Shown in pieces: positions 1 through 64,000 of a DNA stretch of 64,000 bases. The notes under the pieces are model-generated. The model searched no databases. It was not told the DNA's origin and was given only the letters and a program-made list of their open reading frames with translations. Origin of the DNA: Paenibacillus sp. FSL H7-0326 (GTDB lineage Bacteria > Bacillota > Bacilli > Paenibacillales > Paenibacillaceae); NCBI RefSeq assembly GCF_001955535.1, contig NZ_MPVN01000006.1:1-64000 (forward strand). The letters are read 5' to 3'. Position 1 is the first letter of the stretch, and each line of letters opens with the position of its first letter. Made by a program: the position numbers and the translations under genes.

Positions 1-225
1 ACCGGGATGGACGTACCGCTGGTGTACCAGTTGTTCCGCCAGGAGCACCGCTGGGTAGCTATGTACGGACGGGATAAGCGCTGAAAGCATCTAAGCGTGA
101 AGCCCCCCTCAAGATGAGATTTCCCAACTAGTAAGACCCCTTGAAGACGACGAGGTAGATAGGCTGGGGGTGGAAGTGCAGCAATGCATGGAGCTGACCA
201 GTACTAATCGGTCGAGGGCTTATCC
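1..225 (+). rRNA. rrl: 23S ribosomal RNA, 3' end (partial)
   Basis: The window opens inside a 23S rRNA gene. The sequence shows the conserved sarcin-ricin-proximal and terminal domain VI segments, ending with the highly conserved GACCAGTACTAATCGGTCGA block at about 196-215 and a terminal CTTATCC near 225. Most of the gene lies upstream of the window. The end position is estimated from the usual Bacillales 3' end. No 5S rRNA gene follows before the first tRNA. Confidence 0.95.
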
Positions 226-300
226 AAAAAATACCCCAACAACGGGGAAAAGCAATAAATCGCACATTGTTTCGTATCTAGTTTTGAAGGAACAATCATA

Positions 301-308
301 TGTTCTTT
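301..308 (+). promoter_or_regulatory. possible boxA-like antitermination element
   Basis: TGTTCTTT directly precedes the first tRNA gene and matches the boxA core of Bacillus rRNA operons, where Nus factors assemble for antitermination. It also forms the right arm of a short inverted repeat with AAGGAACA upstream, so it could instead be an RNA-processing stem. This is a motif match only. Confidence 0.3.
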
Positions 309-310
309 AT

Positions 311-386
311 TCCCTGATAGCTCAGTTGGTAGAGCACTCGACTGTTAATCGAGTTGTCACAGGTTCGAGTCCTGTTCGGGGAGCCA
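311..386 (+). tRNA. tRNA-Asn (GTT)
   Basis: Complete cloverleaf with anticodon GTT in loop CTGTTAA, a 7-bp acceptor stem with one G-T pair, a GGTTCGAGTCC T arm and encoded CCA. First tRNA of a 17-gene array behind the 23S gene. Confidence 0.97.
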
Positions 387-387
387 T

Positions 388-479
388 GGAGAGGTGTCCG
401 AGTTGGCCGAAGGAGCACGATTGGAAATCGTGTAGGCGCCAAAAGCGTCTCGAGGGTTCGAATCCCTCTCTCTCCGCCA
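388..479 (+). tRNA. tRNA-Ser (GGA)
   Basis: Class II tRNA with long variable arm and anticodon GGA (loop TTGGAAA). CCA is encoded. It begins one base after the tRNA-Asn CCA. Confidence 0.97.
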
Positions 480-495
480 CTATTTTTATAAGCAA

Positions 496-567
496 GGCCC
501 GTTGGTCAAGGGGTTAAGACACCTCCCTTTCACGGAGGTAACAGGGGTTCGAATCCCCTACGGGTCA
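496..567 (+). tRNA. tRNA-Glu (TTC)
   Basis: Anticodon TTC in loop CTTTCAC; acceptor GGCCCGT pairs with ACGGGTC. The 3' CCA is not encoded (ATTT follows), so it must be added by the CCA-adding enzyme. Confidence 0.97.
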
Positions 568-590
568 TTTTCTTTAATTACTTACATAAT

Positions 591-663
591 GGAGACTTAG
601 CTCAGCTGGGAGAGCATCTGCCTTACAAGCAGAGGGTCGGGGGTTCGATCCCCTCAGTCTCCA
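591..663 (+). tRNA. tRNA-Val (TAC)
   Basis: Anticodon TAC (loop CTTACAA), acceptor GGAGACT/AGTCTCC. CCA is not encoded. Confidence 0.97.
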
Positions 664-673
664 TTCTTAATAT

Positions 674-747
<74 letters not shown>

Positions 748-758
748 TTGAATTACAT

Positions 759-835
759 GGAACTGTGGTGTAGAGGCCTAACATGCCTGCCTGTCACGCA
801 GGAGATCGCGGGTTCGAATCCCGTCAGTTCCGCCA
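759..835 (+). tRNA. tRNA-Asp (GTC)
   Basis: Anticodon GTC (loop CTGTCAC), acceptor GGAACTG/CAGTTCC, discriminator G and encoded CCA. Confidence 0.97.
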
Positions 836-858
836 TTTGAATTATTATGATATAATAT

Positions 859-934
<76 letters not shown>

Positions 935-947
935 TTTAACACCTTGT

Positions 948-1023
<76 letters not shown>

Positions 1024-1034
1024 CAGTTTCATAT

Positions 1035-1120
1035 GGAGGATTAGCGAAGTGGCCAAACGCATCAGACTGTAAATCTGCTCCCGTAAGGGTTCGGTGGTTC
1101 GAATCCATCATCCTCCACCA
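1035..1120 (+). tRNA. tRNA-Tyr (GTA)
   Basis: Class II tRNA with long variable arm and anticodon GTA (loop CTGTAAA); encoded CCA. Confidence 0.97.
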
Positions 1121-1127
1121 GTTTCAT

Positions 1128-1201
1128 AGGGGCATAGTTTAAAGGTAGAACAGCGGTCTCCAAAACCGTTAGTGTGGGTTCAATTCCTGCTGCCCCTGCC
1201 A
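1128..1201 (+). tRNA. tRNA-Trp (CCA)
   Basis: Anticodon CCA (loop CTCCAAA), acceptor AGGGGCA/TGCCCCT, discriminator G and encoded CCA end. It is the expected ligand of the T-box leader upstream of trpS at about 40.7 kb. Confidence 0.97.
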
Positions 1202-1221
1202 AATTACCTTTTAATTTATAT

Positions 1222-1298
1222 GGCGGTCGTGGCGAAGGGGTTAACGCACCGGATTGTGGCTCCGGCATTCGTGGGTTCAAGTCCCATCGATCGCCCCA
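1222..1298 (+). tRNA. tRNA-His (GTG)
   Basis: Anticodon GTG (loop TTGTGGC). The extra G at position -1 pairs with discriminator C73, as required by histidyl-tRNA synthetase. CCA is encoded. Confidence 0.96.
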
Positions 1299-1310
1299 TT
1301 TATATTTTAT

Positions 1311-1385
1311 TGGGGATTAGCCAAGCGGTAAGGCAACGGACTTTGACTCCGTCACGCATAGGTTCGAATCCTATATCCCCAGCCA
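1311..1385 (+). tRNA. tRNA-Gln (TTG)
   Basis: Anticodon TTG (loop CTTTGAC), acceptor TGGGGAT/ATCCCCA, encoded CCA. Confidence 0.97.
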
Positions 1386-1393
1386 TTTTTTAC

Positions 1394-1468
1394 GCGGACG
1401 TGGCTCAGCGGTAGAGCATCGCCTTGCCAAGGCGAGGGTCGCGGGTTCGATTCCCGTCGTCCGCTCCA
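1394..1468 (+). tRNA. tRNA-Gly (GCC)
   Basis: Anticodon GCC (loop TTGCCAA), acceptor GCGGACG/CGTCCGC, encoded CCA. Confidence 0.97.
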
Positions 1469-1474
1469 TAATAA

Positions 1475-1548
1475 GGCGCCATAGCCAAGTGGTAAGGCAC
1501 AGCTCTGCAAAAGCTTTATCCCCAGTTCGAATCTGGGTGGCGCCTCCA
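1475..1548 (+). tRNA. tRNA-Cys (GCA)
   Basis: Anticodon GCA (loop CTGCAAA), acceptor GGCGCCA/TGGCGCC, discriminator T and encoded CCA. Confidence 0.97.
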
Positions 1549-1556
1549 TTTCTTAA

Positions 1557-1642
1557 GCGGGAGTGGCGGAATCGGCAGACGCACAGGACTTAAAATCCTG
1601 CGGTAGGTGACTATCGTACCAGTTCAAGTCTGGTCTTCCGCA
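1557..1642 (+). tRNA. tRNA-Leu (TAA)
   Basis: Class II tRNA with anticodon TAA (loop CTTAAAA) and acceptor GCGGGAG/CTTCCGC. CCA is not encoded. Confidence 0.96.
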
Positions 1643-1655
1643 TGTTAGATAATAT

Positions 1656-1729
1656 GTGCCCTTAGCTCAGCTGGATAGAGCGTTTGACTACGAATCAAAA
1701 GGTCAGGAGTTCGAATCTCTTAGGGCACG
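1656..1729 (+). tRNA. tRNA-Arg (ACG)
   Basis: Anticodon ACG (loop CTACGAA), acceptor GTGCCCT/AGGGCAC. CCA is not encoded. Confidence 0.97.
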
Positions 1730-1743
1730 CTTTAATTAAATAA

Positions 1744-1823
1744 GCCGGTGTGGCGGAATTGGCAGACGCGCGCGACTCAAAATCGTGAGGGAAACCGTGG
1801 GGGTTCGAGTCCCTTCACCGGCA
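1744..1823 (+). tRNA. tRNA-Leu (CAA)
   Basis: Class II tRNA with a short variable arm, anticodon CAA (loop CTCAAAA) and acceptor GCCGGTG/CACCGGC. CCA is not encoded. Last gene of the array; a terminator follows within five bases. Confidence 0.95.
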
Positions 1824-1827
1824 TCGT

Positions 1828-1865
1828 AAAAGAGGAACATTACAGTAGTAATGTTCCTCTTTTTT
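1828..1865. terminator. intrinsic terminator of the rRNA-tRNA operon (bidirectional)
   Basis: A 16-bp perfect stem (AAAAGAGGAACATTAC with its complement) around an AGTA loop, followed by a T run. The complementary strand also ends in Ts, so it can also stop the minus-strand permease transcript arriving from 1902. Confidence 0.93.
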
Positions 1866-1901
1866 GTATTGGACAAACTGGATATCAAGGAAGATTGCCT
1901 G

Positions 1902-2798
1902 CTATATACGCGTAGATTGATAATGGCGTCGCAATCCTTCACCAAGCAGATTAAAGGTGACGATGGTGAACATCATGGCAAATGCTGGGTAAAAGACAAA
2001 ACCAAATTGGCTTCGAAAAATTTCGTGACGGTGACTTGCAAGAAGAGCTGCCCAATTTAAGCCGGTTTGGACAAATTCGTTAGTATAATAGTCGACCTCT
2101 CTCCATTCATGTGAAAGAAAGATACTGATAATAGATAACTGTCCTATAAGAAGCATGACTTTGCCTAAATCAATGCAGAAATTAACGATCAACTCTAGTA
2201 ACAGTGCAGGTATGTAATAGTTCTTCACTAGAGTTCTAGAGCTTAGTCCTAACGCAATCCCAGCTTCCATATAACTTTCCCTGGACAATTGATTAGCCTG
2301 TTGTTGAATTGTATAGGCAACACGGCCCGCTTCCACGACAGCAAGAATGAGAATGGACCATAACAGGCGGAGATCAGTAAAGAGAAGAAAAGGAATAGCT
2401 AGTAGTAAGGCTGTTGCAAAAACAGGTGGCAAGAAAGAAAAACATTGATTCAATGCGTTAATTACATGGTGAAAGAATCCTTTCTTTTTGCATGATAATA
2501 GTCCAAGTGGGATTGCGATTATATAGCGAATTAAAGTAATTATGATAACAATGAATATGGTTTCTTTGGCTGCAATCACAATCTTACTTAAATTATCGAC
2601 TCCTTTTTTGTCAGTTCCGATCCAATTCTTCTCGGATGCTTCGAACGCAGGAAGTTCAAGCTTATTAAATGCATCCATACGGTATCTCTCCTGGCTCAAA
2701 TTCTTATCTATAAATGGAAGGTGAGGGCCAATAAACATCACAAATAGAAGCAAGCCTAACAATATACTACCGATTAACAAGGGAATATTCTTTCGCAA
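1902..2798 (-). CDS. ABC transporter permease, DppC/OppC type
   Basis: Inner-membrane permease of the oligopeptide/nickel ABC uptake family, about 298 residues with five or six hydrophobic segments. The cytoplasmic coupling loop is recognisable around the YMEAGIALGLSSRTLVKNYYIPALL region, which corresponds to the EAA loop that contacts the ATPase. The reading frame opens with a GTG at 2807, but GAGGTG lies just before an in-frame TTG at 2798 with a six-base spacer, so TTG is preferred. It is the second gene of a pair with the OppB-type permease (56 bp apart). No binding protein or ATPase is nearby, so the substrate cannot be assigned; partners must be encoded elsewhere. Confidence 0.85.
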   Translation of the reverse strand: MRKNIPLLIGSILLGLLLFVMFIGPHLPFIDKNLSQERYRMDAFNKLELPAFEASEKNWIGTDKKGVDNLSKIVIAAKETIFIVIIITLIRYIIAIPLGLLSCKKKGFFHHVINALNQCFSFLPPVFATALLLAIPFLLFTDLRLLWSILILAVVEAGRVAYTIQQQANQLSRESYMEAGIALGLSSRTLVKNYYIPALLLELIVNFCIDLGKVMLLIGQLSIISIFLSHEWREVDYYTNEFVQTGLNWAALLASHRHEIFRSQFGFVFYPAFAMMFTIVTFNLLGEGLRRHYQSTRI

Positions 2799-2863
2799 TC
2801 TGCTCACCTCAAACTCTAACTATCTATGTAACTTAAATATTAAATCTCATATTTTCTTATGTA

Positions 2864-3775
2864 TTATTGACGATCGAAATATCGGCGAGCCGCAGCAGCG
2901 ATCCATTGAACCAATAAAAATAGCAGCATGAAGTAAAGCACAATATAGATAATGACGCCAGGTTCATAATTGTTTCCGGTTCCAACTTGAGTATCGTAAT
3001 CAAGAGCTTGGGATAAGCGGTACGCTGCCCCAGGGTAACTTCTATAGATTTCGACCATTAGCAGATTTGAAAGAATGAATACGAGCATCCCTGGAAGATG
3101 GGTTAAGATTGTAATAATACCATTAGCTAACATATGTTTACACAGTATGACCCACTCGCGAAGTCCCTTAGCCCTGGCTAATTTGATGTATAATTTATTT
3201 TCTTGTGAGGTTAAGGAAGCGGAGGTAAGTCGTGCAATCTGGACAATCGGATAGATGGATACTAGTAAGGAAGGGATGATAAAGCCCTGCCATCCATCGG
3301 TTGCAAAGAAACGAATAAAGGGAACATTTTTGATAATAAACCATTGGATAAGTAAAATAAGGAAAAAATCGGGGATGGCATTGATGATCCAGGTTGTCCA
3401 ATTGCCGAGCAAGTTCAATCTGGTTTTGGAGAGACGGTAATCCATAACTCCTTTTAAAATCCCAAAGATCAAGCCAATTAACAATGCTGTCACAATCACC
3501 AGCAGGCTTCTGCCCATTGCTTTTAATGCCTCTGATTCTGAAGAATGGCCAGAATATCTCGATTCCCCCAAGCTTCCGTTCTCGATCGCTGTTTTGAAAA
3601 ATTCACTAACATGGGCTGTATACTGACTTAGAGTAAGAGAGGGCTCCTCAGCTACGATCTTATAATCCTGAATACTTAGTTCAAGCTGACGAGGAATTAG
3701 AACAACAGAAACGATAAGACAGAAGGCAAGGATGCTTACAATCGAAGATTTTAGCATTTGATACTTAAGATTCAT
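2864..3775 (-). CDS. ABC transporter permease, DppB/OppB type
   Basis: Integral membrane permease (303 residues) of the dipeptide/oligopeptide ABC family. It has an N-terminal membrane anchor (about residues 10-30), a long extracellular stretch, then five hydrophobic segments. The EAA-like loop (IKLARAKGLREWVILCKHML) contains the conserved ARAKGL motif typical of OppB/DppB. The reading frame could start at a TTG at 3787, but GGAGGT sits immediately before ATG 3775, which is taken as the start. The extracellular loop is unusually divergent from classical OppB. It is first of a two-gene unit with the DppC-type gene. Confidence 0.87.
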   Translation of the reverse strand: MNLKYQMLKSSIVSILAFCLIVSVVLIPRQLELSIQDYKIVAEEPSLTLSQYTAHVSEFFKTAIENGSLGESRYSGHSSESEALKAMGRSLLVIVTALLIGLIFGILKGVMDYRLSKTRLNLLGNWTTWIINAIPDFFLILLIQWFIIKNVPFIRFFATDGWQGFIIPSLLVSIYPIVQIARLTSASLTSQENKLYIKLARAKGLREWVILCKHMLANGIITILTHLPGMLVFILSNLLMVEIYRSYPGAAYRLSQALDYDTQVGTGNNYEPGVIIYIVLYFMLLFLLVQWIAAAARRYFDRQ

Positions 3776-3857
3776 ATCTACCTCCAATAGATTTCAAAGT
3801 ATACATCTAGTAGTATCACAATTTACCTGTTTTTGTCTATATTAAGCATCTACTGTA

Positions 3858-3908
3858 AAGAATCTAGCACTAGTAGACGACTATCCGTCTCCTTAGCGCT
3901 AGATTGCT
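3858..3908 (-). terminator. probable terminator behind the AraC sensor gene
   Basis: AATCTAGC and GCTAGATT flank an inner GACG/CGTC stem. On the minus strand the hairpin starts at the stop codon of the AraC gene and runs into TTCTTTAC. The U tract is weak. Confidence 0.5.
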
Positions 3909-6193
3909 TTTCTGTCTTCACGATATTGTCCGGGTGTGACGCCCTCTAATTTTCGGAAAGAGCGAATGAAGTTTTGTGAATTGTTGTACCTTAGTTTGGT
4001 TGCGATGTCCTTGATGGACATATCGGACGTTGTCAGCCATTTTTTTGCCATACTAAAACGATAATTGGTCAAGTATTCGCTGAAAGAGCAGCCCGTTTCT
4101 TTACGAAAAACACTGCTGAGATAGTTGGCATTGTAGTGAAGTCGATGGGCGCATTCCTCTAACGTTAGATCTGTATCATAATAATTCTGTACAAGGTCAA
4201 TGATCTTCTCAGAAATATGATGATATTGAGTATTTTGGCGATTACGGAATACACCAACGATAGGAAGAATGAGCTTGAACCAGAACCAATTACGGATCTC
4301 ATCAACGGTGTCCAGCTTCAGAATATCTTCAAAGACAGAGCGCTTCTCATGATAGATATGATGTACGCTAATTCCAGACTCTTGCATCATCAGCAGAAGA
4401 TTATTAAGCAGCCGAGTAATTGGTATTTGATATTCATGGGGAAGGAGCTCAAGGTCGAAGATACAGTTAAGCAGTTGATCAAAAGTGTCCCGAGCCTTTC
4501 GTTCATCGGCCAGCTTGATCGCCTCTATCAGCTCATTCTCCAGCTGTGCAGGATAAGACAGGTTCACGTAGTGCTTACCATCATTAAGATCCTGATATTG
4601 GATAACGATGCCTTTACCGAGCTTAATTCGGTGTCTGAGTGCTTCCAGCCCCTCCCGATATGCCATGGAAATACCATGAAAAGATTCCACAGGTAAGCTG
4701 ATCCCGATGCTCACTGATAGATCAAGAACCTGATCAATATGGTTTTGAACATCCTCTGTTAAGGAGTAGAGATAAGCATTAAATACGGTATCATCCGTTT
4801 CTTCACCGCCAACCAGCAGAACGATCGTATGGTCTATTATGACTGGAGTGAGACGTTCTTTCTGTGAGACAAGCTCTTCCAGCATATTTTGCACGGCAAA
4901 CAATAGCAGCTCAAGGTCTTTTTTCTCATATCGGGTTTGCTCTGTAAAATCAATCTGAATGGTCAGGACAGCCATCGTGCGCCATTCGTTCATTTGTTTG
5001 CCATAACCATACTGCTCGAGTTTGTGAAGGAGCTCATTTGATTTGAACTGGCCTGTGAATACTTTGGTTAGATAGAAGGTTCTAACCTGCTGGATGTGCT
5101 GATGCAGCTCCTTTTCAAGCCTTGACTTCGACTGGAATAAGTCCGACACTTCAGCCCCGATATGCTCAAATTCGTTACGATCTGGTCTAAGCCCTAGCTC
5201 ATTCAGTAATCTACGGATAGGTGAATAAATGCGTCTTGATCCAAGAAAGGCCATTCCAACGGAAATAAGCAGCAGAGCCAGACACATCAGTAGAGTGTAG
5301 GTTCCAATTTGTGAAGATTTTTGAGTAAGACTCTGGATGGAGGTTGCCGATAAATAGGTCCAGTCATTAAGCTCGGAACGATAATAAGATACCGCATAAT
5401 CTTGACCTGACAATTCGGTTGTAAACTGTCCTGACGGCTGCTCGAGCTTGCCTTCGGCATGGAGTCCGCTCTCAGATAAGGGCTTCCCGATCAGTTCCTG
5501 ATCATAATGGAACAGGATACGTTCATTGGCATCTAAGATGATAATGTCTTCCGTTGAATCACCGTCCTTTTGAATAAAGTCCTTTAGCTCACAGGAGGGG
5601 ATATTGGCGATCGCAAGACCGGATTTCTCAATTCCGGTGGCGGGCAGCTTTTTAACTAGGCTGATATTGTACTGGCAGTTGGCACCGTTCGCATTCTCCT
5701 CACTATAAAACCACTTCGACGGAGTAAGAGTCCAGCCTGAATTCTCCTTCATATTTTGGAGACCTTGAATCTCGTCGGCCAGGGGGTAATCATTGAAACG
5801 GTAGAGACCTGAGTTTTTGATCATCCAGTTTTGGTCGAAATTGATAAGTACAACATCATCGAGCTTGGTTTCAAAAGACTGCATGTTTCGGACTTCGGTG
5901 CGGAGATCATTATAGGTTTTGAAATCGGTTACAAAAAGTGGGCTTTGAAGAGCGTTTTTAAGCACACTGGAGCTGACTACCTGATTAAGAGTGTGGTTGA
6001 CAGTCACAAGCTTTTGTTCTAAATTGGAATTAATTTGCAAAATAAGCTGCATCTTACTGCTGTTGACGTTCCGCTGTATCTCCTGAGTAGAGGTAACATA
6101 AGCAAATACACCGATGAAAATGACAGGAATCGTGCTCAGCAGGAGGACGAAGATCGTTATTTTGCTTAAAAAGCTCAAAGCGTTCCAGCGCAT
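3899..6193 (-). CDS. membrane-bound AraC-family transcriptional regulator (YesN/YesS-like sensor)
   Basis: One-component sensor-regulator of 764 residues. A transmembrane helix near residues 12-32 is followed by a large extracytoplasmic sensor region (about 35-285, probably Cache-like). A second helix lies near 290-310, followed by a cytoplasmic linker with a degenerate GGDEF-like portion (about 385-505). The C-terminal AraC double helix-turn-helix (about 660-760) contains LTLEECAHRLHYNANYLSSV and SIKDIATKLRYNNSQNFIRS. Such proteins usually activate an adjacent sugar ABC uptake locus. This one is divergent from a binding-lipoprotein gene 85 bp away, which supports that role. GTG at 6202 is possible, but AGGTG is best spaced for ATG 6193. 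Confidence 0.9.
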   Translation of the reverse strand: MRWNALSFLSKITIFVLLLSTIPVIFIGVFAYVTSTQEIQRNVNSSKMQLILQINSNLEQKLVTVNHTLNQVVSSSVLKNALQSPLFVTDFKTYNDLRTEVRNMQSFETKLDDVVLINFDQNWMIKNSGLYRFNDYPLADEIQGLQNMKENSGWTLTPSKWFYSEENANGANCQYNISLVKKLPATGIEKSGLAIANIPSCELKDFIQKDGDSTEDIIILDANERILFHYDQELIGKPLSESGLHAEGKLEQPSGQFTTELSGQDYAVSYYRSELNDWTYLSATSIQSLTQKSSQIGTYTLLMCLALLLISVGMAFLGSRRIYSPIRRLLNELGLRPDRNEFEHIGAEVSDLFQSKSRLEKELHQHIQQVRTFYLTKVFTGQFKSNELLHKLEQYGYGKQMNEWRTMAVLTIQIDFTEQTRYEKKDLELLLFAVQNMLEELVSQKERLTPVIIDHTIVLLVGGEETDDTVFNAYLYSLTEDVQNHIDQVLDLSVSIGISLPVESFHGISMAYREGLEALRHRIKLGKGIVIQYQDLNDGKHYVNLSYPAQLENELIEAIKLADERKARDTFDQLLNCIFDLELLPHEYQIPITRLLNNLLLMMQESGISVHHIYHEKRSVFEDILKLDTVDEIRNWFWFKLILPIVGVFRNRQNTQYHHISEKIIDLVQNYYDTDLTLEECAHRLHYNANYLSSVFRKETGCSFSEYLTNYRFSMAKKWLTTSDMSIKDIATKLRYNNSQNFIRSFRKLEGVTPGQYREDRKAI

Positions 6194-6278
6194 GGACATC
6201 ACCTGTCTCGATTAGTAATTGAGGCTTCTTATTGATTATGCCTATAAATGGAAAATTCGGCAAGGGGGATGGGCGGTT

Positions 6279-7799
6279 ATGATGGTTCTTTTTAAGCGAG
6301 TAGCATGGGGGAGACGCATAATTGCGGCCGGGGCAGGTCTATTGTCCATGATGATCGTTACCGCCTGTAATAGTGGTGCCCTTAAGGCAGAACTGCAAGT
6401 ACCAGCAGAGGAGAAGCTTCCAATATCGATGATGGTCCCGCTTCATTTTCCCCATCCGCCGAGTGATGAAATCATGGATCGAATTGAGCAGCTTACTCAT
6501 ACGGAGCTGGAGATCAATTGGATCACAGACGGTATATACACAGATAAGCTGAACACGGCACTCACGACCAATTCCATGAAGAAAGTAACCTTTGTGAAGC
6601 ATATTGATTATCCCTTTATCAAAAATGCGATACGAACGGATGCATTCTGGGAAATCGGCTCCTATATCGAAGAATTTCCGAATCTCCGATATCTGGATTC
6701 CGGTATACTTGAGCAGACGGCGGTGGATGGACGTATTTACGGATTATACACAGAGAGACCCTCTTCAAGACAAGGCGTCATCATTCGAGAAGATTGGCTT
6801 GATCGGCTAGGGCTCGAAACACCGAAAACATTAGACCAGCTGTACGAGGTTATGAGAGCGTTTACTTTTTCTGATCCGGACGGAAATGGCTTGCATGATA
6901 CGATTGGATTAGCAGATCGCAACGACCTCACCTATGGGGCTTTCAAGACACTGTCTTCTTATTTTGGAACACCGAATAACTGGCTGGTTAAAGGAAACAC
7001 TTTAATCCCTGAGTTTGAGACCCAGGCCTACATGGACACGATGAACTTCATGAAGAAGCTCGTTAAGGAGAAGCTGATCAATCAGGACTTTGCTGTCACT
7101 AGCAAGGATGTACAGAGAGATATGATCATTACAGGTAAAGCTGGTGTGTATATTGGAAGCATGACAGATGTGCAGCGTTTGTATGATGAGACTAAGGTAC
7201 TGAATCCAGATGCAAGATTCACACTTTCGAATCGAATACAGGGACCGGCGGGATATAAAGTGTGGTCTATTCCAAATTATAACGGTGTTTTTTTATTTTC
7301 GAAGAAGGCCATAGAAACAGAGGCGGAGCTGAAAAAGATCCTAGGCTTTTTTGACAGAACGATGGATGAGGATGTTGCCAATTTGATGCGCTATGGTATT
7401 GAAGGCATACACTACACGGTTCAGGATGGAAAGGTGCTTCTGGATGAAGGAACGTCCATTCTGCGGGTTAACGAAGTAAATCCGTTGTACACATTAATGA
7501 TTGCGGATCTCAGCAACCCCAATGTGATGCCAATTGCCAAGCAGGAAGCATTAACTGCATTAGCAGAGGAATTAAGCATGGATAATGAGAAATTCCTAGT
7601 TCAGGACCCGACGCTCCATCTGGAGTCCGATACGTATGCTGAAAAAAATGTGGAATTGGAAACATTGATATCCGATGCAACCTATCATTATATTTTGGGA
7701 AATCTTGATCAAGAAGGTTTCGCCCGCGAGATTGAGCGATGGAAGCAACTGGGCGGAGAGGATATTATTCAAGAATATACTGCTGCTTATTTCAAGTGA
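6279..7799 (+). CDS. extracellular solute-binding lipoprotein (CUT1-like), paralogue 1
   Basis: Substrate-binding protein of a carbohydrate ABC transporter, 506 residues. A type II signal peptide ends in the lipobox VTAC (near residue 30), after which the cysteine would be lipidated and anchored outside the membrane. The mature part aligns along its length with the next gene: both share a DPDGNG/DPDGDG calcium-loop-like segment, IGLADRNDL/IGLTDRNDL, NQDFA(V/A)TSKD and a similar C-terminal GG(E)-IIQE segment. AAGGGGG upstream supports ATG 6279. It is divergent from the AraC sensor gene and closed by its own terminator, so it may be expressed apart from the permeases. Confidence 0.88.
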   Translation: MMVLFKRVAWGRRIIAAGAGLLSMMIVTACNSGALKAELQVPAEEKLPISMMVPLHFPHPPSDEIMDRIEQLTHTELEINWITDGIYTDKLNTALTTNSMKKVTFVKHIDYPFIKNAIRTDAFWEIGSYIEEFPNLRYLDSGILEQTAVDGRIYGLYTERPSSRQGVIIREDWLDRLGLETPKTLDQLYEVMRAFTFSDPDGNGLHDTIGLADRNDLTYGAFKTLSSYFGTPNNWLVKGNTLIPEFETQAYMDTMNFMKKLVKEKLINQDFAVTSKDVQRDMIITGKAGVYIGSMTDVQRLYDETKVLNPDARFTLSNRIQGPAGYKVWSIPNYNGVFLFSKKAIETEAELKKILGFFDRTMDEDVANLMRYGIEGIHYTVQDGKVLLDEGTSILRVNEVNPLYTLMIADLSNPNVMPIAKQEALTALAEELSMDNEKFLVQDPTLHLESDTYAEKNVELETLISDATYHYILGNLDQEGFAREIERWKQLGGEDIIQEYTAAYFK

Positions 7800-7815
7800 A
7801 TAGAGGAATTTGCAC

Positions 7816-7863
7816 CGTCCAATGGTGATTCGCAGGAATCACACACATTGGGCGTTTTTTTTT
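7816..7863 (+). terminator. intrinsic terminator between the two binding-protein genes
   Basis: CGTCCAATG and GTGATTC pair with GAATCAC and CATTGGGCG to give a long stem with one small bulge, followed by nine Ts. Confidence 0.9.
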
Positions 7864-8029
7864 GATCTAGTAAAGCGGAAATAAAGATGATAATCAGGAT
7901 AATCATTTGATTAGATGTCGCACGGAGTAAGGCGATATGGGCAAATGATTGTATTCGTACTCTGTTTTTAAAATGTAATGTGAGAGTGCAAGCAAGTTAT
8001 CCATCAACTTAATGGAGGTCATGACAAAT

Positions 8030-9568
8030 ATGAAAAAAAGAACATTCGCCATGCTCAGTCTATTAACGTCATTCAGTATGGTCCTATCTGCCTGTGGGGA
8101 CGGAGGAGAGAGCAGCTCAGGTAATTCCAGCGAACCTGGGGCGTCACAAGGCGGGGAGAAAGCATCCAGTCAACCGGCAGAGATTACGATTATGCTTCCT
8201 CTAAATACAGCCGAAACCCCACCGGATACGATTAAAAATGAAGTGGAGAAGCTGACAAATACGAAGCTGACGTATCAATTTTTTCCGGCGGACACATACG
8301 AAGAGAAATTAAATACCTCCTTTGCGACAGGCTCACTGCCGGATGTAACTTACTTGAAGAATCAGGCCACCTTCATTCAAATGAAGGAAGCCATTCGTGA
8401 CGGACAGTTCTGGGAAATAGGACCTTACTTAAGCGAATTTGAAAACTTAAATAAACTGAAGCCGCTCATTCTTGAGAACACAAAGGTGGATGGAAAACTT
8501 TATTCACTATATATCGGTAGGCCACTAGCAAGGCAGGGACTCATCTATCGTAAGGATTGGGCAGATAAGCTGGGCATTGAAGCACCAACCAATGTGGATG
8601 AATTCTACACTATGTTGAAAGCGTTTAAAGAGCAGGATCCGGACGGAGATGGACAGGACAATACAATTGGACTGACGGACCGAAATGACCTGGTATATGG
8701 CGCATTCAAGACCGTTGCTTCCTGGTACAAGGTTCCGAATAACTGGGGGGAGAAGGACGGACAGCTCCAGCCGGATTTCACTTTTCCTGAGTATATGGAA
8801 ACCCTCGATTTCTTCAAGAAGCTTCATCAAGAAGGGTTAATCAATCAGGATTTTGCGGCTACGAGTAAAACGGATCAGGTTAACTTGTTCACGAGCGGCA
8901 AGGCAGGAGCTTATGTCGGGGCAATGTCGGATATTAATTCCCTGCACAAGGATCTGATCAAGAATGCGCCGGATGCTGTACTGGATGTGGAGAGCATGAT
9001 TGCTGGACCTACAGGAGAAGCGTCAACCTGGGCAATTCCTGGATATAACAATGTCATTCTGTTCCCAACTTCCGCGATCAAGGATGAAGCAGAGCTGAAG
9101 CAGGTGCTAGCCTTCTTTGACAAGATGATGACTCCTGAAGTGGCCAATCTGATGTACTGGGGGCAGGAGGGCGTACATTATACCGTTGAGGACGGTAAGG
9201 CCAAAGCGTCGGAGGATCAGGAAAAAACCGAACGTGAAGTGAAGGGTTACAAAGACAGTGTTATCGGGGAACCAGAAACCAATGGAATGTACGAAGGGTA
9301 TCATGATCTGCCAGGCAGAATCCATGCAGAAGAGCTGACGGTAGCGAACGAGGAGATTGCCGTTCATGATCCTACTGCAGCGCTTGATTCTGAGACTTAT
9401 ACAACCAAAGGTGTTGAGCTGCAGACGATCATTACGGATGCGACTTACAAATATATTTATGGAACCTTAGATCAAGCAGGATTTGAAGCTGCTGTAGCGC
9501 AGTGGAAGAAGCAGGGCGGGGAGCAGATTATTCAAGAATTTAACGAAGCATACGCAGCCAAAAAGTAA
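8030..9568 (+). CDS. extracellular solute-binding lipoprotein (LplA-like), paralogue 2
   Basis: Sugar ABC transporter binding lipoprotein, 512 residues. The signal peptide MKKRTFAMLSLL ends in lipobox LSAC. A serine/glycine-rich linker (about residues 25-47) precedes the type 1 solute-binding fold. It is a clear paralogue of the upstream protein but is the one co-directional with the LplB/LplC permease genes (119 bp upstream of them), so it is the likely main receptor. GGAGGT at 8014-8019 fits ATG 8030 better than ATG 8012 or 8021. The family takes up oligosaccharides or uronic-acid sugars; the exact ligand is unknown. Confidence 0.9.
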   Translation: MKKRTFAMLSLLTSFSMVLSACGDGGESSSGNSSEPGASQGGEKASSQPAEITIMLPLNTAETPPDTIKNEVEKLTNTKLTYQFFPADTYEEKLNTSFATGSLPDVTYLKNQATFIQMKEAIRDGQFWEIGPYLSEFENLNKLKPLILENTKVDGKLYSLYIGRPLARQGLIYRKDWADKLGIEAPTNVDEFYTMLKAFKEQDPDGDGQDNTIGLTDRNDLVYGAFKTVASWYKVPNNWGEKDGQLQPDFTFPEYMETLDFFKKLHQEGLINQDFAATSKTDQVNLFTSGKAGAYVGAMSDINSLHKDLIKNAPDAVLDVESMIAGPTGEASTWAIPGYNNVILFPTSAIKDEAELKQVLAFFDKMMTPEVANLMYWGQEGVHYTVEDGKAKASEDQEKTEREVKGYKDSVIGEPETNGMYEGYHDLPGRIHAEELTVANEEIAVHDPTAALDSETYTTKGVELQTIITDATYKYIYGTLDQAGFEAAVAQWKKQGGEQIIQEFNEAYAAKK

Positions 9569-9687
9569 CGATACGGTTCTTTGAGTTAGTAGTTATCAAA
9601 GCCTAAGTAACACCAAAACATCCGAATAATGTTACATCCAGACGTTTCTAGTGCCGCCGGACATACCGGATAGAAAGGGAGAGAGCC

Positions 9688-10635
9688 ATGCAGGAAATCG
9701 CCGTTCCATCTGCAACAACGCGTAAAAAGGAGAGCAGGCTGCGTAAAAGAATTTGGAAAAATAAATGGATTTACGTCATGCTGCTCCCAGGTATTCTCTA
9801 TTTTATGATCTTTAAATATTTACCGATGTATGGACTTGTCATTTCATTCCAGGACTATAAGCCGTTCAAGGGGATACTTGGCAGCGAATGGGTAGGATTT
9901 GAGCACTTTGCCCGATTGTTCAATGAGCCGGATTTTCTAAACATACTCACGAATACACTCATCCTGTTCGGGTTAAATCTGCTCTTCTACTTTCCAGTGC
10001 CGATCATTCTTGCCCTTATGCTGAACGAGGTGAGGAACTCCTTCTTCAAGAAGACATTCCAAACCCTCGTGTATCTGCCGCATTTCATGTCCTGGGTTAT
10101 TATCGTGTCGATTGGCTATGTCATGCTGACGATGGACGGCGGGATTGTGAATGAGCTGCTCGTATTTTTTGGCTTCGAGAAAATCAATTTCTTGCTCAGC
10201 ACAGAGTGGTTCAGGCCAACGTATATCATTCAGGTAATCTGGCGTGAGGCAGGCTGGGGAACGATCGTTTACCTTGCTGCCATTGCCTCTGTTGACCCTC
10301 AGCTATATGAAGCGGCGAGAATGGACGGAGCGAATCGGCTGCGTCAAATATGGCATATCACCCTTCCTGCCATTCGCAGTGTCATCATTATTCTGCTCAT
10401 TCTAAAGATCGGTGATGTGCTGGAGCTTGGCTTCGAGCATGTATATCTCCTGCTGAACTCGATGAACCGGGAGGTTGCAGAGATTATTGATACTTATGTC
10501 TATACTGCTGCGATGAAGCAGGGGCAATTCAGCTATAGTACAGCGATTGGCTTCTTTAAATCCTTTGTCGGATTGATTCTTGTCATGATTGCCAATAAGC
10601 TGGCCAAAAAAATGGGTGAAGAGGGCGTTTACTAA
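9688..10635 (+). CDS. sugar ABC transporter permease, LplB/YteP type
   Basis: Inner-membrane permease of the CUT1 carbohydrate family, 315 residues with six hydrophobic segments. The N-terminal YVMLLPGILYFMIFKYLPMYG block is typical of LplB, and the EAA coupling loop is seen as YEAARMDGANRLRQIWHITL. It is encoded next to the LplC partner (23 bp apart). Its ribosome site is GGGAGAGAG. As usual for this subgroup there is no ATPase gene in the cluster; a shared MsmK-type ATPase encoded elsewhere is expected. Confidence 0.93.
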   Translation: MQEIAVPSATTRKKESRLRKRIWKNKWIYVMLLPGILYFMIFKYLPMYGLVISFQDYKPFKGILGSEWVGFEHFARLFNEPDFLNILTNTLILFGLNLLFYFPVPIILALMLNEVRNSFFKKTFQTLVYLPHFMSWVIIVSIGYVMLTMDGGIVNELLVFFGFEKINFLLSTEWFRPTYIIQVIWREAGWGTIVYLAAIASVDPQLYEAARMDGANRLRQIWHITLPAIRSVIIILLILKIGDVLELGFEHVYLLLNSMNREVAEIIDTYVYTAAMKQGQFSYSTAIGFFKSFVGLILVMIANKLAKKMGEEGVY

Positions 10636-10657
10636 TCTCGTCGGGAGGAGAGAGAAA

Positions 10658-11533
10658 ATGGTTGAAGACAGAACGCTGGGCGGAAAAATGTTCTCGTATG
10701 TGAACTTTATTCTGCTTGCTGTCATAGCACTGGTTACTGTATTGCCATTTGTGCATGTGGTTGCTGGTTCATTCACGACAAGTGCTGAGATGGCAGCCAA
10801 GAAGTTTGTGCTCATCCCGACAGATTGGAGTCTGGATGCCTACAAGTTTATATTCTCAACAAATACGATCTTTCGAGCGATGCTGGTATCGATTGGGGTT
10901 ACCGTCATTGGCACATTGTTCAGCATGCTGATTACATCATTGATGGCATATGGACTCTCCAGACGGGATCTGGATGGACGCAAGGTTATCATGTTTATGG
11001 TCGTTTTTACAATGCTGTTCAGCGGAGGCATGATTCCTACGTTTCTCGTTGTGAAGGAGCTTGGATTAATTGATACGTATGCGGCACTGATCCTGCCAAG
11101 CGCCATAAGTGCCTTTAATATGATCATTCTTAAAAATTTCTTTCAGAACATTCCGGAGGGCTTGGAGGAATCGGCGAAGATCGACGGATCGAATGATTTT
11201 GGAATTCTGTTCCGTATCGTGCTTCCGCTGTCCATGCCGGCCATTGCAACCATCTCACTGTTCTATGCGGTTACGTATTGGAATACCTATATGAGCGCCA
11301 TCCTTTATTTAAATGAGAGTAAAATGTGGCCAATCCAGGTGTTGCTGCGTCAAATCGTGGTACTCGCAAGCGGTATGGACTACAGCTCAGAGCTGGATTC
11401 CTCCGTTCCACCGCCCGACCAGGCAGTGAAGATGGCGGTAATTGTGGTAGCAACACTGCCGATCCTGCTGGTTTATCCATTCTTGCAGAAGCATTTCGCG
11501 AAGGGTGCGATGCTGGGTTCAATTAAGGGCTGA
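10658..11533 (+). CDS. sugar ABC transporter permease, LplC/YtcP type
   Basis: Second permease subunit, 291 residues with six membrane segments. The EAA loop reads EESAKIDGSNDFGILFRIVL and the protein ends in the FAKGAMLGSIKG tail characteristic of LplC/YtcP proteins. The reading frame extends upstream into the lplB-type gene, but GGGAGGAG directly precedes ATG 10658, so the genes do not overlap. A terminator follows. Confidence 0.93.
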   Translation: MVEDRTLGGKMFSYVNFILLAVIALVTVLPFVHVVAGSFTTSAEMAAKKFVLIPTDWSLDAYKFIFSTNTIFRAMLVSIGVTVIGTLFSMLITSLMAYGLSRRDLDGRKVIMFMVVFTMLFSGGMIPTFLVVKELGLIDTYAALILPSAISAFNMIILKNFFQNIPEGLEESAKIDGSNDFGILFRIVLPLSMPAIATISLFYAVTYWNTYMSAILYLNESKMWPIQVLLRQIVVLASGMDYSSELDSSVPPPDQAVKMAVIVVATLPILLVYPFLQKHFAKGAMLGSIKG

Positions 11534-11574
11534 GCCAGCTGTTCGAAATTTTGGTTATCAAAATGTGAGTCATT

Positions 11575-11605
11575 CCGCTCCTCTTCACCAGAGGGGCGGT
11601 TTTTG
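11575..11605 (+). terminator. intrinsic terminator of the sugar-uptake operon
   Basis: CCGCTCCTCT pairs with AGAGGGGCGG around a five-base loop, followed by TTTTTG. Confidence 0.9.
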
Positions 11606-11655
11606 TATTGTATTTTATGCTTACGATAATGTCTGTACTTATAAGGTCTTGGCTC

Positions 11656-11728
11656 ATCCCCGACCAGAGTCTAGGTTAAAAAACCGTCCCCGGTCCGTTT
11701 TGAAAAGAAGTAAATTCTCCTAAAATAA
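11656..11728 (+). promoter_or_regulatory. putative promoter/LiaR operator region of the lia operon
   Basis: The region holds short palindromic elements (GACCAGAGTC at 11662-11671; CCCCGGTCCG nearby), then TTGAAA at 11700-11705 and TAAAAT at 11721-11726 (15-bp spacer, short). An activator-dependent weak promoter with LiaR boxes just upstream of the -35 would look like this, but the match to a LiaR consensus is only approximate. The remaining leader up to 11800 is A-rich and almost free of T, with ACACGAAG twice. Confidence 0.35.
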
Positions 11729-11819
11729 AGTCATAAGGAACACGAAGTAAAAACAAGAAACAAAACACGAAGCAAATCGTAAAGAAGAAAGACAAACAAG
11801 AAGGCGGTGATAACAACAT

Positions 11820-12143
11820 ATGAGATACAGTAAAGGTAAAAGCTTAGCGATCATCCTGATCGTCGTGGGAGCCTTGATGCTATTCGGAGGGTTTCTTCCC
11901 TTCCTTGGAGCAGTGACTAGAGAAATTATGGGTTATCTGGTTCCAATCGCGATGATCGCTCTTGGATACTACGGTGTCAAGAGAGGAAACACCTTAATCG
12001 GTTACATCATTCTAGTCATTGGTGTGCTGGTTCTGATCAGCAAGCTGGCATGGTTAATCGGACCCCTCATTGCAATCGGGTTGATCGTATTTGGGATTTA
12101 CATGCTGAAGGACAAAAGCAATCACAGCAGCAGACGTTACTAA
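11820..12143 (+). CDS. LiaI-like small membrane protein
   Basis: Membrane protein of 107 residues with three or four hydrophobic segments (about 8-30, 37-52, 58-75, 79-95) and a short charged C-terminus. By position, as first gene of an operon with two PspA-family genes, it resembles LiaI. In B. subtilis LiaI is the membrane anchor that recruits the PspA homologue LiaH to damaged membrane sites. Sequence similarity alone would only say small membrane protein, so the assignment rests mainly on context. The ribosome site is AAGGCGGTGAT. Confidence 0.7.
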   Translation: MRYSKGKSLAIILIVVGALMLFGGFLPFLGAVTREIMGYLVPIAMIALGYYGVKRGNTLIGYIILVIGVLVLISKLAWLIGPLIAIGLIVFGIYMLKDKSNHSSRRY

Positions 12144-12180
12144 TTAAATTTAACAGTTGGAAAGGGAGGTCAGATCAAGA

Positions 12181-12852
12181 ATGGGCGTATTTCGTCGAAT
12201 GCGGGATATCACCGCAGCCACCATTAATGAACATCTGGAACAAAGTCAAGATCCTGTCAAGCTGATCGATCAATTTCTAATGGATACACGAAATGAGATT
12301 GGAGAGGTTGAGAAGCTTCACCAGCAATATTCGAGACATACCAGACAATTAAAGCAGCAGGTAGATGAGGCTTCAGCCATGATTGCGAAGAGAGAAGAGC
12401 AGGCTCTGCTGGCACTCAAGGCAGAGGAAGATCATCTGGCCAAGCTGGCATTGCAGGAAAAAATGCTCTACGAAGAAAAGTACAAACAATATATCGAACT
12501 GTACGATCAAAGCAGAGATGCACTGACAGAGCTTGAGGAGCAGTTAGACCATCTGAAGACTGAATATCAAGCAGTGTACAGCAAGCGTCAATATTACTAT
12601 GCAAGAATGCAGACGATACAGCTGCAGCAGCGTATGAATGAACGCTCTGGCCAATATGGCGGAAGACATGTTCCGGGAATGTTCAATCGTCTCGAGGACC
12701 GGGTGTCGGATCTTGAGTACGAGGCGAGAAGTCTTCGGGATCTGCGCCGCGGCGAGCAGACAAGAGAATCCAGCCAGTATTCCGTATCGGATCTCTTGGA
12801 ACGAGAGATGGCGAAGCTCAAGAAGAAGCTGGAAAACGGAGGAAAGGAGTAA
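12181..12852 (+). CDS. PspA/IM30 family protein, paralogue 1 (LiaH-like)
   Basis: Phage-shock-type peripheral membrane protein of 223 residues, predicted to be mostly long alpha helices (coiled coil about 25-150). It starts with the family signature MGVFRRMRDITAATINEHLE and the DPVKLIDQFL helix 1 motif. These proteins form ESCRT-III-like rings that protect membranes. AGGGAGG precedes ATG 12181; a TTG at 12157 is the only longer alternative. It lies 37 bp after the LiaI-like gene and 4 bp before the PspC gene. It is clearly diverged from the second PspA encoded 460 bp downstream. Confidence 0.9.
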   Translation: MGVFRRMRDITAATINEHLEQSQDPVKLIDQFLMDTRNEIGEVEKLHQQYSRHTRQLKQQVDEASAMIAKREEQALLALKAEEDHLAKLALQEKMLYEEKYKQYIELYDQSRDALTELEEQLDHLKTEYQAVYSKRQYYYARMQTIQLQQRMNERSGQYGGRHVPGMFNRLEDRVSDLEYEARSLRDLRRGEQTRESSQYSVSDLLEREMAKLKKKLENGGKE

Positions 12853-12856
12853 TTAG

Positions 12857-13315
12857 ATGAGTAAATTATATCGATCAAGACGCGACAAGATGGTAACCGG
12901 GCTACTCGGCGGGCTATCCGAAACACTCGGCATAGACTCCACACTAGCAAGACTGATATTCGTAGTCAGCATCTTTTTCACAGGCGGCGTAATGATCTTC
13001 CTCTACTTCATTGCTGCGCTTGTTATACCTAAGGAATATATACCACCTTATGACCCTTATGGTCCAGGGCCGGGTCCAGGTGCAGGTGGATATTATGGAA
13101 AAGGCAATGAATATGCGAACCAAGGCGGGTTTGCTTCTTATAGAGAACCGCAGAGAGACCGATTCAGCGGCAATCGTTATCAGAGTTCAAACGCTTATGA
13201 GCCCAAACAGGATGATCTCGACTCCATGATGGGTGATATTGAGAAAAAGGCATTAAAGAAAGAAGTAGAAGAGCTGCGCCAAAAACTATCGAAGTATGAG
13301 AAGGGAGATTTATAA
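12857..13315 (+). CDS. PspC-domain membrane protein
   Basis: Protein of 152 residues with an N-terminal PspC domain (about 1-62): the [19 protein letters not shown] motif, then [12 protein letters not shown] and a membrane helix ending AALVIPKE. A glycine/proline/tyrosine-rich linker follows (65-110), then a charged helical tail (130-152). PspC proteins sense or transmit membrane stress together with PspA. AAGGAG precedes the start. The gene sits between two PspA paralogues, overlapping the second one's ribosome site. Confidence 0.92.
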
Positions 13316-13316
13316 A

Positions 13317-14012
13317 ATGGGAGTATTTAAAAGAATTAAAGATATGACAAAAGCATCGGTGAATGAAGTTCTGGACAAAGTAGAAGATCCGATTGTAATG
13401 CTGAACCAATATATTCGTGATATGGAAGCAGAAATTCGTGAGGCAGAAGTTACTGTCGCGAAGCAAATGGCGAATGAGCGCCGGATGAAGCATCGTTTGG
13501 AAGAAGCGGAACGTCTTGGTGTACAGCGTGAATCGCAGGCTGAGGCAGCACTTGTTAACGGGCAGGAGGAAGTCGCACGCAAGCTTCTTGAAGAGAAGAT
13601 CTACTATGATCAAAAGGCAGAGGAGTATAAGAACTTCCATGTGGAAGCAGAGACTCAAGCAAAAGAGCTTGTGCAGCAGCTTCATGACATGAAGGATGAG
13701 TTCTACAAAATGCGTAACAAACGCAATGAGCTAGTATCCCGTGCACAAATGGCCAAAGCCAAAAAGCAAATGAACCAAATCAACAGTGTTCACACGATCG
13801 AAAGCGGCAATGCATCTCTTGGATTCCATCGTATGGAAGAGAAAATTATGCAGCTTGAAGCGGAAGCAGATGTCATGCGTGCTCCATACCGAAGCAGCTA
13901 CACGAATAATCCGGTAGAAACGGAGAAACAATTCAAAGTAAATGAGCAGCTGGAAGCATTGAAGAGCAAGCTGAACGGCAAAGCCTCTTCTGAAGATGCG
14001 CCTAAAGAATAA
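13317..14012 (+). CDS. PspA/IM30 family protein, paralogue 2
   Basis: Second PspA-family protein, 231 residues, with signature [20 protein letters not shown], the [17 protein letters not shown] helix, and a long coiled coil rich in E, K and Q (30-150). ATG 13317 follows AAGGGAG and lies one base after the PspC stop codon, so translation is probably coupled. It is closer to classical PspA/LiaH than paralogue 1 by its regular helix 1 motif. A terminator closes the first lia unit behind it. Confidence 0.92.
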
Positions 14013-14075
14013 GCTATTCAAGTCAGCATGAAGTTATGATAGAATCAAGCAGTGGTTTAAACTAGGTTGAATAGA

Positions 14076-14113
14076 GCCATACGGGAGCGATATTGTTCCG
14101 TATGGCCTTTTTT
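14076..14113 (+). terminator. intrinsic terminator between the lia effector and signalling genes
   Basis: GCCATACGG pairs with CCGTATGGC, followed by a six-T run. It separates liaI-pspA-pspC-pspA from liaFSR, possibly allowing strong induction of the effectors with low basal expression of the sensors. Confidence 0.88.
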
Positions 14114-14212
14114 AAGATCATAGGCCGGCTTTAATGGCAGTAGTGCGATTCGAATTTATCCAAATACATATCGGCCAGTGTGGTCGAAAATTGACATGAG
14201 GGGGTGCGACAG

Positions 14213-14860
14213 ATGAGTAACAAAAAGCAGTTTTTTGCAATACTGGCGATAGGGATCGGTCTGCTGATGCTGCTTGGAGATTTTATCAGCTTCTTTACGA
14301 TTGTCGCACTTCTCTTATTGATTTATGGTTACTTCAAATTCCAATCGGGCAATGCCAAAAAAGGACGCACATATCTGGGAGTCGGCGCAGCCATTCTCAT
14401 TCTTGATAATTTGATCTTTGTTGTCGGTGTAACCCTGATTTCACTTGGCGTGTTCTATTGGAAGGGGCGTAAAGTCCAGCCGAGAGAAGGCTACATCATC
14501 AATCAAAATTTTATGTCCAATTTTGCTTGGGATGAGGAGCCATGGATGCTCAGAAACACATCGATCTGGCATGTCATCGGTGAAGTGGATGCTGACTTAT
14601 CGCTGGCTATTCCGGAGACGAAGGAGACCGTTGTTTATCTGCAGGGAGTGATGGGAGATATTGATTTATCGATCCCAGAGGATTATGGTGTAGAGATCGA
14701 AGCATTTATACTACTAGGCAAGCAGCAGTTCGGGAATGATCAAAAAGGCGGAGCAATGAATCGGCTTGTTTATCGGACTCCGGGCTATGAGAACAGTGAA
14801 TATAAAGTGAAGTTTGTCATTTCCTATTTAATTGGCGACCTAAACGTACGATTAACGTAA
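14213..14860 (+). CDS. liaF: LiaF-like cell-wall stress regulator
   Basis: Membrane protein of 215 residues with four hydrophobic segments in the first 100 residues and a soluble C-terminal LiaF domain (about 115-215; DADLSLAIPETKETVVYLQGVMGDIDLSIP region, a repeated beta structure). LiaF inhibits the LiaS kinase in the absence of envelope stress. GAGGGGG upstream supports ATG 14213 rather than GTG 14204. It is immediately followed by the kinase and regulator genes, giving the conserved liaF-liaS-liaR order. Confidence 0.88.
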   Translation: MSNKKQFFAILAIGIGLLMLLGDFISFFTIVALLLLIYGYFKFQSGNAKKGRTYLGVGAAILILDNLIFVVGVTLISLGVFYWKGRKVQPREGYIINQNFMSNFAWDEEPWMLRNTSIWHVIGEVDADLSLAIPETKETVVYLQGVMGDIDLSIPEDYGVEIEAFILLGKQQFGNDQKGGAMNRLVYRTPGYENSEYKVKFVISYLIGDLNVRLT

Positions 14861-14886
14861 TACTCAACAGGAGGGAGGACTCCCTT

Positions 14887-15939
14887 ATGCAATCCAATAA
14901 AACAAAAAATATGGTCACGCGTAGTATGGGACAGAGCATATTGCTTGCACTGGTGCTAGGCTTGGTTACCTTTTATATATTTTACTCCTATGGATACTTA
15001 ATGCCGTTTGATGAGTGGGATCATTGGTTTCAGGCTGGAGCCACCCTTGTATTACTGTTGATTGGACTCGGTGCGATTTATGGGTTCTTCCAAATGTACA
15101 GAACCAAGGTGCAACTAGAGAGACTGCGGGAAACCTTACTGCAATGGGAGAAAGGAAGCGTAACGAGGGCTGTGCCGGAGCTTGGTTATGATGAAGTCGG
15201 ACGAATTGGAGAACAGTTGGGCCGGATCAGCAAGAAGTGGGAGGAGCAGGTCACCTCGCTTCAGCGCCTCTCCACGCATAATGCTCAGTTAGCTGAACAA
15301 GCAAGAGTGTCTGCCATTGTAGAAGAAAGGCAGCGTTTAGCCAGAGAGCTGCATGATGCTGTGTCCCAGCAGCTATTCGCCATATCCATGACAGCTACAG
15401 CGGTAGGACGTACGCTGGAGAAGGATTTTGACAGAGCACAGCGACAGGTGGCGTTGATCGAGGAAATGGCTTCTGTTGCCCAATCGGAGATGAGGGCATT
15501 GCTGCTGCATTTGCGTCCCGTATATCTGGAGGGCAAGCATCTTGAACAAGGACTTAAGGAACTTGTGAGAGAGCTTCAGTCCAAGGTGCCGATGGAAATT
15601 TCGCTTGAGATGGATGAAGGCATTCAGCTGGTAAAAGGGATAGAGAATCATCTATTTCGTATTATTCAGGAAGCCATGTCCAATGCCCTTCGGCATTCCA
15701 AGGCGGAAAGGATCGAGATTCGAATTCAACGCAAGGATAAAGCCATTCGGGTCATTATCCGGGATGATGGCGAGGGCTTTGAATTGGATGACAAGAAGCA
15801 GGCTTCGTACGGGTTGTCCAATATGCAGGAGCGTGTAAATGAAATTGGCGGCTCGATCGTATGGATTACGGCTCCAGGCAAAGGAACCCGAATCGAAATA
15901 ACGGTGCCGGTCATGGAGGAAGAAAGCGAGGGAGCATAG
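14887..15939 (+). CDS. liaS: sensor histidine kinase, LiaS-like
   Basis: NarL-type (HisKA_3) membrane kinase, 350 residues. Two transmembrane helices (about 16-36 and 50-70) flank a short external loop, the design of intramembrane-sensing kinases. A HAMP-like linker follows (72-125). The phospho-acceptor region RQRLARELHDAVSQQLF has His156. The ATPase domain shows NALRHSKA (N box), DDGEGF (G1) and GLSNMQERV (G2). The ribosome site is GGGAGGA. The stop codon is four bases before liaR. Confidence 0.93.
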   Translation: MQSNKTKNMVTRSMGQSILLALVLGLVTFYIFYSYGYLMPFDEWDHWFQAGATLVLLLIGLGAIYGFFQMYRTKVQLERLRETLLQWEKGSVTRAVPELGYDEVGRIGEQLGRISKKWEEQVTSLQRLSTHNAQLAEQARVSAIVEERQRLARELHDAVSQQLFAISMTATAVGRTLEKDFDRAQRQVALIEEMASVAQSEMRALLLHLRPVYLEGKHLEQGLKELVRELQSKVPMEISLEMDEGIQLVKGIENHLFRIIQEAMSNALRHSKAERIEIRIQRKDKAIRVIIRDDGEGFELDDKKQASYGLSNMQERVNEIGGSIVWITAPGKGTRIEITVPVMEEESEGA

Positions 15940-15943
15940 TATT

Positions 15944-16603
15944 ATGGAAGATGAAAGTATGGAAGTTGCCATTAAGGTTCTGCTGGTCGATGACCATGAG
16001 ATGGTGCGGATTGGGCTGGCGGCTGTGCTGGATACCGAGGATGGGATCGAGGTTGTTGGTGAAGCAGGGAGCGGAGAGGAAGGCATTCGTCTTGCTCAGG
16101 AGTACCATCCCGATGTCGTTCTAATGGATCTGGTGATGGAAGGAATGGATGGGATTGAAACGACCAAGCAGCTGTTAAAGATGCAGCCAGAATGCAAGGT
16201 TATCGTACTTACCAGCTATCTGGATGATGAGAAGATGTATCCCGTCATTGAAGCTGGAGCATTTAGCTACTTACTTAAAACTTCACGCGCTTCCGAGATT
16301 GCGGATGCGATCCGCGCTGCTGCCCGCGGTCAGTCTGTTCTAGAGTCTCAGGTAGCCTCCAAGATGATGAACCGCTTCCGCCAGCCGCAAGAGCAGGCCA
16401 AGGCACATGAAGGCCTCACTGAACGTGAGATGGATGTTCTAAGACTGCTCGCACAAGGCAAATCGAATCAGGATATTGCGGACACATTGATTATCGGGAT
16501 AAAAACGGTAAAGTTTCATGTGACGAACATTCTCGCGAAGCTGGGAGTCGATGATCGTACGCAAGCGGCGATTTACGCTTATAAGAATGGTCTGGCTGAG
16601 TGA
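15944..16603 (+). CDS. liaR: response regulator, LiaR-like (NarL/FixJ family)
   Basis: Two-domain regulator, 219 residues. The receiver domain (about 10-125) has the acidic pair DDH near 16-18, phospho-acceptor Asp62 (VVLMDLVMEG), a conserved Thr/Ser (VLTSY) and Lys (YLLKTS). The LuxR-type helix-turn-helix (about 155-215) reads LTEREMDVLRLLAQGKSNQD and KTVKFHVTNILAKLGV. It is expected to activate the lia effector promoter upstream of 11820. Its ribosome site GAGGGAG overlaps the end of liaS. Confidence 0.93.
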   Translation: MEDESMEVAIKVLLVDDHEMVRIGLAAVLDTEDGIEVVGEAGSGEEGIRLAQEYHPDVVLMDLVMEGMDGIETTKQLLKMQPECKVIVLTSYLDDEKMYPVIEAGAFSYLLKTSRASEIADAIRAAARGQSVLESQVASKMMNRFRQPQEQAKAHEGLTEREMDVLRLLAQGKSNQDIADTLIIGIKTVKFHVTNILAKLGVDDRTQAAIYAYKNGLAE

Positions 16604-16651
16604 CAAGGACAATTCTCAAATTTGAATTTATATAACTGTGCAGCACAATGT

Positions 16652-16690
16652 AAGGCCCCGAGACTCTGGATAGATGAGCCGGGGCCTTCT
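16652..16690 (+). terminator. probable terminator after liaR
   Basis: AAGGCCCC pairs with GGGGCCTT around a 21-base loop; the following sequence TCTATTAC is a weak U tract. It may serve both this operon and the convergent gene at 16709. Confidence 0.55.
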
Positions 16691-16708
16691 ATTACTTTAT
16701 AGAAAGAA

Positions 16709-17041
16709 TTAGATGAGGAAGAGCAAAGCGAGGAACGAGAGACCGAGAGCCCAATCGTAGCCATAGCCGCCGTAAGGATAGAAGCCTTTAACTACGGCCT
16801 GCTGCTTTAACTTTTTCTGTTTTTTCTTCGGCTGCTCTGCTTGTTTGCTCTCGAGTACACTCGATTTGTAAGCTCGGCAGGATCTATATTTGCCTTTGCG
16901 TTCATCGGCAAGAAAAATATGGGTTCCATTACAGCTGTGAAGTCTGCCGACAAACCGTCTTCCGTCTTTCATGACAGCACAGACCATTTTTCCACAATGC
17001 TGGCCTATGTTTTCCGGGGTTAACGGACGTACAGGATACAT
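16709..17041 (-). CDS. hypothetical protein with LSm-like N-terminus and glycine/tyrosine-rich hydrophobic tail
   Basis: Not recognised with certainty; 110 residues. Residues about 12-50 (ENIGQHCGKMVCAVMKDGRR onward) have the alternating pattern of a small beta barrel such as an LSm/SH3-like fold. A lysine-rich linker (about 65-85) follows. The C-terminus YPYGGYGYDWALGLSFLALLFLI ends in a membrane helix and resembles the tail of YjcZ-type small spore proteins. GAGGTG sits before ATG 17041; the frame could also open at GTG 17050. It is a single gene facing liaR. Confidence 0.65.
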   Translation of the reverse strand: MYPVRPLTPENIGQHCGKMVCAVMKDGRRFVGRLHSCNGTHIFLADERKGKYRSCRAYKSSVLESKQAEQPKKKQKKLKQQAVVKGFYPYGGYGYDWALGLSFLALLFLI

Positions 17042-17347
17042 ATCATTCACCTCGTTTGTAATTTAATAGAGAGAAAGAAAGTATTGCAGTGCTTAGACCT
17101 TCATTCTGTCTAACTTATAAGTATTCTCTTGAAGCTGAACAGGTATAGACCTTTAACCAAGCCCTGTATGATAGATGAGCAATTATTTGAAAAGCCGGTT
17201 ATAAGAATAAGAGAATACCTATAATAGTAGGAGATGAGGATTTCAAGGCATAGCTTCGCAAGTTCAGTTGTGCTAAAATGTCAGCAACATCCAGGTAACA
17301 CTATTTAGTTCAAAAAATAAAACTATTCGATAGGGAAAGAAGGAGCT
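17042..17347 (+). promoter_or_regulatory. intergenic region upstream of the first zwf gene
   Basis: No gene is seen. It carries a 10-bp inverted repeat, GTATTCTCTT (17121-17130) and AAGAGAATAC (17209-17218), immediately before a TATAAT hexamer at 17220-17225 with only a poor -35. It probably holds the promoters for both flanking divergent genes. Confidence 0.35.
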
Positions 17348-18910
17348 ATGGCGAACATTCAAAAGGTTGAAACAATGCAGGCATCGAGTGCGGTATTTTT
17401 CATTTTTGGAGCTACGGGCGATCTCGCCCGGCGCAAGCTTTTTCCTGCGATTTATAGTCTTTACCGGGAAGGTAAGCTGTCAGATCACTTTGCAGTTATT
17501 GGTCTGGCAAGACGTCAGCGGACGCGTGAGGAGTTCAGAGAAGATGTGCTGTCCTCAATAAAGGAGTTTTGTCGTTATAAGCCAAGCGATGGGAACCAAG
17601 AGGAATGGGCTGAGTTTGCACGGCATTTCGAATATAAGTCTTTAGATATTCATCATGTCGATGGGTTTCGTGAGCTTAATGCCTTCACAGAGGATGTGGA
17701 ACATGAATTTTCCATTCCCGGTAATCGTCTGTTCTACCTCGCGCTGGCTCCTGAGCTGTTTGGAAGCGTGTCTTCCCATTTGAAAGAAGGGGGGCTGCTT
17801 GAAAGTACAGGCTGGCACAGGCTGGTCATTGAGAAGCCCTTCGGCTATGACTTGGGCTCGGCAGAGCAGCTGAATGAGCAAATTCGTGAAGTATTTCGCG
17901 AAGAAGAAATTTACCGGATCGATCATTATTTGGGCAAAGAAATGGTACAGAATATAGAGGTGATCCGTTTCGGCAATGCCTTTTTTGAGCCGTTATGGAA
18001 TAACAAGCATATTTCCAATATTCAGATTACACTGGGTGAGACCGTCGGAGTTGAAGAGCGTGGAGGATACTATGACCAGGCCGGCGCCCTTCGTGATATG
18101 GGACAGAACCATATGTTGCAGATGCTCACAATGATTGCCATGGAGCCGCCAAGCCGGCTTGTGCCCGAGGATATCCGGGATGAGAAGGTGAAGGTGCTTC
18201 GTTCCTTACGTCCGTTTGCTTCAAGTGAGGATGTGAGCGCGAATGTCGTTCGTGGTCAATATACGGAAGGTGATGTGAAGGGGGTACATCTGCCCGGTTA
18301 TCGCCAGGAGGATAAAGTAGATCCCAGTTCCAATACAGAAACGTATTTTGCGGCGAGGGTATTCGTCGATAACTTCCGATGGGCTGGAGTGCCCTTCTAT
18401 ATCCGAACCGGTAAGCGACTGCCTGTCAAAACGACAGAAGTGGTTGTGGAGTTCAAATCCATGCCGAACAATGTGTATCTTGGTCAAAAATATAAGCTCG
18501 AGCCGAACCTCCTTGTCATCCGTGTAAATCCGATGGAGGGTATTTATATCAAGATCAATGCCAAGAAGCCAGGCACAGATTCAGAGATTGAGCCGCTTGC
18601 CATGGATTTTTGCCAGAGCTGCATGATTGGAATTAACTCCCCGGAGGCTTATGAACGGCTCATTCATGATGCTGCAGAAGGAGACTCCACCTATTTTACA
18701 AGATGGGACGAAGTTGCAACGGCCTGGTCCTTCGTAGACCGTATTGCAGCGGTATGGCAAGAGCAGCCGGAGAGTCTGGCCTATTATCCTGCAGGCAGCT
18801 GGGGGCCGTCCGCAGCGGATAATCTGCTGGAGCAGGATGGACATCACTGGTGGCCGGTTAATGGACAGGATGAAGACAACGTGATCTGGATTAAGAACAA
18901 TGAAGGATGA
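17348..18910 (+). CDS. zwf: glucose-6-phosphate dehydrogenase, paralogue 1
   Basis: Cytosolic enzyme of the oxidative pentose-phosphate pathway, oxidising glucose 6-phosphate to 6-phosphogluconolactone with reduction of NADP (or NAD). It has 520 residues, slightly long for the family because of an N-terminal extension and an insertion near 80-90. Motifs visible: nucleotide-binding GATGDLA (21-27), EKPFG (162-166), the active-site signature RIDHYLGKE (190-198), and the catalytic-base region RDMGQNHMLQM. AAGGAG precedes ATG 17348. It is monocistronic with its own terminator. A second, distinct G6PD gene lies at 26460. Confidence 0.95.
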   Translation: MANIQKVETMQASSAVFFIFGATGDLARRKLFPAIYSLYREGKLSDHFAVIGLARRQRTREEFREDVLSSIKEFCRYKPSDGNQEEWAEFARHFEYKSLDIHHVDGFRELNAFTEDVEHEFSIPGNRLFYLALAPELFGSVSSHLKEGGLLESTGWHRLVIEKPFGYDLGSAEQLNEQIREVFREEEIYRIDHYLGKEMVQNIEVIRFGNAFFEPLWNNKHISNIQITLGETVGVEERGGYYDQAGALRDMGQNHMLQMLTMIAMEPPSRLVPEDIRDEKVKVLRSLRPFASSEDVSANVVRGQYTEGDVKGVHLPGYRQEDKVDPSSNTETYFAARVFVDNFRWAGVPFYIRTGKRLPVKTTEVVVEFKSMPNNVYLGQKYKLEPNLLVIRVNPMEGIYIKINAKKPGTDSEIEPLAMDFCQSCMIGINSPEAYERLIHDAAEGDSTYFTRWDEVATAWSFVDRIAAVWQEQPESLAYYPAGSWGPSAADNLLEQDGHHWWPVNGQDEDNVIWIKNNEG

Positions 18911-18956
18911 ATAAACCGACTTCTTACATGAATCACATCGTGACATTTAATGGTGC

Positions 18957-19000
18957 AAAAGCAGAGGCCTCTCTCTAAATTAGGAGGACTCTGCTTTTTT
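18957..19000 (+). terminator. intrinsic terminator after zwf paralogue 1
   Basis: AAAAGCAGAG...CCTC pairs with GAGG...CTCTGCTTTT, followed by a T run. Confidence 0.88.
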
Positions 19001-19160
19001 AGGTGAGATAAAATATACAGGTAAAAATAAATAACAAATGTGGTACAATAGGAGAGTTGAGCCATTTAGACGGAAGGTCCTATGGCAAGATTACGACAGG
19101 CATGATGTTATACTTTGGAATATTACATTTTTGATGAATATATGAGTATGAGAGGGATTA

Positions 19161-20747
19161 ATGAACATGAGCAAAACCACGAATATTTTGCAGGAGGAGG
19201 TCGACAAACGCCGGACGTTTGCGATCATCTCTCACCCGGATGCCGGGAAGACGACGTTGACTGAGAAGCTGCTGTTATTTGGGGGCGCCATTCGCCTGGC
19301 AGGTACAGTAAAGGCTCGGAAGGCAAGCAAGCATGCGACAAGTGACTGGATGGAAATTGAGAAGCAGCGGGGAATCTCTGTAACGTCCTCTGTGATGCAG
19401 TTTGATTATTTAGGTCATCGTATTAATATTCTGGATACACCGGGTCACCAGGACTTCAGTGAGGATACTTATCGCACACTGACTGCCGCAGATAGTGCCG
19501 TCATGTTGATTGACGTAGCGAAGGGTGTCGAGGCACAAACGATTAAATTGTTCCAGGTGTGTGCAAAGCGCGGAATACCGATCTTTACATTTATCAACAA
19601 GCTGGACCGTGAGGGACAAAGTCCGTTTGATCTAATGGAGGAGCTGGAGCGTGTTCTTGGTATCCGTTCGGTACCGATGAACTGGCCGATTGGTATGGGC
19701 CGGGAACTCTGCGGTGTATATGACCGGATGAAAAATCAGGTGGAGCTGTTCCAAGGTGATGATCATTCCAAGATTAATGTGCAAAAGGTCGACAGCTATG
19801 AGGATCCGGTGATTCGTGAGATGGCTGGTGAATTCTTGCATGACCAATTAAAGCAGGAGCTTGAGCTTCTCGATGTAGCGGGTGATCCGTTTGACCTGGA
19901 GAAGGTGCTGAAAGGGGAGCTTACCCCTGTATTTTTCGGTAGTGCAGTTAATAATTTTGGTGTTCAGACCTTCCTGGAGAACTTCCTGGAGCTGGCGCCG
20001 AAGCCGGAACCTCGCAAGAGCACGGAAGGTGTAGTTGAACCGACAAATGAGAAGTTCAGCGGCTATGTCTTCAAGATTCAGGCGAATATGAACCCGGCAC
20101 ACCGCGACCGTGTCGCATTCCTGAGAATTGTATCGGGTAAATTTGAACGAGGCATGAGCGTTAAGCATGTTCGTGTAGGCAAGGAGATTAAGCTCTCTCA
20201 GCCCCAGCAGTTTCTGGCTCAGGACCGGGACATTGTACAAGAGGCCTATCCAGGCGACATTATCGGTCTGTTCGATCCGGGAATTTTCCGAATTGGAGAT
20301 TCCTTAAGCCAAGGCAGTGAAATTGTCTTTGACGAGCTTCCGACATTCTCACCGGAAATTTTCTCGAAGGTGACAGCAAAGAATGCCTTGAAGCACAAGC
20401 AGTATCAGAAAGGCATTGACCAGCTGACAGAGGAAGGGACGATTCAAGTGTTCCGTACAGCGAGCTTCGATGAGACGATTCTAGGAGTCGTTGGACAGCT
20501 TCAATTTGAAGTATTCGAGCATCGGATGAAGGCAGAGTATGGCGTTGAGGTACAGCTGCAGCGCATGCCGTATCAATTTGCCCGCTGGATTATTGACGAC
20601 AAGATCGATCCAAGCAAATTCCGGATTAACTCTACCCTTGTGAAAGATAAGAAGGACAATTATGTGGTCCTCTTTGAGAATGAATATGCGATGAGAACGG
20701 CAATTGAGAAGAATCCGACAGCTAAATTCCTGGAGACTGCACCGTAA
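19161..20747 (+). CDS. prfC: peptide chain release factor 3
   Basis: Translational GTPase (528 residues) that recycles class I release factors from the terminating ribosome. Motifs: G1 SHPDAGKTTLTEKLL (about 24-38), switch residues EIEKQRGISVTSS, G3 DTPGHQDF, G4 NKLDRE, and the RF3-specific domains after residue 290 with PGDIIGLFDPG. The length matches bacterial RF3 and the KHATSDWMEIEKQRG segment separates it from EF-G. The ribosome site GAGAGGGA precedes ATG 19161. Followed by a terminator. B. subtilis itself lacks RF3, which helps place the organism outside that group. Confidence 0.96.
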   Translation: MNMSKTTNILQEEVDKRRTFAIISHPDAGKTTLTEKLLLFGGAIRLAGTVKARKASKHATSDWMEIEKQRGISVTSSVMQFDYLGHRINILDTPGHQDFSEDTYRTLTAADSAVMLIDVAKGVEAQTIKLFQVCAKRGIPIFTFINKLDREGQSPFDLMEELERVLGIRSVPMNWPIGMGRELCGVYDRMKNQVELFQGDDHSKINVQKVDSYEDPVIREMAGEFLHDQLKQELELLDVAGDPFDLEKVLKGELTPVFFGSAVNNFGVQTFLENFLELAPKPEPRKSTEGVVEPTNEKFSGYVFKIQANMNPAHRDRVAFLRIVSGKFERGMSVKHVRVGKEIKLSQPQQFLAQDRDIVQEAYPGDIIGLFDPGIFRIGDSLSQGSEIVFDELPTFSPEIFSKVTAKNALKHKQYQKGIDQLTEEGTIQVFRTASFDETILGVVGQLQFEVFEHRMKAEYGVEVQLQRMPYQFARWIIDDKIDPSKFRINSTLVKDKKDNYVVLFENEYAMRTAIEKNPTAKFLETAP

Positions 20748-20788
20748 GGGTTGTAAGAGTTACAGGAATGCGGAGCACCACATACAAA

Positions 20789-20827
20789 AGAAATCCCTCC
20801 GTCCGATAATGGGCGGGGGATTTTTTG
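20789..20827 (+). terminator. intrinsic terminator after prfC
   Basis: AGAAATCCCTCCG pairs with GGGCGGGGGATTT, followed by a T run. The gene on the far side (sspI) is convergent. Confidence 0.88.
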
Positions 20828-20854
20828 CAGTTCAAGGCTATGGATGGATCGATT

Positions 20855-21088
20855 CTAGGTTAAAGGAACGGGCTTAACCTTCTTCAGATGCTCTTGCAGT
20901 ACCTGAATCAGTTCATCCTGCTTCCCTTTCGGCAAATCCTTCCAGATCATTTCAAACAGGGTTCCGAGTCCCGGCAGAGCTGCTTCGGGTCCATCAACGG
21001 ATCCTTCAATCATCTCTCTGATATCCTTATCCGGCTTGCCATGTACCTTGTGAACGATCGCTTGGCGCAAATCCAGTACGATAGACAT
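20855..21088 (-). CDS. sspI: small acid-soluble spore protein I family (SspI)
   Basis: Small spore protein of 77 residues. It matches SspI by its short N-terminal LRQAIVHKVHG segment and especially the ALPGLGTLFEMIWKDLPK core followed by a lysine-rich helical end. SspI is one of the minor SASPs made in the forespore; its precise role is unknown. The ribosome site TGGAGGGA is strong. I did not find a convincing sigma-G promoter in the 100 bp upstream. Confidence 0.88.
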   Translation of the reverse strand: MSIVLDLRQAIVHKVHGKPDKDIREMIEGSVDGPEAALPGLGTLFEMIWKDLPKGKQDELIQVLQEHLKKVKPVPLT

Positions 21089-21277
21089 GTGTTTGTCCCT
21101 CCAAAAGTAGTCTTTTCCTGCCTATATACTGTTCCCTGAGCAGAGCGTATAAATTCAAGTTTTCCATTCATTGTGCTATACTACTTAGGATGAATTGGTT
21201 GAAAGCACTTATAATAATGAAGAACTACCTTATAGAATAATTCTCTAATACCTAAGATGATATGGAGGTACCCTATT

Positions 21278-21940
21278 ATGGCCAAAAAACAATATGCCGT
21301 GATCGGCATGGGCCGCTTTGGATCGAGTGTTGCTTATGCACTTAGTGAAATGGGGTTTGACGTTCTGGCAATAGATCGGGACGAGCATAGAATACAAGAC
21401 ATATCCAATGTAGTGACACATGCGGTGTCAGCAGATTCCACGGATGAGGAGGCGCTCAGAGCGCTTGGCATTCGGAATTTTGATGTGGTGGTCGTTGCGA
21501 TTGGTGAAGATATTCAGGCGAGCATATTAACGACGCTGATTCTGAAGGATATGGGTATCCAGTCTTTAATTGTGAAGGCTAAGTCGGAGCTTCATGGCAA
21601 GGTGTTGTCCAAGATTGGTGCGGATAAAGTCGTTTATCCGGAACGAGATATGGGAATGCGGGTCGCACATCATCTAGCGTCGCCAAATATTTTGGATTAT
21701 ATCGAGCTGTCAGAGGAATACAGTATTCTGGAAATGAAAGCATCGTCGAACATTATTGGACAAAATTTGTTACAGCTCAACATCCGTGCCCGTTATGGTT
21801 GTAATGTCATTGCTATCCGCAAAGGGACAGAGATGAATATTTCACCAGATGCAAGTGATCAAATACAGCCTGAGGATGTGCTTATTATTGTGGGTCACAA
21901 GGATGATCTGACCAAGCTAGAGCTTGCCTATTCAAGATAA
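21278..21940 (+). CDS. ktrA: potassium channel regulatory subunit, KtrA/TrkA family
   Basis: Cytosolic gating protein of a Ktr potassium-uptake system, 220 residues. The N-terminal RCK/Rossmann domain carries GMGRFGSSVA (10-19) and acidic ribose-binding residues near VLAIDRDEHR. The C-terminal TrkA-C domain (about 135-218) would bind a regulator such as c-di-AMP. GGAGGT supports ATG 21278 instead of 21257. The membrane subunit KtrB is not adjacent, as is common for KtrC-like homologues, and no c-di-AMP riboswitch is visible upstream. Followed after 17 bp by the methyltransferase gene, probably one transcript. Confidence 0.9.
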   Translation: MAKKQYAVIGMGRFGSSVAYALSEMGFDVLAIDRDEHRIQDISNVVTHAVSADSTDEEALRALGIRNFDVVVVAIGEDIQASILTTLILKDMGIQSLIVKAKSELHGKVLSKIGADKVVYPERDMGMRVAHHLASPNILDYIELSEEYSILEMKASSNIIGQNLLQLNIRARYGCNVIAIRKGTEMNISPDASDQIQPEDVLIIVGHKDDLTKLELAYSR

Positions 21941-21957
21941 AGAAGGATTGAAGACAT

Positions 21958-22752
21958 ATGGAAATCGTTTCGGTACATAATCCGAGAGTGAAGGAATGGG
22001 CGCAGCTGCTCGACAAGAAGTATCGAACCCGGCAGAATAAATACATGATTGAAGGCATTCATTTGGTTCAAGAGGCGTTAAGCTATGATGCTGATATCGA
22101 ATGTATAGCTTATGATATGGACAAAGGAATACCGGGAGAGCTGACAGGCTATGCAGATTCACAAGGCCGTGTCGAATGGATACCGGTGTCTGCTGCAATC
22201 ATTGAAAAGTGCACCGATACGGTGACACCGCAGCCGGTGTTTGCCATCGTTAGAAAAGATGCTGCCGGGTTGAGCGTATTCTTAGACAAAAAAGACAGCT
22301 TGATTATCGTGTTGGATCGGCTTCAGGATCCGGGCAATGTCGGTACAATTATCCGCAGTGCAGATGCAGCCGGGGCAGAGGGTGTGATCGTAGGGCGGGG
22401 GAGTGCAGATATATATAATCCCAAAACGATACGTTCCACGATGGGTTCATTTTTTCATTTGCCTGTCGTTGAAGCCGATCTGTCTGAAGTGCTACCAAGA
22501 GCCAAAGCAGAAGGAGTTACACTCGTCAGTACATCGCTGGCTGCGGAGAGCTCCTGCTATGATTATGATTTTAGAGGAGCAAAGTGGCTTGTCATTGGTA
22601 ATGAAGGCAGCGGTGTCTCCGAGGAGGTAAGCCGTCTTGTGGATGATGCCATTATTATTCCAAGTCCCGGACAGGCAGAGTCACTGAATGCCGCAATGGC
22701 TGCTACCATACTTATGTTTGAAGCAATGAGGCAGCGGCATTACTCTGCATGA
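21958..22752 (+). CDS. SpoU-family RNA methyltransferase (YsgA/TrmH type)
   Basis: SPOUT-superfamily methyltransferase of 264 residues that probably 2'-O-methylates a ribose in rRNA or tRNA. The N-terminal SpoU substrate-binding domain (1-95; HNPRVKEWAQL, KYMIEGIHLVQEAL) is followed by the knotted domain. SAM-site motifs are LDRLQDPGNVGTIIRSADA, WLVIGNEGSGVS and IPSPGQAESLNAAMAATI. YsgA normally precedes pheST in Bacillales; here it follows ktrA and no pheS is near. The ribosome site is AAGGA. Confidence 0.92.
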   Translation: MEIVSVHNPRVKEWAQLLDKKYRTRQNKYMIEGIHLVQEALSYDADIECIAYDMDKGIPGELTGYADSQGRVEWIPVSAAIIEKCTDTVTPQPVFAIVRKDAAGLSVFLDKKDSLIIVLDRLQDPGNVGTIIRSADAAGAEGVIVGRGSADIYNPKTIRSTMGSFFHLPVVEADLSEVLPRAKAEGVTLVSTSLAAESSCYDYDFRGAKWLVIGNEGSGVSEEVSRLVDDAIIIPSPGQAESLNAAMAATILMFEAMRQRHYSA

Positions 22753-22788
22753 TAACGGACTGGTGAATTAAATAGGACAGACATCGAG

Positions 22789-22832
22789 ATGGCAGCGAAA
22801 CCTTTGGTTTACAAAGGGGCGTTGCCATTTAA
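22789..22832 (+). terminator. hairpin between methyltransferase and Nudix genes
   Basis: ATGGCA/TGCCAT outer and CCTTTG/CAAAGG inner pairs form a nested stem followed by TTTAATTT. It is a weak intrinsic terminator or leader structure just upstream of the next ribosome site. Confidence 0.45.
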
Positions 22833-22847
22833 TTTAGGAGAATACAT

Positions 22848-23366
22848 ATGAACTTGATAAGCCGTATTACAGATTATGACATTTTGGGTGAGCGTTCGGA
22901 ACTTCTTCATTCCGTGTCCAGGTATGGGGCTAGAGGGGTGCTTGTCGATGAGAATTTCAATATTGCGATGATGCATATGACCAAACGGAGATTATATAAG
23001 CTGCCTGGCGGGGGAATCGAAGGGACAGAGACGCCGGAAGAAGCCTTTTTGCGTGAAGTAGAGGAAGAGACAGGCTATCGGGCAAAAATTACGCATCCGC
23101 TGGGCCGCATTGAAGAGCATAAGACCAAGAATCAGTTCCTGCAGTTATCCTACTGCTTCATTGCCAAATCAGTTGAGGAGAACACCGTGAAGCTAACAGC
23201 CAAGGAGAAGCAGCTCGGGTTGACGGTGATCTGGATGACAATGAATGAAGCTCTTACAGCAATGGACAGATCATTCAGGAATTGTCGGGAGTATTCGAGT
23301 AAATTTATGACTCTAAGAGATAAAACCATATTGGAGCAGGCTATTACCGTTCTAAGAGGCTTATAA
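22848..23366 (+). CDS. Nudix hydrolase
   Basis: Pyrophosphohydrolase of 172 residues with a complete Nudix box at about 53-75: GGGIEGTETPEEAFLREVEE then ETGY, supplying the Mg-binding glutamates. The substrate cannot be predicted from sequence (nucleoside diphosphate derivative, capped RNA or dNTP). The ribosome site TTTAGGAG is well placed. A stem-loop lies just upstream. Confidence 0.9.
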   Translation: MNLISRITDYDILGERSELLHSVSRYGARGVLVDENFNIAMMHMTKRRLYKLPGGGIEGTETPEEAFLREVEEETGYRAKITHPLGRIEEHKTKNQFLQLSYCFIAKSVEENTVKLTAKEKQLGLTVIWMTMNEALTAMDRSFRNCREYSSKFMTLRDKTILEQAITVLRGL

Positions 23367-23414
23367 AGGTTAAGAAAATATTAATATTCTGTTAAAAATT
23401 AAGGATCGAAACCA

Positions 23415-23423
23415 TGGTATAAT
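23415..23423 (+). promoter_or_regulatory. extended -10 promoter upstream of the DUF1002 gene
   Basis: TGGTATAAT is a perfect extended -10 element, 148 bp before ATG 23571. No good -35 is present, as usual for extended -10 promoters. Confidence 0.55.
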
Positions 23424-23570
23424 GCTCGCAAATCCATTTAAAGGGAGGTTAATTCAATTTCATCGCTTAAATGAGTTATGAAATTGATGGAGTGAGGGTC
23501 ACAGGATAATGGTTAATTCATAATATGGAAATGTTTAAAATATTGGAAACGGCTATGGATGAGGAGAGAC

Positions 23571-24458
23571 ATGATGGTGAAATTGCGCAAACTGACGGCA
23601 ATTCTATTAATACCTGCACTTATTTTGCTAAGTATGTATATGGCCCCCGCTGCTTCTGCGGATGCGGTAGAGGGGGATATTATTGTTATACTCGGGGAGG
23701 ATTTGACTGCGGCACAGAAGGAACAAGTGCTAGCCGATCTGGATGCCCCTGCAGATGCGATGACAATTCAGGTGACAAATGAAGAAGAACATAAATATCT
23801 GGGTAGTCATATGTCTAAGGCACAAATCGGAAGCAAGGCGCTAAGTTCCGCTAAAATTGTAATCGGCAAGCCCGGAAGCGGCGTGTCAGCAACTTCCAAT
23901 CACATTAACTGGGTAACCAACGATATGTACCTTAATGCGATGATCACAGCGGGTGTTAAGGATGCTCATGTTAGTATTACCGCACCATTTGATGTATCAG
24001 GTACAGCTGCACTGACAGGGATTATTAAAGCATATGAAACAACGACAGATACCCAAATCCCGGAGGAGCAGAAGCAGGTTGCTAACGAGGAGATCGTAAA
24101 GACCGCACAATTATCCGATTCCATCGGAGCGGAAGAAACGACGACGCTGATGACGAACATCAAAGAGGAACTCGCGCAAAATCAGCCTGAGACGAGAGAA
24201 GAAATGCAAACTATGATTGTTAATATTGCAAATAATCTTAATATCACGATTCCGGAAGCTCAGCTGAATGGATTAGTCGATCTGTTTATGAACATGAAGG
24301 ATGCGAATATTAATTGGAATGCAGTAGGAGATCAGCTGGAGCAAGCCAAACAGCAGTTCACTGATTTTATAGAGTCAGAGCAGGGACAAGGCATTCTGGC
24401 AGCGATTAAAGACTTTTTTGTAGGACTGATCGAAATTATTAAAGGCTGGTTCTCCTAA
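23571..24458 (+). CDS. DUF1002 secreted protein (YpuA-like)
   Basis: Exported protein of 295 residues. The signal peptide spans about 1-32 and ends MAPAASADA. The DUF1002 region shows DIIVILGEDLTAAQKEQVLAD, a GSKALSSAKI segment and long helices up to the C-terminus, which ends with an amphipathic FFVGLIEIIKGWFS. The closest named relative I recognise is YpuA of B. subtilis, which has no established function. GAGGAGAG precedes ATG 23571. Confidence 0.82.
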   Translation: MMVKLRKLTAILLIPALILLSMYMAPAASADAVEGDIIVILGEDLTAAQKEQVLADLDAPADAMTIQVTNEEEHKYLGSHMSKAQIGSKALSSAKIVIGKPGSGVSATSNHINWVTNDMYLNAMITAGVKDAHVSITAPFDVSGTAALTGIIKAYETTTDTQIPEEQKQVANEEIVKTAQLSDSIGAEETTTLMTNIKEELAQNQPETREEMQTMIVNIANNLNITIPEAQLNGLVDLFMNMKDANINWNAVGDQLEQAKQQFTDFIESEQGQGILAAIKDFFVGLIEIIKGWFS

Positions 24459-24479
24459 TTGAATAGAATATTGTAAGAG

Positions 24480-24541
24480 AGCACTGCTTTCAGCGGATGG
24501 CTGCGAATCATATGCAGGCATCCGAGGAAGGGTGCTTTTTT
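24480..24541 (+). terminator. intrinsic terminator after the DUF1002 gene
   Basis: Long interrupted stem AGCAC-CTTTC-CGGATG with CATCCG-GAAGG-GTGCT, then six Ts. Confidence 0.88.
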
Positions 24542-24670
24542 GTTATTCAGTAAAATATTTTAAAACATAGCAGCAGTTGAACTTGTTGATTACATATGGG
24601 AACTGAAAATTGACTTCCTGCTAATACCTGCCTCAAAATAAATCTCAGCTCGAAAGGAAGATCATAGGTT

Positions 24671-25591
24671 ATGCGTAAAGTGATCACCAGATGTGTTATC
24701 GCTTCTGTCCTCCTCCTCACCTCTTGTTCAGATCATGCTGATAAGGAGAAGGAGACTGAGGATGCATATAATACACAGCAGATCCACAAGCCCGATAAGA
24801 AGCAGCAGGAACAGCTGGAGGACCATGTCGCAACGCCTAATCAGGATACCACTCGCGAGGAATTGACAAGCCAATCAATGCCAGAGCTGCCTCGTGCTCA
24901 GTTGACCAATAAGGTTGAACTGGAATATATCGAGTACGACAGAGATGTAGTGTCATATCAAGACTTAAACAAAAGACCTGAGCTTGAAGAATGGCAAACC
25001 GCTGAGATCCTGGAATGGTATAACCGTATAGTACCCGAAACACTGGAGCAGGCAGGTCAGCTAGAGCTAATACCAACTGTGCAAATGGCCATTCAATTAC
25101 CACGGAATAAGGAAGTCAAGGTATTATATGCGATTACCTCTCCTGATAAGGTGTATCTGCAGCTGCGATCATCTGAAATAATAACGTACAGAACTGACGC
25201 AGAGGATATCAAGCTGCTTCTGGAGACACTAATATTGGATGGACCTTATAAGCCCATTGAAGGTATAGAATATCGGGTTCTAACCGAGGAGTATCTTGTG
25301 AATGACGATCCGGACAATCCGGAAATCAGTATATTTTATCGAGAATATAGAATGTATAAGGATTATAGAACTGGGGATACTCATTCGTTTAGTTTAGAAC
25401 GAGTTGAAAATATAAGTGAAGCGAAAAGAGCAATGAAAGGATTCGGTGATCTCAAGCTTCCTCCTAACACGATTGTCAGTCCAAAGATATTGAAGCAATG
25501 GCAAGCCGAAGGATATTATCCTGTTCAGGAATATTCCGAGGAGTCTGAAAGAGGGCTGACTTATGATGATCTTCTTGAACGAGGCAAATAG
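24671..25591 (+). CDS. hypothetical lipoprotein
   Basis: Not recognised. 306 residues. The N-terminus MRKVITRCVIASVLLLTSC is a lipoprotein signal with lipobox LLTSC, followed by a polar, low-complexity stretch rich in K, E, Q and D (about 20-75), then a mixed alpha/beta domain (80-306) with many tyrosines and acids. It is probably anchored to the outer face of the membrane. The gene has its own ribosome site (GAAAGGAAG) and stands alone between a terminator and a strong palindromic hairpin. Confidence 0.75.
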   Translation: MRKVITRCVIASVLLLTSCSDHADKEKETEDAYNTQQIHKPDKKQQEQLEDHVATPNQDTTREELTSQSMPELPRAQLTNKVELEYIEYDRDVVSYQDLNKRPELEEWQTAEILEWYNRIVPETLEQAGQLELIPTVQMAIQLPRNKEVKVLYAITSPDKVYLQLRSSEIITYRTDAEDIKLLLETLILDGPYKPIEGIEYRVLTEEYLVNDDPDNPEISIFYREYRMYKDYRTGDTHSFSLERVENISEAKRAMKGFGDLKLPPNTIVSPKILKQWQAEGYYPVQEYSEESERGLTYDDLLERGK

Positions 25592-25704
25592 CCGATGAGG
25601 TAAAGTAACGCGGCGTATTATCGAAAGTTTGATGGCCAGTTCCAAAAGTTTGACTGTACCGCTTCAATTCAGATAAAGATCTAAGAGGTAGATAGCAATT
25701 TAGG

Positions 25705-25734
25705 ATAACCCCCGTAACTGCTTACGGGGGTTAT
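25705..25734. terminator. perfect palindromic hairpin between convergent genes
   Basis: ATAACCCCCGTAA and TTACGGGGGTTAT form a 13-bp perfect stem with a CTGC loop. There is no U tract on either strand, so termination is plausible but unproven; it sits between the lipoprotein gene and the convergent HxlR gene. Confidence 0.6.
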
Positions 25735-25768
25735 TGCTGCATGGATCCGTCTTTGTCTGCGTTAAGGA

Positions 25769-26095
25769 CTACAGCCACTTCTTCGCCCATTGTCCAATGG
25801 AGCTCAAAGCACGTGCAAGCTCTGTCCCTTTGCGGGTAAGTGAATATTCGGTACGGACAGGTCGATCAGCAATGACATTCCGAATGACAATGCCTTCTTC
25901 CTCGAGTTCTTTCATTCGTTCGTTCAGAACGCGTTTGCTTAAGTCGGGGATAACAGCATGTATTTCACTGAAACGCTTGGGCTCCTCCATTAAGGTGTGA
26001 ACAATAGGCGCAACCCATTTCCGACCAATAATTTGATACGAACGCGAGACTTTCTCACACATCTGCATATGATTTGACGTCGATTGTTCATCCAT
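25769..26095 (-). CDS. HxlR-family winged-helix transcriptional regulator
   Basis: DNA-binding protein of 108 residues. The winged helix-turn-helix shows IIGRKWVAPIVHTLMEEPKR, FSEIHAVIPDLSKRVLNERMKELEEEG and the wing RTEYSLTRKG. The single N-terminal cysteine (Cys13) preceding helix 1 is the redox-sensing cysteine position in several HxlR proteins (YodB, HypR), so a thiol-stress role is possible. It is divergent from zwf paralogue 2, whose promoter lies in the shared 364-bp gap. Confidence 0.9.
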   Translation of the reverse strand: MDEQSTSNHMQMCEKVSRSYQIIGRKWVAPIVHTLMEEPKRFSEIHAVIPDLSKRVLNERMKELEEEGIVIRNVIADRPVRTEYSLTRKGTELARALSSIGQWAKKWL

Positions 26096-26200
26096 TTCAA
26101 GGCCCCCTTATGCACTTGATTATTAAAAGTAACTTCTATTGTACATGGAGCTATTCCAGAAAGTGAAAAAACAGTTATTAGAATTATTTATAGAATACCA

Positions 26201-26215
26201 TGGAAAGCGCTATCA
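26201..26215 (+). promoter_or_regulatory. putative cre site (CcpA operator)
   Basis: TGGAAAGCGCTATCA matches the catabolite-responsive element consensus TGWNANCGNTNWCA at 13 of 14 positions when aligned to its last 14 bases. It lies about 42 bp upstream of the -35 box of zwf paralogue 2, a position compatible with CcpA activation, or with repression of the divergent HxlR gene. Confidence 0.5.
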
Positions 26216-26256
26216 TAACAGAAAAATTTTATTGTTCACAGATTCGACATTTTTTG

Positions 26257-26286
26257 TTGACGAAAGGTGTCAGCTGGGTGTATGAT
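26257..26286 (+). promoter_or_regulatory. sigma-A promoter of zwf paralogue 2
   Basis: TTGACG (26257-26262), 18-bp spacer, TATGAT (26281-26286): the best vegetative promoter in this region. The leader then carries an inverted repeat TTGGTTA/TAACCAA at 26303-26323, a candidate operator or leader stem. Confidence 0.7.
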
Positions 26287-26459
26287 AATCACGTTAATTC
26301 ATTTGGTTACAAATAATAACCAACATCGAACGGAAATAGTAATTTCTTATAGGTAATACATGTGGTGTTGATTATGGAAATAAGTGCGTATTATCGTTGC
26401 GTAATTTTCACATGATAACTAGCGCACAATATAGGTAGAGACACGGGAGGCATATCAGA

Positions 26460-27914
26460 ATGGATTCAATGACTTTTGTCCTGTTCGGGGCTACTGGCGA
26501 CTTAGCCAAGAGAAAAATTTACCCAGCACTATACAACCTGTATGTTGATCAAAAAATGCCATCATCATTTTCTGTTATTGGTCTAGGAAGAAGAGAAGTG
26601 TCCGATGTGGATTTTCAGGCGAGAGTTGAAGCCTCACTTCATACATTCTCTCGCCGTTCTCCAGAGGATGCCGCTAAGGTACGTGATTTCCTAGGCGCTT
26701 TTCGTTATACATCGCTTAACAATACCAAGCTTGAAGATTACAAGAAGCTGCTTGAAGTGGTTGAAAAACGTGAGCAGGAGCTTGGCATTCCACAAAATCG
26801 GATGTTCTATTTGTCGGTTGCTCCAGAATTTTTTGAGCCCATTGCCGAAAATATCAAAGAGAGCGGGCTCGGTTCAGGCCGCGGCTGGAAACGGCTTATC
26901 ATTGAGAAGCCATTCGGTCATGACTTGGCATCTGCAATACAGCTGAATGAGAAGCTGAACAGTACTTTTGCAGAGGAAGAGATTTACCGTATTGACCATT
27001 TCCTCGGTAAACCCATGGTTCAGAATCTTGAGGTACTAAGTGCAACGAATTCTGTCATGCATGCATTGTGGGGAAATCATTATATTTCAAATGTGCAAAT
27101 TACCGCAAGTGAAACCGTAGGGGTCGAAGAGCGGGCAGAATACTATGACCATACTGGAGCCGTAAGAGATATGTTCCAAAATCATATGCTGCAGCTGCTC
27201 ATGATGATCTCACTTCACCTGCCGAAGAAATCTTCTCCAGATGAGGTTCGTGCGAAGAAGAGAAATACGGCACAGTCTTTGATTCCGCTGGATGAAGAAG
27301 CACTTGATCGGCATATTGTAAGAGCGCAATACCAAGCAGGTGATTTACAAGGTAAACCCGTAGTTGGTTACCTGGAAGAGCCCGGTATTGAAGCAACTTC
27401 CAAGAACGACACGTATTTCGCAGCACGCTTGTTCCTGGATGATCCATTCTGGACAGGAGTTCCTTTCTATATCCGTACAGGTAAACGTCTGAGTGAAAAA
27501 TCGACACGAATCGTAGTTGAGTTCAAGCAGCCGCTAAGTGCGGGAACGTCTAATGGTGAATCGGTATCTGCTAACTTGCTTACCATCGATATTGGACCGA
27601 AGGAAGGCATGCGCCTGACGCTGAATTCTAAGAGCCCAATGCATCATGATACGATTGAGCCGATGGAGCTTAGCTTCAATTCCTCGTATGACAACGTACC
27701 TGAAGCTTATGAGAACCTCATTTTTGATGCGCTTCGTGGTGATGCCACATTCTTCGCGCATTGGGATGAAGTAGAGCTGTCATGGAGATGGGTCGAGCCG
27801 ATTCTTAAAGCCTTTGCTGCAAATGAAGTTCCACTTCACTATTATGCGGCGGGAACAGAAGGTCCAGCGGCAGCGGAAGAACTGCTTGCACAGGACGGAA
27901 ATCGCTGGCATTAA
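26460..27914 (+). CDS. zwf: glucose-6-phosphate dehydrogenase, paralogue 2
   Basis: Second G6PD of the window, 484 residues, the usual length. Motifs: GATGDLA (10-16), EKPFG (149-153), active-site RIDHFLGKP (177-185), RDMFQNHMLQL. It shares the core with paralogue 1 but differs in the signature (HFLGKP versus HYLGKE) and lacks that protein's N-terminal extension. It lies 89 bp upstream of the 6-phosphogluconate dehydrogenase gene with no terminator between, so it is probably the pentose-phosphate operon copy. GGGAGG precedes ATG 26460. Confidence 0.95.
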   Translation: MDSMTFVLFGATGDLAKRKIYPALYNLYVDQKMPSSFSVIGLGRREVSDVDFQARVEASLHTFSRRSPEDAAKVRDFLGAFRYTSLNNTKLEDYKKLLEVVEKREQELGIPQNRMFYLSVAPEFFEPIAENIKESGLGSGRGWKRLIIEKPFGHDLASAIQLNEKLNSTFAEEEIYRIDHFLGKPMVQNLEVLSATNSVMHALWGNHYISNVQITASETVGVEERAEYYDHTGAVRDMFQNHMLQLLMMISLHLPKKSSPDEVRAKKRNTAQSLIPLDEEALDRHIVRAQYQAGDLQGKPVVGYLEEPGIEATSKNDTYFAARLFLDDPFWTGVPFYIRTGKRLSEKSTRIVVEFKQPLSAGTSNGESVSANLLTIDIGPKEGMRLTLNSKSPMHHDTIEPMELSFNSSYDNVPEAYENLIFDALRGDATFFAHWDEVELSWRWVEPILKAFAANEVPLHYYAAGTEGPAAAEELLAQDGNRWH

Positions 27915-28003
27915 TCATTGTTCTAAAACGTTATCCGGCTGATATGCAGCCGATGACATAGATTGTTGGACAAAAAACAGAGAAGATCTAGGAGGCAACA
28001 TAC

Positions 28004-28897
28004 ATGAAGGTAGGACTTATTGGATTAGGAAAAATGGGATTAAACCTGGGGAAAAACTTGATTGATCATAAGCATGAAGTCGTGGCTTACGACTTGAATG
28101 CAGGTGCTGTCGAAGAAATGAAGGGTTACGGTGCAGCAGGTGCTTCTTCTTACAAGGAAGTTATTGATCAGCTGGAATCACCGCGCATTCTGTGGATCAT
28201 GGTTCCGCATGCTGTCGTGGATAGTGTTATTGCTGATCTTACTCCTCTGCTGGATAAAGGGGACATCGTCATTGAAGCAGGTAACTCACACTATAAAGAA
28301 TCCATTGCCCGCTATGATCAGCTCAAAGCGCACGGCGTTCATTTCATGGACGTAGGTACTTCTGGCGGTATGGAAGGCGCAAGAAACGGCGCTTGTTACA
28401 TGATCGGCGGAGACGAAGAAGCATGGAGCATCGTTGAGCCTCTGTTCAAAGATACCTCTGTAGAAAATGGCTATCTGTATGCTGGCAAAGCAGGCAGCGG
28501 TCACTTCCTGAAAATGGTCCATAACGGTATCGAGTACGGTATGATGGCTTCCATCGGGGAAGGCTTCGAAGTGCTTGAGAAGAGTGACTATGATTTTGAC
28601 TACGAAAAAGTAGCGCGTGTATGGAACAATGGATCGGTTATCCGTTCCTGGCTGATGGAGCTTACAGAGCGTGCATTCTCCAAAGATTCGAACCTAGACG
28701 AAATCCGTGGAGTGATGCACTCATCCGGTGAAGGTAAATGGACGGTTGAAACGGCATTTGATCTGCAGGCAGCTACACCGGTTATCGCTCTGTCCCTTCT
28801 GATGCGTTACCGCTCCCTTGAGAACGATACGTTCACAGGTAAAGTCGTTGCTGCACTTCGTAACGAATTTGGCGGACATGCAGTAGAGAAGAAATAA
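28004..28897 (+). CDS. 6-phosphogluconate dehydrogenase, short decarboxylating NAD type
   Basis: 297-residue enzyme converting 6-phosphogluconate to ribulose 5-phosphate and CO2. It belongs to the short YqeC/GndA-like class rather than the 470-residue Gnd class. Motifs: GLGKMG (7-12), substrate loop DVGTSGGMEGARNG (116-129), catalytic Lys170 within GSGHFLKMVHNGIEYGMM. Asp30 at the end of the second beta strand (VVAYDLN) favours NAD over NADP. Completes an oxidative pentose-phosphate pair with the upstream zwf. The ribosome site is CTAGGAGG. Confidence 0.92.
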   Translation: MKVGLIGLGKMGLNLGKNLIDHKHEVVAYDLNAGAVEEMKGYGAAGASSYKEVIDQLESPRILWIMVPHAVVDSVIADLTPLLDKGDIVIEAGNSHYKESIARYDQLKAHGVHFMDVGTSGGMEGARNGACYMIGGDEEAWSIVEPLFKDTSVENGYLYAGKAGSGHFLKMVHNGIEYGMMASIGEGFEVLEKSDYDFDYEKVARVWNNGSVIRSWLMELTERAFSKDSNLDEIRGVMHSSGEGKWTVETAFDLQAATPVIALSLLMRYRSLENDTFTGKVVAALRNEFGGHAVEKK

Positions 28898-28981
28898 GAA
28901 TGTAGTTCACTTTGAATGGATAGGGATCTAAAGGGAAGAATGATCTCTGTTGATGTATCATATACACTACGAACTTATCCT

Positions 28982-29026
28982 GAGAAGGAATTTCGCTTTT
29001 GAGCGAGGTTCCTTCTCTTTTGTTTT
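28982..29026 (+). terminator. intrinsic terminator of the zwf-gnd operon
   Basis: GAGAAGGAA/TTCCTTCTC outer stem with CGCT/AGCG inside, followed by TTTTGTTTTTT. Confidence 0.9.
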
Positions 29027-29118
29027 TTATGACCAGGCTTACAGCTTGATCTTCTTTTTTGGAACCTGACTGCATAAGGATAAATGGACACACCTCTCTT
29101 GAGGGAGGAATGCGAAGC

Positions 29119-29964
29119 ATGGCATTCAAACGAGGAAGATGGCGTACACAGCGTCAAAAAACCGGGGGTCAGCGTAAAAAGTGGATTTTGATTGTACTGT
29201 TGGTGATTGTCATTGTGACCATCCAGTCCATTAGTTATGTGGAACGGAATTTGAAGCCCCCTATTATGCATCTGGCAAAAATCAGAGTGAAGCAGCTTGG
29301 GACGGAGGCCATTAACAAAGCGATTACGAGTCAAATCTCTGCAGCGGGTCCTTCTAACGAGCTGATTGATTGGAAGACGGATGCGGAGGGGAAAATCAGC
29401 GGATTCATGCTGAACTATAACGAGCATATGCGGATAACCTCGAGCGCGTTGTCTGTCGTTCAGACCACACTTCAGGAAATGGAGACGATTGAGGATCACG
29501 TTCCTGTAGGGCAAGCGCTGGGCAGTCCACTGCTGTCCTCCTTCGGACCCAAAGTTCCGATTCGGATCGAGCCGCAAGGCGCAGTCAAGGTTGACCTCAA
29601 TACAAGGCAGCAAAATGCCGGCATTAATATGATTCTGGTCGAGGTATACATTCATATTGTGGCAGAGGTTGCTGTTGTCGTCCCTCTGGATATGGAGCCG
29701 GAAGTGGTCGACACGGAAATTCCGATTTCGTATTTGTTAGTTGTAGGGGATGTACCCATGTATTATTACGACGGCGAGGGCAATCCAGTTGGAGAGAATG
29801 GAGCTAACGCGCCAAGTATTGCGATCCCATCCCTGCCAGGCGGAACAGTGCCTAATACGGGGGTAACCACTCCAGACGCAGGAACAACTGTCCCTAGTGA
29901 GGAGGAAGAGAGCGAGCTGTACATGGAGGAGCCAGACTTATCCTTGCCAACAGGTAACGAGTGA
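29119..29964 (+). CDS. yunB: sporulation protein YunB
   Basis: Membrane-anchored sporulation protein, 281 residues. One N-terminal helix (KWILIVLLVIVIVTIQSISY, about 23-42) follows an arginine/lysine-rich start. The extracytoplasmic YunB domain has AINKAITSQI, the VPVGQALGSPLLSSFGPKVP block and a conserved GINMILVEVYIH strand. A proline/threonine/glutamate-rich tail (about 225-281) is longer than usual. YunB is a mother-cell (sigma-E) protein in B. subtilis. GAGGGAGG fits ATG 29119. It lies tail to tail with the lytH-like gene, as in the yunB-lytH-lipA neighbourhood. Confidence 0.9.
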   Translation: MAFKRGRWRTQRQKTGGQRKKWILIVLLVIVIVTIQSISYVERNLKPPIMHLAKIRVKQLGTEAINKAITSQISAAGPSNELIDWKTDAEGKISGFMLNYNEHMRITSSALSVVQTTLQEMETIEDHVPVGQALGSPLLSSFGPKVPIRIEPQGAVKVDLNTRQQNAGINMILVEVYIHIVAEVAVVVPLDMEPEVVDTEIPISYLLVVGDVPMYYYDGEGNPVGENGANAPSIAIPSLPGGTVPNTGVTTPDAGTTVPSEEEESELYMEEPDLSLPTGNE

Positions 29965-29982
29965 ATTCATATCTAATGAAAG

Positions 29983-30040
29983 AACTCGCAGAACAGGAGT
30001 GAGTACTTTTACTCTTGGTTCTGCGAGTCGCTTTTATTTT
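29983..30040. terminator. bidirectional terminator between yunB and the lytH-like gene
   Basis: AACTCGCAGAAC pairs with GTTCTGCGAGT; Ts follow on the plus strand and a TTCTTT tract on the minus strand. It overlaps the end of the minus-strand gene. Confidence 0.88.
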
Positions 30041-31089
30041 TTGCTGTTCTTCTTGGCTTTACGTGCCCGATACTCGTCATTCTCCCATTGTCTGAGTGAA
30101 GGATAAGGGTCAAACGACCACTCAGTTAAGCCGCTGTCACGATAAATACCATAATGCAAATGAGGAGGGAATTTCCCCTGCGTACCCGGCTTGCCGTAAC
30201 CTGAACTGCCCACCCATCCGATGGTTTGTCCTGGAGTGACCAGACTGCCCACATGAACCGATTTATCAAAGCCTGAGAGGTGTGCATAATAGTGATAATG
30301 GTTATCCAGGTCTCTTATTCCCACACGCCACCCTCCAAATGGATTCCAGCCTTTGATCTCAATGACCCCATAGCATGTACTTCGAACAGGATATCCATGA
30401 GGTGCAAACAGGTCTGTTCCTTCATGAATTCTTCGGCCGCCCCAGCTTCGGCTCGTTCCCCAGGTGCTGCGATAGGAGTAGGAATTGCCTATCGGCAAAG
30501 GAAAAGCATGCTGAGCAAGATCAAGCGTATCAAAATGCTTATAAATTCTCGCAAATTGCTGGATGCGCTGCACGGATCTCGAATTTTGATAATACTCCCA
30601 CAGGGCAATACCTAGATCGTCTGAGGATAAACCATACTTGGATGTAATTCGGGCCATGCTGTAGAGGACATCATAGTCATTGTTGGGATCGGCGATATTG
30701 TCACCAGTACCATCTAAGCCATATCCGCCGAATACCTCGATGGATAATGGATTTCGATCTAAAGAATCTGGATTTAAGATACCGGACCAGAGCTGAGGTT
30801 CAAAAAACACCCCGGTCAGCCGCTCTTCATGAGCGCGGTCCTTCGGATGTGCCTTCGTCATCGTACGCTCGTACTGATCAATGGCCGCCAAGTAATACCA
30901 TGGAACACCGCTGACTGCGCTGATTTGGTCATACAGAATTTTGCGTTCCTTATAGATCTCTTCTTTGGCTAGAGGTTTCGTCTCTTCACTTTTTGCATAC
31001 ACATCGGTTACTGACGAAGCAAAGAGGGAAGCGGATATTATCAGTGTGACGCCGAGGTTCAACCATTTTTTCTTCTGAATCCGTATCAA
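30034..31089 (-). CDS. lytH: LytH-like M23 peptidase (L-Ala-D-Glu endopeptidase of spore cortex)
   Basis: Exported zinc peptidase, about 351 residues. A signal anchor/peptide spans the first 35 residues. A helical domain (about 40-190; EIYKERKILYDQISAVSGVP) precedes the M23 domain, whose zinc ligands are seen in IHEGTDLFAP (H and D) and PPHLHYGIY (HxH). Position next to yunB and lipA matches lytH of B. subtilis, which trims cortex peptide side chains. AAAGGAGG with a ten-base spacer points to TTG 31089; a GTG 48 bases upstream would give 367 residues. Confident of family, moderately of cortex role. Confidence 0.85.
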   Translation of the reverse strand: MIRIQKKKWLNLGVTLIISASLFASSVTDVYAKSEETKPLAKEEIYKERKILYDQISAVSGVPWYYLAAIDQYERTMTKAHPKDRAHEERLTGVFFEPQLWSGILNPDSLDRNPLSIEVFGGYGLDGTGDNIADPNNDYDVLYSMARITSKYGLSSDDLGIALWEYYQNSRSVQRIQQFARIYKHFDTLDLAQHAFPLPIGNSYSYRSTWGTSRSWGGRRIHEGTDLFAPHGYPVRSTCYGVIEIKGWNPFGGWRVGIRDLDNHYHYYAHLSGFDKSVHVGSLVTPGQTIGWVGSSGYGKPGTQGKFPPHLHYGIYRDSGLTEWSFDPYPSLRQWENDEYRARKAKKNSKK

Positions 31090-31230
31090 AAAAGCCAATC
31101 CTCCTTTCGTCATATTTTTCATTGTATTTAGGTTCACACATCAGCATCGTTTTTATCCGTCTTTACAGAAAAAAGCTGGAGTTTAAGTCCTACAAATTAT
31201 TTCAATTTGGAGCTTATTCCCATAAATCCA

Positions 31231-31239
31231 TGTTATAAT
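31231..31239 (+). promoter_or_regulatory. extended -10 promoter of lipA
   Basis: TGTTATAAT is an extended -10 element 48 bp before the lipA start; no clear -35 at normal distance. Confidence 0.5.
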
Positions 31240-31286
31240 GTGTTCCATGCGAAAATTCCAACTTGATATAGAAAGAAGGGTCTCTT

Positions 31287-32174
31287 TTGGCGAATAAAGT
31301 AAAAGAACCAAAACCCGATTGGATCAAAATCAAGCTGACGACGGGAGATAATTATCAAGAAATTAAAGATATGATGCGTTCAAAGACGCTGCATACGGTA
31401 TGTGAAGAAGCACGTTGTCCGAATATTTACGAATGCTGGGCTAATCGAACAGCGACTTTTATGATACTGGGAGATATTTGTACAAGAGCCTGCCGATTCT
31501 GTGCGGTTAATACAGGGCTGCCTACAGAGCTGGATTTGAAAGAGCCGGAGCGAGTAGCGGAAGCAGCAGAACAAATGAACCTGAAGCATTGTGTTGTCAC
31601 CAGTGTGGCCAGAGATGATCTTGCAGACGGAGGAGCTTCCATCTTTGCAGAGACCATTCATGCCATTCGCCGAAAACTGCCTTTTTGCAGTGTAGAGGTA
31701 TTAATTCCGGATTTTCTCGGAAATGAAGAGGCTTTAAAGATCGTGATGGACGCTAAGCCCGACATCCTTAATCACAACATGGAAACGGTCGAGCGCTTGT
31801 CTGACAAAGTTCGGGCAAAGGCCAAGTACAAGCGATCCCTTCAGCTGCTTGAACGTGCCAAAAAAATGCAGCCTCAAATTCCAACGAAGTCCAGCATTAT
31901 GCTCGGATTGGGGGAGACTTGGGAAGAAATACTGCAAACGATGGATGATTTGAGAAGCGTAGACTGTGATATTATGACGATCGGTCAGTATTTGCAGCCT
32001 TCGGACAAGCATCTGTATGTTGAAAGATACGTAACACCAGAAGAATTCTCCAAGCTTAAGGACGAAGGCCTCGCTCGCGGCTTCAGCCATGTTGAATCAG
32101 GGCCAATGGTCAGAAGTTCTTACCATGCACATGAACAAGTTAAGTCTGCCGCGAATGCTAATAATGTAGTATGA
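31287..32174 (+). CDS. lipA: lipoyl synthase
   Basis: Radical SAM enzyme (295 residues) that inserts two sulfurs into protein-bound octanoyl groups to make lipoate. The auxiliary cluster cysteines are Cys39, Cys44 and Cys50 ([12 protein letters not shown]); the radical SAM cysteines are Cys65, Cys69 and Cys72 (CTRACRFC). The C-terminal RSSYHA serine ligand is present. The start is TTG after AGAAGGG. Followed 54 bp later by yutD, as in B. subtilis (lipA = yutB). Confidence 0.97.
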
Positions 32175-32228
32175 TAAGAGCAGGCCTGAACCTATGGGCG
32201 GTTTGGATAGAAAGGAAGGAAGACGGTT

Positions 32229-32690
32229 TTGATTCAGATTAGCGGGAAAACTTACGAAGTATTACAGGACTATCGAAATGGTTGGAATCCGGAAGCCTTT
32301 CGTGACCGGTATAGTGAAGTCCTGGAACGCTATGATTACATCATTGGGGATTGGGGCTACAATCAACTCCGGCTCAAAGGCTTCTACCGAGATAACCATC
32401 CAAAAGCGAACAAGGATACATCGATAGCGGGAATGGTTGATTATATTAACGAGTACTGCAATTTTGGGTGTGCTTATTTTGTGCTACAGAAACTTAAGGA
32501 ACCTAAAGAAAACAAAGAACACAAAGATAACAGCAGCAAAGAGCATAAAGAATCCAAGGCTGTGAAGGAAGCAAGAGAGTCCAAGGAAGCTGCAGAGCCT
32601 AAGGAAGCCAGCGAAATTAAGGAATCCAAGAATTCTAAAGAAACCAAGGACAAAGAGAATATGGAAAAAATAAAAAGCAGCTCCTTATAA
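32229..32690 (+). CDS. yutD: YutD family protein with lysine/glutamate-rich tail
   Basis: Conserved protein of unknown function, 153 residues with a TTG start. The YutD core (1-88) shows YEVLQDYRNGWNPEAFRDRY, ERYDYIIGDWGYNQLRLKGF and INEYCNFGCAYFVL. Residues about 89-153 are an irregular K/E/S-rich repeat (variants of KESKEAAEPKE), much longer than the core protein needs and probably a charged disordered helix. The stop codon lies inside the terminator hairpin. Confidence 0.85.
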   Translation: MIQISGKTYEVLQDYRNGWNPEAFRDRYSEVLERYDYIIGDWGYNQLRLKGFYRDNHPKANKDTSIAGMVDYINEYCNFGCAYFVLQKLKEPKENKEHKDNSSKEHKESKAVKEARESKEAAEPKEASEIKESKNSKETKDKENMEKIKSSSL

Positions 32691-32707
32691 GGAGTTGCTT
32701 TTTATTT
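32672..32707. terminator. intrinsic terminator of lipA-yutD (bidirectional)
   Basis: AAAAAGCAGCTCCTTATAAGGAGTTGCTTTTT forms a nearly perfect hairpin with A and T flanks; it overlaps the yutD stop and adjoins the convergent NAD kinase gene. Confidence 0.9.
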
Positions 32708-33510
32708 TAGTCCAAAAATGCAGTTCGAACCCGATCCCAGAACGGATATGGACGATATCGGGCAAAGCTGACCTTCTGAGTAGAAACCTGACATTTCACA
32801 GAGATCAGATCGTCTACTGTTAAGTTCACATGGTCAATGGTCAGCAGCAGACGTTGAGATTTGCGAGAGAAGATGTCGCAATGATGATGCTTCGGTAGAA
32901 CGATTGGCGAGCCTAATGTACGGTAGACCCGATTATTAATGGATGCAATCTCTGCAATCTGCATCGCTTCAATGGTCGGATGAACCATGGCGCCGCCGAG
33001 GGCCTTATTGTACGCCGTACTTCCCGATGGAGTGGATACACAAATCCCGTCACCACGGAACATTTCAAATGTGACATCGTTAATATCGACCTGGGCAACC
33101 ACGGTGCCGTCTACACCTTTTAACGTGAATTCATTAAGGGCGATCATAGAACTCACACCGGACTTGCGGCGAATCTCCAGATCAATGAGCGGATACTCGA
33201 CGATACGAGGGGAACGGGCAGCATCCTTATTTCCTTCAGCCATAAGCTGTATGAGATCCTCAAGCTCGTCTGCTTTCCAATCTGCATAGAAGCCCAGATG
33301 GCCGGTATGAACGCCGACGAATGCGATATCAGGAATCCGGTCTGTGAAGGTGTGAAATGCTTGCAGCATGGTTCCATCTCCACCGATCGATATCACAATT
33401 TCCGGTGATTTGGCATCGAGAGTAAACCCATGCTCCTTGGCCAATTTATGAAACTGCTGGGCTAAATCAATGGATAAAGAGTCTCCTCTGTCCTGAACAT
33501 AATATCTCAA
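32707..33510 (-). CDS. nadK: NAD kinase
   Basis: Cytosolic enzyme phosphorylating NAD to NADP, 267 residues with a TTG start after AAAGGAG. Motifs: GGDGT (43-47, catalytic), GHLGFYADW, ALNEFTLKGVDG (NE pair) and the GDGICVSTPSGSTAYNKALGGAMVHP glycine-rich block (about 150-175). It is the short NadK type found in Bacillales. NADP supply is relevant to the two G6PDs nearby, but they are not co-transcribed. Confidence 0.96.
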   Translation of the reverse strand: MRYYVQDRGDSLSIDLAQQFHKLAKEHGFTLDAKSPEIVISIGGDGTMLQAFHTFTDRIPDIAFVGVHTGHLGFYADWKADELEDLIQLMAEGNKDAARSPRIVEYPLIDLEIRRKSGVSSMIALNEFTLKGVDGTVVAQVDINDVTFEMFRGDGICVSTPSGSTAYNKALGGAMVHPTIEAMQIAEIASINNRVYRTLGSPIVLPKHHHCDIFSRKSQRLLLTIDHVNLTVDDLISVKCQVSTQKVSFARYRPYPFWDRVRTAFLD

Positions 33511-33595
33511 GATGAAAGCTCCTTTGTCATCAGTATAACTCGATGATATCCAATTTCAGGAGAGAAAACAATCAATATGCGTAAAGTTCTAGACA

Positions 33596-34834
33596 TTACC
33601 TGAATCTTGAAGCGAGCCGTTGGAGGAGGATGCAGACTAAGGTCAGCACAAACAAGAAGAATATTATTACTAAGGTGAGTGCAATTTGATAAGGGACAGC
33701 CTGGAAGATGGCCGATGGGTATGGAAGGGAATGAAAGTGATCAGGCCACAGCATGAAGGATGATGTACTCTGATCAGGCATGACCAATTCCCAGCAGAGA
33801 AAGACAATCATCCCGGATAGCAATGCATGGACAAGTCGTGCCATCAAGAAAGGTGCATATCGTAATGGAGTTGGGTTAAGGATACTGACAACCTGCGCAT
33901 GAACGGAGAGTCCTCCCCAAGATAATACACAGGCAGCAGCAGCCACTTTATACATTAAAGGTATGTCTGCAAGTGTTCCTGCATAGCGAGCACCGAGTGT
34001 AACTTCGAATAACCCGCCTACCAGCGCTTGAGAAATCTCTGGCGGCAGCCCGAGAGTCTTAAGCATCAGCTCCACTGTATGATACATGCCGGCCATCAGC
34101 CCTGCTTGAGTGAAGACCTCTAGTATAACGCAAAAAAAGACAACCAGGCCACCGACGACGGTAATTAGCTGCAAAGATGATTGTATCGCCTGCCTAAGCA
34201 ATTCCCCCATCGTTCTACCGTCCTCGATGCGTGCCTCATGCATTGCCTCAAAGGCAGCACGGAGTCGATGGGATTTCACATCAGATGGATCTGATTCAGC
34301 AGTCGAGTGCGAATCTTTTTTTCCGTGAAACCGCATTAGCAAGCCTACGATCAGTCCAGCTCCATAATGTGCAATAGCCAGCATAAGTGCCACGGCGGGA
34401 AGCTGAAAAAAACCGACGGATACGGCTCCGATCAGGAAGATGGGATCAGATGTTGTCGTAAAGGCTACCAGACGTTCGCCCTCATCCCGGGTAATCTGCT
34501 TCTTCTCCCACAGCTTGGCCGTCAATTTGGCTCCAATCGGATATCCTGAAGCATAGCTGATCGCAGCAACAAATCCTCCGGTACCGGGGATACGAAATAC
34601 AGGTCTCATGAGTGGATGCAGGAGTGCGCCTGTAAAATGAACGATGCCAAGCCCGAGCAGCAGCTCAGAAATGACAAAGAACGGAAATAAGGAAGGAAAG
34701 AGAACGTCCCACCAGATGGAGAGACCGCGAACCCCTGCATTCCACACCGCTGTCGGATAAATCATCATGAATATGCATATAATGAAAAGGGCAAATACGA
34801 TGCTTAGTGGAATAACTAGACGTTTCATGAGCAT
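33596..34834 (-). CDS. ylbJ: sporulation integral membrane protein YlbJ
   Basis: Polytopic membrane protein, 412 residues with about eight to ten hydrophobic segments. Diagnostic segments are WWDVLFPSLFPFFVISELLL near the N-terminus, the SYASGYPIGAKLTAKLWEK gate-like motif, and FEVTLGARYA in the second half, giving the nucleoside-transporter-gate fold typical of YlbJ. It is needed for spore cortex formation in B. subtilis (sigma-E). GGGAGGAAC precedes ATG 34834. Transcribed alone toward nadK. Confidence 0.92.
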   Translation of the reverse strand: MLMKRLVIPLSIVFALFIICIFMMIYPTAVWNAGVRGLSIWWDVLFPSLFPFFVISELLLGLGIVHFTGALLHPLMRPVFRIPGTGGFVAAISYASGYPIGAKLTAKLWEKKQITRDEGERLVAFTTTSDPIFLIGAVSVGFFQLPAVALMLAIAHYGAGLIVGLLMRFHGKKDSHSTAESDPSDVKSHRLRAAFEAMHEARIEDGRTMGELLRQAIQSSLQLITVVGGLVVFFCVILEVFTQAGLMAGMYHTVELMLKTLGLPPEISQALVGGLFEVTLGARYAGTLADIPLMYKVAAAACVLSWGGLSVHAQVVSILNPTPLRYAPFLMARLVHALLSGMIVFLCWELVMPDQSTSSFMLWPDHFHSLPYPSAIFQAVPYQIALTLVIIFFLFVLTLVCILLQRLASRFR

Positions 34835-34918
34835 TAGTTCCTCCCGTAACTTCCGTTTCTCATCAACTGAGTCTAGTTAATATATGATCGTTATTGGACA
34901 AACAGGACAAAAAAATAA

Positions 34919-34932
34919 AGTAAGCGTTTCCA
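34919..34932 (+). promoter_or_regulatory. weak cre-like element
   Basis: AGTAAGCGTTTCCA matches the cre consensus at 12 of 14 positions. It lies in the divergent region between ylbJ and the 32-residue open frame. Low weight on its own. Confidence 0.2.
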
Positions 34933-35045
34933 AATTAGCTGTAATTTAAAGTATTCTATGATAATATATATTTATTATAAGAAATAAGACTAAAGTCCTT
35001 TTTCAAATGTCGGATTTTCAACTTTTTTGAGGATGGAGTGATGTC

Positions 35046-35144
35046 ATGATGGGAATTATAGCCGGTGTACTCGTCTGCGCTATCGTGTATGTGATGCGTG
35101 AAGCTCACACCCATCCGGGTGAAGAAGATTGGCGCAGCTATTAA
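35046..35144 (+). CDS. putative small membrane protein (32 residues)
   Basis: Short open frame encoding MMGIIAGVLVCAIVYVMREA and then a polar tail HTHPGEEDWRSY. GGAG lies eight bases before the first ATG, and a terminator follows at 35201. One membrane helix fills residues 3-17. No family is recognised. The helix plus ribosome site plus terminator make it a believable expressed microprotein gene, but length alone gives no statistical support. Confidence 0.5.
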   Translation: MMGIIAGVLVCAIVYVMREAHTHPGEEDWRSY

Positions 35145-35200
35145 CTGAAGGGATGCGTCAAACAACGCTGCTAAGAGTTACTCGATGGTGTAATCTTTAT

Positions 35201-35242
35201 AAGACAAGAGACCTATGAATGAAGAGGCTCTTGTCTTTTTTT
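35201..35242 (+). terminator. intrinsic terminator
   Basis: AAGACAAGAG pairs with CTCTTGTCTT, then seven Ts. The only plus-strand gene upstream is the 32-residue frame, which supports its being transcribed. Confidence 0.85.
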
Positions 35243-35339
35243 GTCTCTAGGGCTAGGTAAATGAGGGATTGTATTTAGTTATGCGGAGCGAAATGATAAA
35301 ATAGCTTCAAGCTGATTATAGAAAGAAGGCGCAATCGTT

Positions 35340-35723
35340 ATGGATCCTAACAAAACGCTATATGAAAATCTAGGCGGGGAAAAGGGAGTTCGGGCTTTGG
35401 TGGAAGCATTTTATCCCAAGGTGCAGCAGAATGAACTGTTATCCCCTTTATTCCCTGAAGATATCGATCCTGTTATGGAAAAGCAATATATGTTCTTAAG
35501 TCAATTCTTTGGAGGTCCGTCTCTGTATTCAGACGCTTTTGGTCATCCGATGATGAGGGCAAGGCATCTTCCTTTTCCTGTTACGGAAGAACGAGCTCAG
35601 GCTTGGCTGTCCTGTATGGCAGCAGCTCTGCAGGAGCAGGATTTGCCCGATTCTGTAAGGGAGTTTACTCTGAAACGTCTCTCAGGTCCGGCTTATCATT
35701 TCATTAATACCCCGTCACCATAA
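35340..35723 (+). CDS. truncated haemoglobin, group II (YjbI-like)
   Basis: Haem protein of 127 residues with a two-on-two globin fold. Visible features are YENLGGEKGVRALVEAFY (helices A/B with Tyr25 at B10), FLSQFFGGPSLY, the proximal histidine His76 in MRARHLPF and Trp88 at G8. Such proteins handle oxygen, peroxide or nitric oxide; the B. subtilis homologue YjbI has been linked to protection against oxidative damage. The ribosome site is GAAGG. Confidence 0.93.
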   Translation: MDPNKTLYENLGGEKGVRALVEAFYPKVQQNELLSPLFPEDIDPVMEKQYMFLSQFFGGPSLYSDAFGHPMMRARHLPFPVTEERAQAWLSCMAAALQEQDLPDSVREFTLKRLSGPAYHFINTPSP

Positions 35724-35729
35724 ACAGGG

Positions 35730-35765
35730 ATCAAAAAAAACGCCAATCTCGGCGTTTTTTTGATG
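35730..35765. terminator. bidirectional intrinsic terminator
   Basis: ATCAAAAAAAACGCC and GGCGTTTTTTTGAT form a perfect stem with an AATCTC loop; it serves the haemoglobin gene and possibly the convergent gene at 35819. Confidence 0.9.
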
Positions 35766-35818
35766 ATACCAGCAGGCTTTTGTGAGTACTTAGCCATATA
35801 ATTGCAACGAAGCGAACA

Positions 35819-36052
35819 TTATTTACGAAGCGGCTGATCAGCCAGAAAATAATCCTGGTCATTATCGAGCAGTGTGACCCGATTATTGCAGCAAGGGAAG
35901 ACGAGAAGTTTCTTTTTGCCTTCGCGAATGCGAATCAGTTCTTTAGGTTTAAGCGGGAGCAGCACATTCTCTTGATCGCAGAAAGGACAGTACTGGACAT
36001 AAATATCCCCCATCACGATATCATAAGGCCAGGTGTTCTCAAATGGAATCAT
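35819..36052 (-). CDS. hypothetical protein with CPxC zinc-ribbon-like motif
   Basis: 77 residues, unrecognised. A YVQYCPFCDQENVLLPLKP segment and a later FPCCNN pair suggest a four-cysteine zinc site. The start ATG overlaps the stop of the upstream yycC gene (ATGA), so the two are translationally coupled and co-transcribed. Confidence 0.72.
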   Translation of the reverse strand: MIPFENTWPYDIVMGDIYVQYCPFCDQENVLLPLKPKELIRIREGKKKLLVFPCCNNRVTLLDNDQDYFLADQPLRK

Positions 36053-36246
36053 GAAGTCGTCGTATCCTTCTCGTTGTTGGGAGAAGATCCTGCTTGATTC
36101 TGCTCCTGCTTGGCTTCCTCTTTGGACAGCTCAGCCAGCTTCTGCATAAGAATGTGCTGAGGCATATGCATCAGCTGCTCGATGGGAATTCCTAGCTTCT
36201 TGGACAATGTGACTGCGGTATCGGCTGATATTTGTAAAGGTCTCAT
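36049..36246 (-). CDS. yycC: YycC family protein
   Basis: Small conserved protein, 65 residues. The core MRPLQISADTAVTLSKKLGI then EQLMHMPQHILMQKLAEL is the YycC signature. Function unknown. The C-terminal 20 residues are polar and low-complexity. The reading frame extends 11 codons upstream, but GGAGGGAAC fixes the start at ATG 36246. Confidence 0.85.
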   Translation of the reverse strand: MRPLQISADTAVTLSKKLGIPIEQLMHMPQHILMQKLAELSKEEAKQEQNQAGSSPNNEKDTTTS

Positions 36247-36390
36247 CAAGTTCCCTCCGGTAATAAACAATTTAATCAAAGTAGGTTAATCTAAATTCTG
36301 ATATAGTATTAGTTATACACCTTGAATTAACGTACTTCAAACATGTTTTGTGTATTTTATTTTAATTTTTGAGAATGAGGTGGAGAAATA

Positions 36391-38190
36391 GTGAGTAATA
36401 CACTTGCGCAAACCTGGGATTTGGAATCCGTTTTTAGCGGCGGCTCATCCTCAGCATCTTTTGCTACTTATTTGAAGCAGCTGGATCAGGATATCACTGT
36501 TTTGGACAAGGCAATTAAAGAATATCAAGTGCCGAAGGCTATAGAGGATACATATGCTTTGGATTCTTTGCTTGACCAGCTTCAAGATGCAGCGGCGAGA
36601 TTATATGAAGGCTCTTCATTTACCGCTTGTCTTGGAGCTCAGAATCAGGATGACAAGAAGGCCGTACAGCTAAGCGGTAAGATTGCTGCCTTATCCGCAA
36701 GACTGGCCGGTGTTCAGACGATGTTTGACAGCCTTTTTGAAAGAACGCCTGATGCCGTGTGGTCGGCATGGATGGAACGCCCTGAAATTCAGCCAATTTC
36801 GTTTGTGCTAAATGAGAGCAGATTAAAGGCCAAGGAAAAGATGTCTCCTGAATTAGAGAATCTTGCGCTGGATCTTGCCGTTGATGGTTACCACGGCTGG
36901 GGAGAATTCTATGATACGATTGTAAGCAAAGTTCGGGTTCCATTTGAAGAGAATGGAGAAACCGTATATCTATCTGCTGGCCAAGCAGCTAACAAATTGC
37001 ATGACCCAGACCGGAATGTGCGGGAGAAGCTGCTGCAGGACTGGGAGAAGGCGTGGAGCGATGCGGCAGATTACTGTGCGGATACGCTGAATCACCTGGC
37101 TGGATTCCGTCTCAAGTTGTATGAAAGACGCGGCTGGGATTCAGTACTGAAGGAGCCTTTGAGCATCAACCGCATGTCTCAGGACACACTCGATGCGATG
37201 TGGAACGTGATTACACGGGCTAAACCGACACTAGTGAAGTTTCTGGAACGCAAGGCGCAGCTCCTGGGGGTCGAGAAGCTGTCTTGGGCAGATGTGGATG
37301 CTCCGATAAGCTCCGCTACTGAGAAGATATCGTATGATGCTGCTGCTGCGAATATTGTGAATCAGTTCCGCAAATTCAGCCCAAGGATGGCAGAGTTTGC
37401 TCAGCATGCCTTTGATCATCAGTGGATAGAGGCAGAGGACAGACCAGGCAAGCGGCCAGGGGGCTTCTGTACAGGACTTCCTGTGAGCAAGGAAACCCGC
37501 ATTTTTATGACTTATGCAGGCACAGCCTCCAATGTTTCCACTTTGGCTCATGAGCTGGGGCATGGGTACCATCAGCATGTGATGGACGATATGGAGATCT
37601 TGAATCAAAATTATGCCATGAACGTTGCAGAGACAGCGTCAACCTTTGCAGAACTCATCGTGTCCGATGCACTGATCAAAGAGGCGAAGGATGAAGAGGC
37701 TCAAATAGCATTGCTTGAAGAGAAGATACAGAATTCAATTGCTTTCTTCATGAATATTCATGCCCGCTTCTTGTTCGAAACTCGCTTTTACGAGAAACGT
37801 AAAGAAGGACTTCTTAGCAGCAGCGATTTGTCCGAACTGATGGAGGAAGCTCAGCGCGAAGCGTATTGTGACGCACTGGGGACGTATCACCCTACTTTTT
37901 GGGCATCCAAATTACATTTCTACATTACCGATGTGCCATTTTATAATTTTCCTTATACTTTTGGATACATGTTCAGTATGGGGATTTACGCACAAGCGCA
38001 AAAAGAAGGCAGTGATTTTGCTGAGAAGTATGACGCGTTGCTGCGGGATACGGGCCGCATGACGGTAGAAGAGCTTGCTGAGAAGCATCTGGGTACAGAT
38101 GTAACTAAACCTGCTTTCTGGCAAGGTGCTGCTGATCTCTGTATTGCTGATATTGAGCAATTTTTACGTATGACACAGCATCGAGTGTAA
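36391..38190 (+). CDS. M3-family oligoendopeptidase (PepF/PepB type)
   Basis: Cytosolic zinc metallopeptidase of 599 residues cleaving medium-length peptides. The N-terminal oligopeptidase F domain (about 110-180) is followed by the M3 catalytic domain (about 190-585). The zinc motif is LAHELGHGYHQ (about residues 387-397) with the downstream glutamate in NVAETASTFAE. GTG start preceded by GAGGTGGAG. Alone on its transcript, closed by a terminator. Confidence 0.95.
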   Translation: MSNTLAQTWDLESVFSGGSSSASFATYLKQLDQDITVLDKAIKEYQVPKAIEDTYALDSLLDQLQDAAARLYEGSSFTACLGAQNQDDKKAVQLSGKIAALSARLAGVQTMFDSLFERTPDAVWSAWMERPEIQPISFVLNESRLKAKEKMSPELENLALDLAVDGYHGWGEFYDTIVSKVRVPFEENGETVYLSAGQAANKLHDPDRNVREKLLQDWEKAWSDAADYCADTLNHLAGFRLKLYERRGWDSVLKEPLSINRMSQDTLDAMWNVITRAKPTLVKFLERKAQLLGVEKLSWADVDAPISSATEKISYDAAAANIVNQFRKFSPRMAEFAQHAFDHQWIEAEDRPGKRPGGFCTGLPVSKETRIFMTYAGTASNVSTLAHELGHGYHQHVMDDMEILNQNYAMNVAETASTFAELIVSDALIKEAKDEEAQIALLEEKIQNSIAFFMNIHARFLFETRFYEKRKEGLLSSSDLSELMEEAQREAYCDALGTYHPTFWASKLHFYITDVPFYNFPYTFGYMFSMGIYAQAQKEGSDFAEKYDALLRDTGRMTVEELAEKHLGTDVTKPAFWQGAADLCIADIEQFLRMTQHRV

Positions 38191-38229
38191 TAGAAGTTTG
38201 AAGAAGTTCAAGTTATTACTTATGAGTAG

Positions 38230-38260
38230 GACCTCGACAATTTATGTTGAGGTCTTTTTT
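38230..38260 (+). terminator. intrinsic terminator of the oligoendopeptidase gene
   Basis: GACCTCGACA/TGTTGAGGTC stem, ATTTA loop, six Ts. Confidence 0.92.
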
Positions 38261-38464
38261 CTATATTTCGATGAAAAACCATAAATTATATGTCGAATAT
38301 TGAAGATGTACGAACTGCATATTACCAGATTTGTTAGGTATAAACGCAAAAATTAGTATATTATTCCTAATTTAATATCCATTTGTTGTATTAAGGAAAA
38401 TATTGTCATATACTGAGTCACAAGCCCTATATAAAATAGGTCTAATATGCTAAGGAGGTAACAT

Positions 38465-38860
38465 ATGATCTCACTAGATCAACTATCACTGCCTAGACAG
38501 CTGGATATGGTATTTAAGGAGCTTGATGAAGAGCTGAAAGGAATGGATTCTGGAATTGTATTTGTGCAAATACGGAATAATGTGATTGGTAAATTCGGTA
38601 TTAAGCATTATCCGGTTCAGTTGCGCAGCGAGATCCATCCTGCGACCGGATTGACGGAGATGCAGCGCGTTTCTTTTCGACAGATGGCCCTCGAAACCTT
38701 GAAGCTGAAGAGACACTGGACACATGGAGAAATTACCTATGATTTTGGAGTTCGACAAGGAATGATTGTAGTAGACGCCACGCTCGAGTCCAATTACAAT
38801 TTAGCAAGCTTGATGATTCGCTATCCACGAAATACATATCAAGAGAAGACTTCTGGTTAA
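38465..38860 (+). CDS. hypothetical protein
   Basis: 131 residues, not recognised. Predicted soluble alpha/beta protein, no signal peptide or membrane helix. The strands VFVQIRNNVIGKFGIKHYPV and GMIVVDATLE are the most regular parts. AAGGAGG with a six-base spacer is a strong ribosome site. The gene stands alone after a 270-bp AT-rich gap and before a hairpin. Confidence 0.75.
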   Translation: MISLDQLSLPRQLDMVFKELDEELKGMDSGIVFVQIRNNVIGKFGIKHYPVQLRSEIHPATGLTEMQRVSFRQMALETLKLKRHWTHGEITYDFGVRQGMIVVDATLESNYNLASLMIRYPRNTYQEKTSG

Positions 38861-38920
38861 TGCAGGAAGTGTCAGAAGAACGAATAGATTAGACCCAGCA
38901 GAAACTTGAATTACAACGAA

Positions 38921-38954
38921 ACAAAGCGGCCCTCTGGTTAGAAGACCGCTTTGT
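38921..38954. terminator. terminator-like hairpin
   Basis: ACAAAGCGG and CCGCTTTGT form a 9-bp perfect stem, without a strong U tract. It lies between the 131-residue gene and the convergent SASP gene. Confidence 0.55.
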
Positions 38955-39050
38955 CTATCTGCCATAGATCTCTTCTTACACGAACAACACTTTTCAGTGC
39001 ATAATCATGTCAGAACAGCTTAGGCTAGATTTATGAGGAAAATTGCATCA

Positions 39051-39266
39051 TTATTGACGACCAGCCAATTGCTGTTCAGCCAATTGAACAAGACGTTTTG
39101 TGATGTAACCTCCAAGAGAACCAGTCTCACGGGAAGTGTAGTTACCGTAGTAACCATCTTGTGGAATAGTTACACCAAGCTCTTGTGCAGCTTCCATCTT
39201 CAATTGTTGAAGAGCTGCAGTTGCTTGAGGAACGACAAGGTTGTTAGAAGATCTTCCATTTGCCAT
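39051..39266 (-). CDS. alpha/beta-type small acid-soluble spore protein, copy 1
   Basis: 71-residue DNA-binding spore protein that coats forespore DNA and protects it. Sequence features: [20 protein letters not shown], the germination protease site region EAAQELGV, and [19 protein letters not shown]. It is almost identical to the SASP encoded at 42300 on the other strand. Strong ribosome site AAAGGAGGTG and a sigma-G-like promoter upstream. Confidence 0.96.
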
Positions 39267-39297
39267 GTGTTGTCACCTCCTTTGTGCTTTGTGAGTT

Positions 39298-39326
39298 TAG
39301 TATGGTTTCAAAGAGATAAAATATAC
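39298..39326 (-). promoter_or_regulatory. sigma-G-like promoter of SASP copy 1
   Basis: On the minus strand GTATA (39326-39322), 17-bp spacer, CATACTA (39304-39298) fits the forespore sigma-G consensus GHATR and CAWWHTA. It starts 32 bp upstream of the SASP start codon. Confidence 0.65.
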
Positions 39327-39469
39327 TCAAAATAGGATAAGGTAACAAGTGGAAAATTCGAGTACTCTCAACAGCAGCCACAAGAGTGATGAGGAACTAG
39401 GATTTAGATCGTTCAACAACAAAAAAGCAGCTGAAGCATATGTCAGCTGCTAGTGCGTATTCAGATCAT

Positions 39470-40447
39470 TTATTTTGCGTGTTCAGGCTGTATTATCTCA
39501 ATTGCGGTATGAAGTGAGACTGACTCTCCAGGCTCCATATGAATCAAGCCAGTGAATTCTGTATCCTTGTTCAGATTAGGTGCGTCGGGAAGCCAGGTGT
39601 AGGGCTCAATACATAAATAATCACTGGCTTCGCCTTTGGTGAACAATACCCAATGCTTAAAGGAATCCTTGCTGGCTGTATATTTAATCGTATATCCATC
39701 ATTACGCTGCAGAACAGCAGTATCCTGCTCCATATTTGATCTGTAGATGGTGTCCAGATTTTGTCCTGCAAGACTGATGCCTTCAGGAAGCTCTGCCTGA
39801 GCATCTAAACTGGCTAATTCACCTGTGGGCAGCTGTTCTTCATTCAGCGTATATATGCCTGTAACAGGTAAAGATATATTCCAACGTTCCGGTTCACCAT
39901 CAAGCAGGAACCAGGTATGGTAGCCCATTCCAAAAGGAATAGCATGGCTGCCAAGATGAGTAATACGAAGCTGCTGTGTCAGGAGGGAGCCCTGTAAACG
40001 AAATGTCATCTCGAGCTTGAGCGGTACAGGAAAATGCTCCATCCACAGCTCATCTTCTTGAGTCTTGAATTCAGTTGTGACGGTGCATCCTTCTTCGTCT
40101 TCTTCAATATCACTGACGCACCACGGCTGTGTGCGGTGTAATCCATGAATATGATTGGAATGGTTGGAGTTTTGGGCGAATTGGTATTCGTGGCCCGCAT
40201 ACTCAAAGTGACCTCGGCAGATACGCCCTGGAGGAATCAGCATCGGAACGCCAAAATGGTAAGGTTTCTGAAGATAGAAAGCGAGATCCTGTTCATCTGG
40301 TCTTCGAACAACTTCTCGATTCTGAGCTCGATCATAGATGGATATAATATTGTTACCGAGGCGGGGCAGCAGGGTGACTTCAAGATCACGGCTGTTTAAG
40401 GTGTATGTATCATAGCCGTTCCAAAGTCCTTTGGTCACTTGTTTCAT
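39470..40447 (-). CDS. aldose 1-epimerase family protein
   Basis: Galactose-mutarotase-like enzyme, 325 residues, interconverting sugar anomers. Features: an N-terminal beta-sandwich start (VTLLPRLGNNIISIYD), the catalytic histidine region HIHGLHRTQPW (about 108-118), FGMGYHTWF with the second histidine, and the C-terminal catalytic glutamate context CIEPYTWLPDAPN. AAAAGGAG supports ATG 40447 over 40468. Transcribed alone. Confidence 0.88.
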   Translation of the reverse strand: MKQVTKGLWNGYDTYTLNSRDLEVTLLPRLGNNIISIYDRAQNREVVRRPDEQDLAFYLQKPYHFGVPMLIPPGRICRGHFEYAGHEYQFAQNSNHSNHIHGLHRTQPWCVSDIEEDEEGCTVTTEFKTQEDELWMEHFPVPLKLEMTFRLQGSLLTQQLRITHLGSHAIPFGMGYHTWFLLDGEPERWNISLPVTGIYTLNEEQLPTGELASLDAQAELPEGISLAGQNLDTIYRSNMEQDTAVLQRNDGYTIKYTASKDSFKHWVLFTKGEASDYLCIEPYTWLPDAPNLNKDTEFTGLIHMEPGESVSLHTAIEIIQPEHAK

Positions 40448-40561
40448 TTTATTTACTCCTTTTCCCACAAAAAATCAAAATACAACTTAAGTACAATTCG
40501 TAAGAACAAACTTAAGACTATCATATCAGATAATCAAGCCGGGCTGTGAAAAAGGATCTGT

Positions 40562-40598
40562 CATTTCCCAATGAAAATAATGTAATCTTTGGGAAATG
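40562..40598. repeat. 10-bp inverted repeat upstream of the trpS promoter
   Basis: CATTTCCCAA and TTGGGAAATG flank a 17-base gap, immediately upstream of the trpS promoter. Could be an operator or a hairpin; no U tract. Confidence 0.5.
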
Positions 40599-40609
40599 GA
40601 AAGTCACGA

Positions 40610-40639
40610 TTGACAATCAGAGCAATAGATGCTTATGAT
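40610..40639 (+). promoter_or_regulatory. sigma-A promoter of trpS
   Basis: TTGACA (40610-40615), 18-bp spacer, TATGAT (40634-40639). A perfect -35 box; transcription would start near 40646, at the front of the T-box leader. Confidence 0.8.
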
Positions 40640-40645
40640 ATAGCA

Positions 40646-40936
40646 AAGCTCAATTGTAAGATGACGAGCGCCAGATCATACAAATTAAAGCGATGATGAG
40701 GATAAGTAAGCTTAGCATTAGCAAGTACAGAAAGCCGGTGGTGGATGCGAACCGGTATTGCATGCTTTGTCTGAATGGACCTCAGAGCTCCCGGGCACAA
40801 CGAGAAGTAATGTTCTTCTTTAGTATGCCGGACGATGGTTTCCGCGTTAAGGAAAATAAAAGGCTGATGAATTTCAGTGAATTAGGGTGGCACCACGGTC
40901 TCACGTCCCTTTTATGGGATGTGGGGCCTTTTTGTG
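40646..40936 (+). promoter_or_regulatory. T-box riboswitch leader (tryptophan) with terminator
   Basis: The conserved T-box AGGGTGGCACCACGG lies at 40884-40898 and is followed by the terminator stem GGTCTCACGTCCC/GGGATGTGGGGCC with TTTTTG (40897-40935). The GATGAGGATAAGTA kink-turn/AGTA elements of stem I are at about 40694-40707. TGG at 40776-40778 is a plausible specifier codon. Uncharged tRNA-Trp would pair with specifier and T-box and permit read-through into trpS. Boundaries are approximate. Confidence 0.9.
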
Positions 40937-40980
40937 TTTCTCATGAACCAAATTAGGATTTGTTTAGGAGGAAAAAGAAA

Positions 40981-41961
40981 ATGAAAACTGTTTTTTCAGG
41001 TATTCAACCCAGCGGCAAATTAACACTGGGCAACTACATCGGCGCCATGAAAAATTTTGTAAAGCTGCAGGACGAATATCATTGTCATTTTGTTGTCGTT
41101 GACCTGCATGCGATCACGGTTGCACAAGATCCTGCCGCATTGCGAGAGCAATCCAAGGATGTTGCAGCCCTCTATCTTGCAGCAGGCATTGATCCGAAAA
41201 AAGCCAATGTGTTCCTTCAGTCCCACGTACCCCAGCATGCAGAGCTCGGATGGATGCTAACCACGCTGACCGCAATGGGTGAGCTTGAGCGTATGACGCA
41301 GTTTAAGGATAAGTCTCAAGGTAAAGAATCAGTAGGTGCAGGATTGTTTGTATATCCTTCATTAATGGCTGCAGATATTTTGCTGTACAATGCGGATCTG
41401 GTGCCCGTAGGTGAGGATCAGAAACAGCATCTTGAGCTTACAAGAGATCTGGCACATCGTTTTAACCATCGTTATGGTGAATTCTTTACCATTCCTGAGG
41501 TCTATACACCAAAGGTAGGAGCACGTGTCATGTCACTGGATGATGCCTCCAAGAAGATGAGCAAGAGTAATCCTAACCCAGGCAGCTATATTTCCCTCCT
41601 GGACACACCGGCAGAGATCCGTAAAAAAATCAGCCGTGCGACAACAGACTCTGATAGTGTCGTCCGTTTTGATCCGGAGAACAAACCGGAAGTCAGCAAC
41701 TTAATGAGCATTTACAGCGAATGCTCAGGCCTCTCATTGCAAGATGTAGAGAAAAGATTCGAAGGACAGATGTACGGCGGCTTTAAGAAAGAGTTGGCCG
41801 AAGTCGTGCTGTCCGTTATCGAACCGATGCAAGAGAGATACCGTGAGGTTCGCGAATCAGATGAGCTGATGAACATTTTGAACGCTTCCGCGGAACGGGC
41901 TCGCGAGGAAGCATCCAAAACACTGGATGAAGTCAAAAAAAGAATGGGATTCGTACTTTAA
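40981..41961 (+). CDS. trpS: tryptophanyl-tRNA synthetase
   Basis: Class I synthetase charging tRNA-Trp, 326 residues. The HIGH-equivalent motif is PSGKLTLGNYIGA (10-22), and the KMSKS motif appears as KKMSKSNPNPGS near residue 195. The tryptophan pocket segment is VPVGEDQKQHLELTRDLA. TTAGGAGG precedes ATG 40981; the frame opens earlier at 40960 but without a ribosome site. It is controlled by the T-box leader just upstream. Confidence 0.97.
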   Translation: MKTVFSGIQPSGKLTLGNYIGAMKNFVKLQDEYHCHFVVVDLHAITVAQDPAALREQSKDVAALYLAAGIDPKKANVFLQSHVPQHAELGWMLTTLTAMGELERMTQFKDKSQGKESVGAGLFVYPSLMAADILLYNADLVPVGEDQKQHLELTRDLAHRFNHRYGEFFTIPEVYTPKVGARVMSLDDASKKMSKSNPNPGSYISLLDTPAEIRKKISRATTDSDSVVRFDPENKPEVSNLMSIYSECSGLSLQDVEKRFEGQMYGGFKKELAEVVLSVIEPMQERYREVRESDELMNILNASAERAREEASKTLDEVKKRMGFVL

Positions 41962-41963
41962 CA

Positions 41964-42016
41964 AAAAGAGCAAAGAAGGGCTTGTGATCTCGAAAGATCA
42001 TGCTCTTCTTTTTTTT
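41964..42016. terminator. bidirectional terminator after trpS
   Basis: AAGAGCA pairs with TGCTCTT around an inner GATCT/AGATC hairpin; poly-T follows on the plus strand, A-rich flank on the other. The minus-strand gene stops inside it. Confidence 0.85.
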
Positions 42017-42168
42017 GCCTTTATAACAAAGCCCCATCCAATATTAGCAACGGACAAGACAGCGAACAGCAGAGCAAACCACAGGGAATGGCTGAGAGAT
42101 ACGGCAGTTGCCATAAGCAGAAGCATCGAAGAGATCGCGAACCAAGCGGACAAACCTTTACTCATCAT
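41998..42168 (-). CDS. hypothetical small membrane protein
   Basis: 56 residues with two hydrophobic helices (about 7-25 and 29-49) and a basic KAKKRRA tail, which would face the cytoplasm. GGAGG lies 11 bases before ATG 42168; an adjacent ATG is one codon later. A longer frame to 42261 has no ribosome site. No family is recognised. Confidence 0.55.
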   Translation of the reverse strand: MMSKGLSAWFAISSMLLLMATAVSLSHSLWFALLFAVLSVANIGWGFVIKAKKRRA

Positions 42169-42209
42169 TTTGTAAAATACCTCCAGATCAAAGTTTTTTG
42201 TAAAAAAGA

Positions 42210-42239
42210 GAATAGCGTCAGATAGTAAGAGACATAATA
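42210..42239 (+). promoter_or_regulatory. sigma-G-like promoter of SASP copy 2
   Basis: GAATA (42210-42214), 18-bp spacer, CATAATA (42233-42239) fits the sigma-G consensus, with the start codon 61 bp downstream. Confidence 0.65.
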
Positions 42240-42299
42240 TTTTTGCAAGCTTGCACAGCACATAATAACAGCATGAGAAGCGAAAGGAGATTACACATT

Positions 42300-42515
42300 A
42301 TGGCATCTCGTTCTAACAATCTGGTAGTTCCACAAGCAACAGCAGCTCTTCAACAGCTTAAAATGGAAGCGGCTCAAGAACTGGGTGTAACCATTCCGGC
42401 TGACGGCTACTATGGTAACTACACTTCCCGTGAAACCGGTTCACTTGGTGGATACATCACAAAACGTCTTGTGCAATTAGCTGAACAACAACTGTCTGGC
42501 CGCAGCGGCATGTAA
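42300..42515 (+). CDS. alpha/beta-type small acid-soluble spore protein, copy 2
   Basis: 71-residue SASP; differs from copy 1 at only a few positions (MASRSNN versus [14 protein letters not shown] versus IPQDG, SGRSGM versus AGRQ at the end). It has the same [20 protein letters not shown] and [14 protein letters not shown] blocks. AAAGGAGA precedes ATG 42300; the frame extends 19 codons upstream without support. Terminator follows. Confidence 0.96.
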
Positions 42516-42541
42516 CATAGACAGATATAATTTGAGGTCAT

Positions 42542-42577
42542 AAGCCTAGAGCGGCGCAAGCCGTTTTAGGCTTTTTG
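42542..42577 (+). terminator. intrinsic terminator of SASP copy 2
   Basis: AAGCCTA-CGGC pairs with GCCG-TAGGCTT around GCAA, followed by Ts. Confidence 0.9.
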
Positions 42578-42631
42578 TGTGTTAATCCCTTTGTGCTGAT
42601 TTTGCCTGAATAAACCGCTTTCCGTCAAGAA

Positions 42632-42658
42632 CAAAAAACGGCCTTCACAGGCCGTTTC
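42632..42658 (-). terminator. intrinsic terminator of the YfhP-like gene
   Basis: On the minus strand AAACGGCCT/AGGCCGTTT with a four-base loop, followed by TTTTTTG. Confidence 0.9.
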
Positions 42659-42670
42659 ATGTCAATCGTA

Positions 42671-43657
42671 CTAAATATTCGAGCTGATGGAGAGCTTCTT
42701 CTCCATTTTGTCTTCACTGAGCCAGCCGACGTAAGAGCTGATCGGCTCATAGTTTTTGTCCAAGACGACACAGGCGACAAAAGGATATTGCTTGCGATGC
42801 CGGTATCTGACATCCCCCCAACGGACAAAGTATCCGAAGCTCAGCTCTTCCACCTCTGCGACGGCAAAGGACGTGAAGTAGAGGAAGGCTTGAATATCAG
42901 GATGTTCTTTGGATTTAGCGACTGCCGGGTGGTCTGAAGAAACGGCGTGCTTTTTCCAAGTGAGCTCATTTCCGTCCAGCTTTCCGATTTCGTAGCTCCC
43001 ATCCACATGGGCTTTAACGACATGCCAGCGGTTCAAATGGATTGTCGGGATGACATAATATTTGTCGCTGGATTTGGAAGCAGGGTCCATCCGTCTGACA
43101 TGAGCCTTTCTGGCGAAGTGAACCCAAGTGCGCCAAATATAATAAAACGCTAAAAATATATACAGCACAGTGAAAATCTCAGCAGGGTGGAATACCCCGA
43201 AGGCCCACAGCAGGATGGCTGCGATATGGGTACCGAATAAAACCGGATCGAAGATGTGAATGATATTCCATGAGATCCACTTCTCCGTAATCGGCCGCAG
43301 CGCTTGTGTGCCGTAGGTGTTGAAGACATCTGTGAATACATGGACGCATACGGCGATTCCGGTCCAGAGAGCGACATGCCCGATTGGAACATCCCTGAAT
43401 AGAAGTGCAATGGCGGCAGTAATCAGCACAGTCCATATAGCAAGAAAAGGAAGCGAATGTGTAATGCCGCGATGGTTACGTATATAAACGGCATTGTTTT
43501 TCATACGAAGCGCCGTGTCGATATCAGGTGCTTGTGAACCAACGACGGTTCCGATCATAACGGCAAAGGCAAGCTCAGGATTAGCCGCAACTACCGGATC
43601 GACGTAGCTGAGTCCGGCAAGTCCTATGCCCATAACAAAATGTGTAGCGGTATCCAT
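42671..43657 (-). CDS. membrane-bound putative metal-dependent hydrolase (YfhP/YdjM family)
   Basis: 328 residues. An N-terminal membrane domain of four or five helices (1-180) carries the conserved polar motifs of the DUF457/YdjM family: MDTATHFVMGIGLA, GSQAPDIDT, NHRGITHSLPF and a HVFTDVFNTYGTQ segment with histidines and aspartates that could bind metal inside the membrane. A soluble C-terminal domain (about 200-328) is typical of the Bacillus YfhP branch. AAAGGAG precedes ATG 43657. The enzymatic function is only presumed from homology. Confidence 0.87.
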   Translation of the reverse strand: MDTATHFVMGIGLAGLSYVDPVVAANPELAFAVMIGTVVGSQAPDIDTALRMKNNAVYIRNHRGITHSLPFLAIWTVLITAAIALLFRDVPIGHVALWTGIAVCVHVFTDVFNTYGTQALRPITEKWISWNIIHIFDPVLFGTHIAAILLWAFGVFHPAEIFTVLYIFLAFYYIWRTWVHFARKAHVRRMDPASKSSDKYYVIPTIHLNRWHVVKAHVDGSYEIGKLDGNELTWKKHAVSSDHPAVAKSKEHPDIQAFLYFTSFAVAEVEELSFGYFVRWGDVRYRHRKQYPFVACVVLDKNYEPISSYVGWLSEDKMEKKLSISSNI

Positions 43658-43923
43658 CTAAGGTATTCTCCTTTGTTATTGGTATAAACGATAGCTGTAA
43701 TACTTGTTTTTCCTAAAAATGATCTGTTCAATTAGTAGATGCCCTATTCACACATCCTGTATTCGATGAAGTAAGATAAGCCATAAATTTAGATAAATTT
43801 GTCATATCCTATTCATATTTGCAAGATGAATGTCAAAGACTTTCTTTTTTTGTTGTGATAAAATTTAGTGCGGAGGCCATAATTCCCCTCCATATGACGC
43901 AAAGCAAGGAGGATTATAGAAGC

Positions 43924-44856
43924 GTGAGTAATCGATATCGAGCCTCTTCCGATACGGCAGCGCTCTCAACCCGGCAAACACCGCCGCAAGAGTCTGTCAC
44001 TTGGAGAGACTTCGTTACATTGGCTAAACCCGGCATCCTCCGGAGCAATCTTATTGCCGCTTTTGGCGGATATTGGCTTGCTTCTCAATGGGACATTGAC
44101 TACCTCAAAATGATAATAACCATGCTCGGAACGGTTCTCGTTATGGCTTCAGCCTGTGTGTTCAATAACTACTTTGATCGTGAGCTGGATAAAAAAATGG
44201 AACGCACACGGGATCGCGCACTTCCTACCGGGAAGCTTACTCCGCAGCTCGTGCTCGCTTATGCATTCATCCTGGGCATTGCCGGACTAGCCCTATTGTT
44301 TGCTTTTTCCGGCTGGCTGGCAGGTGTACTCGGCATATTTGGGATGCTCATATACGTAATTGTATATACGCTGTGGCTTAAGCGCTCCTCAACCTGGAGT
44401 ACTTCCATGGGAGGCTTCTCTGGAGCAGTGCCGCCTGTCATTGGATATGTTGCTGTGACGGGGACAGTAGACATGGGTGCGATTCTGCTCGGTGCCATGC
44501 TGTTTTTGTGGCAGCCGCCACATTTCTGGTCTCTTGCCATTCGCCGTTTGGAGGATTACAAGAATGCCGGCTATCCGCTGCTTCCGGTAGTAAAAGGAGT
44601 CCATCGTACCAAAATACAGATGCTTCCTTATTTGATTCTTCTGGTTCCCGTGCCGATATTAATGTATGTCTATGGATATACAGGCATCATTTTTGCGAGC
44701 GTATCCTTAGTACTGTCATTAATATGGCTGTTCCTCGGCGTTCAAGGCTTCTGGGCCAGAGACACCGATGCATGGGCCAAGAAGATGTTTTTCTTCTCCA
44801 TCAATTATTTAACCATTAGCTTTATTCTAATGATTATCGATACCGTACGCCAATAG
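43924..44856 (+). CDS. ctaB: protohaem IX farnesyltransferase (haem O synthase)
   Basis: Integral membrane prenyltransferase (310 residues from GTG 43924) attaching a farnesyl group to haem B for haem-copper oxidases. The first aspartate-rich motif is NNYFDRELDKKMERT with RALPTG. The second region contains WQPPHFWSLAI and YKNAGYPLLPVVKG. About eight or nine membrane helices. AAGGAGG eleven bases upstream selects GTG 43924; ATG 43894 lacks a good site. The Sco-type copper chaperone gene follows after a terminator, which supports an oxidase-assembly cluster. Confidence 0.94.
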   Translation: MSNRYRASSDTAALSTRQTPPQESVTWRDFVTLAKPGILRSNLIAAFGGYWLASQWDIDYLKMIITMLGTVLVMASACVFNNYFDRELDKKMERTRDRALPTGKLTPQLVLAYAFILGIAGLALLFAFSGWLAGVLGIFGMLIYVIVYTLWLKRSSTWSTSMGGFSGAVPPVIGYVAVTGTVDMGAILLGAMLFLWQPPHFWSLAIRRLEDYKNAGYPLLPVVKGVHRTKIQMLPYLILLVPVPILMYVYGYTGIIFASVSLVLSLIWLFLGVQGFWARDTDAWAKKMFFFSINYLTISFILMIIDTVRQ

Positions 44857-44923
44857 ATTCATTGCTGAGCCCGGTATGAACAGTAATTACACTTTCAGTG
44901 AAGAATTTAATCAATGAGCATAT

Positions 44924-44967
44924 AGGAGTCCCTGTCAAGCGTACCGTTGAAAGGACTCCTTCTTTTG
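44924..44967 (+). terminator. intrinsic terminator after ctaB
   Basis: AGGAGTCC pairs with GGACTCCT around a 21-base loop, followed by TCTTTTG. Confidence 0.78.
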
Positions 44968-45030
44968 TAAAGTTGGCTTCAAATTTATTACATGCTTTGG
45001 GGATAATGTAAGATGAGGAGAGAGAATATT

Positions 45031-45648
45031 ATGGCATTGCTTAGAAAATACATATGGACCTGGATATTGCTGCTGATTGCTGCAGCGATGGCTGGTTATC
45101 TAATCTATAATGCGCTTGATCTGGGGGAAGAAGCATTTCCGGTGGCAGGGGAAGTAACGGACTTTAGTATGGAAAATGTAGATGGGAGCAACGTTTCACT
45201 TGCGGATACAGAGGGGAAGGTACGGCTATTTTATTTCTATTTTACAAGCTGTCCGGACGTATGCCCGGTAACGACATTCTCCATGTCGCAAGTGCAGGAT
45301 TTGTTGAAGGAAGACGGTACTTTTGGCAGGGACGCGTCCTTTGTCTCCATCTCATTTGATCCGGAGGTGGACACGAGAGAGAAGATCAAGGAATTCGCTG
45401 ATCGCTTCAAGGCAGATTACTCAGGCTGGTATTTCTTGAGAGGGGATGCCGAACAGACGAAGCAGCTGGCAAGAGACTCTTTCAAGATTATTATCGAAGG
45501 AGACAAGGCAGATAACTTCGTCCATGCCAATTATATCGGTCTTGTGGATAAGGATAACAATCTTCGGAAGGTGTATAACGCATCAGATATGGAGGCGGCA
45601 GCTCCGGATGTTATCGCAAGAGATGTCAGGACACTGGTAAATGAGTAG
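45031..45648 (+). CDS. SCO1/SenC-family copper chaperone
   Basis: Membrane-anchored thioredoxin-fold protein of 205 residues that helps assemble the CuA centre of cytochrome c oxidase. One N-terminal helix (8-27) is followed by the SCO domain: CPDVCP with Cys74 and Cys78, and the copper-ligand histidine in FVHANYIGLVD. GAGGAGAGAG precedes ATG 45031. Near ctaB, consistent with aa3-type oxidase biogenesis. Confidence 0.93.
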   Translation: MALLRKYIWTWILLLIAAAMAGYLIYNALDLGEEAFPVAGEVTDFSMENVDGSNVSLADTEGKVRLFYFYFTSCPDVCPVTTFSMSQVQDLLKEDGTFGRDASFVSISFDPEVDTREKIKEFADRFKADYSGWYFLRGDAEQTKQLARDSFKIIIEGDKADNFVHANYIGLVDKDNNLRKVYNASDMEAAAPDVIARDVRTLVNE

Positions 45649-45660
45649 AGCTTCCTTCGA

Positions 45661-46002
45661 CTAGAATACCTCTGGATAAATAATAAAAGCCTCAAGGCCC
45701 GCTTTCTCCAGCTGTGCGACCAGATACTCATCAGGTGTACCCTCGACACCCGCATAACCTCTTCTCGTATATATTTGCTCTGCATCGGGAAAGGTGTCGC
45801 GCAGCATGGCCCTTATTCGTTTGCCTGAACTATCATTGTCCATGAACAGATACACTTCATCATCCTGAACGCGCTTGCGAAGCGTCTCCAGCTTCTCACT
45901 GTTGAGCGTACCGAAAGTGCATAGGATGGATATTTCGGGATCGAGCAGCCTGCGGAGCTTGCTGCGGTCGTTCTTACCTTCAACAATGACATGAATCGGC
46001 AT
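45661..46002 (-). CDS. Toprim-domain protein
   Basis: Single Toprim domain, 113 residues. The glutamate motif is VIVEGKNDRSKL and the DxD motif is FMDNDSSGKRIR, the metal site of topoisomerase/primase and ribonuclease M5-like nucleases. It is a stand-alone form of the YusF type; substrate unknown. AGAGGTGAAG supports ATG 46002. Ends 12 bp from the convergent SCO gene. Confidence 0.85.
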   Translation of the reverse strand: MPIHVIVEGKNDRSKLRRLLDPEISILCTFGTLNSEKLETLRKRVQDDEVYLFMDNDSSGKRIRAMLRDTFPDAEQIYTRRGYAGVEGTPDEYLVAQLEKAGLEAFIIYPEVF

Positions 46003-46089
46003 CGTATGCTTCACCTCTAGTATGTTAAATATCGAAATTCCCCGGGAAATGTTTGTTTATATTTTAGCGCAATTTTGGAATTTGATGCA

Positions 46090-46120
46090 AAAAAGGTCTG
46101 CCGTAACGGCAGGCCTCTTT
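46090..46120 (-). terminator. intrinsic terminator of the MFS gene
   Basis: Minus strand AGGCCTGCCG/CGGCAGACCT with TAA loop, followed by TTTTTTG. Confidence 0.88.
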
Positions 46121-46142
46121 ATGTATGCTTCCCATCGGATCC

Positions 46143-47303
46143 TTAAACATGCTTGGCTTCCGGATGGGACAGAGTAGACGCTTTAAACTTGTTAGGGAAT
46201 GGAAGGAGGAGCAGTCCAAGCATTAGCACAATAAATGCAAGAAAGTACGGTGATACGTCCATACGAATTTGTCCTGCAGCGATCGGTCCGACGAAGGAGC
46301 CGAGTGAAGTGGCTATCGACTGGATAGAGAACACTCTGCCAAGCCGCACACCTTGACTAAGCTGAACAAGCATGGAAGCCAGTGCAGGAAAGATAATTCC
46401 TTTGGAAGTACCCAGAATAAACAGAATCAGCCACAACGGAATTTGGGGTGCAGCGGCCATAAGAAAGAAGCTGAACGCCATGAGCAAAACACCGCTTGCC
46501 AGCCTCAGGGTTGGTGAATAGCGATTGAGAAAGAGCATACTCAGCGTCCCGAGAGCACCAAGACTGATGATCGAAAATAACAGACCCGTAGATAGGATGG
46601 AGGCCGACCCGCTGCCTCTAAGCGGCAGTTCAAAGAAAAGAATGCCTTGAGCACATGCGACAACCAGCGGGAGTACGAAAAAACGCCATGAAATCGGAAA
46701 GAAGCGACGATTCGGGCTGTCTTCTGTCGGTGCAGGTGGTGAATTTGCTGCACTCGTTTTTACAGCCGGGAGTGTGAAGTATGCCATAATTCCGGTAATG
46801 ATCAGCAGGATACCGAGACTCTGGAAGGTGCCTGAGAAGCCGATACCTGCGACGATAAATGCTCCTGCAGCCGGAGAGACAACAGAAGCTAAAGTGTGAA
46901 CCACGCCATGCCCAGACATATATTTGCCCTGTGTGATGGGATCCGATGACAGCTGGGCAAGAAGAGTCATACAGGCTGGAGACAGAAAAGCAAGCACAAA
47001 GCCGCTGATGGCCCGGAGGGCAAGCAGCTGCCAAGGCGTAACGACTTGGGATTGCAGGAGCAGTACGATTCCAGCTGCAGTTAAACTGAAGATGATATAC
47101 CGCCGGCTTCCGTGCTTGTCAATCTGGGTGCCTGCAATGAGATTACCAGGCAGATGGGTAAGCGAGTAGATCCCCATCATCCAGCCTATAAATGTAGGTA
47201 CGGCTCCAAGTGAGAGCGCAAAGGGTGTAAGTATCGGATATTGAGCATGCAAATCAAAAAAGGCGAGAAAAAGAAAAAGATAGAGCCATACGGCCGTTTT
47301 CAA
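46143..47303 (-). CDS. major facilitator superfamily transporter
   Basis: Membrane transporter of about 386 residues with twelve hydrophobic segments in two halves, separated by a polar loop near residues 180-205. The GTQIDKHGSRRY loop between helices 2 and 3 is the MFS signature region. Resembles sugar or drug effluxers; substrate unknown. The frame opens upstream at 47345, but AAAAAGGAGGT stands eight bases before TTG 47303, the preferred start. Confidence 0.85.
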   Translation of the reverse strand: MKTAVWLYLFLFLAFFDLHAQYPILTPFALSLGAVPTFIGWMMGIYSLTHLPGNLIAGTQIDKHGSRRYIIFSLTAAGIVLLLQSQVVTPWQLLALRAISGFVLAFLSPACMTLLAQLSSDPITQGKYMSGHGVVHTLASVVSPAAGAFIVAGIGFSGTFQSLGILLIITGIMAYFTLPAVKTSAANSPPAPTEDSPNRRFFPISWRFFVLPLVVACAQGILFFELPLRGSGSASILSTGLLFSIISLGALGTLSMLFLNRYSPTLRLASGVLLMAFSFFLMAAAPQIPLWLILFILGTSKGIIFPALASMLVQLSQGVRLGRVFSIQSIATSLGSFVGPIAAGQIRMDVSPYFLAFIVLMLGLLLLPFPNKFKASTLSHPEAKHV

Positions 47304-47411
47304 ACGAACTGCACCTCCTTTTTCGAGTCGAACAAGCATAACCACACATGATATACTTGTACGCTGGACAAACGGGTCTTATACCGTTTTTTTCCACAAG
47401 CTCGCGCTTAT

Positions 47412-47441
47412 ATGACAGGGATATCGGTAATCATGTATAAT
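47412..47441 (+). promoter_or_regulatory. sigma-A-like promoter of the envelope cluster
   Basis: ATGACA (47412-47417), 18-bp spacer, TATAAT (47436-47441). It is 113 bp before the first gene of the 47.5-55.6 kb cluster; the leader contains a tiny open frame MKTQS with a GGAG site. Confidence 0.6.
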
Positions 47442-47554
47442 ATTCGGGAGATTGAACCAAGAGCAAGGCAGGAGTAACCTCGATGAAGACACAATCTTAA
47501 ATTGACCGATAAAGTGGTACAGAACTAGAGTGTGAAAAAAAGGTGGTCAAGTGG

Positions 47555-47989
47555 ATGGATATTGAAATATGGAAAGAGTTTATTTCGCAAAATTGGCTTG
47601 TTATCGTGATTGCGCTGATTCTGTTGTTCGTCGTTATTAATGTGCTGAGGACTATGCTCAAATGGGCCATTGTCGTCGTGATTGTTGCGGCACTTATCAT
47701 CTATAGCGGTGTTTCATTTGAACAGATTAGAACAGTCGTCACTGATGTTGGTGCCAGCACGATGGATACGCTTCGAACAGAGGCCGCGGAGCTCATGCAG
47801 AAGGAAGCGGAAAAAGCGGAGTATACAGTGAATCCGGACGGTACCTTCACCATAACAAGTCCGAATGTTGAAGTGAGCGGCAAGCAGGGCGAGGATAAGG
47901 TTAAAGTGTCTGTCCGCGGCATATCGCTCGGGGAGTGGAGTGTTAACGATACGGTTCAATTGTTTATGGAAACCGCTCAGAATCAATAG
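47555..47989 (+). CDS. hypothetical membrane protein of the PBP cluster
   Basis: 144 residues, family not recognised. A long hydrophobic stretch (about 14-55, two helices) is followed by a short amphipathic helix (VVTDVGASTMDTLRTEAAEL) and a beta-rich external or cytoplasmic tail (90-144; VNPDGTFTITSPNVEVSG). AGGTGG precedes ATG 47555, with GTG 47543 as alternative. Followed 49 bp later by the CvpA-transglutaminase gene, so it is probably part of the same transcript and envelope function. Confidence 0.72.
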   Translation: MDIEIWKEFISQNWLVIVIALILLFVVINVLRTMLKWAIVVVIVAALIIYSGVSFEQIRTVVTDVGASTMDTLRTEAAELMQKEAEKAEYTVNPDGTFTITSPNVEVSGKQGEDKVKVSVRGISLGEWSVNDTVQLFMETAQNQ

Positions 47990-48038
47990 CTGCGTTTTTA
48001 GTTTTAGAGCTTTAGATAGGCAAGAAAGCAGGTGAATT

Positions 48039-49178
48039 ATGATTGATGCTTGGATAGGGAGCGTGAAGGAGGGGAACCTCATTACGCTTGTTCTAATGAT
48101 GATTATCCTTATATCGCTGTTGCAGGGCTTTATCCGGGGAGCTTCTCGTTCGGCAGGCACACTGGTGAACCTGATTACAGAGGGTGTGTTCACCATCGTC
48201 GGAATCGCAGGTGCTTTCCTGCTATCCTTGAAGCTGTCTCCTGCGGTACAGTCATGGCTATCGGGCTACAGTGAGGCGATGCCGGATCGCGATTTAAACA
48301 CATGGGAGCAAATATATTACACCGTCATTACGGCACTGGCTGATTTTCCGCTGCTGCGGTTTGCTGTGCTGTTCGTTATCAGTTACAGCATCATTCGTTC
48401 CATTCTAAGTCTGATCGGCGGGTTCATCAGAGGAATTCCATCCGGTGAAGCTCGCCGCAATCCAGGCTTTCTCAGCCGATTAATGGGGGCGGGCTTCGGT
48501 GCTGTCGTTGGAGCAGCAAGATGCGTATTGGTTATTGCACTGCTGTTCATTGTAGTCAGTCTGTATCCTAGCAGTTCTTTCAGCAATTATGTAGAGTCAT
48601 CACCGATGTATCAGCAAGGAGCGAAATCCGTAATAGAGCCCATATCCGGGACTCTGATTAAGGACAAGCTTCCGGTTATCAGCCAGGCTGCTCAGAAGGA
48701 ATTTAACGGCATGATGCAGCGCAGATATGAGGTCATTGACCGCAATATTCCTGAGGATATCGAAGGAGCTGCGGCTAAGATTGTGGAGGGTGCTGCTACA
48801 GATGAGCAGAAGGCAAGAGAGCTCTATCAATGGGTAGGAACCCGAGTTGAGTACGATTATGGAAAAGTCGAGGATTACGAGCAGCGCGGCATATGGAATG
48901 AGCAGACGCCTCAAGATACCTTCGATACGATGATGGGGGTATGTATTGACTACGCGAGGCTCTATGCGGTAATGGCTCGTTCACAGGATCTCGAGGTGAG
49001 AGTCGTTACAGGCCTTGGTTACAACGGTCAAGGCGGCTATGGGGCTCATGCCTGGAATGAAGTATACCTGAGTGAACAGGATACTTGGGTCCCTCTTGAT
49101 CCGACATGGGCAAGCAGCGGTGACTGGTTCAATCCGCCTCATTTTTATGACACCCATATCAAAGATCAGACTGTCTAA
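48039..49178 (+). CDS. CvpA-like membrane domain fused to a transglutaminase-like domain
   Basis: 379 residues. The N-terminal half (1-175) has four helices with CvpA-family motifs: a glycine-rich LLQGFIRGASRSAGTLVNLI near the first helix and FLSRLMGAGFGAVVGAARCV before the last. The C-terminal half (about 235-375) is a transglutaminase-like fold with a full catalytic triad: Cys302 (GVCIDYARL), His338 (AHAWNEVY) and Asp354 (LDPTW). The triad may cleave or cross-link peptides outside the membrane. It precedes three class B PBPs, implying cell-wall work. The ribosome site AAAGCAGGTG is moderate. Confidence 0.85.
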   Translation: MIDAWIGSVKEGNLITLVLMMIILISLLQGFIRGASRSAGTLVNLITEGVFTIVGIAGAFLLSLKLSPAVQSWLSGYSEAMPDRDLNTWEQIYYTVITALADFPLLRFAVLFVISYSIIRSILSLIGGFIRGIPSGEARRNPGFLSRLMGAGFGAVVGAARCVLVIALLFIVVSLYPSSSFSNYVESSPMYQQGAKSVIEPISGTLIKDKLPVISQAAQKEFNGMMQRRYEVIDRNIPEDIEGAAAKIVEGAATDEQKARELYQWVGTRVEYDYGKVEDYEQRGIWNEQTPQDTFDTMMGVCIDYARLYAVMARSQDLEVRVVTGLGYNGQGGYGAHAWNEVYLSEQDTWVPLDPTWASSGDWFNPPHFYDTHIKDQTV

Positions 49179-49226
49179 ATAGGCTGCCGGGTATATTTCG
49201 GAATAGCAGGAAAGGGTAGTAGCATA

Positions 49227-51281
49227 ATGAACAAAGAGGAGATGGCTTCGTATCTTGGTCAGCAAACAAACCATGAGAAAAGTTTCAGCTTTCGCTTAAA
49301 TGTGTTTTTTCTTGCGACATTTCTTATTTTTACCGTATTGATTGTAAGATTGGCCTATTTGCAGCTGGTGCAGGGACCGACAATGCAGAAGGAAGAAGCC
49401 AATATTGCAACAAAAAGCGTGTCGATTGCGCCCATTCGCGGAACGATCTTCGATTCGACAGGCGAGAACAAAATTGCTTATTCTTCATCCACTCAATCCT
49501 TGTACATGAGCTTGGACAAGAATTATAGTCTTGAAGAGAACAAGGCTGAGCTAAGCAGTATCATTTCCGAGCTTAAAGCGGTATTTGATGAATATGGCGA
49601 TCCAGAAACGACTATGACTGCACAGGGAATTGAAGAAGCGCTTGATATTACGTATCGACAAAATTACGGATATACGCCTAGGCGAATCAAAACCGATTTG
49701 ACAAACGAGGAGATTGCCTATTTCTTGTCTCATAAAGAGGATTTCCCGGGTGTTGAAGTGGTAGAAGAGAATATTCGCCATTATGACAAGGACACGGTTG
49801 CAGTACAGACCGTTGGGTACATGAAGCCCTTCCGTTCGGTGATTGATCCAGAGTATGGCATTGATTTCTATATTCAAGCCAAGGAAGAGGAGGACCCGGC
49901 GCTCCAATATCTTGATAATGAAGAGGTCGGATATGATGGAGTGGAGCTGATGTTCCAGGAGGAGCTTCGCGGCACGAAAGGACTGAAGACCTTCCCGGTG
50001 GACTCGCAGAATCGGATCTCGGGTGAATCGACATTGACCCCGCCTGACAAGGGTAATAATGTGTGGCTGTCGATTAACAAAGATGTGCAGATGGCAACCG
50101 AACAGGCCATAATGGATCAGCTGGAATATTTGCAGACAACTAGCAATCCTGCCGTCTATGCACCCAACGCCAAAACCGGCTTTGCCGTTGCCATGGAAGT
50201 AGATACGGGGCAGATTGTTGCGATGGCAAGCATGCCTGACTACGACTCTAATGTGTGGTCAGAGGGCAGTAAAACCCAGGAAGAAATTAATAAGATATCA
50301 CCGTTCTCCTCCAATGGAGCCATTCGTGAAGTGTATCAATCGTATGGAAGCCAGGAGGAGAGCTATAAGCATCCTTCTTCTACCGTGCTGCTCGGTTCTG
50401 TTATTAAGCCGCTGTCGGTATTGATTGGATTGAATGAAGGACTGTTTACCACCTCGACGATCTATAACGATACGGGAGCAGGCAAGTTCGGGAAGAAGGG
50501 ATATGAATCAACGGTACGTAATTCGAGTGGTCACGTATATGGTCAAATCGACCCCGCCTCTGCCATCGAACATTCGTCCAATGCCTTTATGATTGAGATG
50601 GTAGCCAATAAGCTGTTTGATAAATACAACACCGGTGGTGTGGAAGTATGGGACAGCTATATGAAGCAGTTTGGGCTTGGTGTCAGTACGGAAAGCGGTC
50701 TGCCTGGTGAGCAGGATGGGTTGCGCGAGTATATCCATGAGCAGGAAACCACCGGTACACAATCAGCTTTGGCTTACGCTTCATTTGGTCAGCAGGGTAA
50801 GTATACAACACTGCAGCTGGCTCAATATACGGTTATGCTGGCGAATGAAGGGAAACGATTAAAGCCCCAAATTGCCAGCAAGATAACTGATGAGGATGGG
50901 AATGTCGTCAAGGAGTTCGGAGCAGAAATCTTGAACACCGTCGAGATGGATGATGCTTACTGGGACGAAATCAAACAAGGGATGAACAGTAATGTTCAAG
51001 GCTTTGATAACTTCCCTTATGATTATGCTCGTAAGACAGGAACCTCCCAACAGAATGTAGGTGGAGTAGATGTTGAAAACGGCGTGTTCATTACCTTCGC
51101 TCCTCGTGACAATCCGAAGCTGGCGATTGCTGTCGTTATACCGGAAGGGAAATTTGGCTCCAACAGTGCTGCGCCGGTAGCAAGGAAGATTTATGATGCC
51201 TATGACAAATACATTGGACTGGACGGTACGCCTAAGGGAAATGAGGCAGCCGAACAGGATGAAGAGCAGAGCACTAATTAA
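49227..51281 (+). CDS. class B penicillin-binding protein, tandem copy 1
   Basis: Peptidoglycan DD-transpeptidase of 684 residues, PBP2/PbpA/PbpH type. One membrane helix (about 24-46) is followed by the dimerisation domain with RGTIFD (71-76), then the transpeptidase. Motifs: S391-V-I-K394 (SVIK), S450-S451-N452, K603-T604-G605 (KTGTS). Its catalytic tetrad is SVIK, not the STVK of the two neighbours. No PASTA domains. GAAAGGG precedes ATG 49227. A terminator separates it from copy 2. Confidence 0.93.
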   Translation: MNKEEMASYLGQQTNHEKSFSFRLNVFFLATFLIFTVLIVRLAYLQLVQGPTMQKEEANIATKSVSIAPIRGTIFDSTGENKIAYSSSTQSLYMSLDKNYSLEENKAELSSIISELKAVFDEYGDPETTMTAQGIEEALDITYRQNYGYTPRRIKTDLTNEEIAYFLSHKEDFPGVEVVEENIRHYDKDTVAVQTVGYMKPFRSVIDPEYGIDFYIQAKEEEDPALQYLDNEEVGYDGVELMFQEELRGTKGLKTFPVDSQNRISGESTLTPPDKGNNVWLSINKDVQMATEQAIMDQLEYLQTTSNPAVYAPNAKTGFAVAMEVDTGQIVAMASMPDYDSNVWSEGSKTQEEINKISPFSSNGAIREVYQSYGSQEESYKHPSSTVLLGSVIKPLSVLIGLNEGLFTTSTIYNDTGAGKFGKKGYESTVRNSSGHVYGQIDPASAIEHSSNAFMIEMVANKLFDKYNTGGVEVWDSYMKQFGLGVSTESGLPGEQDGLREYIHEQETTGTQSALAYASFGQQGKYTTLQLAQYTVMLANEGKRLKPQIASKITDEDGNVVKEFGAEILNTVEMDDAYWDEIKQGMNSNVQGFDNFPYDYARKTGTSQQNVGGVDVENGVFITFAPRDNPKLAIAVVIPEGKFGSNSAAPVARKIYDAYDKYIGLDGTPKGNEAAEQDEEQSTN

Positions 51282-51294
51282 TATTTAATGGGAT

Positions 51295-51341
51295 GAAACA
51301 GTATGTCTTGAAAGGTTCATATAAGGCATACTGTTTCTTTG
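51295..51341 (+). terminator. intrinsic terminator after PBP copy 1
   Basis: GAAACAGTATG pairs with CATACTGTTTC; short TTTG tail. Confidence 0.78.
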
Positions 51342-51438
51342 TCGTTTAATGACGAAACTGTAACCAGCAAAGAGGAAATTTATTGTCCGATTATGGTAGA
51401 ATGGAATACAGCAAAAGAAACACAAAGCGAGGTATCGT

Positions 51439-53475
51439 ATGGCACAGCAGCAAAATCATGAAAAGGAAGAACTTTCGAACAAACGCCGGTTCAGTTTTCG
51501 ATTGAACTTTTTCTTTTTTAGCTCTTTTATTATCTTTTCTATTATTATTATAAGATTGGCTGTACTGCAGTTTGTGGAGGGGCCCGTGCTTGCTCAGCAG
51601 GAGAGCAGCAGTGTAACGAAGAGTATTCCATTACTTCCTGTCCGCGGAACGATCTATGATGCGACCGGAGAAACCAAGCTTGCCTATTCGGAGCCGATTC
51701 AATCCTTGTACATCACCTTGTACAAGAATTACAGCCAGCAGGAAGGCGGCCCAGAGAATCCGAATCGTCCAGAGGCCGAGGCTATGGCGGAGAAGCTGGC
51801 GGAAGTGTTTGCTGAGTATGGGGAAGCAGACCGTGAGCCAATGTCTAAAGATGATATCATTAACGCCATGGATCTGGAGAATACTCAAGCTTATGGTTAC
51901 ACACCTAGACTCATCAAGAGTGATCTATCGGAGAAAGAGATTGCTTACTTCATGCAGCACAAGAAGGATTTTCCAGGTGTGAGTGTAATAGAGGAAACGG
52001 TCCGCAAATATGATGAGGATTCCGTCGCTGTACAAGCGATCGGCTATCTCAAGACGTTCAAAACGTCCAAGACATTAGCGGAATATGATGCTATTGATAA
52101 GGAGAATAGCAGCCAAACGGATCCAGGGCTTGTCTATTCTGAGCTTGAGTATGTGGGTGTAGATGGTTTGGAACGACAGTATCAGGATGAGCTGCGCGGT
52201 AAGGCCGGATACAGCCAGATTCCAATTAATCCGCTTAACCTGCCGGAGGAGGGAACGGTGATTCAGCCTCCACAGAAGGGCCATAATCTGATCTCGTCCA
52301 TCCATAAGGACATTCAGGTTGCGACTGAAGAGGCAATTATGGATCAACTGGACTGGCTGCACAGTAACCCGGTCTCTGGTAAGCTCCATCCCAACGCCAA
52401 GACAGGCTTTGCTGTCGCCATGGAAGTCGAGACAGGGAATATAGTCGCGATGGCCAGTATGCCGGACTATGATCCGAATAAGCCTTGGGATTATGACAAG
52501 GTCAAATACATTTACCGGAATGGTACGGTAGAGTCCTTCCCGCCGGATGATACGGGAAGACATCCCGAGTCGACGGTATTGTTGGGTTCAACGGTGAAGC
52601 CGCTAAGTGTGTTAATTGGATTGAAGGAAGGCTTCTTCTCCCCTAATGGAACCGTTTATCAGGATAGAGGGATCGCCTATTTTGGACGGGATGATTCAAG
52701 TGTAAGGAACTCCCAGAATCATGTATACGGACCGCTGTCGGCTGCCACTGCGATTGAGCATTCCTCCAATGCTTTTATGGTTGACTTAATCGGAGAAAAG
52801 TTATGGAACAAATATGGCAGTGAAGGGGTTAACGTCTGGGATGAGTATATGAAGGAGTTTGGTCTTGGCGTAGAAACAGGTGTGGATTTACCTAAAGAAT
52901 ACGAAGGCTTCCTTGAGTACACGAATGAGGCAGAAACATCATTAGCAAGACTTGCGTATGCTTCATTTGGTCAGCAAGGTAAATATACAACCATGCAGCT
53001 TGCTCAGTATGCAACGATGCTGGCTAACAAAGGAAAGCGAATGGAACCCCATTTGGTGAAGGAAATTCGTGATTCGGAAGGTAATGTCGTCGAGAAGATT
53101 GAGCCAAAAGTTCTTAACGAAGTTGAGTTCAGTGATACTCTTTGGGAAACCATTCACCGTGGAATGAATACGGATGTGTCGAGGGCATTCTCTGGATTCC
53201 CATACGACTTTGCTCGTAAGACGGGAACGTCCGAGCAGGATCTTTATTATAATGGAACGCGTAATCGGGTAGATAACGGTGTGTTTATCGCATTTGCCCC
53301 GCGTGAGAATCCGAAGCTGGCCGTTGCGGTCGTCGTACCGGAAGGTGGATTCGGCTCAAGCAGTGCTGCTCCAATTGCTCGTAAAATCTTTGATGCCTAT
53401 GATCAGGCCTATGGACTCGATGGTGTTCCGAAAGGAAAACCAAAGAATACGGAAGGCGATACAACAGAACAATAA
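51439..53475 (+). CDS. class B penicillin-binding protein, tandem copy 2
   Basis: 678 residues, same architecture as copies 1 and 3: an N-terminal helix (about 24-46), RGTIYDATGE in the dimerisation domain, then the transpeptidase with S384-T-V-K387 (STVK), SSN in EHSSNAFMVDL, and KTGTSEQ. The C-terminal third is nearly the same as copy 3 (for example the KRMEPHLVKEIRDSEGNVV block), indicating a more recent duplication of these two. The ribosome site GCGAGGT precedes ATG 51439. Confidence 0.93.
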   Translation: MAQQQNHEKEELSNKRRFSFRLNFFFFSSFIIFSIIIIRLAVLQFVEGPVLAQQESSSVTKSIPLLPVRGTIYDATGETKLAYSEPIQSLYITLYKNYSQQEGGPENPNRPEAEAMAEKLAEVFAEYGEADREPMSKDDIINAMDLENTQAYGYTPRLIKSDLSEKEIAYFMQHKKDFPGVSVIEETVRKYDEDSVAVQAIGYLKTFKTSKTLAEYDAIDKENSSQTDPGLVYSELEYVGVDGLERQYQDELRGKAGYSQIPINPLNLPEEGTVIQPPQKGHNLISSIHKDIQVATEEAIMDQLDWLHSNPVSGKLHPNAKTGFAVAMEVETGNIVAMASMPDYDPNKPWDYDKVKYIYRNGTVESFPPDDTGRHPESTVLLGSTVKPLSVLIGLKEGFFSPNGTVYQDRGIAYFGRDDSSVRNSQNHVYGPLSAATAIEHSSNAFMVDLIGEKLWNKYGSEGVNVWDEYMKEFGLGVETGVDLPKEYEGFLEYTNEAETSLARLAYASFGQQGKYTTMQLAQYATMLANKGKRMEPHLVKEIRDSEGNVVEKIEPKVLNEVEFSDTLWETIHRGMNTDVSRAFSGFPYDFARKTGTSEQDLYYNGTRNRVDNGVFIAFAPRENPKLAVAVVVPEGGFGSSSAAPIARKIFDAYDQAYGLDGVPKGKPKNTEGDTTEQ

Positions 53476-53485
53476 GACTGACAGG

Positions 53486-53522
53486 CTGCCGAGAGTAAGA
53501 AAAATCTCGGCAGCTTTTTTTG
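53486..53522 (+). terminator. intrinsic terminator after PBP copy 2
   Basis: GCTGCCGAGA/TCTCGGCAGC perfect 10-bp stem with T run. Confidence 0.93.
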
Positions 53523-53549
53523 CTTGTATATGGAATAAATTAGTATAAT
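53520..53549 (+). promoter_or_regulatory. promoter of PBP copy 3
   Basis: TTGCTT (53520-53525), 18-bp spacer, TATAAT (53544-53549), 78 bp before the start. The -35 overlaps the T tract of the preceding terminator, so copy 3 has its own transcription start. Confidence 0.6.
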
Positions 53550-53627
53550 TAGAGTTATGAATCCAATATAACGAAGGGATTCAACATTCAACATAAGTTG
53601 GTCTGACAATGGGGGAGGACTCATCTA

Positions 53628-55643
53628 ATGAACCGTTACGAGCAGGAACAGGAAAGGCTGCTTAAGGCGAATAAAAGAAGCTTTCGTCTTAATCTCACCT
53701 TTTTTGCTGCCTTTCTGCTGTTTTGTGTACTGATCGTACGCCTGGCCTTTCTACAGTTTGTCGAAGGTGCTGAACTGACGGCGCTTGAGCATGGGGAGAA
53801 CCGGAAGGCGGTGCCGATGATGCCTGTACGAGGGACGATTTTTGATGCAACCCATACGCCGCTTGCTTATTCGGAGCCTTCGCACTCGTTATATCTCACC
53901 CTCTATAAAAATTACGGGAACGCAGACGGCATCCCCTCAGCAAGCCGGATCGAAATGAACCTGCTGGCGCAGGAAATTGCAGCGGTGTTTAAACAGCATG
54001 GTCATGCGGATGCGGAGGAGATCACTGCCGGGGATATTGTCAATAAGCTGGATTTGAACTACTCCAAAGCCGGAGGATATGTACCTCGTTTGATCAAAAG
54101 TAATCTATCTTCGGAAGAAGTGGCTTATTTTCTCCAGCATAAAGAACGGTTTAAGGGTATCGATATCGTTGAAGAAACGGTGCGGAGATATCATAAGGAT
54201 TCCCTGGCGGTACAGACGGTGGGTTACTTGTATAAATTCAAGGGAGCTAAGGTAGAGCCGCTGTACGAGCAGATGGATCACCGAAATGCTGAGATGGCTG
54301 TTCAGCAGCCAGGACTGTTTTATCAGGAGAATGAACATGTCGGGTTTGGTGGTTTGGAGCTTCAGTATCAGGAAGAGCTTCGAGGTGAATCCGGATATTG
54401 GCTCATTCCGGTGGATCCTCGTAACATGCCGATCGGACCGGCAGAGCTCGTACCGCCGAAGAAGGGCCATCATTTGTACACCACACTGCATAAGGATGTG
54501 CAAAAGGCAACGGAGCAGGCGATTCTGGATCAGATTAAGGCCCTTCGTTCAAGCGGCAAGAGCGAGTCGAAGAATGCATCAACCGGCTATGCGGTAGCGA
54601 TGGAGGTGGATACAGGACATGTAATCGCCATGGCCAGTATGCCGGATTACGATACTAATGTATGGGAACAGGGCGGTGTATCTCCGGAAATCTATGACCA
54701 GATTCGCCATATTTATCAGAATGGTACAATCCGATCCTTCTTCCCTTCGGATAAAACAAACACGCCGGAGTCGGTCGTTCTTCTCGGTTCTACTGTAAAG
54801 CCGCTCAGCGTTCTAATCGGCCTGAAAGAAGGGCTGATCAGCCCTTCTACAACGTATAATGACCTCGGTTCAGCCGAATTTGGCCGGGACGGATCAAGAG
54901 TCTCGAACTCAGGCGGTGCTGTCATGGGAAGACTGACGGTACAAGATGCAATACGCCGTTCCTCGAACGCCTTCATGGTTGATTTGATCGGTGAAGGGCT
55001 GTACCGCAGATATGGCAGTAAGGGAGTCGACATTTGGGATGAATACATGAAGGAATTTGGACTTGGAGTAGCAACAGGCGTGGACTTGCCCAATGAATTT
55101 CGCGGCCGGATTGAGTATAGACAGGAGGGACAGACAGCACTATCATCACTGGCGTTTGCTTCCTTCGGTCAGCAGGGCAAATATACGACAATGCAGCTTG
55201 CACAATATGCGTCAATGCTGGCTAATAAGGGGAAACGGATGGAGCCTCATCTTGTGAAGGAAATAAGGGATTCGGAAGGCAATGTTGTGAAGAAAATCGA
55301 GCCCAAGGTGCTGAATGAAGCTAAATTTGATGACAGCTACTGGAGCATTATTCATCGCGGAATGGATACGAATGTGGGTGCTGCCTTTAATGGCTTTCCA
55401 TACGATTATGCGAGGAAAACGGGGACTTCACAGCAGATGATCTATCCTGGCAACGGCCAAGAACCCATCAACGTGGATAATGGGGTGTTTATCGCTTTTG
55501 CTCCTCGCGAGAATCCCAAGCTCGCGGTTGCAGTGGTCATTCCCCAAGGCGGATTTGGAGCAAGCAGTGCTGCCCCTGTCGCCCGCAAAATATTTGATGC
55601 GTATGACAAATACTACGGACTGGACGGTACGCCAGCATCATAG
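53628..55643 (+). CDS. class B penicillin-binding protein, tandem copy 3
   Basis: 671 residues, the third paralogue. Membrane helix at about 22-44, RGTIFDATHTPL in the dimerisation domain, S388-T-V-K391 (STVK), RRSSNAF (SSN) and KTGTSQQ. It carries two arginines instead of EH before the SSN triad. The shared KEIRDSEGNVV segment makes it closest to copy 2. GGGAGG precedes ATG 53628. It ends with the same GLDGTP tail as copy 1. Confidence 0.93.
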   Translation: MNRYEQEQERLLKANKRSFRLNLTFFAAFLLFCVLIVRLAFLQFVEGAELTALEHGENRKAVPMMPVRGTIFDATHTPLAYSEPSHSLYLTLYKNYGNADGIPSASRIEMNLLAQEIAAVFKQHGHADAEEITAGDIVNKLDLNYSKAGGYVPRLIKSNLSSEEVAYFLQHKERFKGIDIVEETVRRYHKDSLAVQTVGYLYKFKGAKVEPLYEQMDHRNAEMAVQQPGLFYQENEHVGFGGLELQYQEELRGESGYWLIPVDPRNMPIGPAELVPPKKGHHLYTTLHKDVQKATEQAILDQIKALRSSGKSESKNASTGYAVAMEVDTGHVIAMASMPDYDTNVWEQGGVSPEIYDQIRHIYQNGTIRSFFPSDKTNTPESVVLLGSTVKPLSVLIGLKEGLISPSTTYNDLGSAEFGRDGSRVSNSGGAVMGRLTVQDAIRRSSNAFMVDLIGEGLYRRYGSKGVDIWDEYMKEFGLGVATGVDLPNEFRGRIEYRQEGQTALSSLAFASFGQQGKYTTMQLAQYASMLANKGKRMEPHLVKEIRDSEGNVVKKIEPKVLNEAKFDDSYWSIIHRGMDTNVGAAFNGFPYDYARKTGTSQQMIYPGNGQEPINVDNGVFIAFAPRENPKLAVAVVIPQGGFGASSAAPVARKIFDAYDKYYGLDGTPAS

Positions 55644-55748
55644 CAATAAGACCACAAATGTAATTTGAACTAAACATGAGCGACCATTATGCCTCATGTT
55701 TACTAGCTGCTTCAGTGTTTATTACTGCATTAACATAAAGAGGAGTCC

Positions 55749-55779
55749 AAGCAGGAGAAAATTTCTCTTGCTTTTTTTT
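55749..55779 (+). terminator. intrinsic terminator after PBP copy 3
   Basis: AAGCAGGAGAAA pairs with TTTCTCTTGCTT, then eight Ts. A weaker stem AAACATGAG/CTCATGTTT lies just before it (55672-55701). Confidence 0.88.
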
Positions 55780-55815
55780 GTGGAGTCTAATAATATTTGC
55801 ACTAAGGAAACATTA

Positions 55816-55845
55816 TTGTACTGGTTTAATAAAAGAGTGTATGTA
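55816..55845 (+). promoter_or_regulatory. putative promoter of the mnt operon
   Basis: TTGTAC (55816-55821), 18-bp spacer, TATGTA (55840-55845). The 14-bp palindrome follows just downstream, near the expected transcription start. Confidence 0.45.
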
Positions 55846-55854
55846 CAAAATTAT

Positions 55855-55868
55855 TTTACTTAAGTAAA
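55855..55868. promoter_or_regulatory. palindromic operator, probably for an MntR/DtxR-type repressor
   Basis: TTTACTTAAGTAAA is a perfect 14-bp palindrome centred on TTAA. It resembles the B. subtilis MntR box (TTTGCCTTAAGGAAA) and sits between a promoter-like pair and the manganese transporter genes. Binding would block transcription when Mn is plentiful. Confidence 0.6.
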
Positions 55869-55956
55869 TAACTTGGCCTAATGCTAAGTTGCTCGTCTAA
55901 CTATGTCTAACCATTGTCTAACCACACAAAAAATGGGTGAAGGGGAAATGAGAGAA

Positions 55957-56928
55957 ATGAGGAGATTTACAGGTAGAACAGGAAGTAAGCTGCACAAAAT
56001 GATGATCAGCGTGGCTGTTGTGAGCTCGATGCTCGTATTGGCCGCATGCGGAAATGCTTCGGATGAGGGAAGCTCGGCATCAGCGGATGATAAGCTCCAG
56101 ATTACAACCACGACAGGGATGATTGCGGATGCAGCCCGCGAGGTTGGCGGCGATCTCGTAGAAGTGACAGGACTTATGGGTCCAGGGGTTGACCCGCATT
56201 TATACAAGGCTTCACAGGGAGATATTCAGAAGCTGGAATCCGCCGACGTCATTCTGTATAACGGTTTGCATCTGGAAGGGAAAATGTCAGATATCTTGAT
56301 TAATATTGGCAAGTCGAAGCCTGTGGTTCAGGTAACCAAGGACATTCCAGAAAGTGAGCTGTTGATGGTGCCTTATGGGGACAGCGAGGAAGCAGATCCG
56401 CATATCTGGTTTGATGTTGAGAAATGGATTCAGGTTACAGATACGATCCGCAATGCAATGATTGAAGAAGATCCGGACAACACAGACACATACAACCAAC
56501 AGGCGGATGCTTATATTGAAGAGCTGAAAGCACTGCATGAAGAGGTAAAGACACAAATTGCTTCCATTCCAGAACAATCCAGAGTACTTGTTACCGCTCA
56601 TGATGCATTCGGATATTTTGGCGAAGCATATGACATTGAGGTAGCAGGACTTCAGGGAATCAGCACATCGGCTGAAGCGGGTGCGAGCGATGTCAGCGAG
56701 CTGAGAGATTTTCTGGTCGAGAACAAGATCAAAGCCGTATTTGTAGAGTCCAGTATTTCGCCTAAAGCAATGGAAGCGATCGTAGCCGGAGCAGAAGAGA
56801 AGGGACATACCGTTTCGATCGGCGGGGAGCTGTTCTCCGATGCAATGGGTCCTGAAGGAACAGAAGAAGGAACGTACATTGGTATGGTAAAGCACAATAC
56901 GAAGACGATTGTAGATGCACTAAAATAA
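55957..56928 (+). CDS. mntA: manganese/zinc ABC transporter binding lipoprotein
   Basis: TroA-family metal receptor, 323 residues, with signal peptide and lipobox LAAC (near residue 30). The four metal ligands are in DPHLYK, DPHIWFD, VESSIS (Glu) and SDAMGPEG (Asp), and the His/His/Glu/Asp set plus the lack of a histidine-rich loop favour manganese. The frame opens at ATG 55903; AAGGGG is best spaced for ATG 55957. First gene of a four-gene operon in the same order as B. subtilis mntABCD. Confidence 0.88.
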   Translation: MRRFTGRTGSKLHKMMISVAVVSSMLVLAACGNASDEGSSASADDKLQITTTTGMIADAAREVGGDLVEVTGLMGPGVDPHLYKASQGDIQKLESADVILYNGLHLEGKMSDILINIGKSKPVVQVTKDIPESELLMVPYGDSEEADPHIWFDVEKWIQVTDTIRNAMIEEDPDNTDTYNQQADAYIEELKALHEEVKTQIASIPEQSRVLVTAHDAFGYFGEAYDIEVAGLQGISTSAEAGASDVSELRDFLVENKIKAVFVESSISPKAMEAIVAGAEEKGHTVSIGGELFSDAMGPEGTEEGTYIGMVKHNTKTIVDALK

Positions 56929-56982
56929 ATAGGAAAGCCTAGTTATAATGGGCCGAAGGCCATTGGAAGGAGTGGAGTGGGG

Positions 56983-57789
56983 ATGAGCTCACTATCGTAT
57001 GAACAATCAGGAGGAGATCATTCTCAAGGCAGCGAGCAAATTCCGTTTTCGGTACGGAACCTGGCCGTTGCTTATCATAAAAAACCGGTTCTGAGGGATG
57101 TAACCTTCAGCGTGCCGGATGGTAAGCTGATTGGTATTCTGGGTCCCAATGGAGCCGGTAAATCTACGCTGATCAAGGCAGCGCTGGGCCTTGTTCCTAC
57201 AATTAGCGGCGATGTCCGCATATACGGCAAGCCGTATAAGGAGCAGCGCAAACGAATTGGATATGTTCCTCAGCGTGAGTCTGTGGATTGGGATTTCCCA
57301 ACGAATGCCCTGGATGTCGTCTTAATGGGGCAGTATGGACAGCTGGGCTGGTTTAAGAGACCGGGCAAGAAAGAAAAAGAGCTTGCGTATGAATGCTTGA
57401 GCAAGGTAGGAATGGCTGACTACAGCAATCGTCAGATCAGCCAGCTCTCGGGAGGTCAGCAGCAGCGTGTCTTCCTGGCGAGAGCACTTGCGCAGAATGC
57501 AGATATTTATTTTATGGATGAGCCGTTTGCAGGCGTTGATGCCACAACAGAGAAGGCGATTATTGCACTGCTCGAGGCACTCAAGAATCAGGGCAAGACC
57601 GTTCTTGTTGTACACCACGATCTGGCTACTGTGGAAGAATACTTTGATCATGTACTGCTCTTGAACGGCAGACTGGTTGCTGCCGGACCGACAGCAGAAA
57701 CCTTCACCCCTGACCTGCTGCAACAGACTTATGGAGGCCGGATTGCCATGATCGGGCACTCCCCATCCGCACCGAAAGATGGAAGGTGA
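56983..57789 (+). CDS. mntB: manganese/zinc ABC transporter ATPase
   Basis: 268-residue cytosolic ATPase. Walker A is [10 protein letters not shown] loop [12 protein letters not shown], signature QLSGGQQQR, Walker B IYFMDEPF, and the switch histidine VVHHDLA. The RESVDWDFP segment is typical of metal-type (Mn/Zn) ATPases. The N-terminal 20 residues are a polar extension. ATG 56983 is ten bases after AAGGAG; GTG 56977 is possible. The stop codon is six bases before the first permease start. Confidence 0.95.
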
Positions 57790-57795
57790 GCCCGC

Positions 57796-58728
57796 ATGTT
57801 CGAATGGATAGCTTCTGTAGTGACTGATCCTAATGTCAGATGGATTCTGTTTGGTTCAATGCTGCTCGGCTTCAGCAGCGGACTGATCGGTTCCTTCACC
57901 TATCTTCGCAAACAAAGTCTGATCGGTGATACCCTTGCTCACGCAGCACTCCCGGGCATATGCATCGCGTTTATGCTGAGTGGAGTCAAATCCACCTTTT
58001 TATTCATGATTGGAGCCCTTGTTGCCGGTTGGATGGCGACCATTGGGATTTCGCTCATAACCCGCTATTCCCGAATCAAGCAGGATACTGCACTGGGTAT
58101 CGTATTGTCCGTGTTTTTCGGTATTGGTATTGTGCTCCTGACGAAAATTCAGCATGGGGATTACGGAAGTGCCAGCGGGCTGGATAAGTATATGTTCGGC
58201 CAGGCAGCCTCCATGGTTAGAAGCGACGTATACATGATGCTGGGAGTATCGGTTCTTCTGCTCATCGTGTGCTGGCTGCTATTCAAGGAGTTCAAGCTGA
58301 TCAGCTTTGACGCCGGCTTTGCAAGGGGAATGGGTTATCCATCAGCCTTTCTTGAACAGTTGTTATTATTTCTAACCGTGATTGCCGTTGTTGCCGGCGT
58401 TCAGGTTGTAGGTGTCGTGCTGGTCGCAGCCTTATTGATTACGCCAGCTGCCGCTGCAAGGTACTGGACGAATGCGCTCGGTCTGATGGTCTGTCTGGCA
58501 GGACTGTTTGGAGCAGTTAGCGGAGCACTGGGCACGCTGATCAGTGCAACAATGCCGGATCTTCCTACTGGACCGGTTACCGTGCTGGTCATTACACTGA
58601 TCTTCGGTGTTTCTGTGCTGATCGCACCGGGGCGGGGGCTGCTCGCCAAAGAAATTAGGAAGTATAGAACCAAAACGGATTACAACAATCAGCAGCAATC
58701 GGTAAATCGTGCTGAGGTCAGTAAATAG
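57796..58728 (+). CDS. mntC: manganese/zinc ABC transporter permease 1
   Basis: ABC-3 family permease, 310 residues with about nine membrane segments. Family motifs are SGLIGSFTYLRKQSLIGDTLAHAALPG near the N-terminus and VGVVLVAALLITPAAAARYW. It ends in a polar tail rich in glutamine and asparagine. The ribosome site GGAAGGTGAG overlaps the end of mntB. Together with the second permease it forms the heterodimeric channel. Confidence 0.93.
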   Translation: MFEWIASVVTDPNVRWILFGSMLLGFSSGLIGSFTYLRKQSLIGDTLAHAALPGICIAFMLSGVKSTFLFMIGALVAGWMATIGISLITRYSRIKQDTALGIVLSVFFGIGIVLLTKIQHGDYGSASGLDKYMFGQAASMVRSDVYMMLGVSVLLLIVCWLLFKEFKLISFDAGFARGMGYPSAFLEQLLLFLTVIAVVAGVQVVGVVLVAALLITPAAAARYWTNALGLMVCLAGLFGAVSGALGTLISATMPDLPTGPVTVLVITLIFGVSVLIAPGRGLLAKEIRKYRTKTDYNNQQQSVNRAEVSK

Positions 58729-58745
58729 GAGGGAGGGAATCAATC

Positions 58746-59636
58746 ATGTCAACATTCTGGATTTTGCTAACTGCCATACTGGTTTCCTCGGCCTGTGCAC
58801 TGCTCGGTACGTTTCTGGTGCTTAGAAAGATGGCCATGGTTGGGGATGCAATCAGCCACGCGGTCCTTCCTGGTATCGCTATTGCCTTTTTAATCAGTGG
58901 CCGCGAATCCCTGTGGATCCTTGTCGGCGCTACGGCGGTGGGACTGCTTGCCGTCTTTCTGATTCAGCATCTGGAGTCCAGCGGGCTACAGTCTGATGCT
59001 TCCATCGGGATTGTCTTTACAGCTCTGTTCGCCCTTGGCGTCATTCTGATCAGTTTAAATGCACAGAATGTCGACCTTGATCTGGATCACGTATTGTATG
59101 GTGAAATTACGTATGTTCAATGGGACCGGCTGATCATTGGAGAAGTGGATCTTGGGCCAAGGGCGGTATGGATGCTCGGAATTACCCTGGCGATTATTCT
59201 GACGCTGCTAATTCTGTTCTATAAGCAGTTTAAGCTGGTATCCTTTGACCCTGCGCTGGCAGCGGCTACAGGCATTCCGGTAATGCTGTTCCACTACCTG
59301 CTGATGGGCATGGTGTCTATGACCTCGGTCGCTTCATTTGATAGTGTCGGCGCCATCCTTGTTGTCGGCATGCTGATTGTACCTGCGGCGACGGCATATC
59401 TGCTCACAGATCGGCTGTCCCATATGCTGGTGATCAGTGTTATTATCGGTGTAATCAGCTCATTTGCCGGCTATTATTCCGCTTTGATCATGGACTCGTC
59501 CATTGCCGGATGCATGGTAGCTTTCGCAGGTATTTTGTTTGTGCTGGCCTTCCTGTTCTCTCCACTTCATGGAGTTGTCGTTCGGAAATGGAAACAGAAG
59601 CGGGGCAACATGTCAGAAGATCCGCTGGAAGTATAG
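58746..59636 (+). CDS. mntD: manganese/zinc ABC transporter permease 2
   Basis: 296-residue ABC-3 family permease, paralogous to the preceding gene: LGTFLVLRKMAMVGDAISHAVLPG and VGAILVVGMLIVPAATAYLL match its motifs. AGGAGGGAGG precedes ATG 58746, 17 bp after mntC. The operon is closed by a terminator. Confidence 0.93.
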   Translation: MSTFWILLTAILVSSACALLGTFLVLRKMAMVGDAISHAVLPGIAIAFLISGRESLWILVGATAVGLLAVFLIQHLESSGLQSDASIGIVFTALFALGVILISLNAQNVDLDLDHVLYGEITYVQWDRLIIGEVDLGPRAVWMLGITLAIILTLLILFYKQFKLVSFDPALAAATGIPVMLFHYLLMGMVSMTSVASFDSVGAILVVGMLIVPAATAYLLTDRLSHMLVISVIIGVISSFAGYYSALIMDSSIAGCMVAFAGILFVLAFLFSPLHGVVVRKWKQKRGNMSEDPLEV

Positions 59637-59680
59637 TTGAATTAGGTGTACGAGAATGTAACATAATGAAATGATGAAGT

Positions 59681-59716
59681 GACAGGCTGAGATGGAATCT
59701 CGCCCTGTCCTTTTTG
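59681..59716 (+). terminator. intrinsic terminator of the mnt operon
   Basis: GACAGG-GAGAT pairs with ATCTC-CCTGTC, then TTTTTG. Confidence 0.9.
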
Positions 59717-59879
59717 CATTGTAATTTTTGTTGAACAATCCTGTTTTATGTTAAAATGTCGCTATGCCTCTTGATAGGGCGGCTAAAGGTATGATGAAAT
59801 TGAATCTAATTGATTCTGCCTCATAGAGATATAAGAACATTGGATAAGAGTTGCAACAAACAAAGGAGGTCGAACCTGC

Positions 59880-60650
59880 TTGAGTAATCATTATCAGTAT
59901 AAATTGCTTGCGCTGGATATGGACGGTACACTGCTGACGGATAATCATGAGATATCCCATGAGACGTCTACCTGGATTCATAAAGCGATGGAGGCCGGTA
60001 TTCATGTCTGTCTGTCCACCGGACGTGCCGCGCATCATGCGCTGCCTTACGGTCAAGAGCTGGGCCTTGAGACACCAATGGTTACGGTGAATGGAAGCGA
60101 AGTGTGGAAATCGCCGAATGAGCTGCATATCCGCACACTGCTTGACCCCGAATTGATTAAGAAGATGCATGAAATTGCTGTGAAGCATGACTGCTGGTTC
60201 TGGGCTTATTCCGTAGATCAGCTGTTTAATCGTGAGCGCTGGGTGGATGCCATTATGGATCATGAATGGCTGAAATTTGGCTACACCACAGAGGATGATC
60301 AGGTGCGTCATGAGATTCTCATGGAGCTCCAGGATCTCGGCGGGCTGCAGATCACCAATTCTTCACCGACCAACCTGGAAGTGAATCCTGCGGGCATATC
60401 GAAGGCAAGTGGTGTTGCCGAAGTGTGCAAGCTGCTCGGTATTACAATGGAAGAGGTTGTTGCCGTTGGCGACAGCTTGAACGATCTTGCGGTCATTCAG
60501 GCTGTTGGCCTTGGTGTGGCCATGGGGAATGCGCAGGAGACGGTGAAGGAAGCAGCGGATCTTATCGTCGCTTCCAATAATGAAGATGGTATTGTGGAGG
60601 TCATTCGTGACCATATGTTGAAGGTAGGTACGACTAAAATACAGCCTTAA
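59880..60650 (+). CDS. HAD-superfamily Cof-type phosphatase
   Basis: 256-residue sugar- or nucleotide-phosphate phosphatase. Motif I DMDGTLLT (15-22), motif II LSTGRA, and motifs III/IV with GDSLNDLAVIQAVGLGVAMGNA (about 200-222). The cap domain (85-185) is of the C2 type. TTG start eleven bases after AAAGGAGGT. Substrate unknown. It lies 36 bp before the murJ-type gene and is probably co-transcribed with it. Confidence 0.92.
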   Translation: MSNHYQYKLLALDMDGTLLTDNHEISHETSTWIHKAMEAGIHVCLSTGRAAHHALPYGQELGLETPMVTVNGSEVWKSPNELHIRTLLDPELIKKMHEIAVKHDCWFWAYSVDQLFNRERWVDAIMDHEWLKFGYTTEDDQVRHEILMELQDLGGLQITNSSPTNLEVNPAGISKASGVAEVCKLLGITMEEVVAVGDSLNDLAVIQAVGLGVAMGNAQETVKEAADLIVASNNEDGIVEVIRDHMLKVGTTKIQP

Positions 60651-60686
60651 CGTTTCGCACGGGGAAGGAAGAAGGGAAAGAACGTT

Positions 60687-62318
60687 TTGTCTAAGAAAGA
60701 ATCATTTATTAAGGGGACGCTGATTCTGGCTGCAGCGGCATTAGTTGCGCGCGTGCTGGGCCTAGTTCAGCGGGTTCCGCTTGAGCATTTGCTCGGGCCC
60801 GTCGGGGATGCTTCGTTCGGTGTCGCAAACAGCGTCTATCTTATGCTTCTTACAGTAGCGACAGCAGGAATTCCGAGCACACTCAGTAAGATGGTATCTG
60901 AACGGTATGCACTCGACAAACCGCAGGATGCCAAGAGGGTATATCAGGCTGCGCTTATCTTCGCTGGTTTTGCCGGAATCGTCATGACCATTCTCTTATG
61001 GTCGCTCGCTCCATTCTACGCCACCTATGTTGCTCAGGTCCCGGAGGCATCGACAGCGATTCGGGCACTTGCTCCTGCACTGCTGCTGTTTCCGACCATT
61101 GCCATGATGCGAGGATACTTCCAGGGCCGTAATAACATGACGGCCGGAGGTATCTCTCAAATCGTGGAGCAATTCGCCCGAGTGGGAACGGCGATTCTGC
61201 TTGCGTTCATTCTCTTGCGACTCGGATATGCCGATGAAGAGGTAGCAGCAGGTGCTTCCTTCGGAGGAGTGCTGGGCAGCGTCGGTGCTTTTGCTGTTAT
61301 GATGTATTTTGCATTCAAGCAGTCTCGCAAGGACCAGTCGATGGGGCTGGCACTGCATGCAAACACGCAGGTTCCATTATCACGTATCTATCGTGATATC
61401 TTTACGCTATCGATTCCTATCGTTCTGTCATCCCTTGCTGTGCCTGTAGTGAATTTCATTGATTCCTCCATCATTAAGCCGCTCATCAGCGGTGATGTCG
61501 GATCAGATGCAGCGACCAATCTGCTCGGGATCTTAACGAATCGTGCACAGCCGGTTGCGGGGATTCCACCGATTCTCGCTATTGCGCTTAGTCAGTCGCT
61601 TATTCCTATTATCGCCGCAGCTTATGCCAGAAAAGATGAAAGTCATCTGCGCGGACAGGTTACCCTGGCGATGCGAATTGCCATTATGACAGGTATGCCA
61701 ATGGTCATTGCACTTACCGTTGCTGCATATTCCATCAATGGACTCTTGTTCAGTTCGTTGGAAGGTGCCGGCGTGGTGGCGATGCTGACGTTCGGAACAA
61801 TCTTCCAGATTACAATGATGACGTCGAATTCCATCCTGCTTGGAATCGGCAAACCCAAAATTACCATGGTTACCGTCTTTATAGGAATCGTGGTGAAGCT
61901 TGCCGCGAGCTTTGCGCTTGCACCGTTCTTCGGCATCTATGGCATCATCGCTTCAACAGGTCTCGCATTCCTCATTATTACGGCATTAAATGTGCGTGTT
62001 CTGAAGAAAACGGTCAGCTTCTCCATCCTTGGCTCAAGGTGGGCAGGATTTGCTGCAACCGTCGTGCTCTCGGCAGGGATAGGGTACGGGCTTCATCAGC
62101 TGGGACTGCGAATGGCTGATCTGATGCCGTCTAGACTTGCTTACTTGATTAACTGCGGAATCGTTGGACTGGCTGTTCTTATCAGCTATTTTGTTCTGCT
62201 TATCCTTCTCGGCGTATTGCGAGAGGACGAGCTGAAGAGTTATCCGCGTATCATTCAGAAGGTGCTCCGCCCGCTGATGCGATTGAAGCGTTCTGGTAAT
62301 CAGGGAGCAAGAGGATAA
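60687..62318 (+). CDS. murJ: lipid II flippase, MurJ/YtgP-like (MATE/MOP family)
   Basis: Polytopic membrane protein of 543 residues with about 14 hydrophobic segments. Features of the polysaccharide-export/MurJ branch are FIKGTLILAAAALVARVLGLVQRVPL at the start, FPTIAMMRGYFQGRNNMTAGG, QPVAGIPPILAIALSQSLIPIIA and YGIIASTGLAF. In B. subtilis the equivalent ytgP lies near the ytgABCD (mnt) genes, as here. It flips the lipid-linked wall precursor. TTG start after AAGAAGGG. SpoVB is a close paralogue and cannot be excluded. Confidence 0.88.
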   Translation: MSKKESFIKGTLILAAAALVARVLGLVQRVPLEHLLGPVGDASFGVANSVYLMLLTVATAGIPSTLSKMVSERYALDKPQDAKRVYQAALIFAGFAGIVMTILLWSLAPFYATYVAQVPEASTAIRALAPALLLFPTIAMMRGYFQGRNNMTAGGISQIVEQFARVGTAILLAFILLRLGYADEEVAAGASFGGVLGSVGAFAVMMYFAFKQSRKDQSMGLALHANTQVPLSRIYRDIFTLSIPIVLSSLAVPVVNFIDSSIIKPLISGDVGSDAATNLLGILTNRAQPVAGIPPILAIALSQSLIPIIAAAYARKDESHLRGQVTLAMRIAIMTGMPMVIALTVAAYSINGLLFSSLEGAGVVAMLTFGTIFQITMMTSNSILLGIGKPKITMVTVFIGIVVKLAASFALAPFFGIYGIIASTGLAFLIITALNVRVLKKTVSFSILGSRWAGFAATVVLSAGIGYGLHQLGLRMADLMPSRLAYLINCGIVGLAVLISYFVLLILLGVLREDELKSYPRIIQKVLRPLMRLKRSGNQGARG

Positions 62319-62349
62319 CAGAGTGAGGGTTTGAATACTACGTATATAG

Positions 62350-62393
62350 AAAAAAAGGCATCGTTTCATTACCACATGAAGCGATGCCTTTTG
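62350..62393. terminator. bidirectional intrinsic terminator after murJ
   Basis: AAAAAAGGCATCG-TTCAT pairs with ATGAA-CGATGCCTTTT around a short loop; also serves the convergent YppC-like gene. Confidence 0.9.
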
Positions 62394-62397
62394 CTAT

Positions 62398-63681
62398 CTA
62401 TATCAATCGATCCAGGTCATGCATCATGGCCAGCTTGGATAGACTGTTCCTATGCTCATGGCTGATCTCGAACAGCTTGGGTCGTCTTGGAACGGTCAGA
62501 TGACCAAGACTATCGGTTTGAGTCAGCCAGTCTTCCCGTGATATTTTCTCATACGGTAAGTCCTGCCAAACGTTTAATAGTTTTGGGCTGTACAGCTTGT
62601 TCCCTGACGGGAGCGCTTCATTACGGCTCAGCATAGGAGATACGAGAGCCTCGTGTGTAGAGAGCTCTTTTTGATCTGTGAAAAACTTAGGCCAGTATTC
62701 ACTTCTTGAGCCTTCATGAGGGACGGCATATGCATAAGCAGCAGCCCGATCCAGCACCTGCTCGTGTCCAAATAGCAGCGCATACAGATTCTTGCCAAAA
62801 GCAATCCGCTCATGCACCTTACTGAAATTCGACAAGGTCAAGCCAACGAGCTCCTCATTGATACCGAGCGGGATGACAATATGGTTCAGCCCCGCAATTT
62901 CATGTGAACGAAAGGACAGAGTAGAAGTCACATGGTGCTGGTAGAACGAATTGCGTATGACGCGATACTCAATATAATTCTGTTCATTAATGATGAGTCC
63001 AACCGTCAGCAGTGCACTGTCCCTATTCAGCCAGAAATGCTCCCAGAAGGGAACCATGAAGGAGGAAATGTGAAACTCCGATAGCAAATGAAAGTAGCTC
63101 CGGCCCTTTTCCTTACTTTTCATATATAGCAGCAGCTGTGGGTAAGCGTCTTGAAAAATAAGTGCGTTGCACCGTTCAAGCAGCAGGTATACCCTTTCTT
63201 TTTCTTGGTCATTCAGGATGGTCTTCAGCAATCCGCTGTGTAGATCTGTCATATTGTATCCACCGTTCCGGGATACGAAGTGAGCGAGAAGTGCCCAGTG
63301 CAGCTCCGGATAAGACTTGTAGCAGGCGAGGTAAGCTGCTGTTCTTGAGACATTGCTCCGGTTGTGATATTTCGTCAGCTCTTTGATCTCCTGAACGAGC
63401 TCCAGCTCCTCTACACTGTAAGGGTCAAGCTGGCTGCTCCGAAGGGAGGCTGTCTGAACACCAGACGTTCTCACACTTGCCATCATATGCTCAAGCTGTT
63501 GCTGTATCTGTACGGCAGAAGACGTCTGCCACGTCAGGGAGAGAAGTGGATGACGCAGTTTTTTGGAGGCTTCCCAGGCTGATCTCTTCCCAGTGATCAT
63601 TTCCTTGATCGTGACCGGAATCGTTGTAATCAGCTGCCAAATAGAAGGCTTGGCCTGCGCTTGGTAATCTGGATGGTCCAT
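62398..63681 (-). CDS. DUF2515 family protein (YppC-like)
   Basis: About 427 residues, predominantly helical and cytosolic, no signal peptide. Resembles YppC-type DUF2515 proteins through TAAYLACYKSYPELHWALLA, MTDLHSGLL, the FFLL-like helical repeats and the EHFWLNRDSALLTVGLIINEQNYIE segment. Function unknown. The ribosome site GGGAGA precedes three in-frame ATGs; the third at 63681 has the best spacing. A much longer frame extends upstream to 63918 but crosses the divergent thioredoxin gene. Confidence 0.75.
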   Translation of the reverse strand: MDHPDYQAQAKPSIWQLITTIPVTIKEMITGKRSAWEASKKLRHPLLSLTWQTSSAVQIQQQLEHMMASVRTSGVQTASLRSSQLDPYSVEELELVQEIKELTKYHNRSNVSRTAAYLACYKSYPELHWALLAHFVSRNGGYNMTDLHSGLLKTILNDQEKERVYLLLERCNALIFQDAYPQLLLYMKSKEKGRSYFHLLSEFHISSFMVPFWEHFWLNRDSALLTVGLIINEQNYIEYRVIRNSFYQHHVTSTLSFRSHEIAGLNHIVIPLGINEELVGLTLSNFSKVHERIAFGKNLYALLFGHEQVLDRAAAYAYAVPHEGSRSEYWPKFFTDQKELSTHEALVSPMLSRNEALPSGNKLYSPKLLNVWQDLPYEKISREDWLTQTDSLGHLTVPRRPKLFEISHEHRNSLSKLAMMHDLDRLI

Positions 63682-63820
63682 CATCATATCTCCCTTTCGT
63701 TGAATCGTCTCACGATGCTTACTTACGATGTTTACTAGTATGCACACAAAATTTGACTTCCACTCTATTGTTTGCTTCACTAAGGTTAGATAAAGGTAAA
63801 TAGCAGAAAGGATGGTACAC

Positions 63821-64000
63821 ATGAAATTAATGAATTCCAAAGCTGAATTTGACGTATCTATACAATCCTCCAACCTGGTCGTTGCTGTATTTAAGGCGGA
63901 TTGGTGCGGTGACTGCACCTATATCAATCCATTTATGCCAGAGGTAGAGGAGAAATATGCCGATTCCTTATCGCTTATTCAGGTTGATGTGGATAAAGTG
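63821..64000 (+). CDS. thioredoxin-like protein (partial, runs off the window)
   Basis: First 60 codons of a thioredoxin-fold protein. The redox motif is WCGDC at about residues 29-33 (FKADWCGDCTYINPFMPEVE), typical of YdbP/YtpP-type small thioredoxins rather than TrxA (WCGPC). AGAAAGGATG gives the ribosome site for ATG 63821. Divergent from the DUF2515 gene. Confidence 0.88.
   Translation, partial: MKLMNSKAEFDVSIQSSNLVVAVFKADWCGDCTYINPFMPEVEEKYADSLSLIQVDVDKV

Follow-up and report, generated by a model that had tools for sequence, protein, structure and literature searches.

Three tandem class B PBPs beside a CvpA–transglutaminase fusion protein in Paenibacillus: a candidate wall-elongation locus

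The gene cluster analysed here lies in a 64,000-nucleotide stretch of Paenibacillus DNA (the window). With middling confidence, it is best explained as the source of the cell's elongation (Rod-complex) class B transpeptidases, whose genes are probably transcribed together with those of two membrane proteins. The five genes lie where the preliminary description placed them. Open reading frames, Pfam and motifs confirm its account of a small membrane protein (SMP), a CvpA–transglutaminase fusion and three full-length class B PBPs, and the Cys-His-Asp triad it reported in the fusion is intact. The SMP and the fusion are widely conserved membrane proteins for which no described role was found, and they stand beside apparent elongation transpeptidases in most regions read. 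If either couples to the Rod complex, it would be a new component of a machine known mainly from work on Bacillus and E. coli. Such coupling would also give a function to the CvpA–transglutaminase architecture, which occurs in other Bacilli as well.

Layout and transcription of the locus

All five open reading frames are on the forward strand. A promoter-like site (ATGACA-18-TATAAT) opens the feature at 47412. Promoter-like sites in the region as a whole are fewer than the shuffle mean, and terminator-like sites number eight against 6.9 in shuffles. Across the related loci, a sigma-A-type site with at least 10 of 12 consensus positions lies no more than 260 nt 5′ of the SMP gene in 53 of 80 cases. 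The control, in which 2 of 80 loci scored, was the same scan over the first 260 nt of the SMP gene, which is coding sequence and so differs in composition. The gap between the SMP and fusion genes is short (median 42 nt across 82 fusion regions, in 80 of which the SMP was found). These short gaps and the conserved upstream site make co-transcription likely: the SMP, fusion and PBPs probably share one transcript from a housekeeping sigma-A promoter.

Table 1. Features of the locus, numbered from the first letter of the window.
Feature	Position	Strand	Basis
Sigma-A-type promoter-like site, ATGACA-18-TATAAT, 5′ of SMP gene	47412..47441	+	Consensus match 11/12
SMP (small membrane protein)	47543..47989	+	ORF and alignment of 37 homologues; probable true start 47555
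CvpA–transglutaminase fusion, 379 aa	48039..49178	+	Pfam; CvpA part residues 16–192, transglutaminase core 244–355
Fusion catalytic Cys302 codon	48942..48944	+	Invariant across homologues; codon read
Fusion catalytic His337 codon	49047..49049	+	Invariant across homologues; codon read
Fusion catalytic Asp354 codon	49098..49100	+	Invariant across homologues; codon read
Class B PBP copy a, 684 aa	49227..51281	+	Pfam, motifs; elongation type by elimination
Class B PBP copy b, 678 aa	51439..53475	+	Pfam, motifs; elongation type by elimination
Class B PBP copy c, 671 aa	53628..55643	+	Pfam, motifs; elongation type by elimination
Terminator-like hairpin, 11 pairs, with T-run, 3′ of last PBP	55749..55782	+	Consensus match

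The tandem transpeptidases

Each PBP copy contains PBP_dimer (PF03717) and Transpeptidase (PF00905) domains and no other domain in Pfam; a transglycosylase domain is absent. In the subfamily alignment, SxxK and SxN are preserved in 125 of 125 PBPs and KTG in 123 of 125, all three window copies included. In the window, SxxK reads SVIK, STVK and STVK, SxN reads SSNA and KTG reads KTGT. Motifs were scored by alignment columns; stricter regular expressions gave losses in many of 126 rows, the outgroup among them. Copies a, b and c share 57–62% nucleotide identity and no identical run of 40 bases or more. By this divergence they are old paralogues. Recent gene conversion between b and c, whose C-terminal halves are alike, was considered and rejected on the absence of such a run and an overall identity of 62%. 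The nearest solved relatives of copy b are PBP 2B, SpoVD and MrdA.

Three PBPs in a row occur in only 3 of the 82 regions and in the window; one or two are usual. On this distribution the triple set is a local, clade-specific expansion. It had been singled out as unusual, which holds for the number of copies, although a PBP downstream of the fusion is commonplace (74/82). In regions L099, L111 and L125 the PBP genes are broken, and their pieces were counted as they stand; the PBP tree leaves out four such pieces, two from L099 and two from L111.

The host genome has 10 PF00905 hits, all accounted for. Three are class A, carrying PF00912. One is SpoVD, above its cut-off, whose neighbour we take to be PbpB from its position; another, named by context, is presumably PbpI-like. 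The others are the three cluster PBPs and a fourth paralogue located elsewhere, 82% identical to copy b. The mreB-mreC-mreD-minC-minD-rodA cluster, on the same contig, contains no PBP (mreB, mreC and rodA were confirmed by Pfam; mreD, minC and minD by reading of the open reading frames). The NCBIfam MrdA score was rejected as proof of elongation class: the cluster PBPs score 323–344, the PbpI-like protein 284 and SpoVD of the same genome 371, above the cluster PBPs, all being under the cut-off of 455. Since this model does not discriminate between the classes, the cluster PBPs are labelled as elongation type by elimination. All 21 genomes of the order that were tested encode at least one PBP of the cluster subfamily, at E values of 3e-155 or better, with a clean gap before the next matches (9.5e-32 or weaker). 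By elimination, the cluster PBPs appear to be ordinary elongation (Rod-complex) transpeptidases.

A wall system specific to sporulation or germination is highly improbable. Most carriers are probably spore formers, which counts in its favour. Against it, the site found upstream at 53 of 80 loci belongs to the sigma-A type, and SpoVD and the PbpI-like PBP are encoded elsewhere in the genome.

As elongation enzymes, the PBPs would work with a SEDS protein, RodA being the likeliest, to build the side wall, and tandem duplication would give redundant or condition-specific copies. This arrangement is very probable and resembles that of PBP2A (pbpA) and PbpH of B. subtilis, which are likewise class B enzymes. 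According to PMC5854468, these two act in elongation as redundant copies within the cell, and depleting both turns rods into spheres. The present case differs in having three tandem copies and one remote copy, and in an operon-like locus shared with the SMP and the CvpA–transglutaminase fusion. The repeated tandem duplication of the apparent elongation PBP is a natural experiment on the reasons for which bacteria retain redundant copies of a drug target. The host genome also has six SEDS-family hits, which may offer more than one possible SEDS partner for each copy.

The two membrane proteins

The fusion scores above the Pfam cut-offs for both of its domains, CvpA (PF02674; 45.3 bits, cut-off 29.3) and Transglut_core (PF01841; 80.4 bits, cut-off 23). 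The triad C302/H337/D354 is kept in all 83 homologues from the order, that of the window among them, and in 20 of 20 from outside it. The CvpA part very probably tethers the transglutaminase-fold domain to the outer surface of the membrane, given a positive-inside topology judged by eye. MarP of Mycobacterium, a protein tied to wall biology, combines a multi-pass CvpA-like anchor with an outward-facing chymotrypsin-like serine protease. The C-terminal domain of the fusion is not a serine protease but a Transglut_core with Cys-His-Asp, and the parallel with MarP is a works-like analogy only. A search of the open-access literature for the CvpA–transglutaminase fusion, in which CvpA was combined with other terms, found no published description.

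The predicted structure of the fusion has a pLDDT of 86.8. The best solved match to its catalytic domain is S. pyogenes TglA (PDB 9crn; profile E 1.1e-5), with Z 15.4 over 132 aligned positions at 2.5 Å in fold comparison; the alignment spans the catalytic domain only, at 20% identity. No paper on this protein was found in the open-access literature. Pseudomonas TgpA (PDB 6g49), described in PMC10318531 as a membrane-attached Transglut_core protein, gives a weak profile match (E 3e-4) over the catalytic stretch only (profile 299–363). Fold neighbours on the peptidase side are LapG (Z 12.2) and the putative cysteine protease 3isr (12.0), together with the pseudomurein endo-isopeptidases PeiW (10.4) and PeiP (10.3). 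According to PMC10318531, PeiW and PeiP (C71) have a transglutaminase fold and cut an Ala-Lys isopeptide bond in cell-wall peptide. They differ from the fusion domain in being lytic and acting on archaeal pseudomurein, and share about 15% identity with it. Transglutaminases match about as well (4xz7, Z 12.5; TG2, 11.6; TG3, 11.0; factor XIII, 10.7), so the fold match does not single out peptidase chemistry. The transglutaminase fold is common to proteases, isopeptidases and transglutaminases.

For the fusion, the likeliest reading is a cysteine peptidase tethered to the membrane that either serves wall elongation or is simply co-expressed with it. That its catalytic domain is a cysteine peptidase or isopeptidase, and not a protein cross-linker forming Gln-Lys isopeptide bonds by transamidation, with a substrate in the wall-growth zone, is a tentative proposal. 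Candidate substrates would be a peptide cross-link, a PBP or another wall protein. A more specific role is unlikely: the fusion would be a new class of peptidoglycan (iso)peptidase or cross-link editor, tethered to the membrane within the elongation machinery of the order, cutting or trimming peptide cross-links ahead of the RodA–PBP synthase, with the SMP as regulator or coupler. In Bacillus, this job is done by the secreted DL-endopeptidases CwlO and LytE.

The SMP is predicted to have an N-terminal hydrophobic helix or hairpin followed by a small outer domain (pLDDT 84). A GTG start at 47543 would give 148 residues and an ATG at 47555 would give 144; most near relatives begin at the latter, which, not the GTG, is probably the true start. 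A recognisable fold was rejected: Foldseek with the predicted structure matched nothing in the PDB at E 0.001 or better, and Pfam gave DUF3093 below threshold and nothing else, which is no evidence for a new fold. The SMP gene lies immediately 5′ of the fusion in 80 of the 82 regions, adjacent wherever it is found (80/80). Outside the order, SMP-like proteins occur in 36 of 398 genomes, and none of the 16 loci read is near the fusion or a PBP of the cluster subfamily. In a seventeenth, L162, read for its fusion, the SMP is present with two genes between it and the fusion. There is an even chance that the SMP is a fixed membrane partner of the fusion or of a PBP.

Conservation of the gene order

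The fusion was matched in 277 of 295 genomes of the host family (E 1e-10) and 184 of 198 of the order. A few matches are domain-only; among those listed, these include G297 and G305 (seen) and G262 and G276 (judged from E values near 1e-11). The 82 fusion regions, all selected for carrying the fusion, were chosen to span genera, not at random. A subfamily PBP 3′ of the fusion, on the same strand and within the fetched stretch, is present in 74 of them, as the immediate neighbour with a gap of at most 569 nt in 64 and at a distance of 793–2559 nt in 10. In the other eight the linkage is absent, and the PBP is present elsewhere in all eight genomes. Of 31 genomes with no fusion match, five were examined, and all five keep the SMP and PBP together; by gene content the fusion is dispensable. 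Outside the order, 31 genomes gave matches that span most of the model, and regions from 20 of these were read. In none is there a PBP of the cluster subfamily near the fusion (L157 has one weak 50-bit PBP hit), and independent linkage of fusion and PBP there was rejected on this count. The association of fusion and class B PBP proposed in the preliminary description is borne out in most regions read within the order and fails in those read outside it, and an obligatory linkage is contradicted by the eight unlinked regions, the five fusion-less genomes and the 20 outside regions.

Synteny alone could explain the linkage, since upstream genes with no evident tie to it show about the same degree of conservation as the PBP: MFS in 79 of 82 regions, Toprim in 76 and CtaB in 69. 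The locus would then be part of an ancestral block (trpS, ctaB, SCO1, Toprim, MFS … HAD, MATE), its genes perhaps sharing a transcript and serving different processes. The eight unlinked regions and the separation of fusion and SMP from subfamily PBPs outside the order agree with inherited order, as does a HAD-like gene, identified by its motifs and in one homologue also by Pfam, that splits fusion from PBP in nine regions. Other observations run against it. Same-strand gaps are short and the promoter-like site is conserved, the SMP and fusion are never apart in the 80 regions with an SMP, and the SMP stays beside the PBP after loss of the fusion in all five genomes examined. Downstream genes are also less well kept (HAD 49/82, MATE 42/82, ZnuA 33/82), partly because they fall beyond the 9-kb flanks. 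Inherited order as the whole explanation is somewhat unlikely, and supply of elongation transpeptidases is preferred.

The preliminary description had suggested a system dedicated to modifying the wall, its transglutaminase cross-linking or editing the peptide stems on which the three PBPs also act. The intact triad, the predicted outside location of its domain, the linkage in 74 regions and a fold common to pseudomurein endo-isopeptidases and transglutaminases are consistent with it. By elimination, however, the PBPs resemble housekeeping enzymes of elongation, and they are retained in genomes that lack the fusion; the fusion in turn occurs with no PBP linked to it in 8 of 82 regions of the order and all 20 read outside. 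These observations make a dedicated system quite unlikely. In one family outside the order, the gene downstream of the fusion is ComEC-like in two regions.

The cluster and its transpeptidases

The locus, for which a dedicated wall-modifying or cross-linking system had been proposed in the preliminary description, is best supported as a locus of elongation PBPs that has two conserved membrane proteins beside them. These are a small membrane protein (SMP), which probably starts at ATG 47555 to give 144 aa, and the CvpA-transglutaminase fusion; PBP copies a, b and c follow. Totals of promoter- and terminator-like sites in the region do not clearly exceed those of shuffles, and the only plus-strand terminator-like match between promoter site and hairpin lies within copy c. 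A site with at least 10 of 12 consensus positions occurs upstream of the SMP gene in 53 of 80 loci, compared with 2 of 80 when the gene's first 260 bases are scanned as a control. The gene after the cluster codes for a ZnuA-type binding protein, and beyond it the ORFs read as an ABC transporter.

Ten transpeptidase matches are found in the whole genome, three of them class A. SpoVD (above its own cut-off) adjoins a second PBP, called PbpB by position, in a mur-type cluster. Another, which we take to be PbpI-like, has mltG- and ruvX-like ORFs at a distance of about 5 kb, these names coming from ORF reading. The cluster PBPs, together with a remote copy that shares 82% identity with copy b, make up the remaining four. 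When copy b was searched against 21 genomes of the order, selected so as to include unlinked and fusion-less ones, each genome yielded one to three strong relatives, all at E 3e-155 or better, and beyond these only distant PBPs (9.5e-32 or weaker). On this inventory, and with strong relatives in 21/21 genomes, the cluster PBPs look like the order's universal elongation-type transpeptidases; they are already a known kind. The NCBIfam MrdA model scores them at 323–344 and SpoVD at 371, all below cut-off, and so does not separate the classes. The solved structures closest to copy b are PBP 2B, SpoVD and MrdA. Grouped elsewhere on the contig, without a PBP, are mreB, mreC and rodA (confirmed with Pfam) and mreD, minC and minD (from ORF reading). 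The genome has six SEDS-family matches, so several SEDS–PBP pairings are conceivable. In B. subtilis, rods become spheres when both elongation PBPs are depleted, and PbpH is termed redundant (PMC5854468); by analogy, a parallel would be expected for the cluster PBPs. Near the remote fourth copy (region L113) lie ORFs that read as reverse-transcriptase/maturase-like, so it may have moved along with a mobile element.

Features of the window and of regions in other genomes
Feature	Position	Strand	Remark
tRNA array	311-1823		17 genes over 1.5 kb
Two permease-like ORFs	1902-3787	-	
PspA-, PspC-, PspA-like, then LiaF/sensor kinase/response regulator-like ORFs	12157-16603		
Glucose-6-phosphate dehydrogenase-like ORFs	17348-18910, 26460-27914		translation reading only
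Sigma-A-like promoter site	47412-47441		ahead of cluster genes
SMP gene	from 47543	+	148-aa membrane protein
CvpA-transglutaminase fusion	within 47543-55643, after SMP	+	379 aa
Three class B PBPs	within 47543-55643, after fusion; cluster end 55643	+	684, 678, 671 aa
Hairpin with T-run	55749 on		behind cluster genes
Fourth PBP copy region	L113 7891-11462		
SMP-like gene, two genes, fusion	L162 5052-10497		outside the order
ComEC-type competence gene adjoining full-length CvpA-transglutaminase gene	L151 10547-12076, L155 10443-12143		different Bacilli family

Copy number and conserved neighbourhood

Matches to the fusion occur in 277/295 family genomes and 184/198 order genomes at E 1e-10, and in 120/398 genomes of the class at E 1e-12, counts that include some transglutaminase-only matches. 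Among matches listed outside the order, those in 31 genomes cover most of the model, and in 28 of these the coverage is almost complete. Judged by the fusion protein, Paenibacillus sp. TCA20 (97%) and 453mf (95%) are the closest of the named genomes.

Across 82 regions chosen as fusion-bearing, a scripted count gave one PBP ORF in 41, two in 29, three in four and none in eight. Split genes inflate the counts for L099 and L111, so the true triples among them are L052, L054 and L055; the window adds one more. Copies from one locus, or a pair of sister loci, cluster in eight places in the tree with support of at least 0.99 (L065, L074, L076, L079, L083, L084/L086, L085, L087/L088), which indicates repeated tandem duplication or concerted evolution. 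The window copies share 57–62% nucleotide identity and are old.

SMP lies directly upstream of the fusion in 80/82 regions and a PBP downstream in 74, at a gap of at most 569 nt in 64 and 793–2559 nt in 10; a HAD-like gene intervenes in nine. MFS (79), Toprim (76), CtaB (69) and SCO1 (59) genes are also kept, and therefore the PBP linkage does not stand out from upstream synteny. Downstream, HAD (49), MATE (42) and ZnuA (33) counts are low partly for lack of range. In the eight unlinked genomes the PBP is located elsewhere; HAD and MATE genes still follow it in L138, L139 and L145. SMP still adjoins the PBP in the five fusion-less genomes examined, once with a HAD hydrolase between.

Outside the order, neither the 20 regions read around the fusion nor the 16 around SMP showed a PBP of the cluster subfamily, although L157 has a weak 50-bit PBP match; none was found in the L162 region.

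The fusion protein

In the AlphaFold model (pLDDT 86.8), a helical membrane half precedes a domain of transglutaminase fold that begins near residue 238. From charged loops judged by eye, we infer that residues 29–40 and 127–150 are inside and the catalytic domain outside. The triad (C302/H337/D354) is invariant in 83/83 and 20/20 homologues. Among solved structures, S. pyogenes TglA fits the fold best (Z 15.4), followed by a TGase, 4xz7 (12.5), LapG (12.2), a putative cysteine protease (12.0), TG2 (11.6), TG3 (11.0), factor XIII (10.7) and PeiW/PeiP (10.4/10.3). The modelled fold alone therefore cannot decide between hydrolase and cross-linker. PeiW/PeiP cleave the Ala-Lys isopeptide bond of pseudomurein, according to a review of papain-like enzymes (PMC10318531). 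The fusion is most likely an outward-facing cysteine peptidase of the wall-growth zone, or simply an old neighbour. No account of a CvpA-transglutaminase protein or of fusion–PBP linkage was found in searches of open-access literature, and the architecture with its conserved neighbourhood is a variant in that sense.

Elsewhere in the window, the genes at 12157-16603 read in translation as a putative envelope-stress module. The permease-like ORFs lie mostly inside the window's lowest-GC 2-kb block (0.388, 2001-4000).
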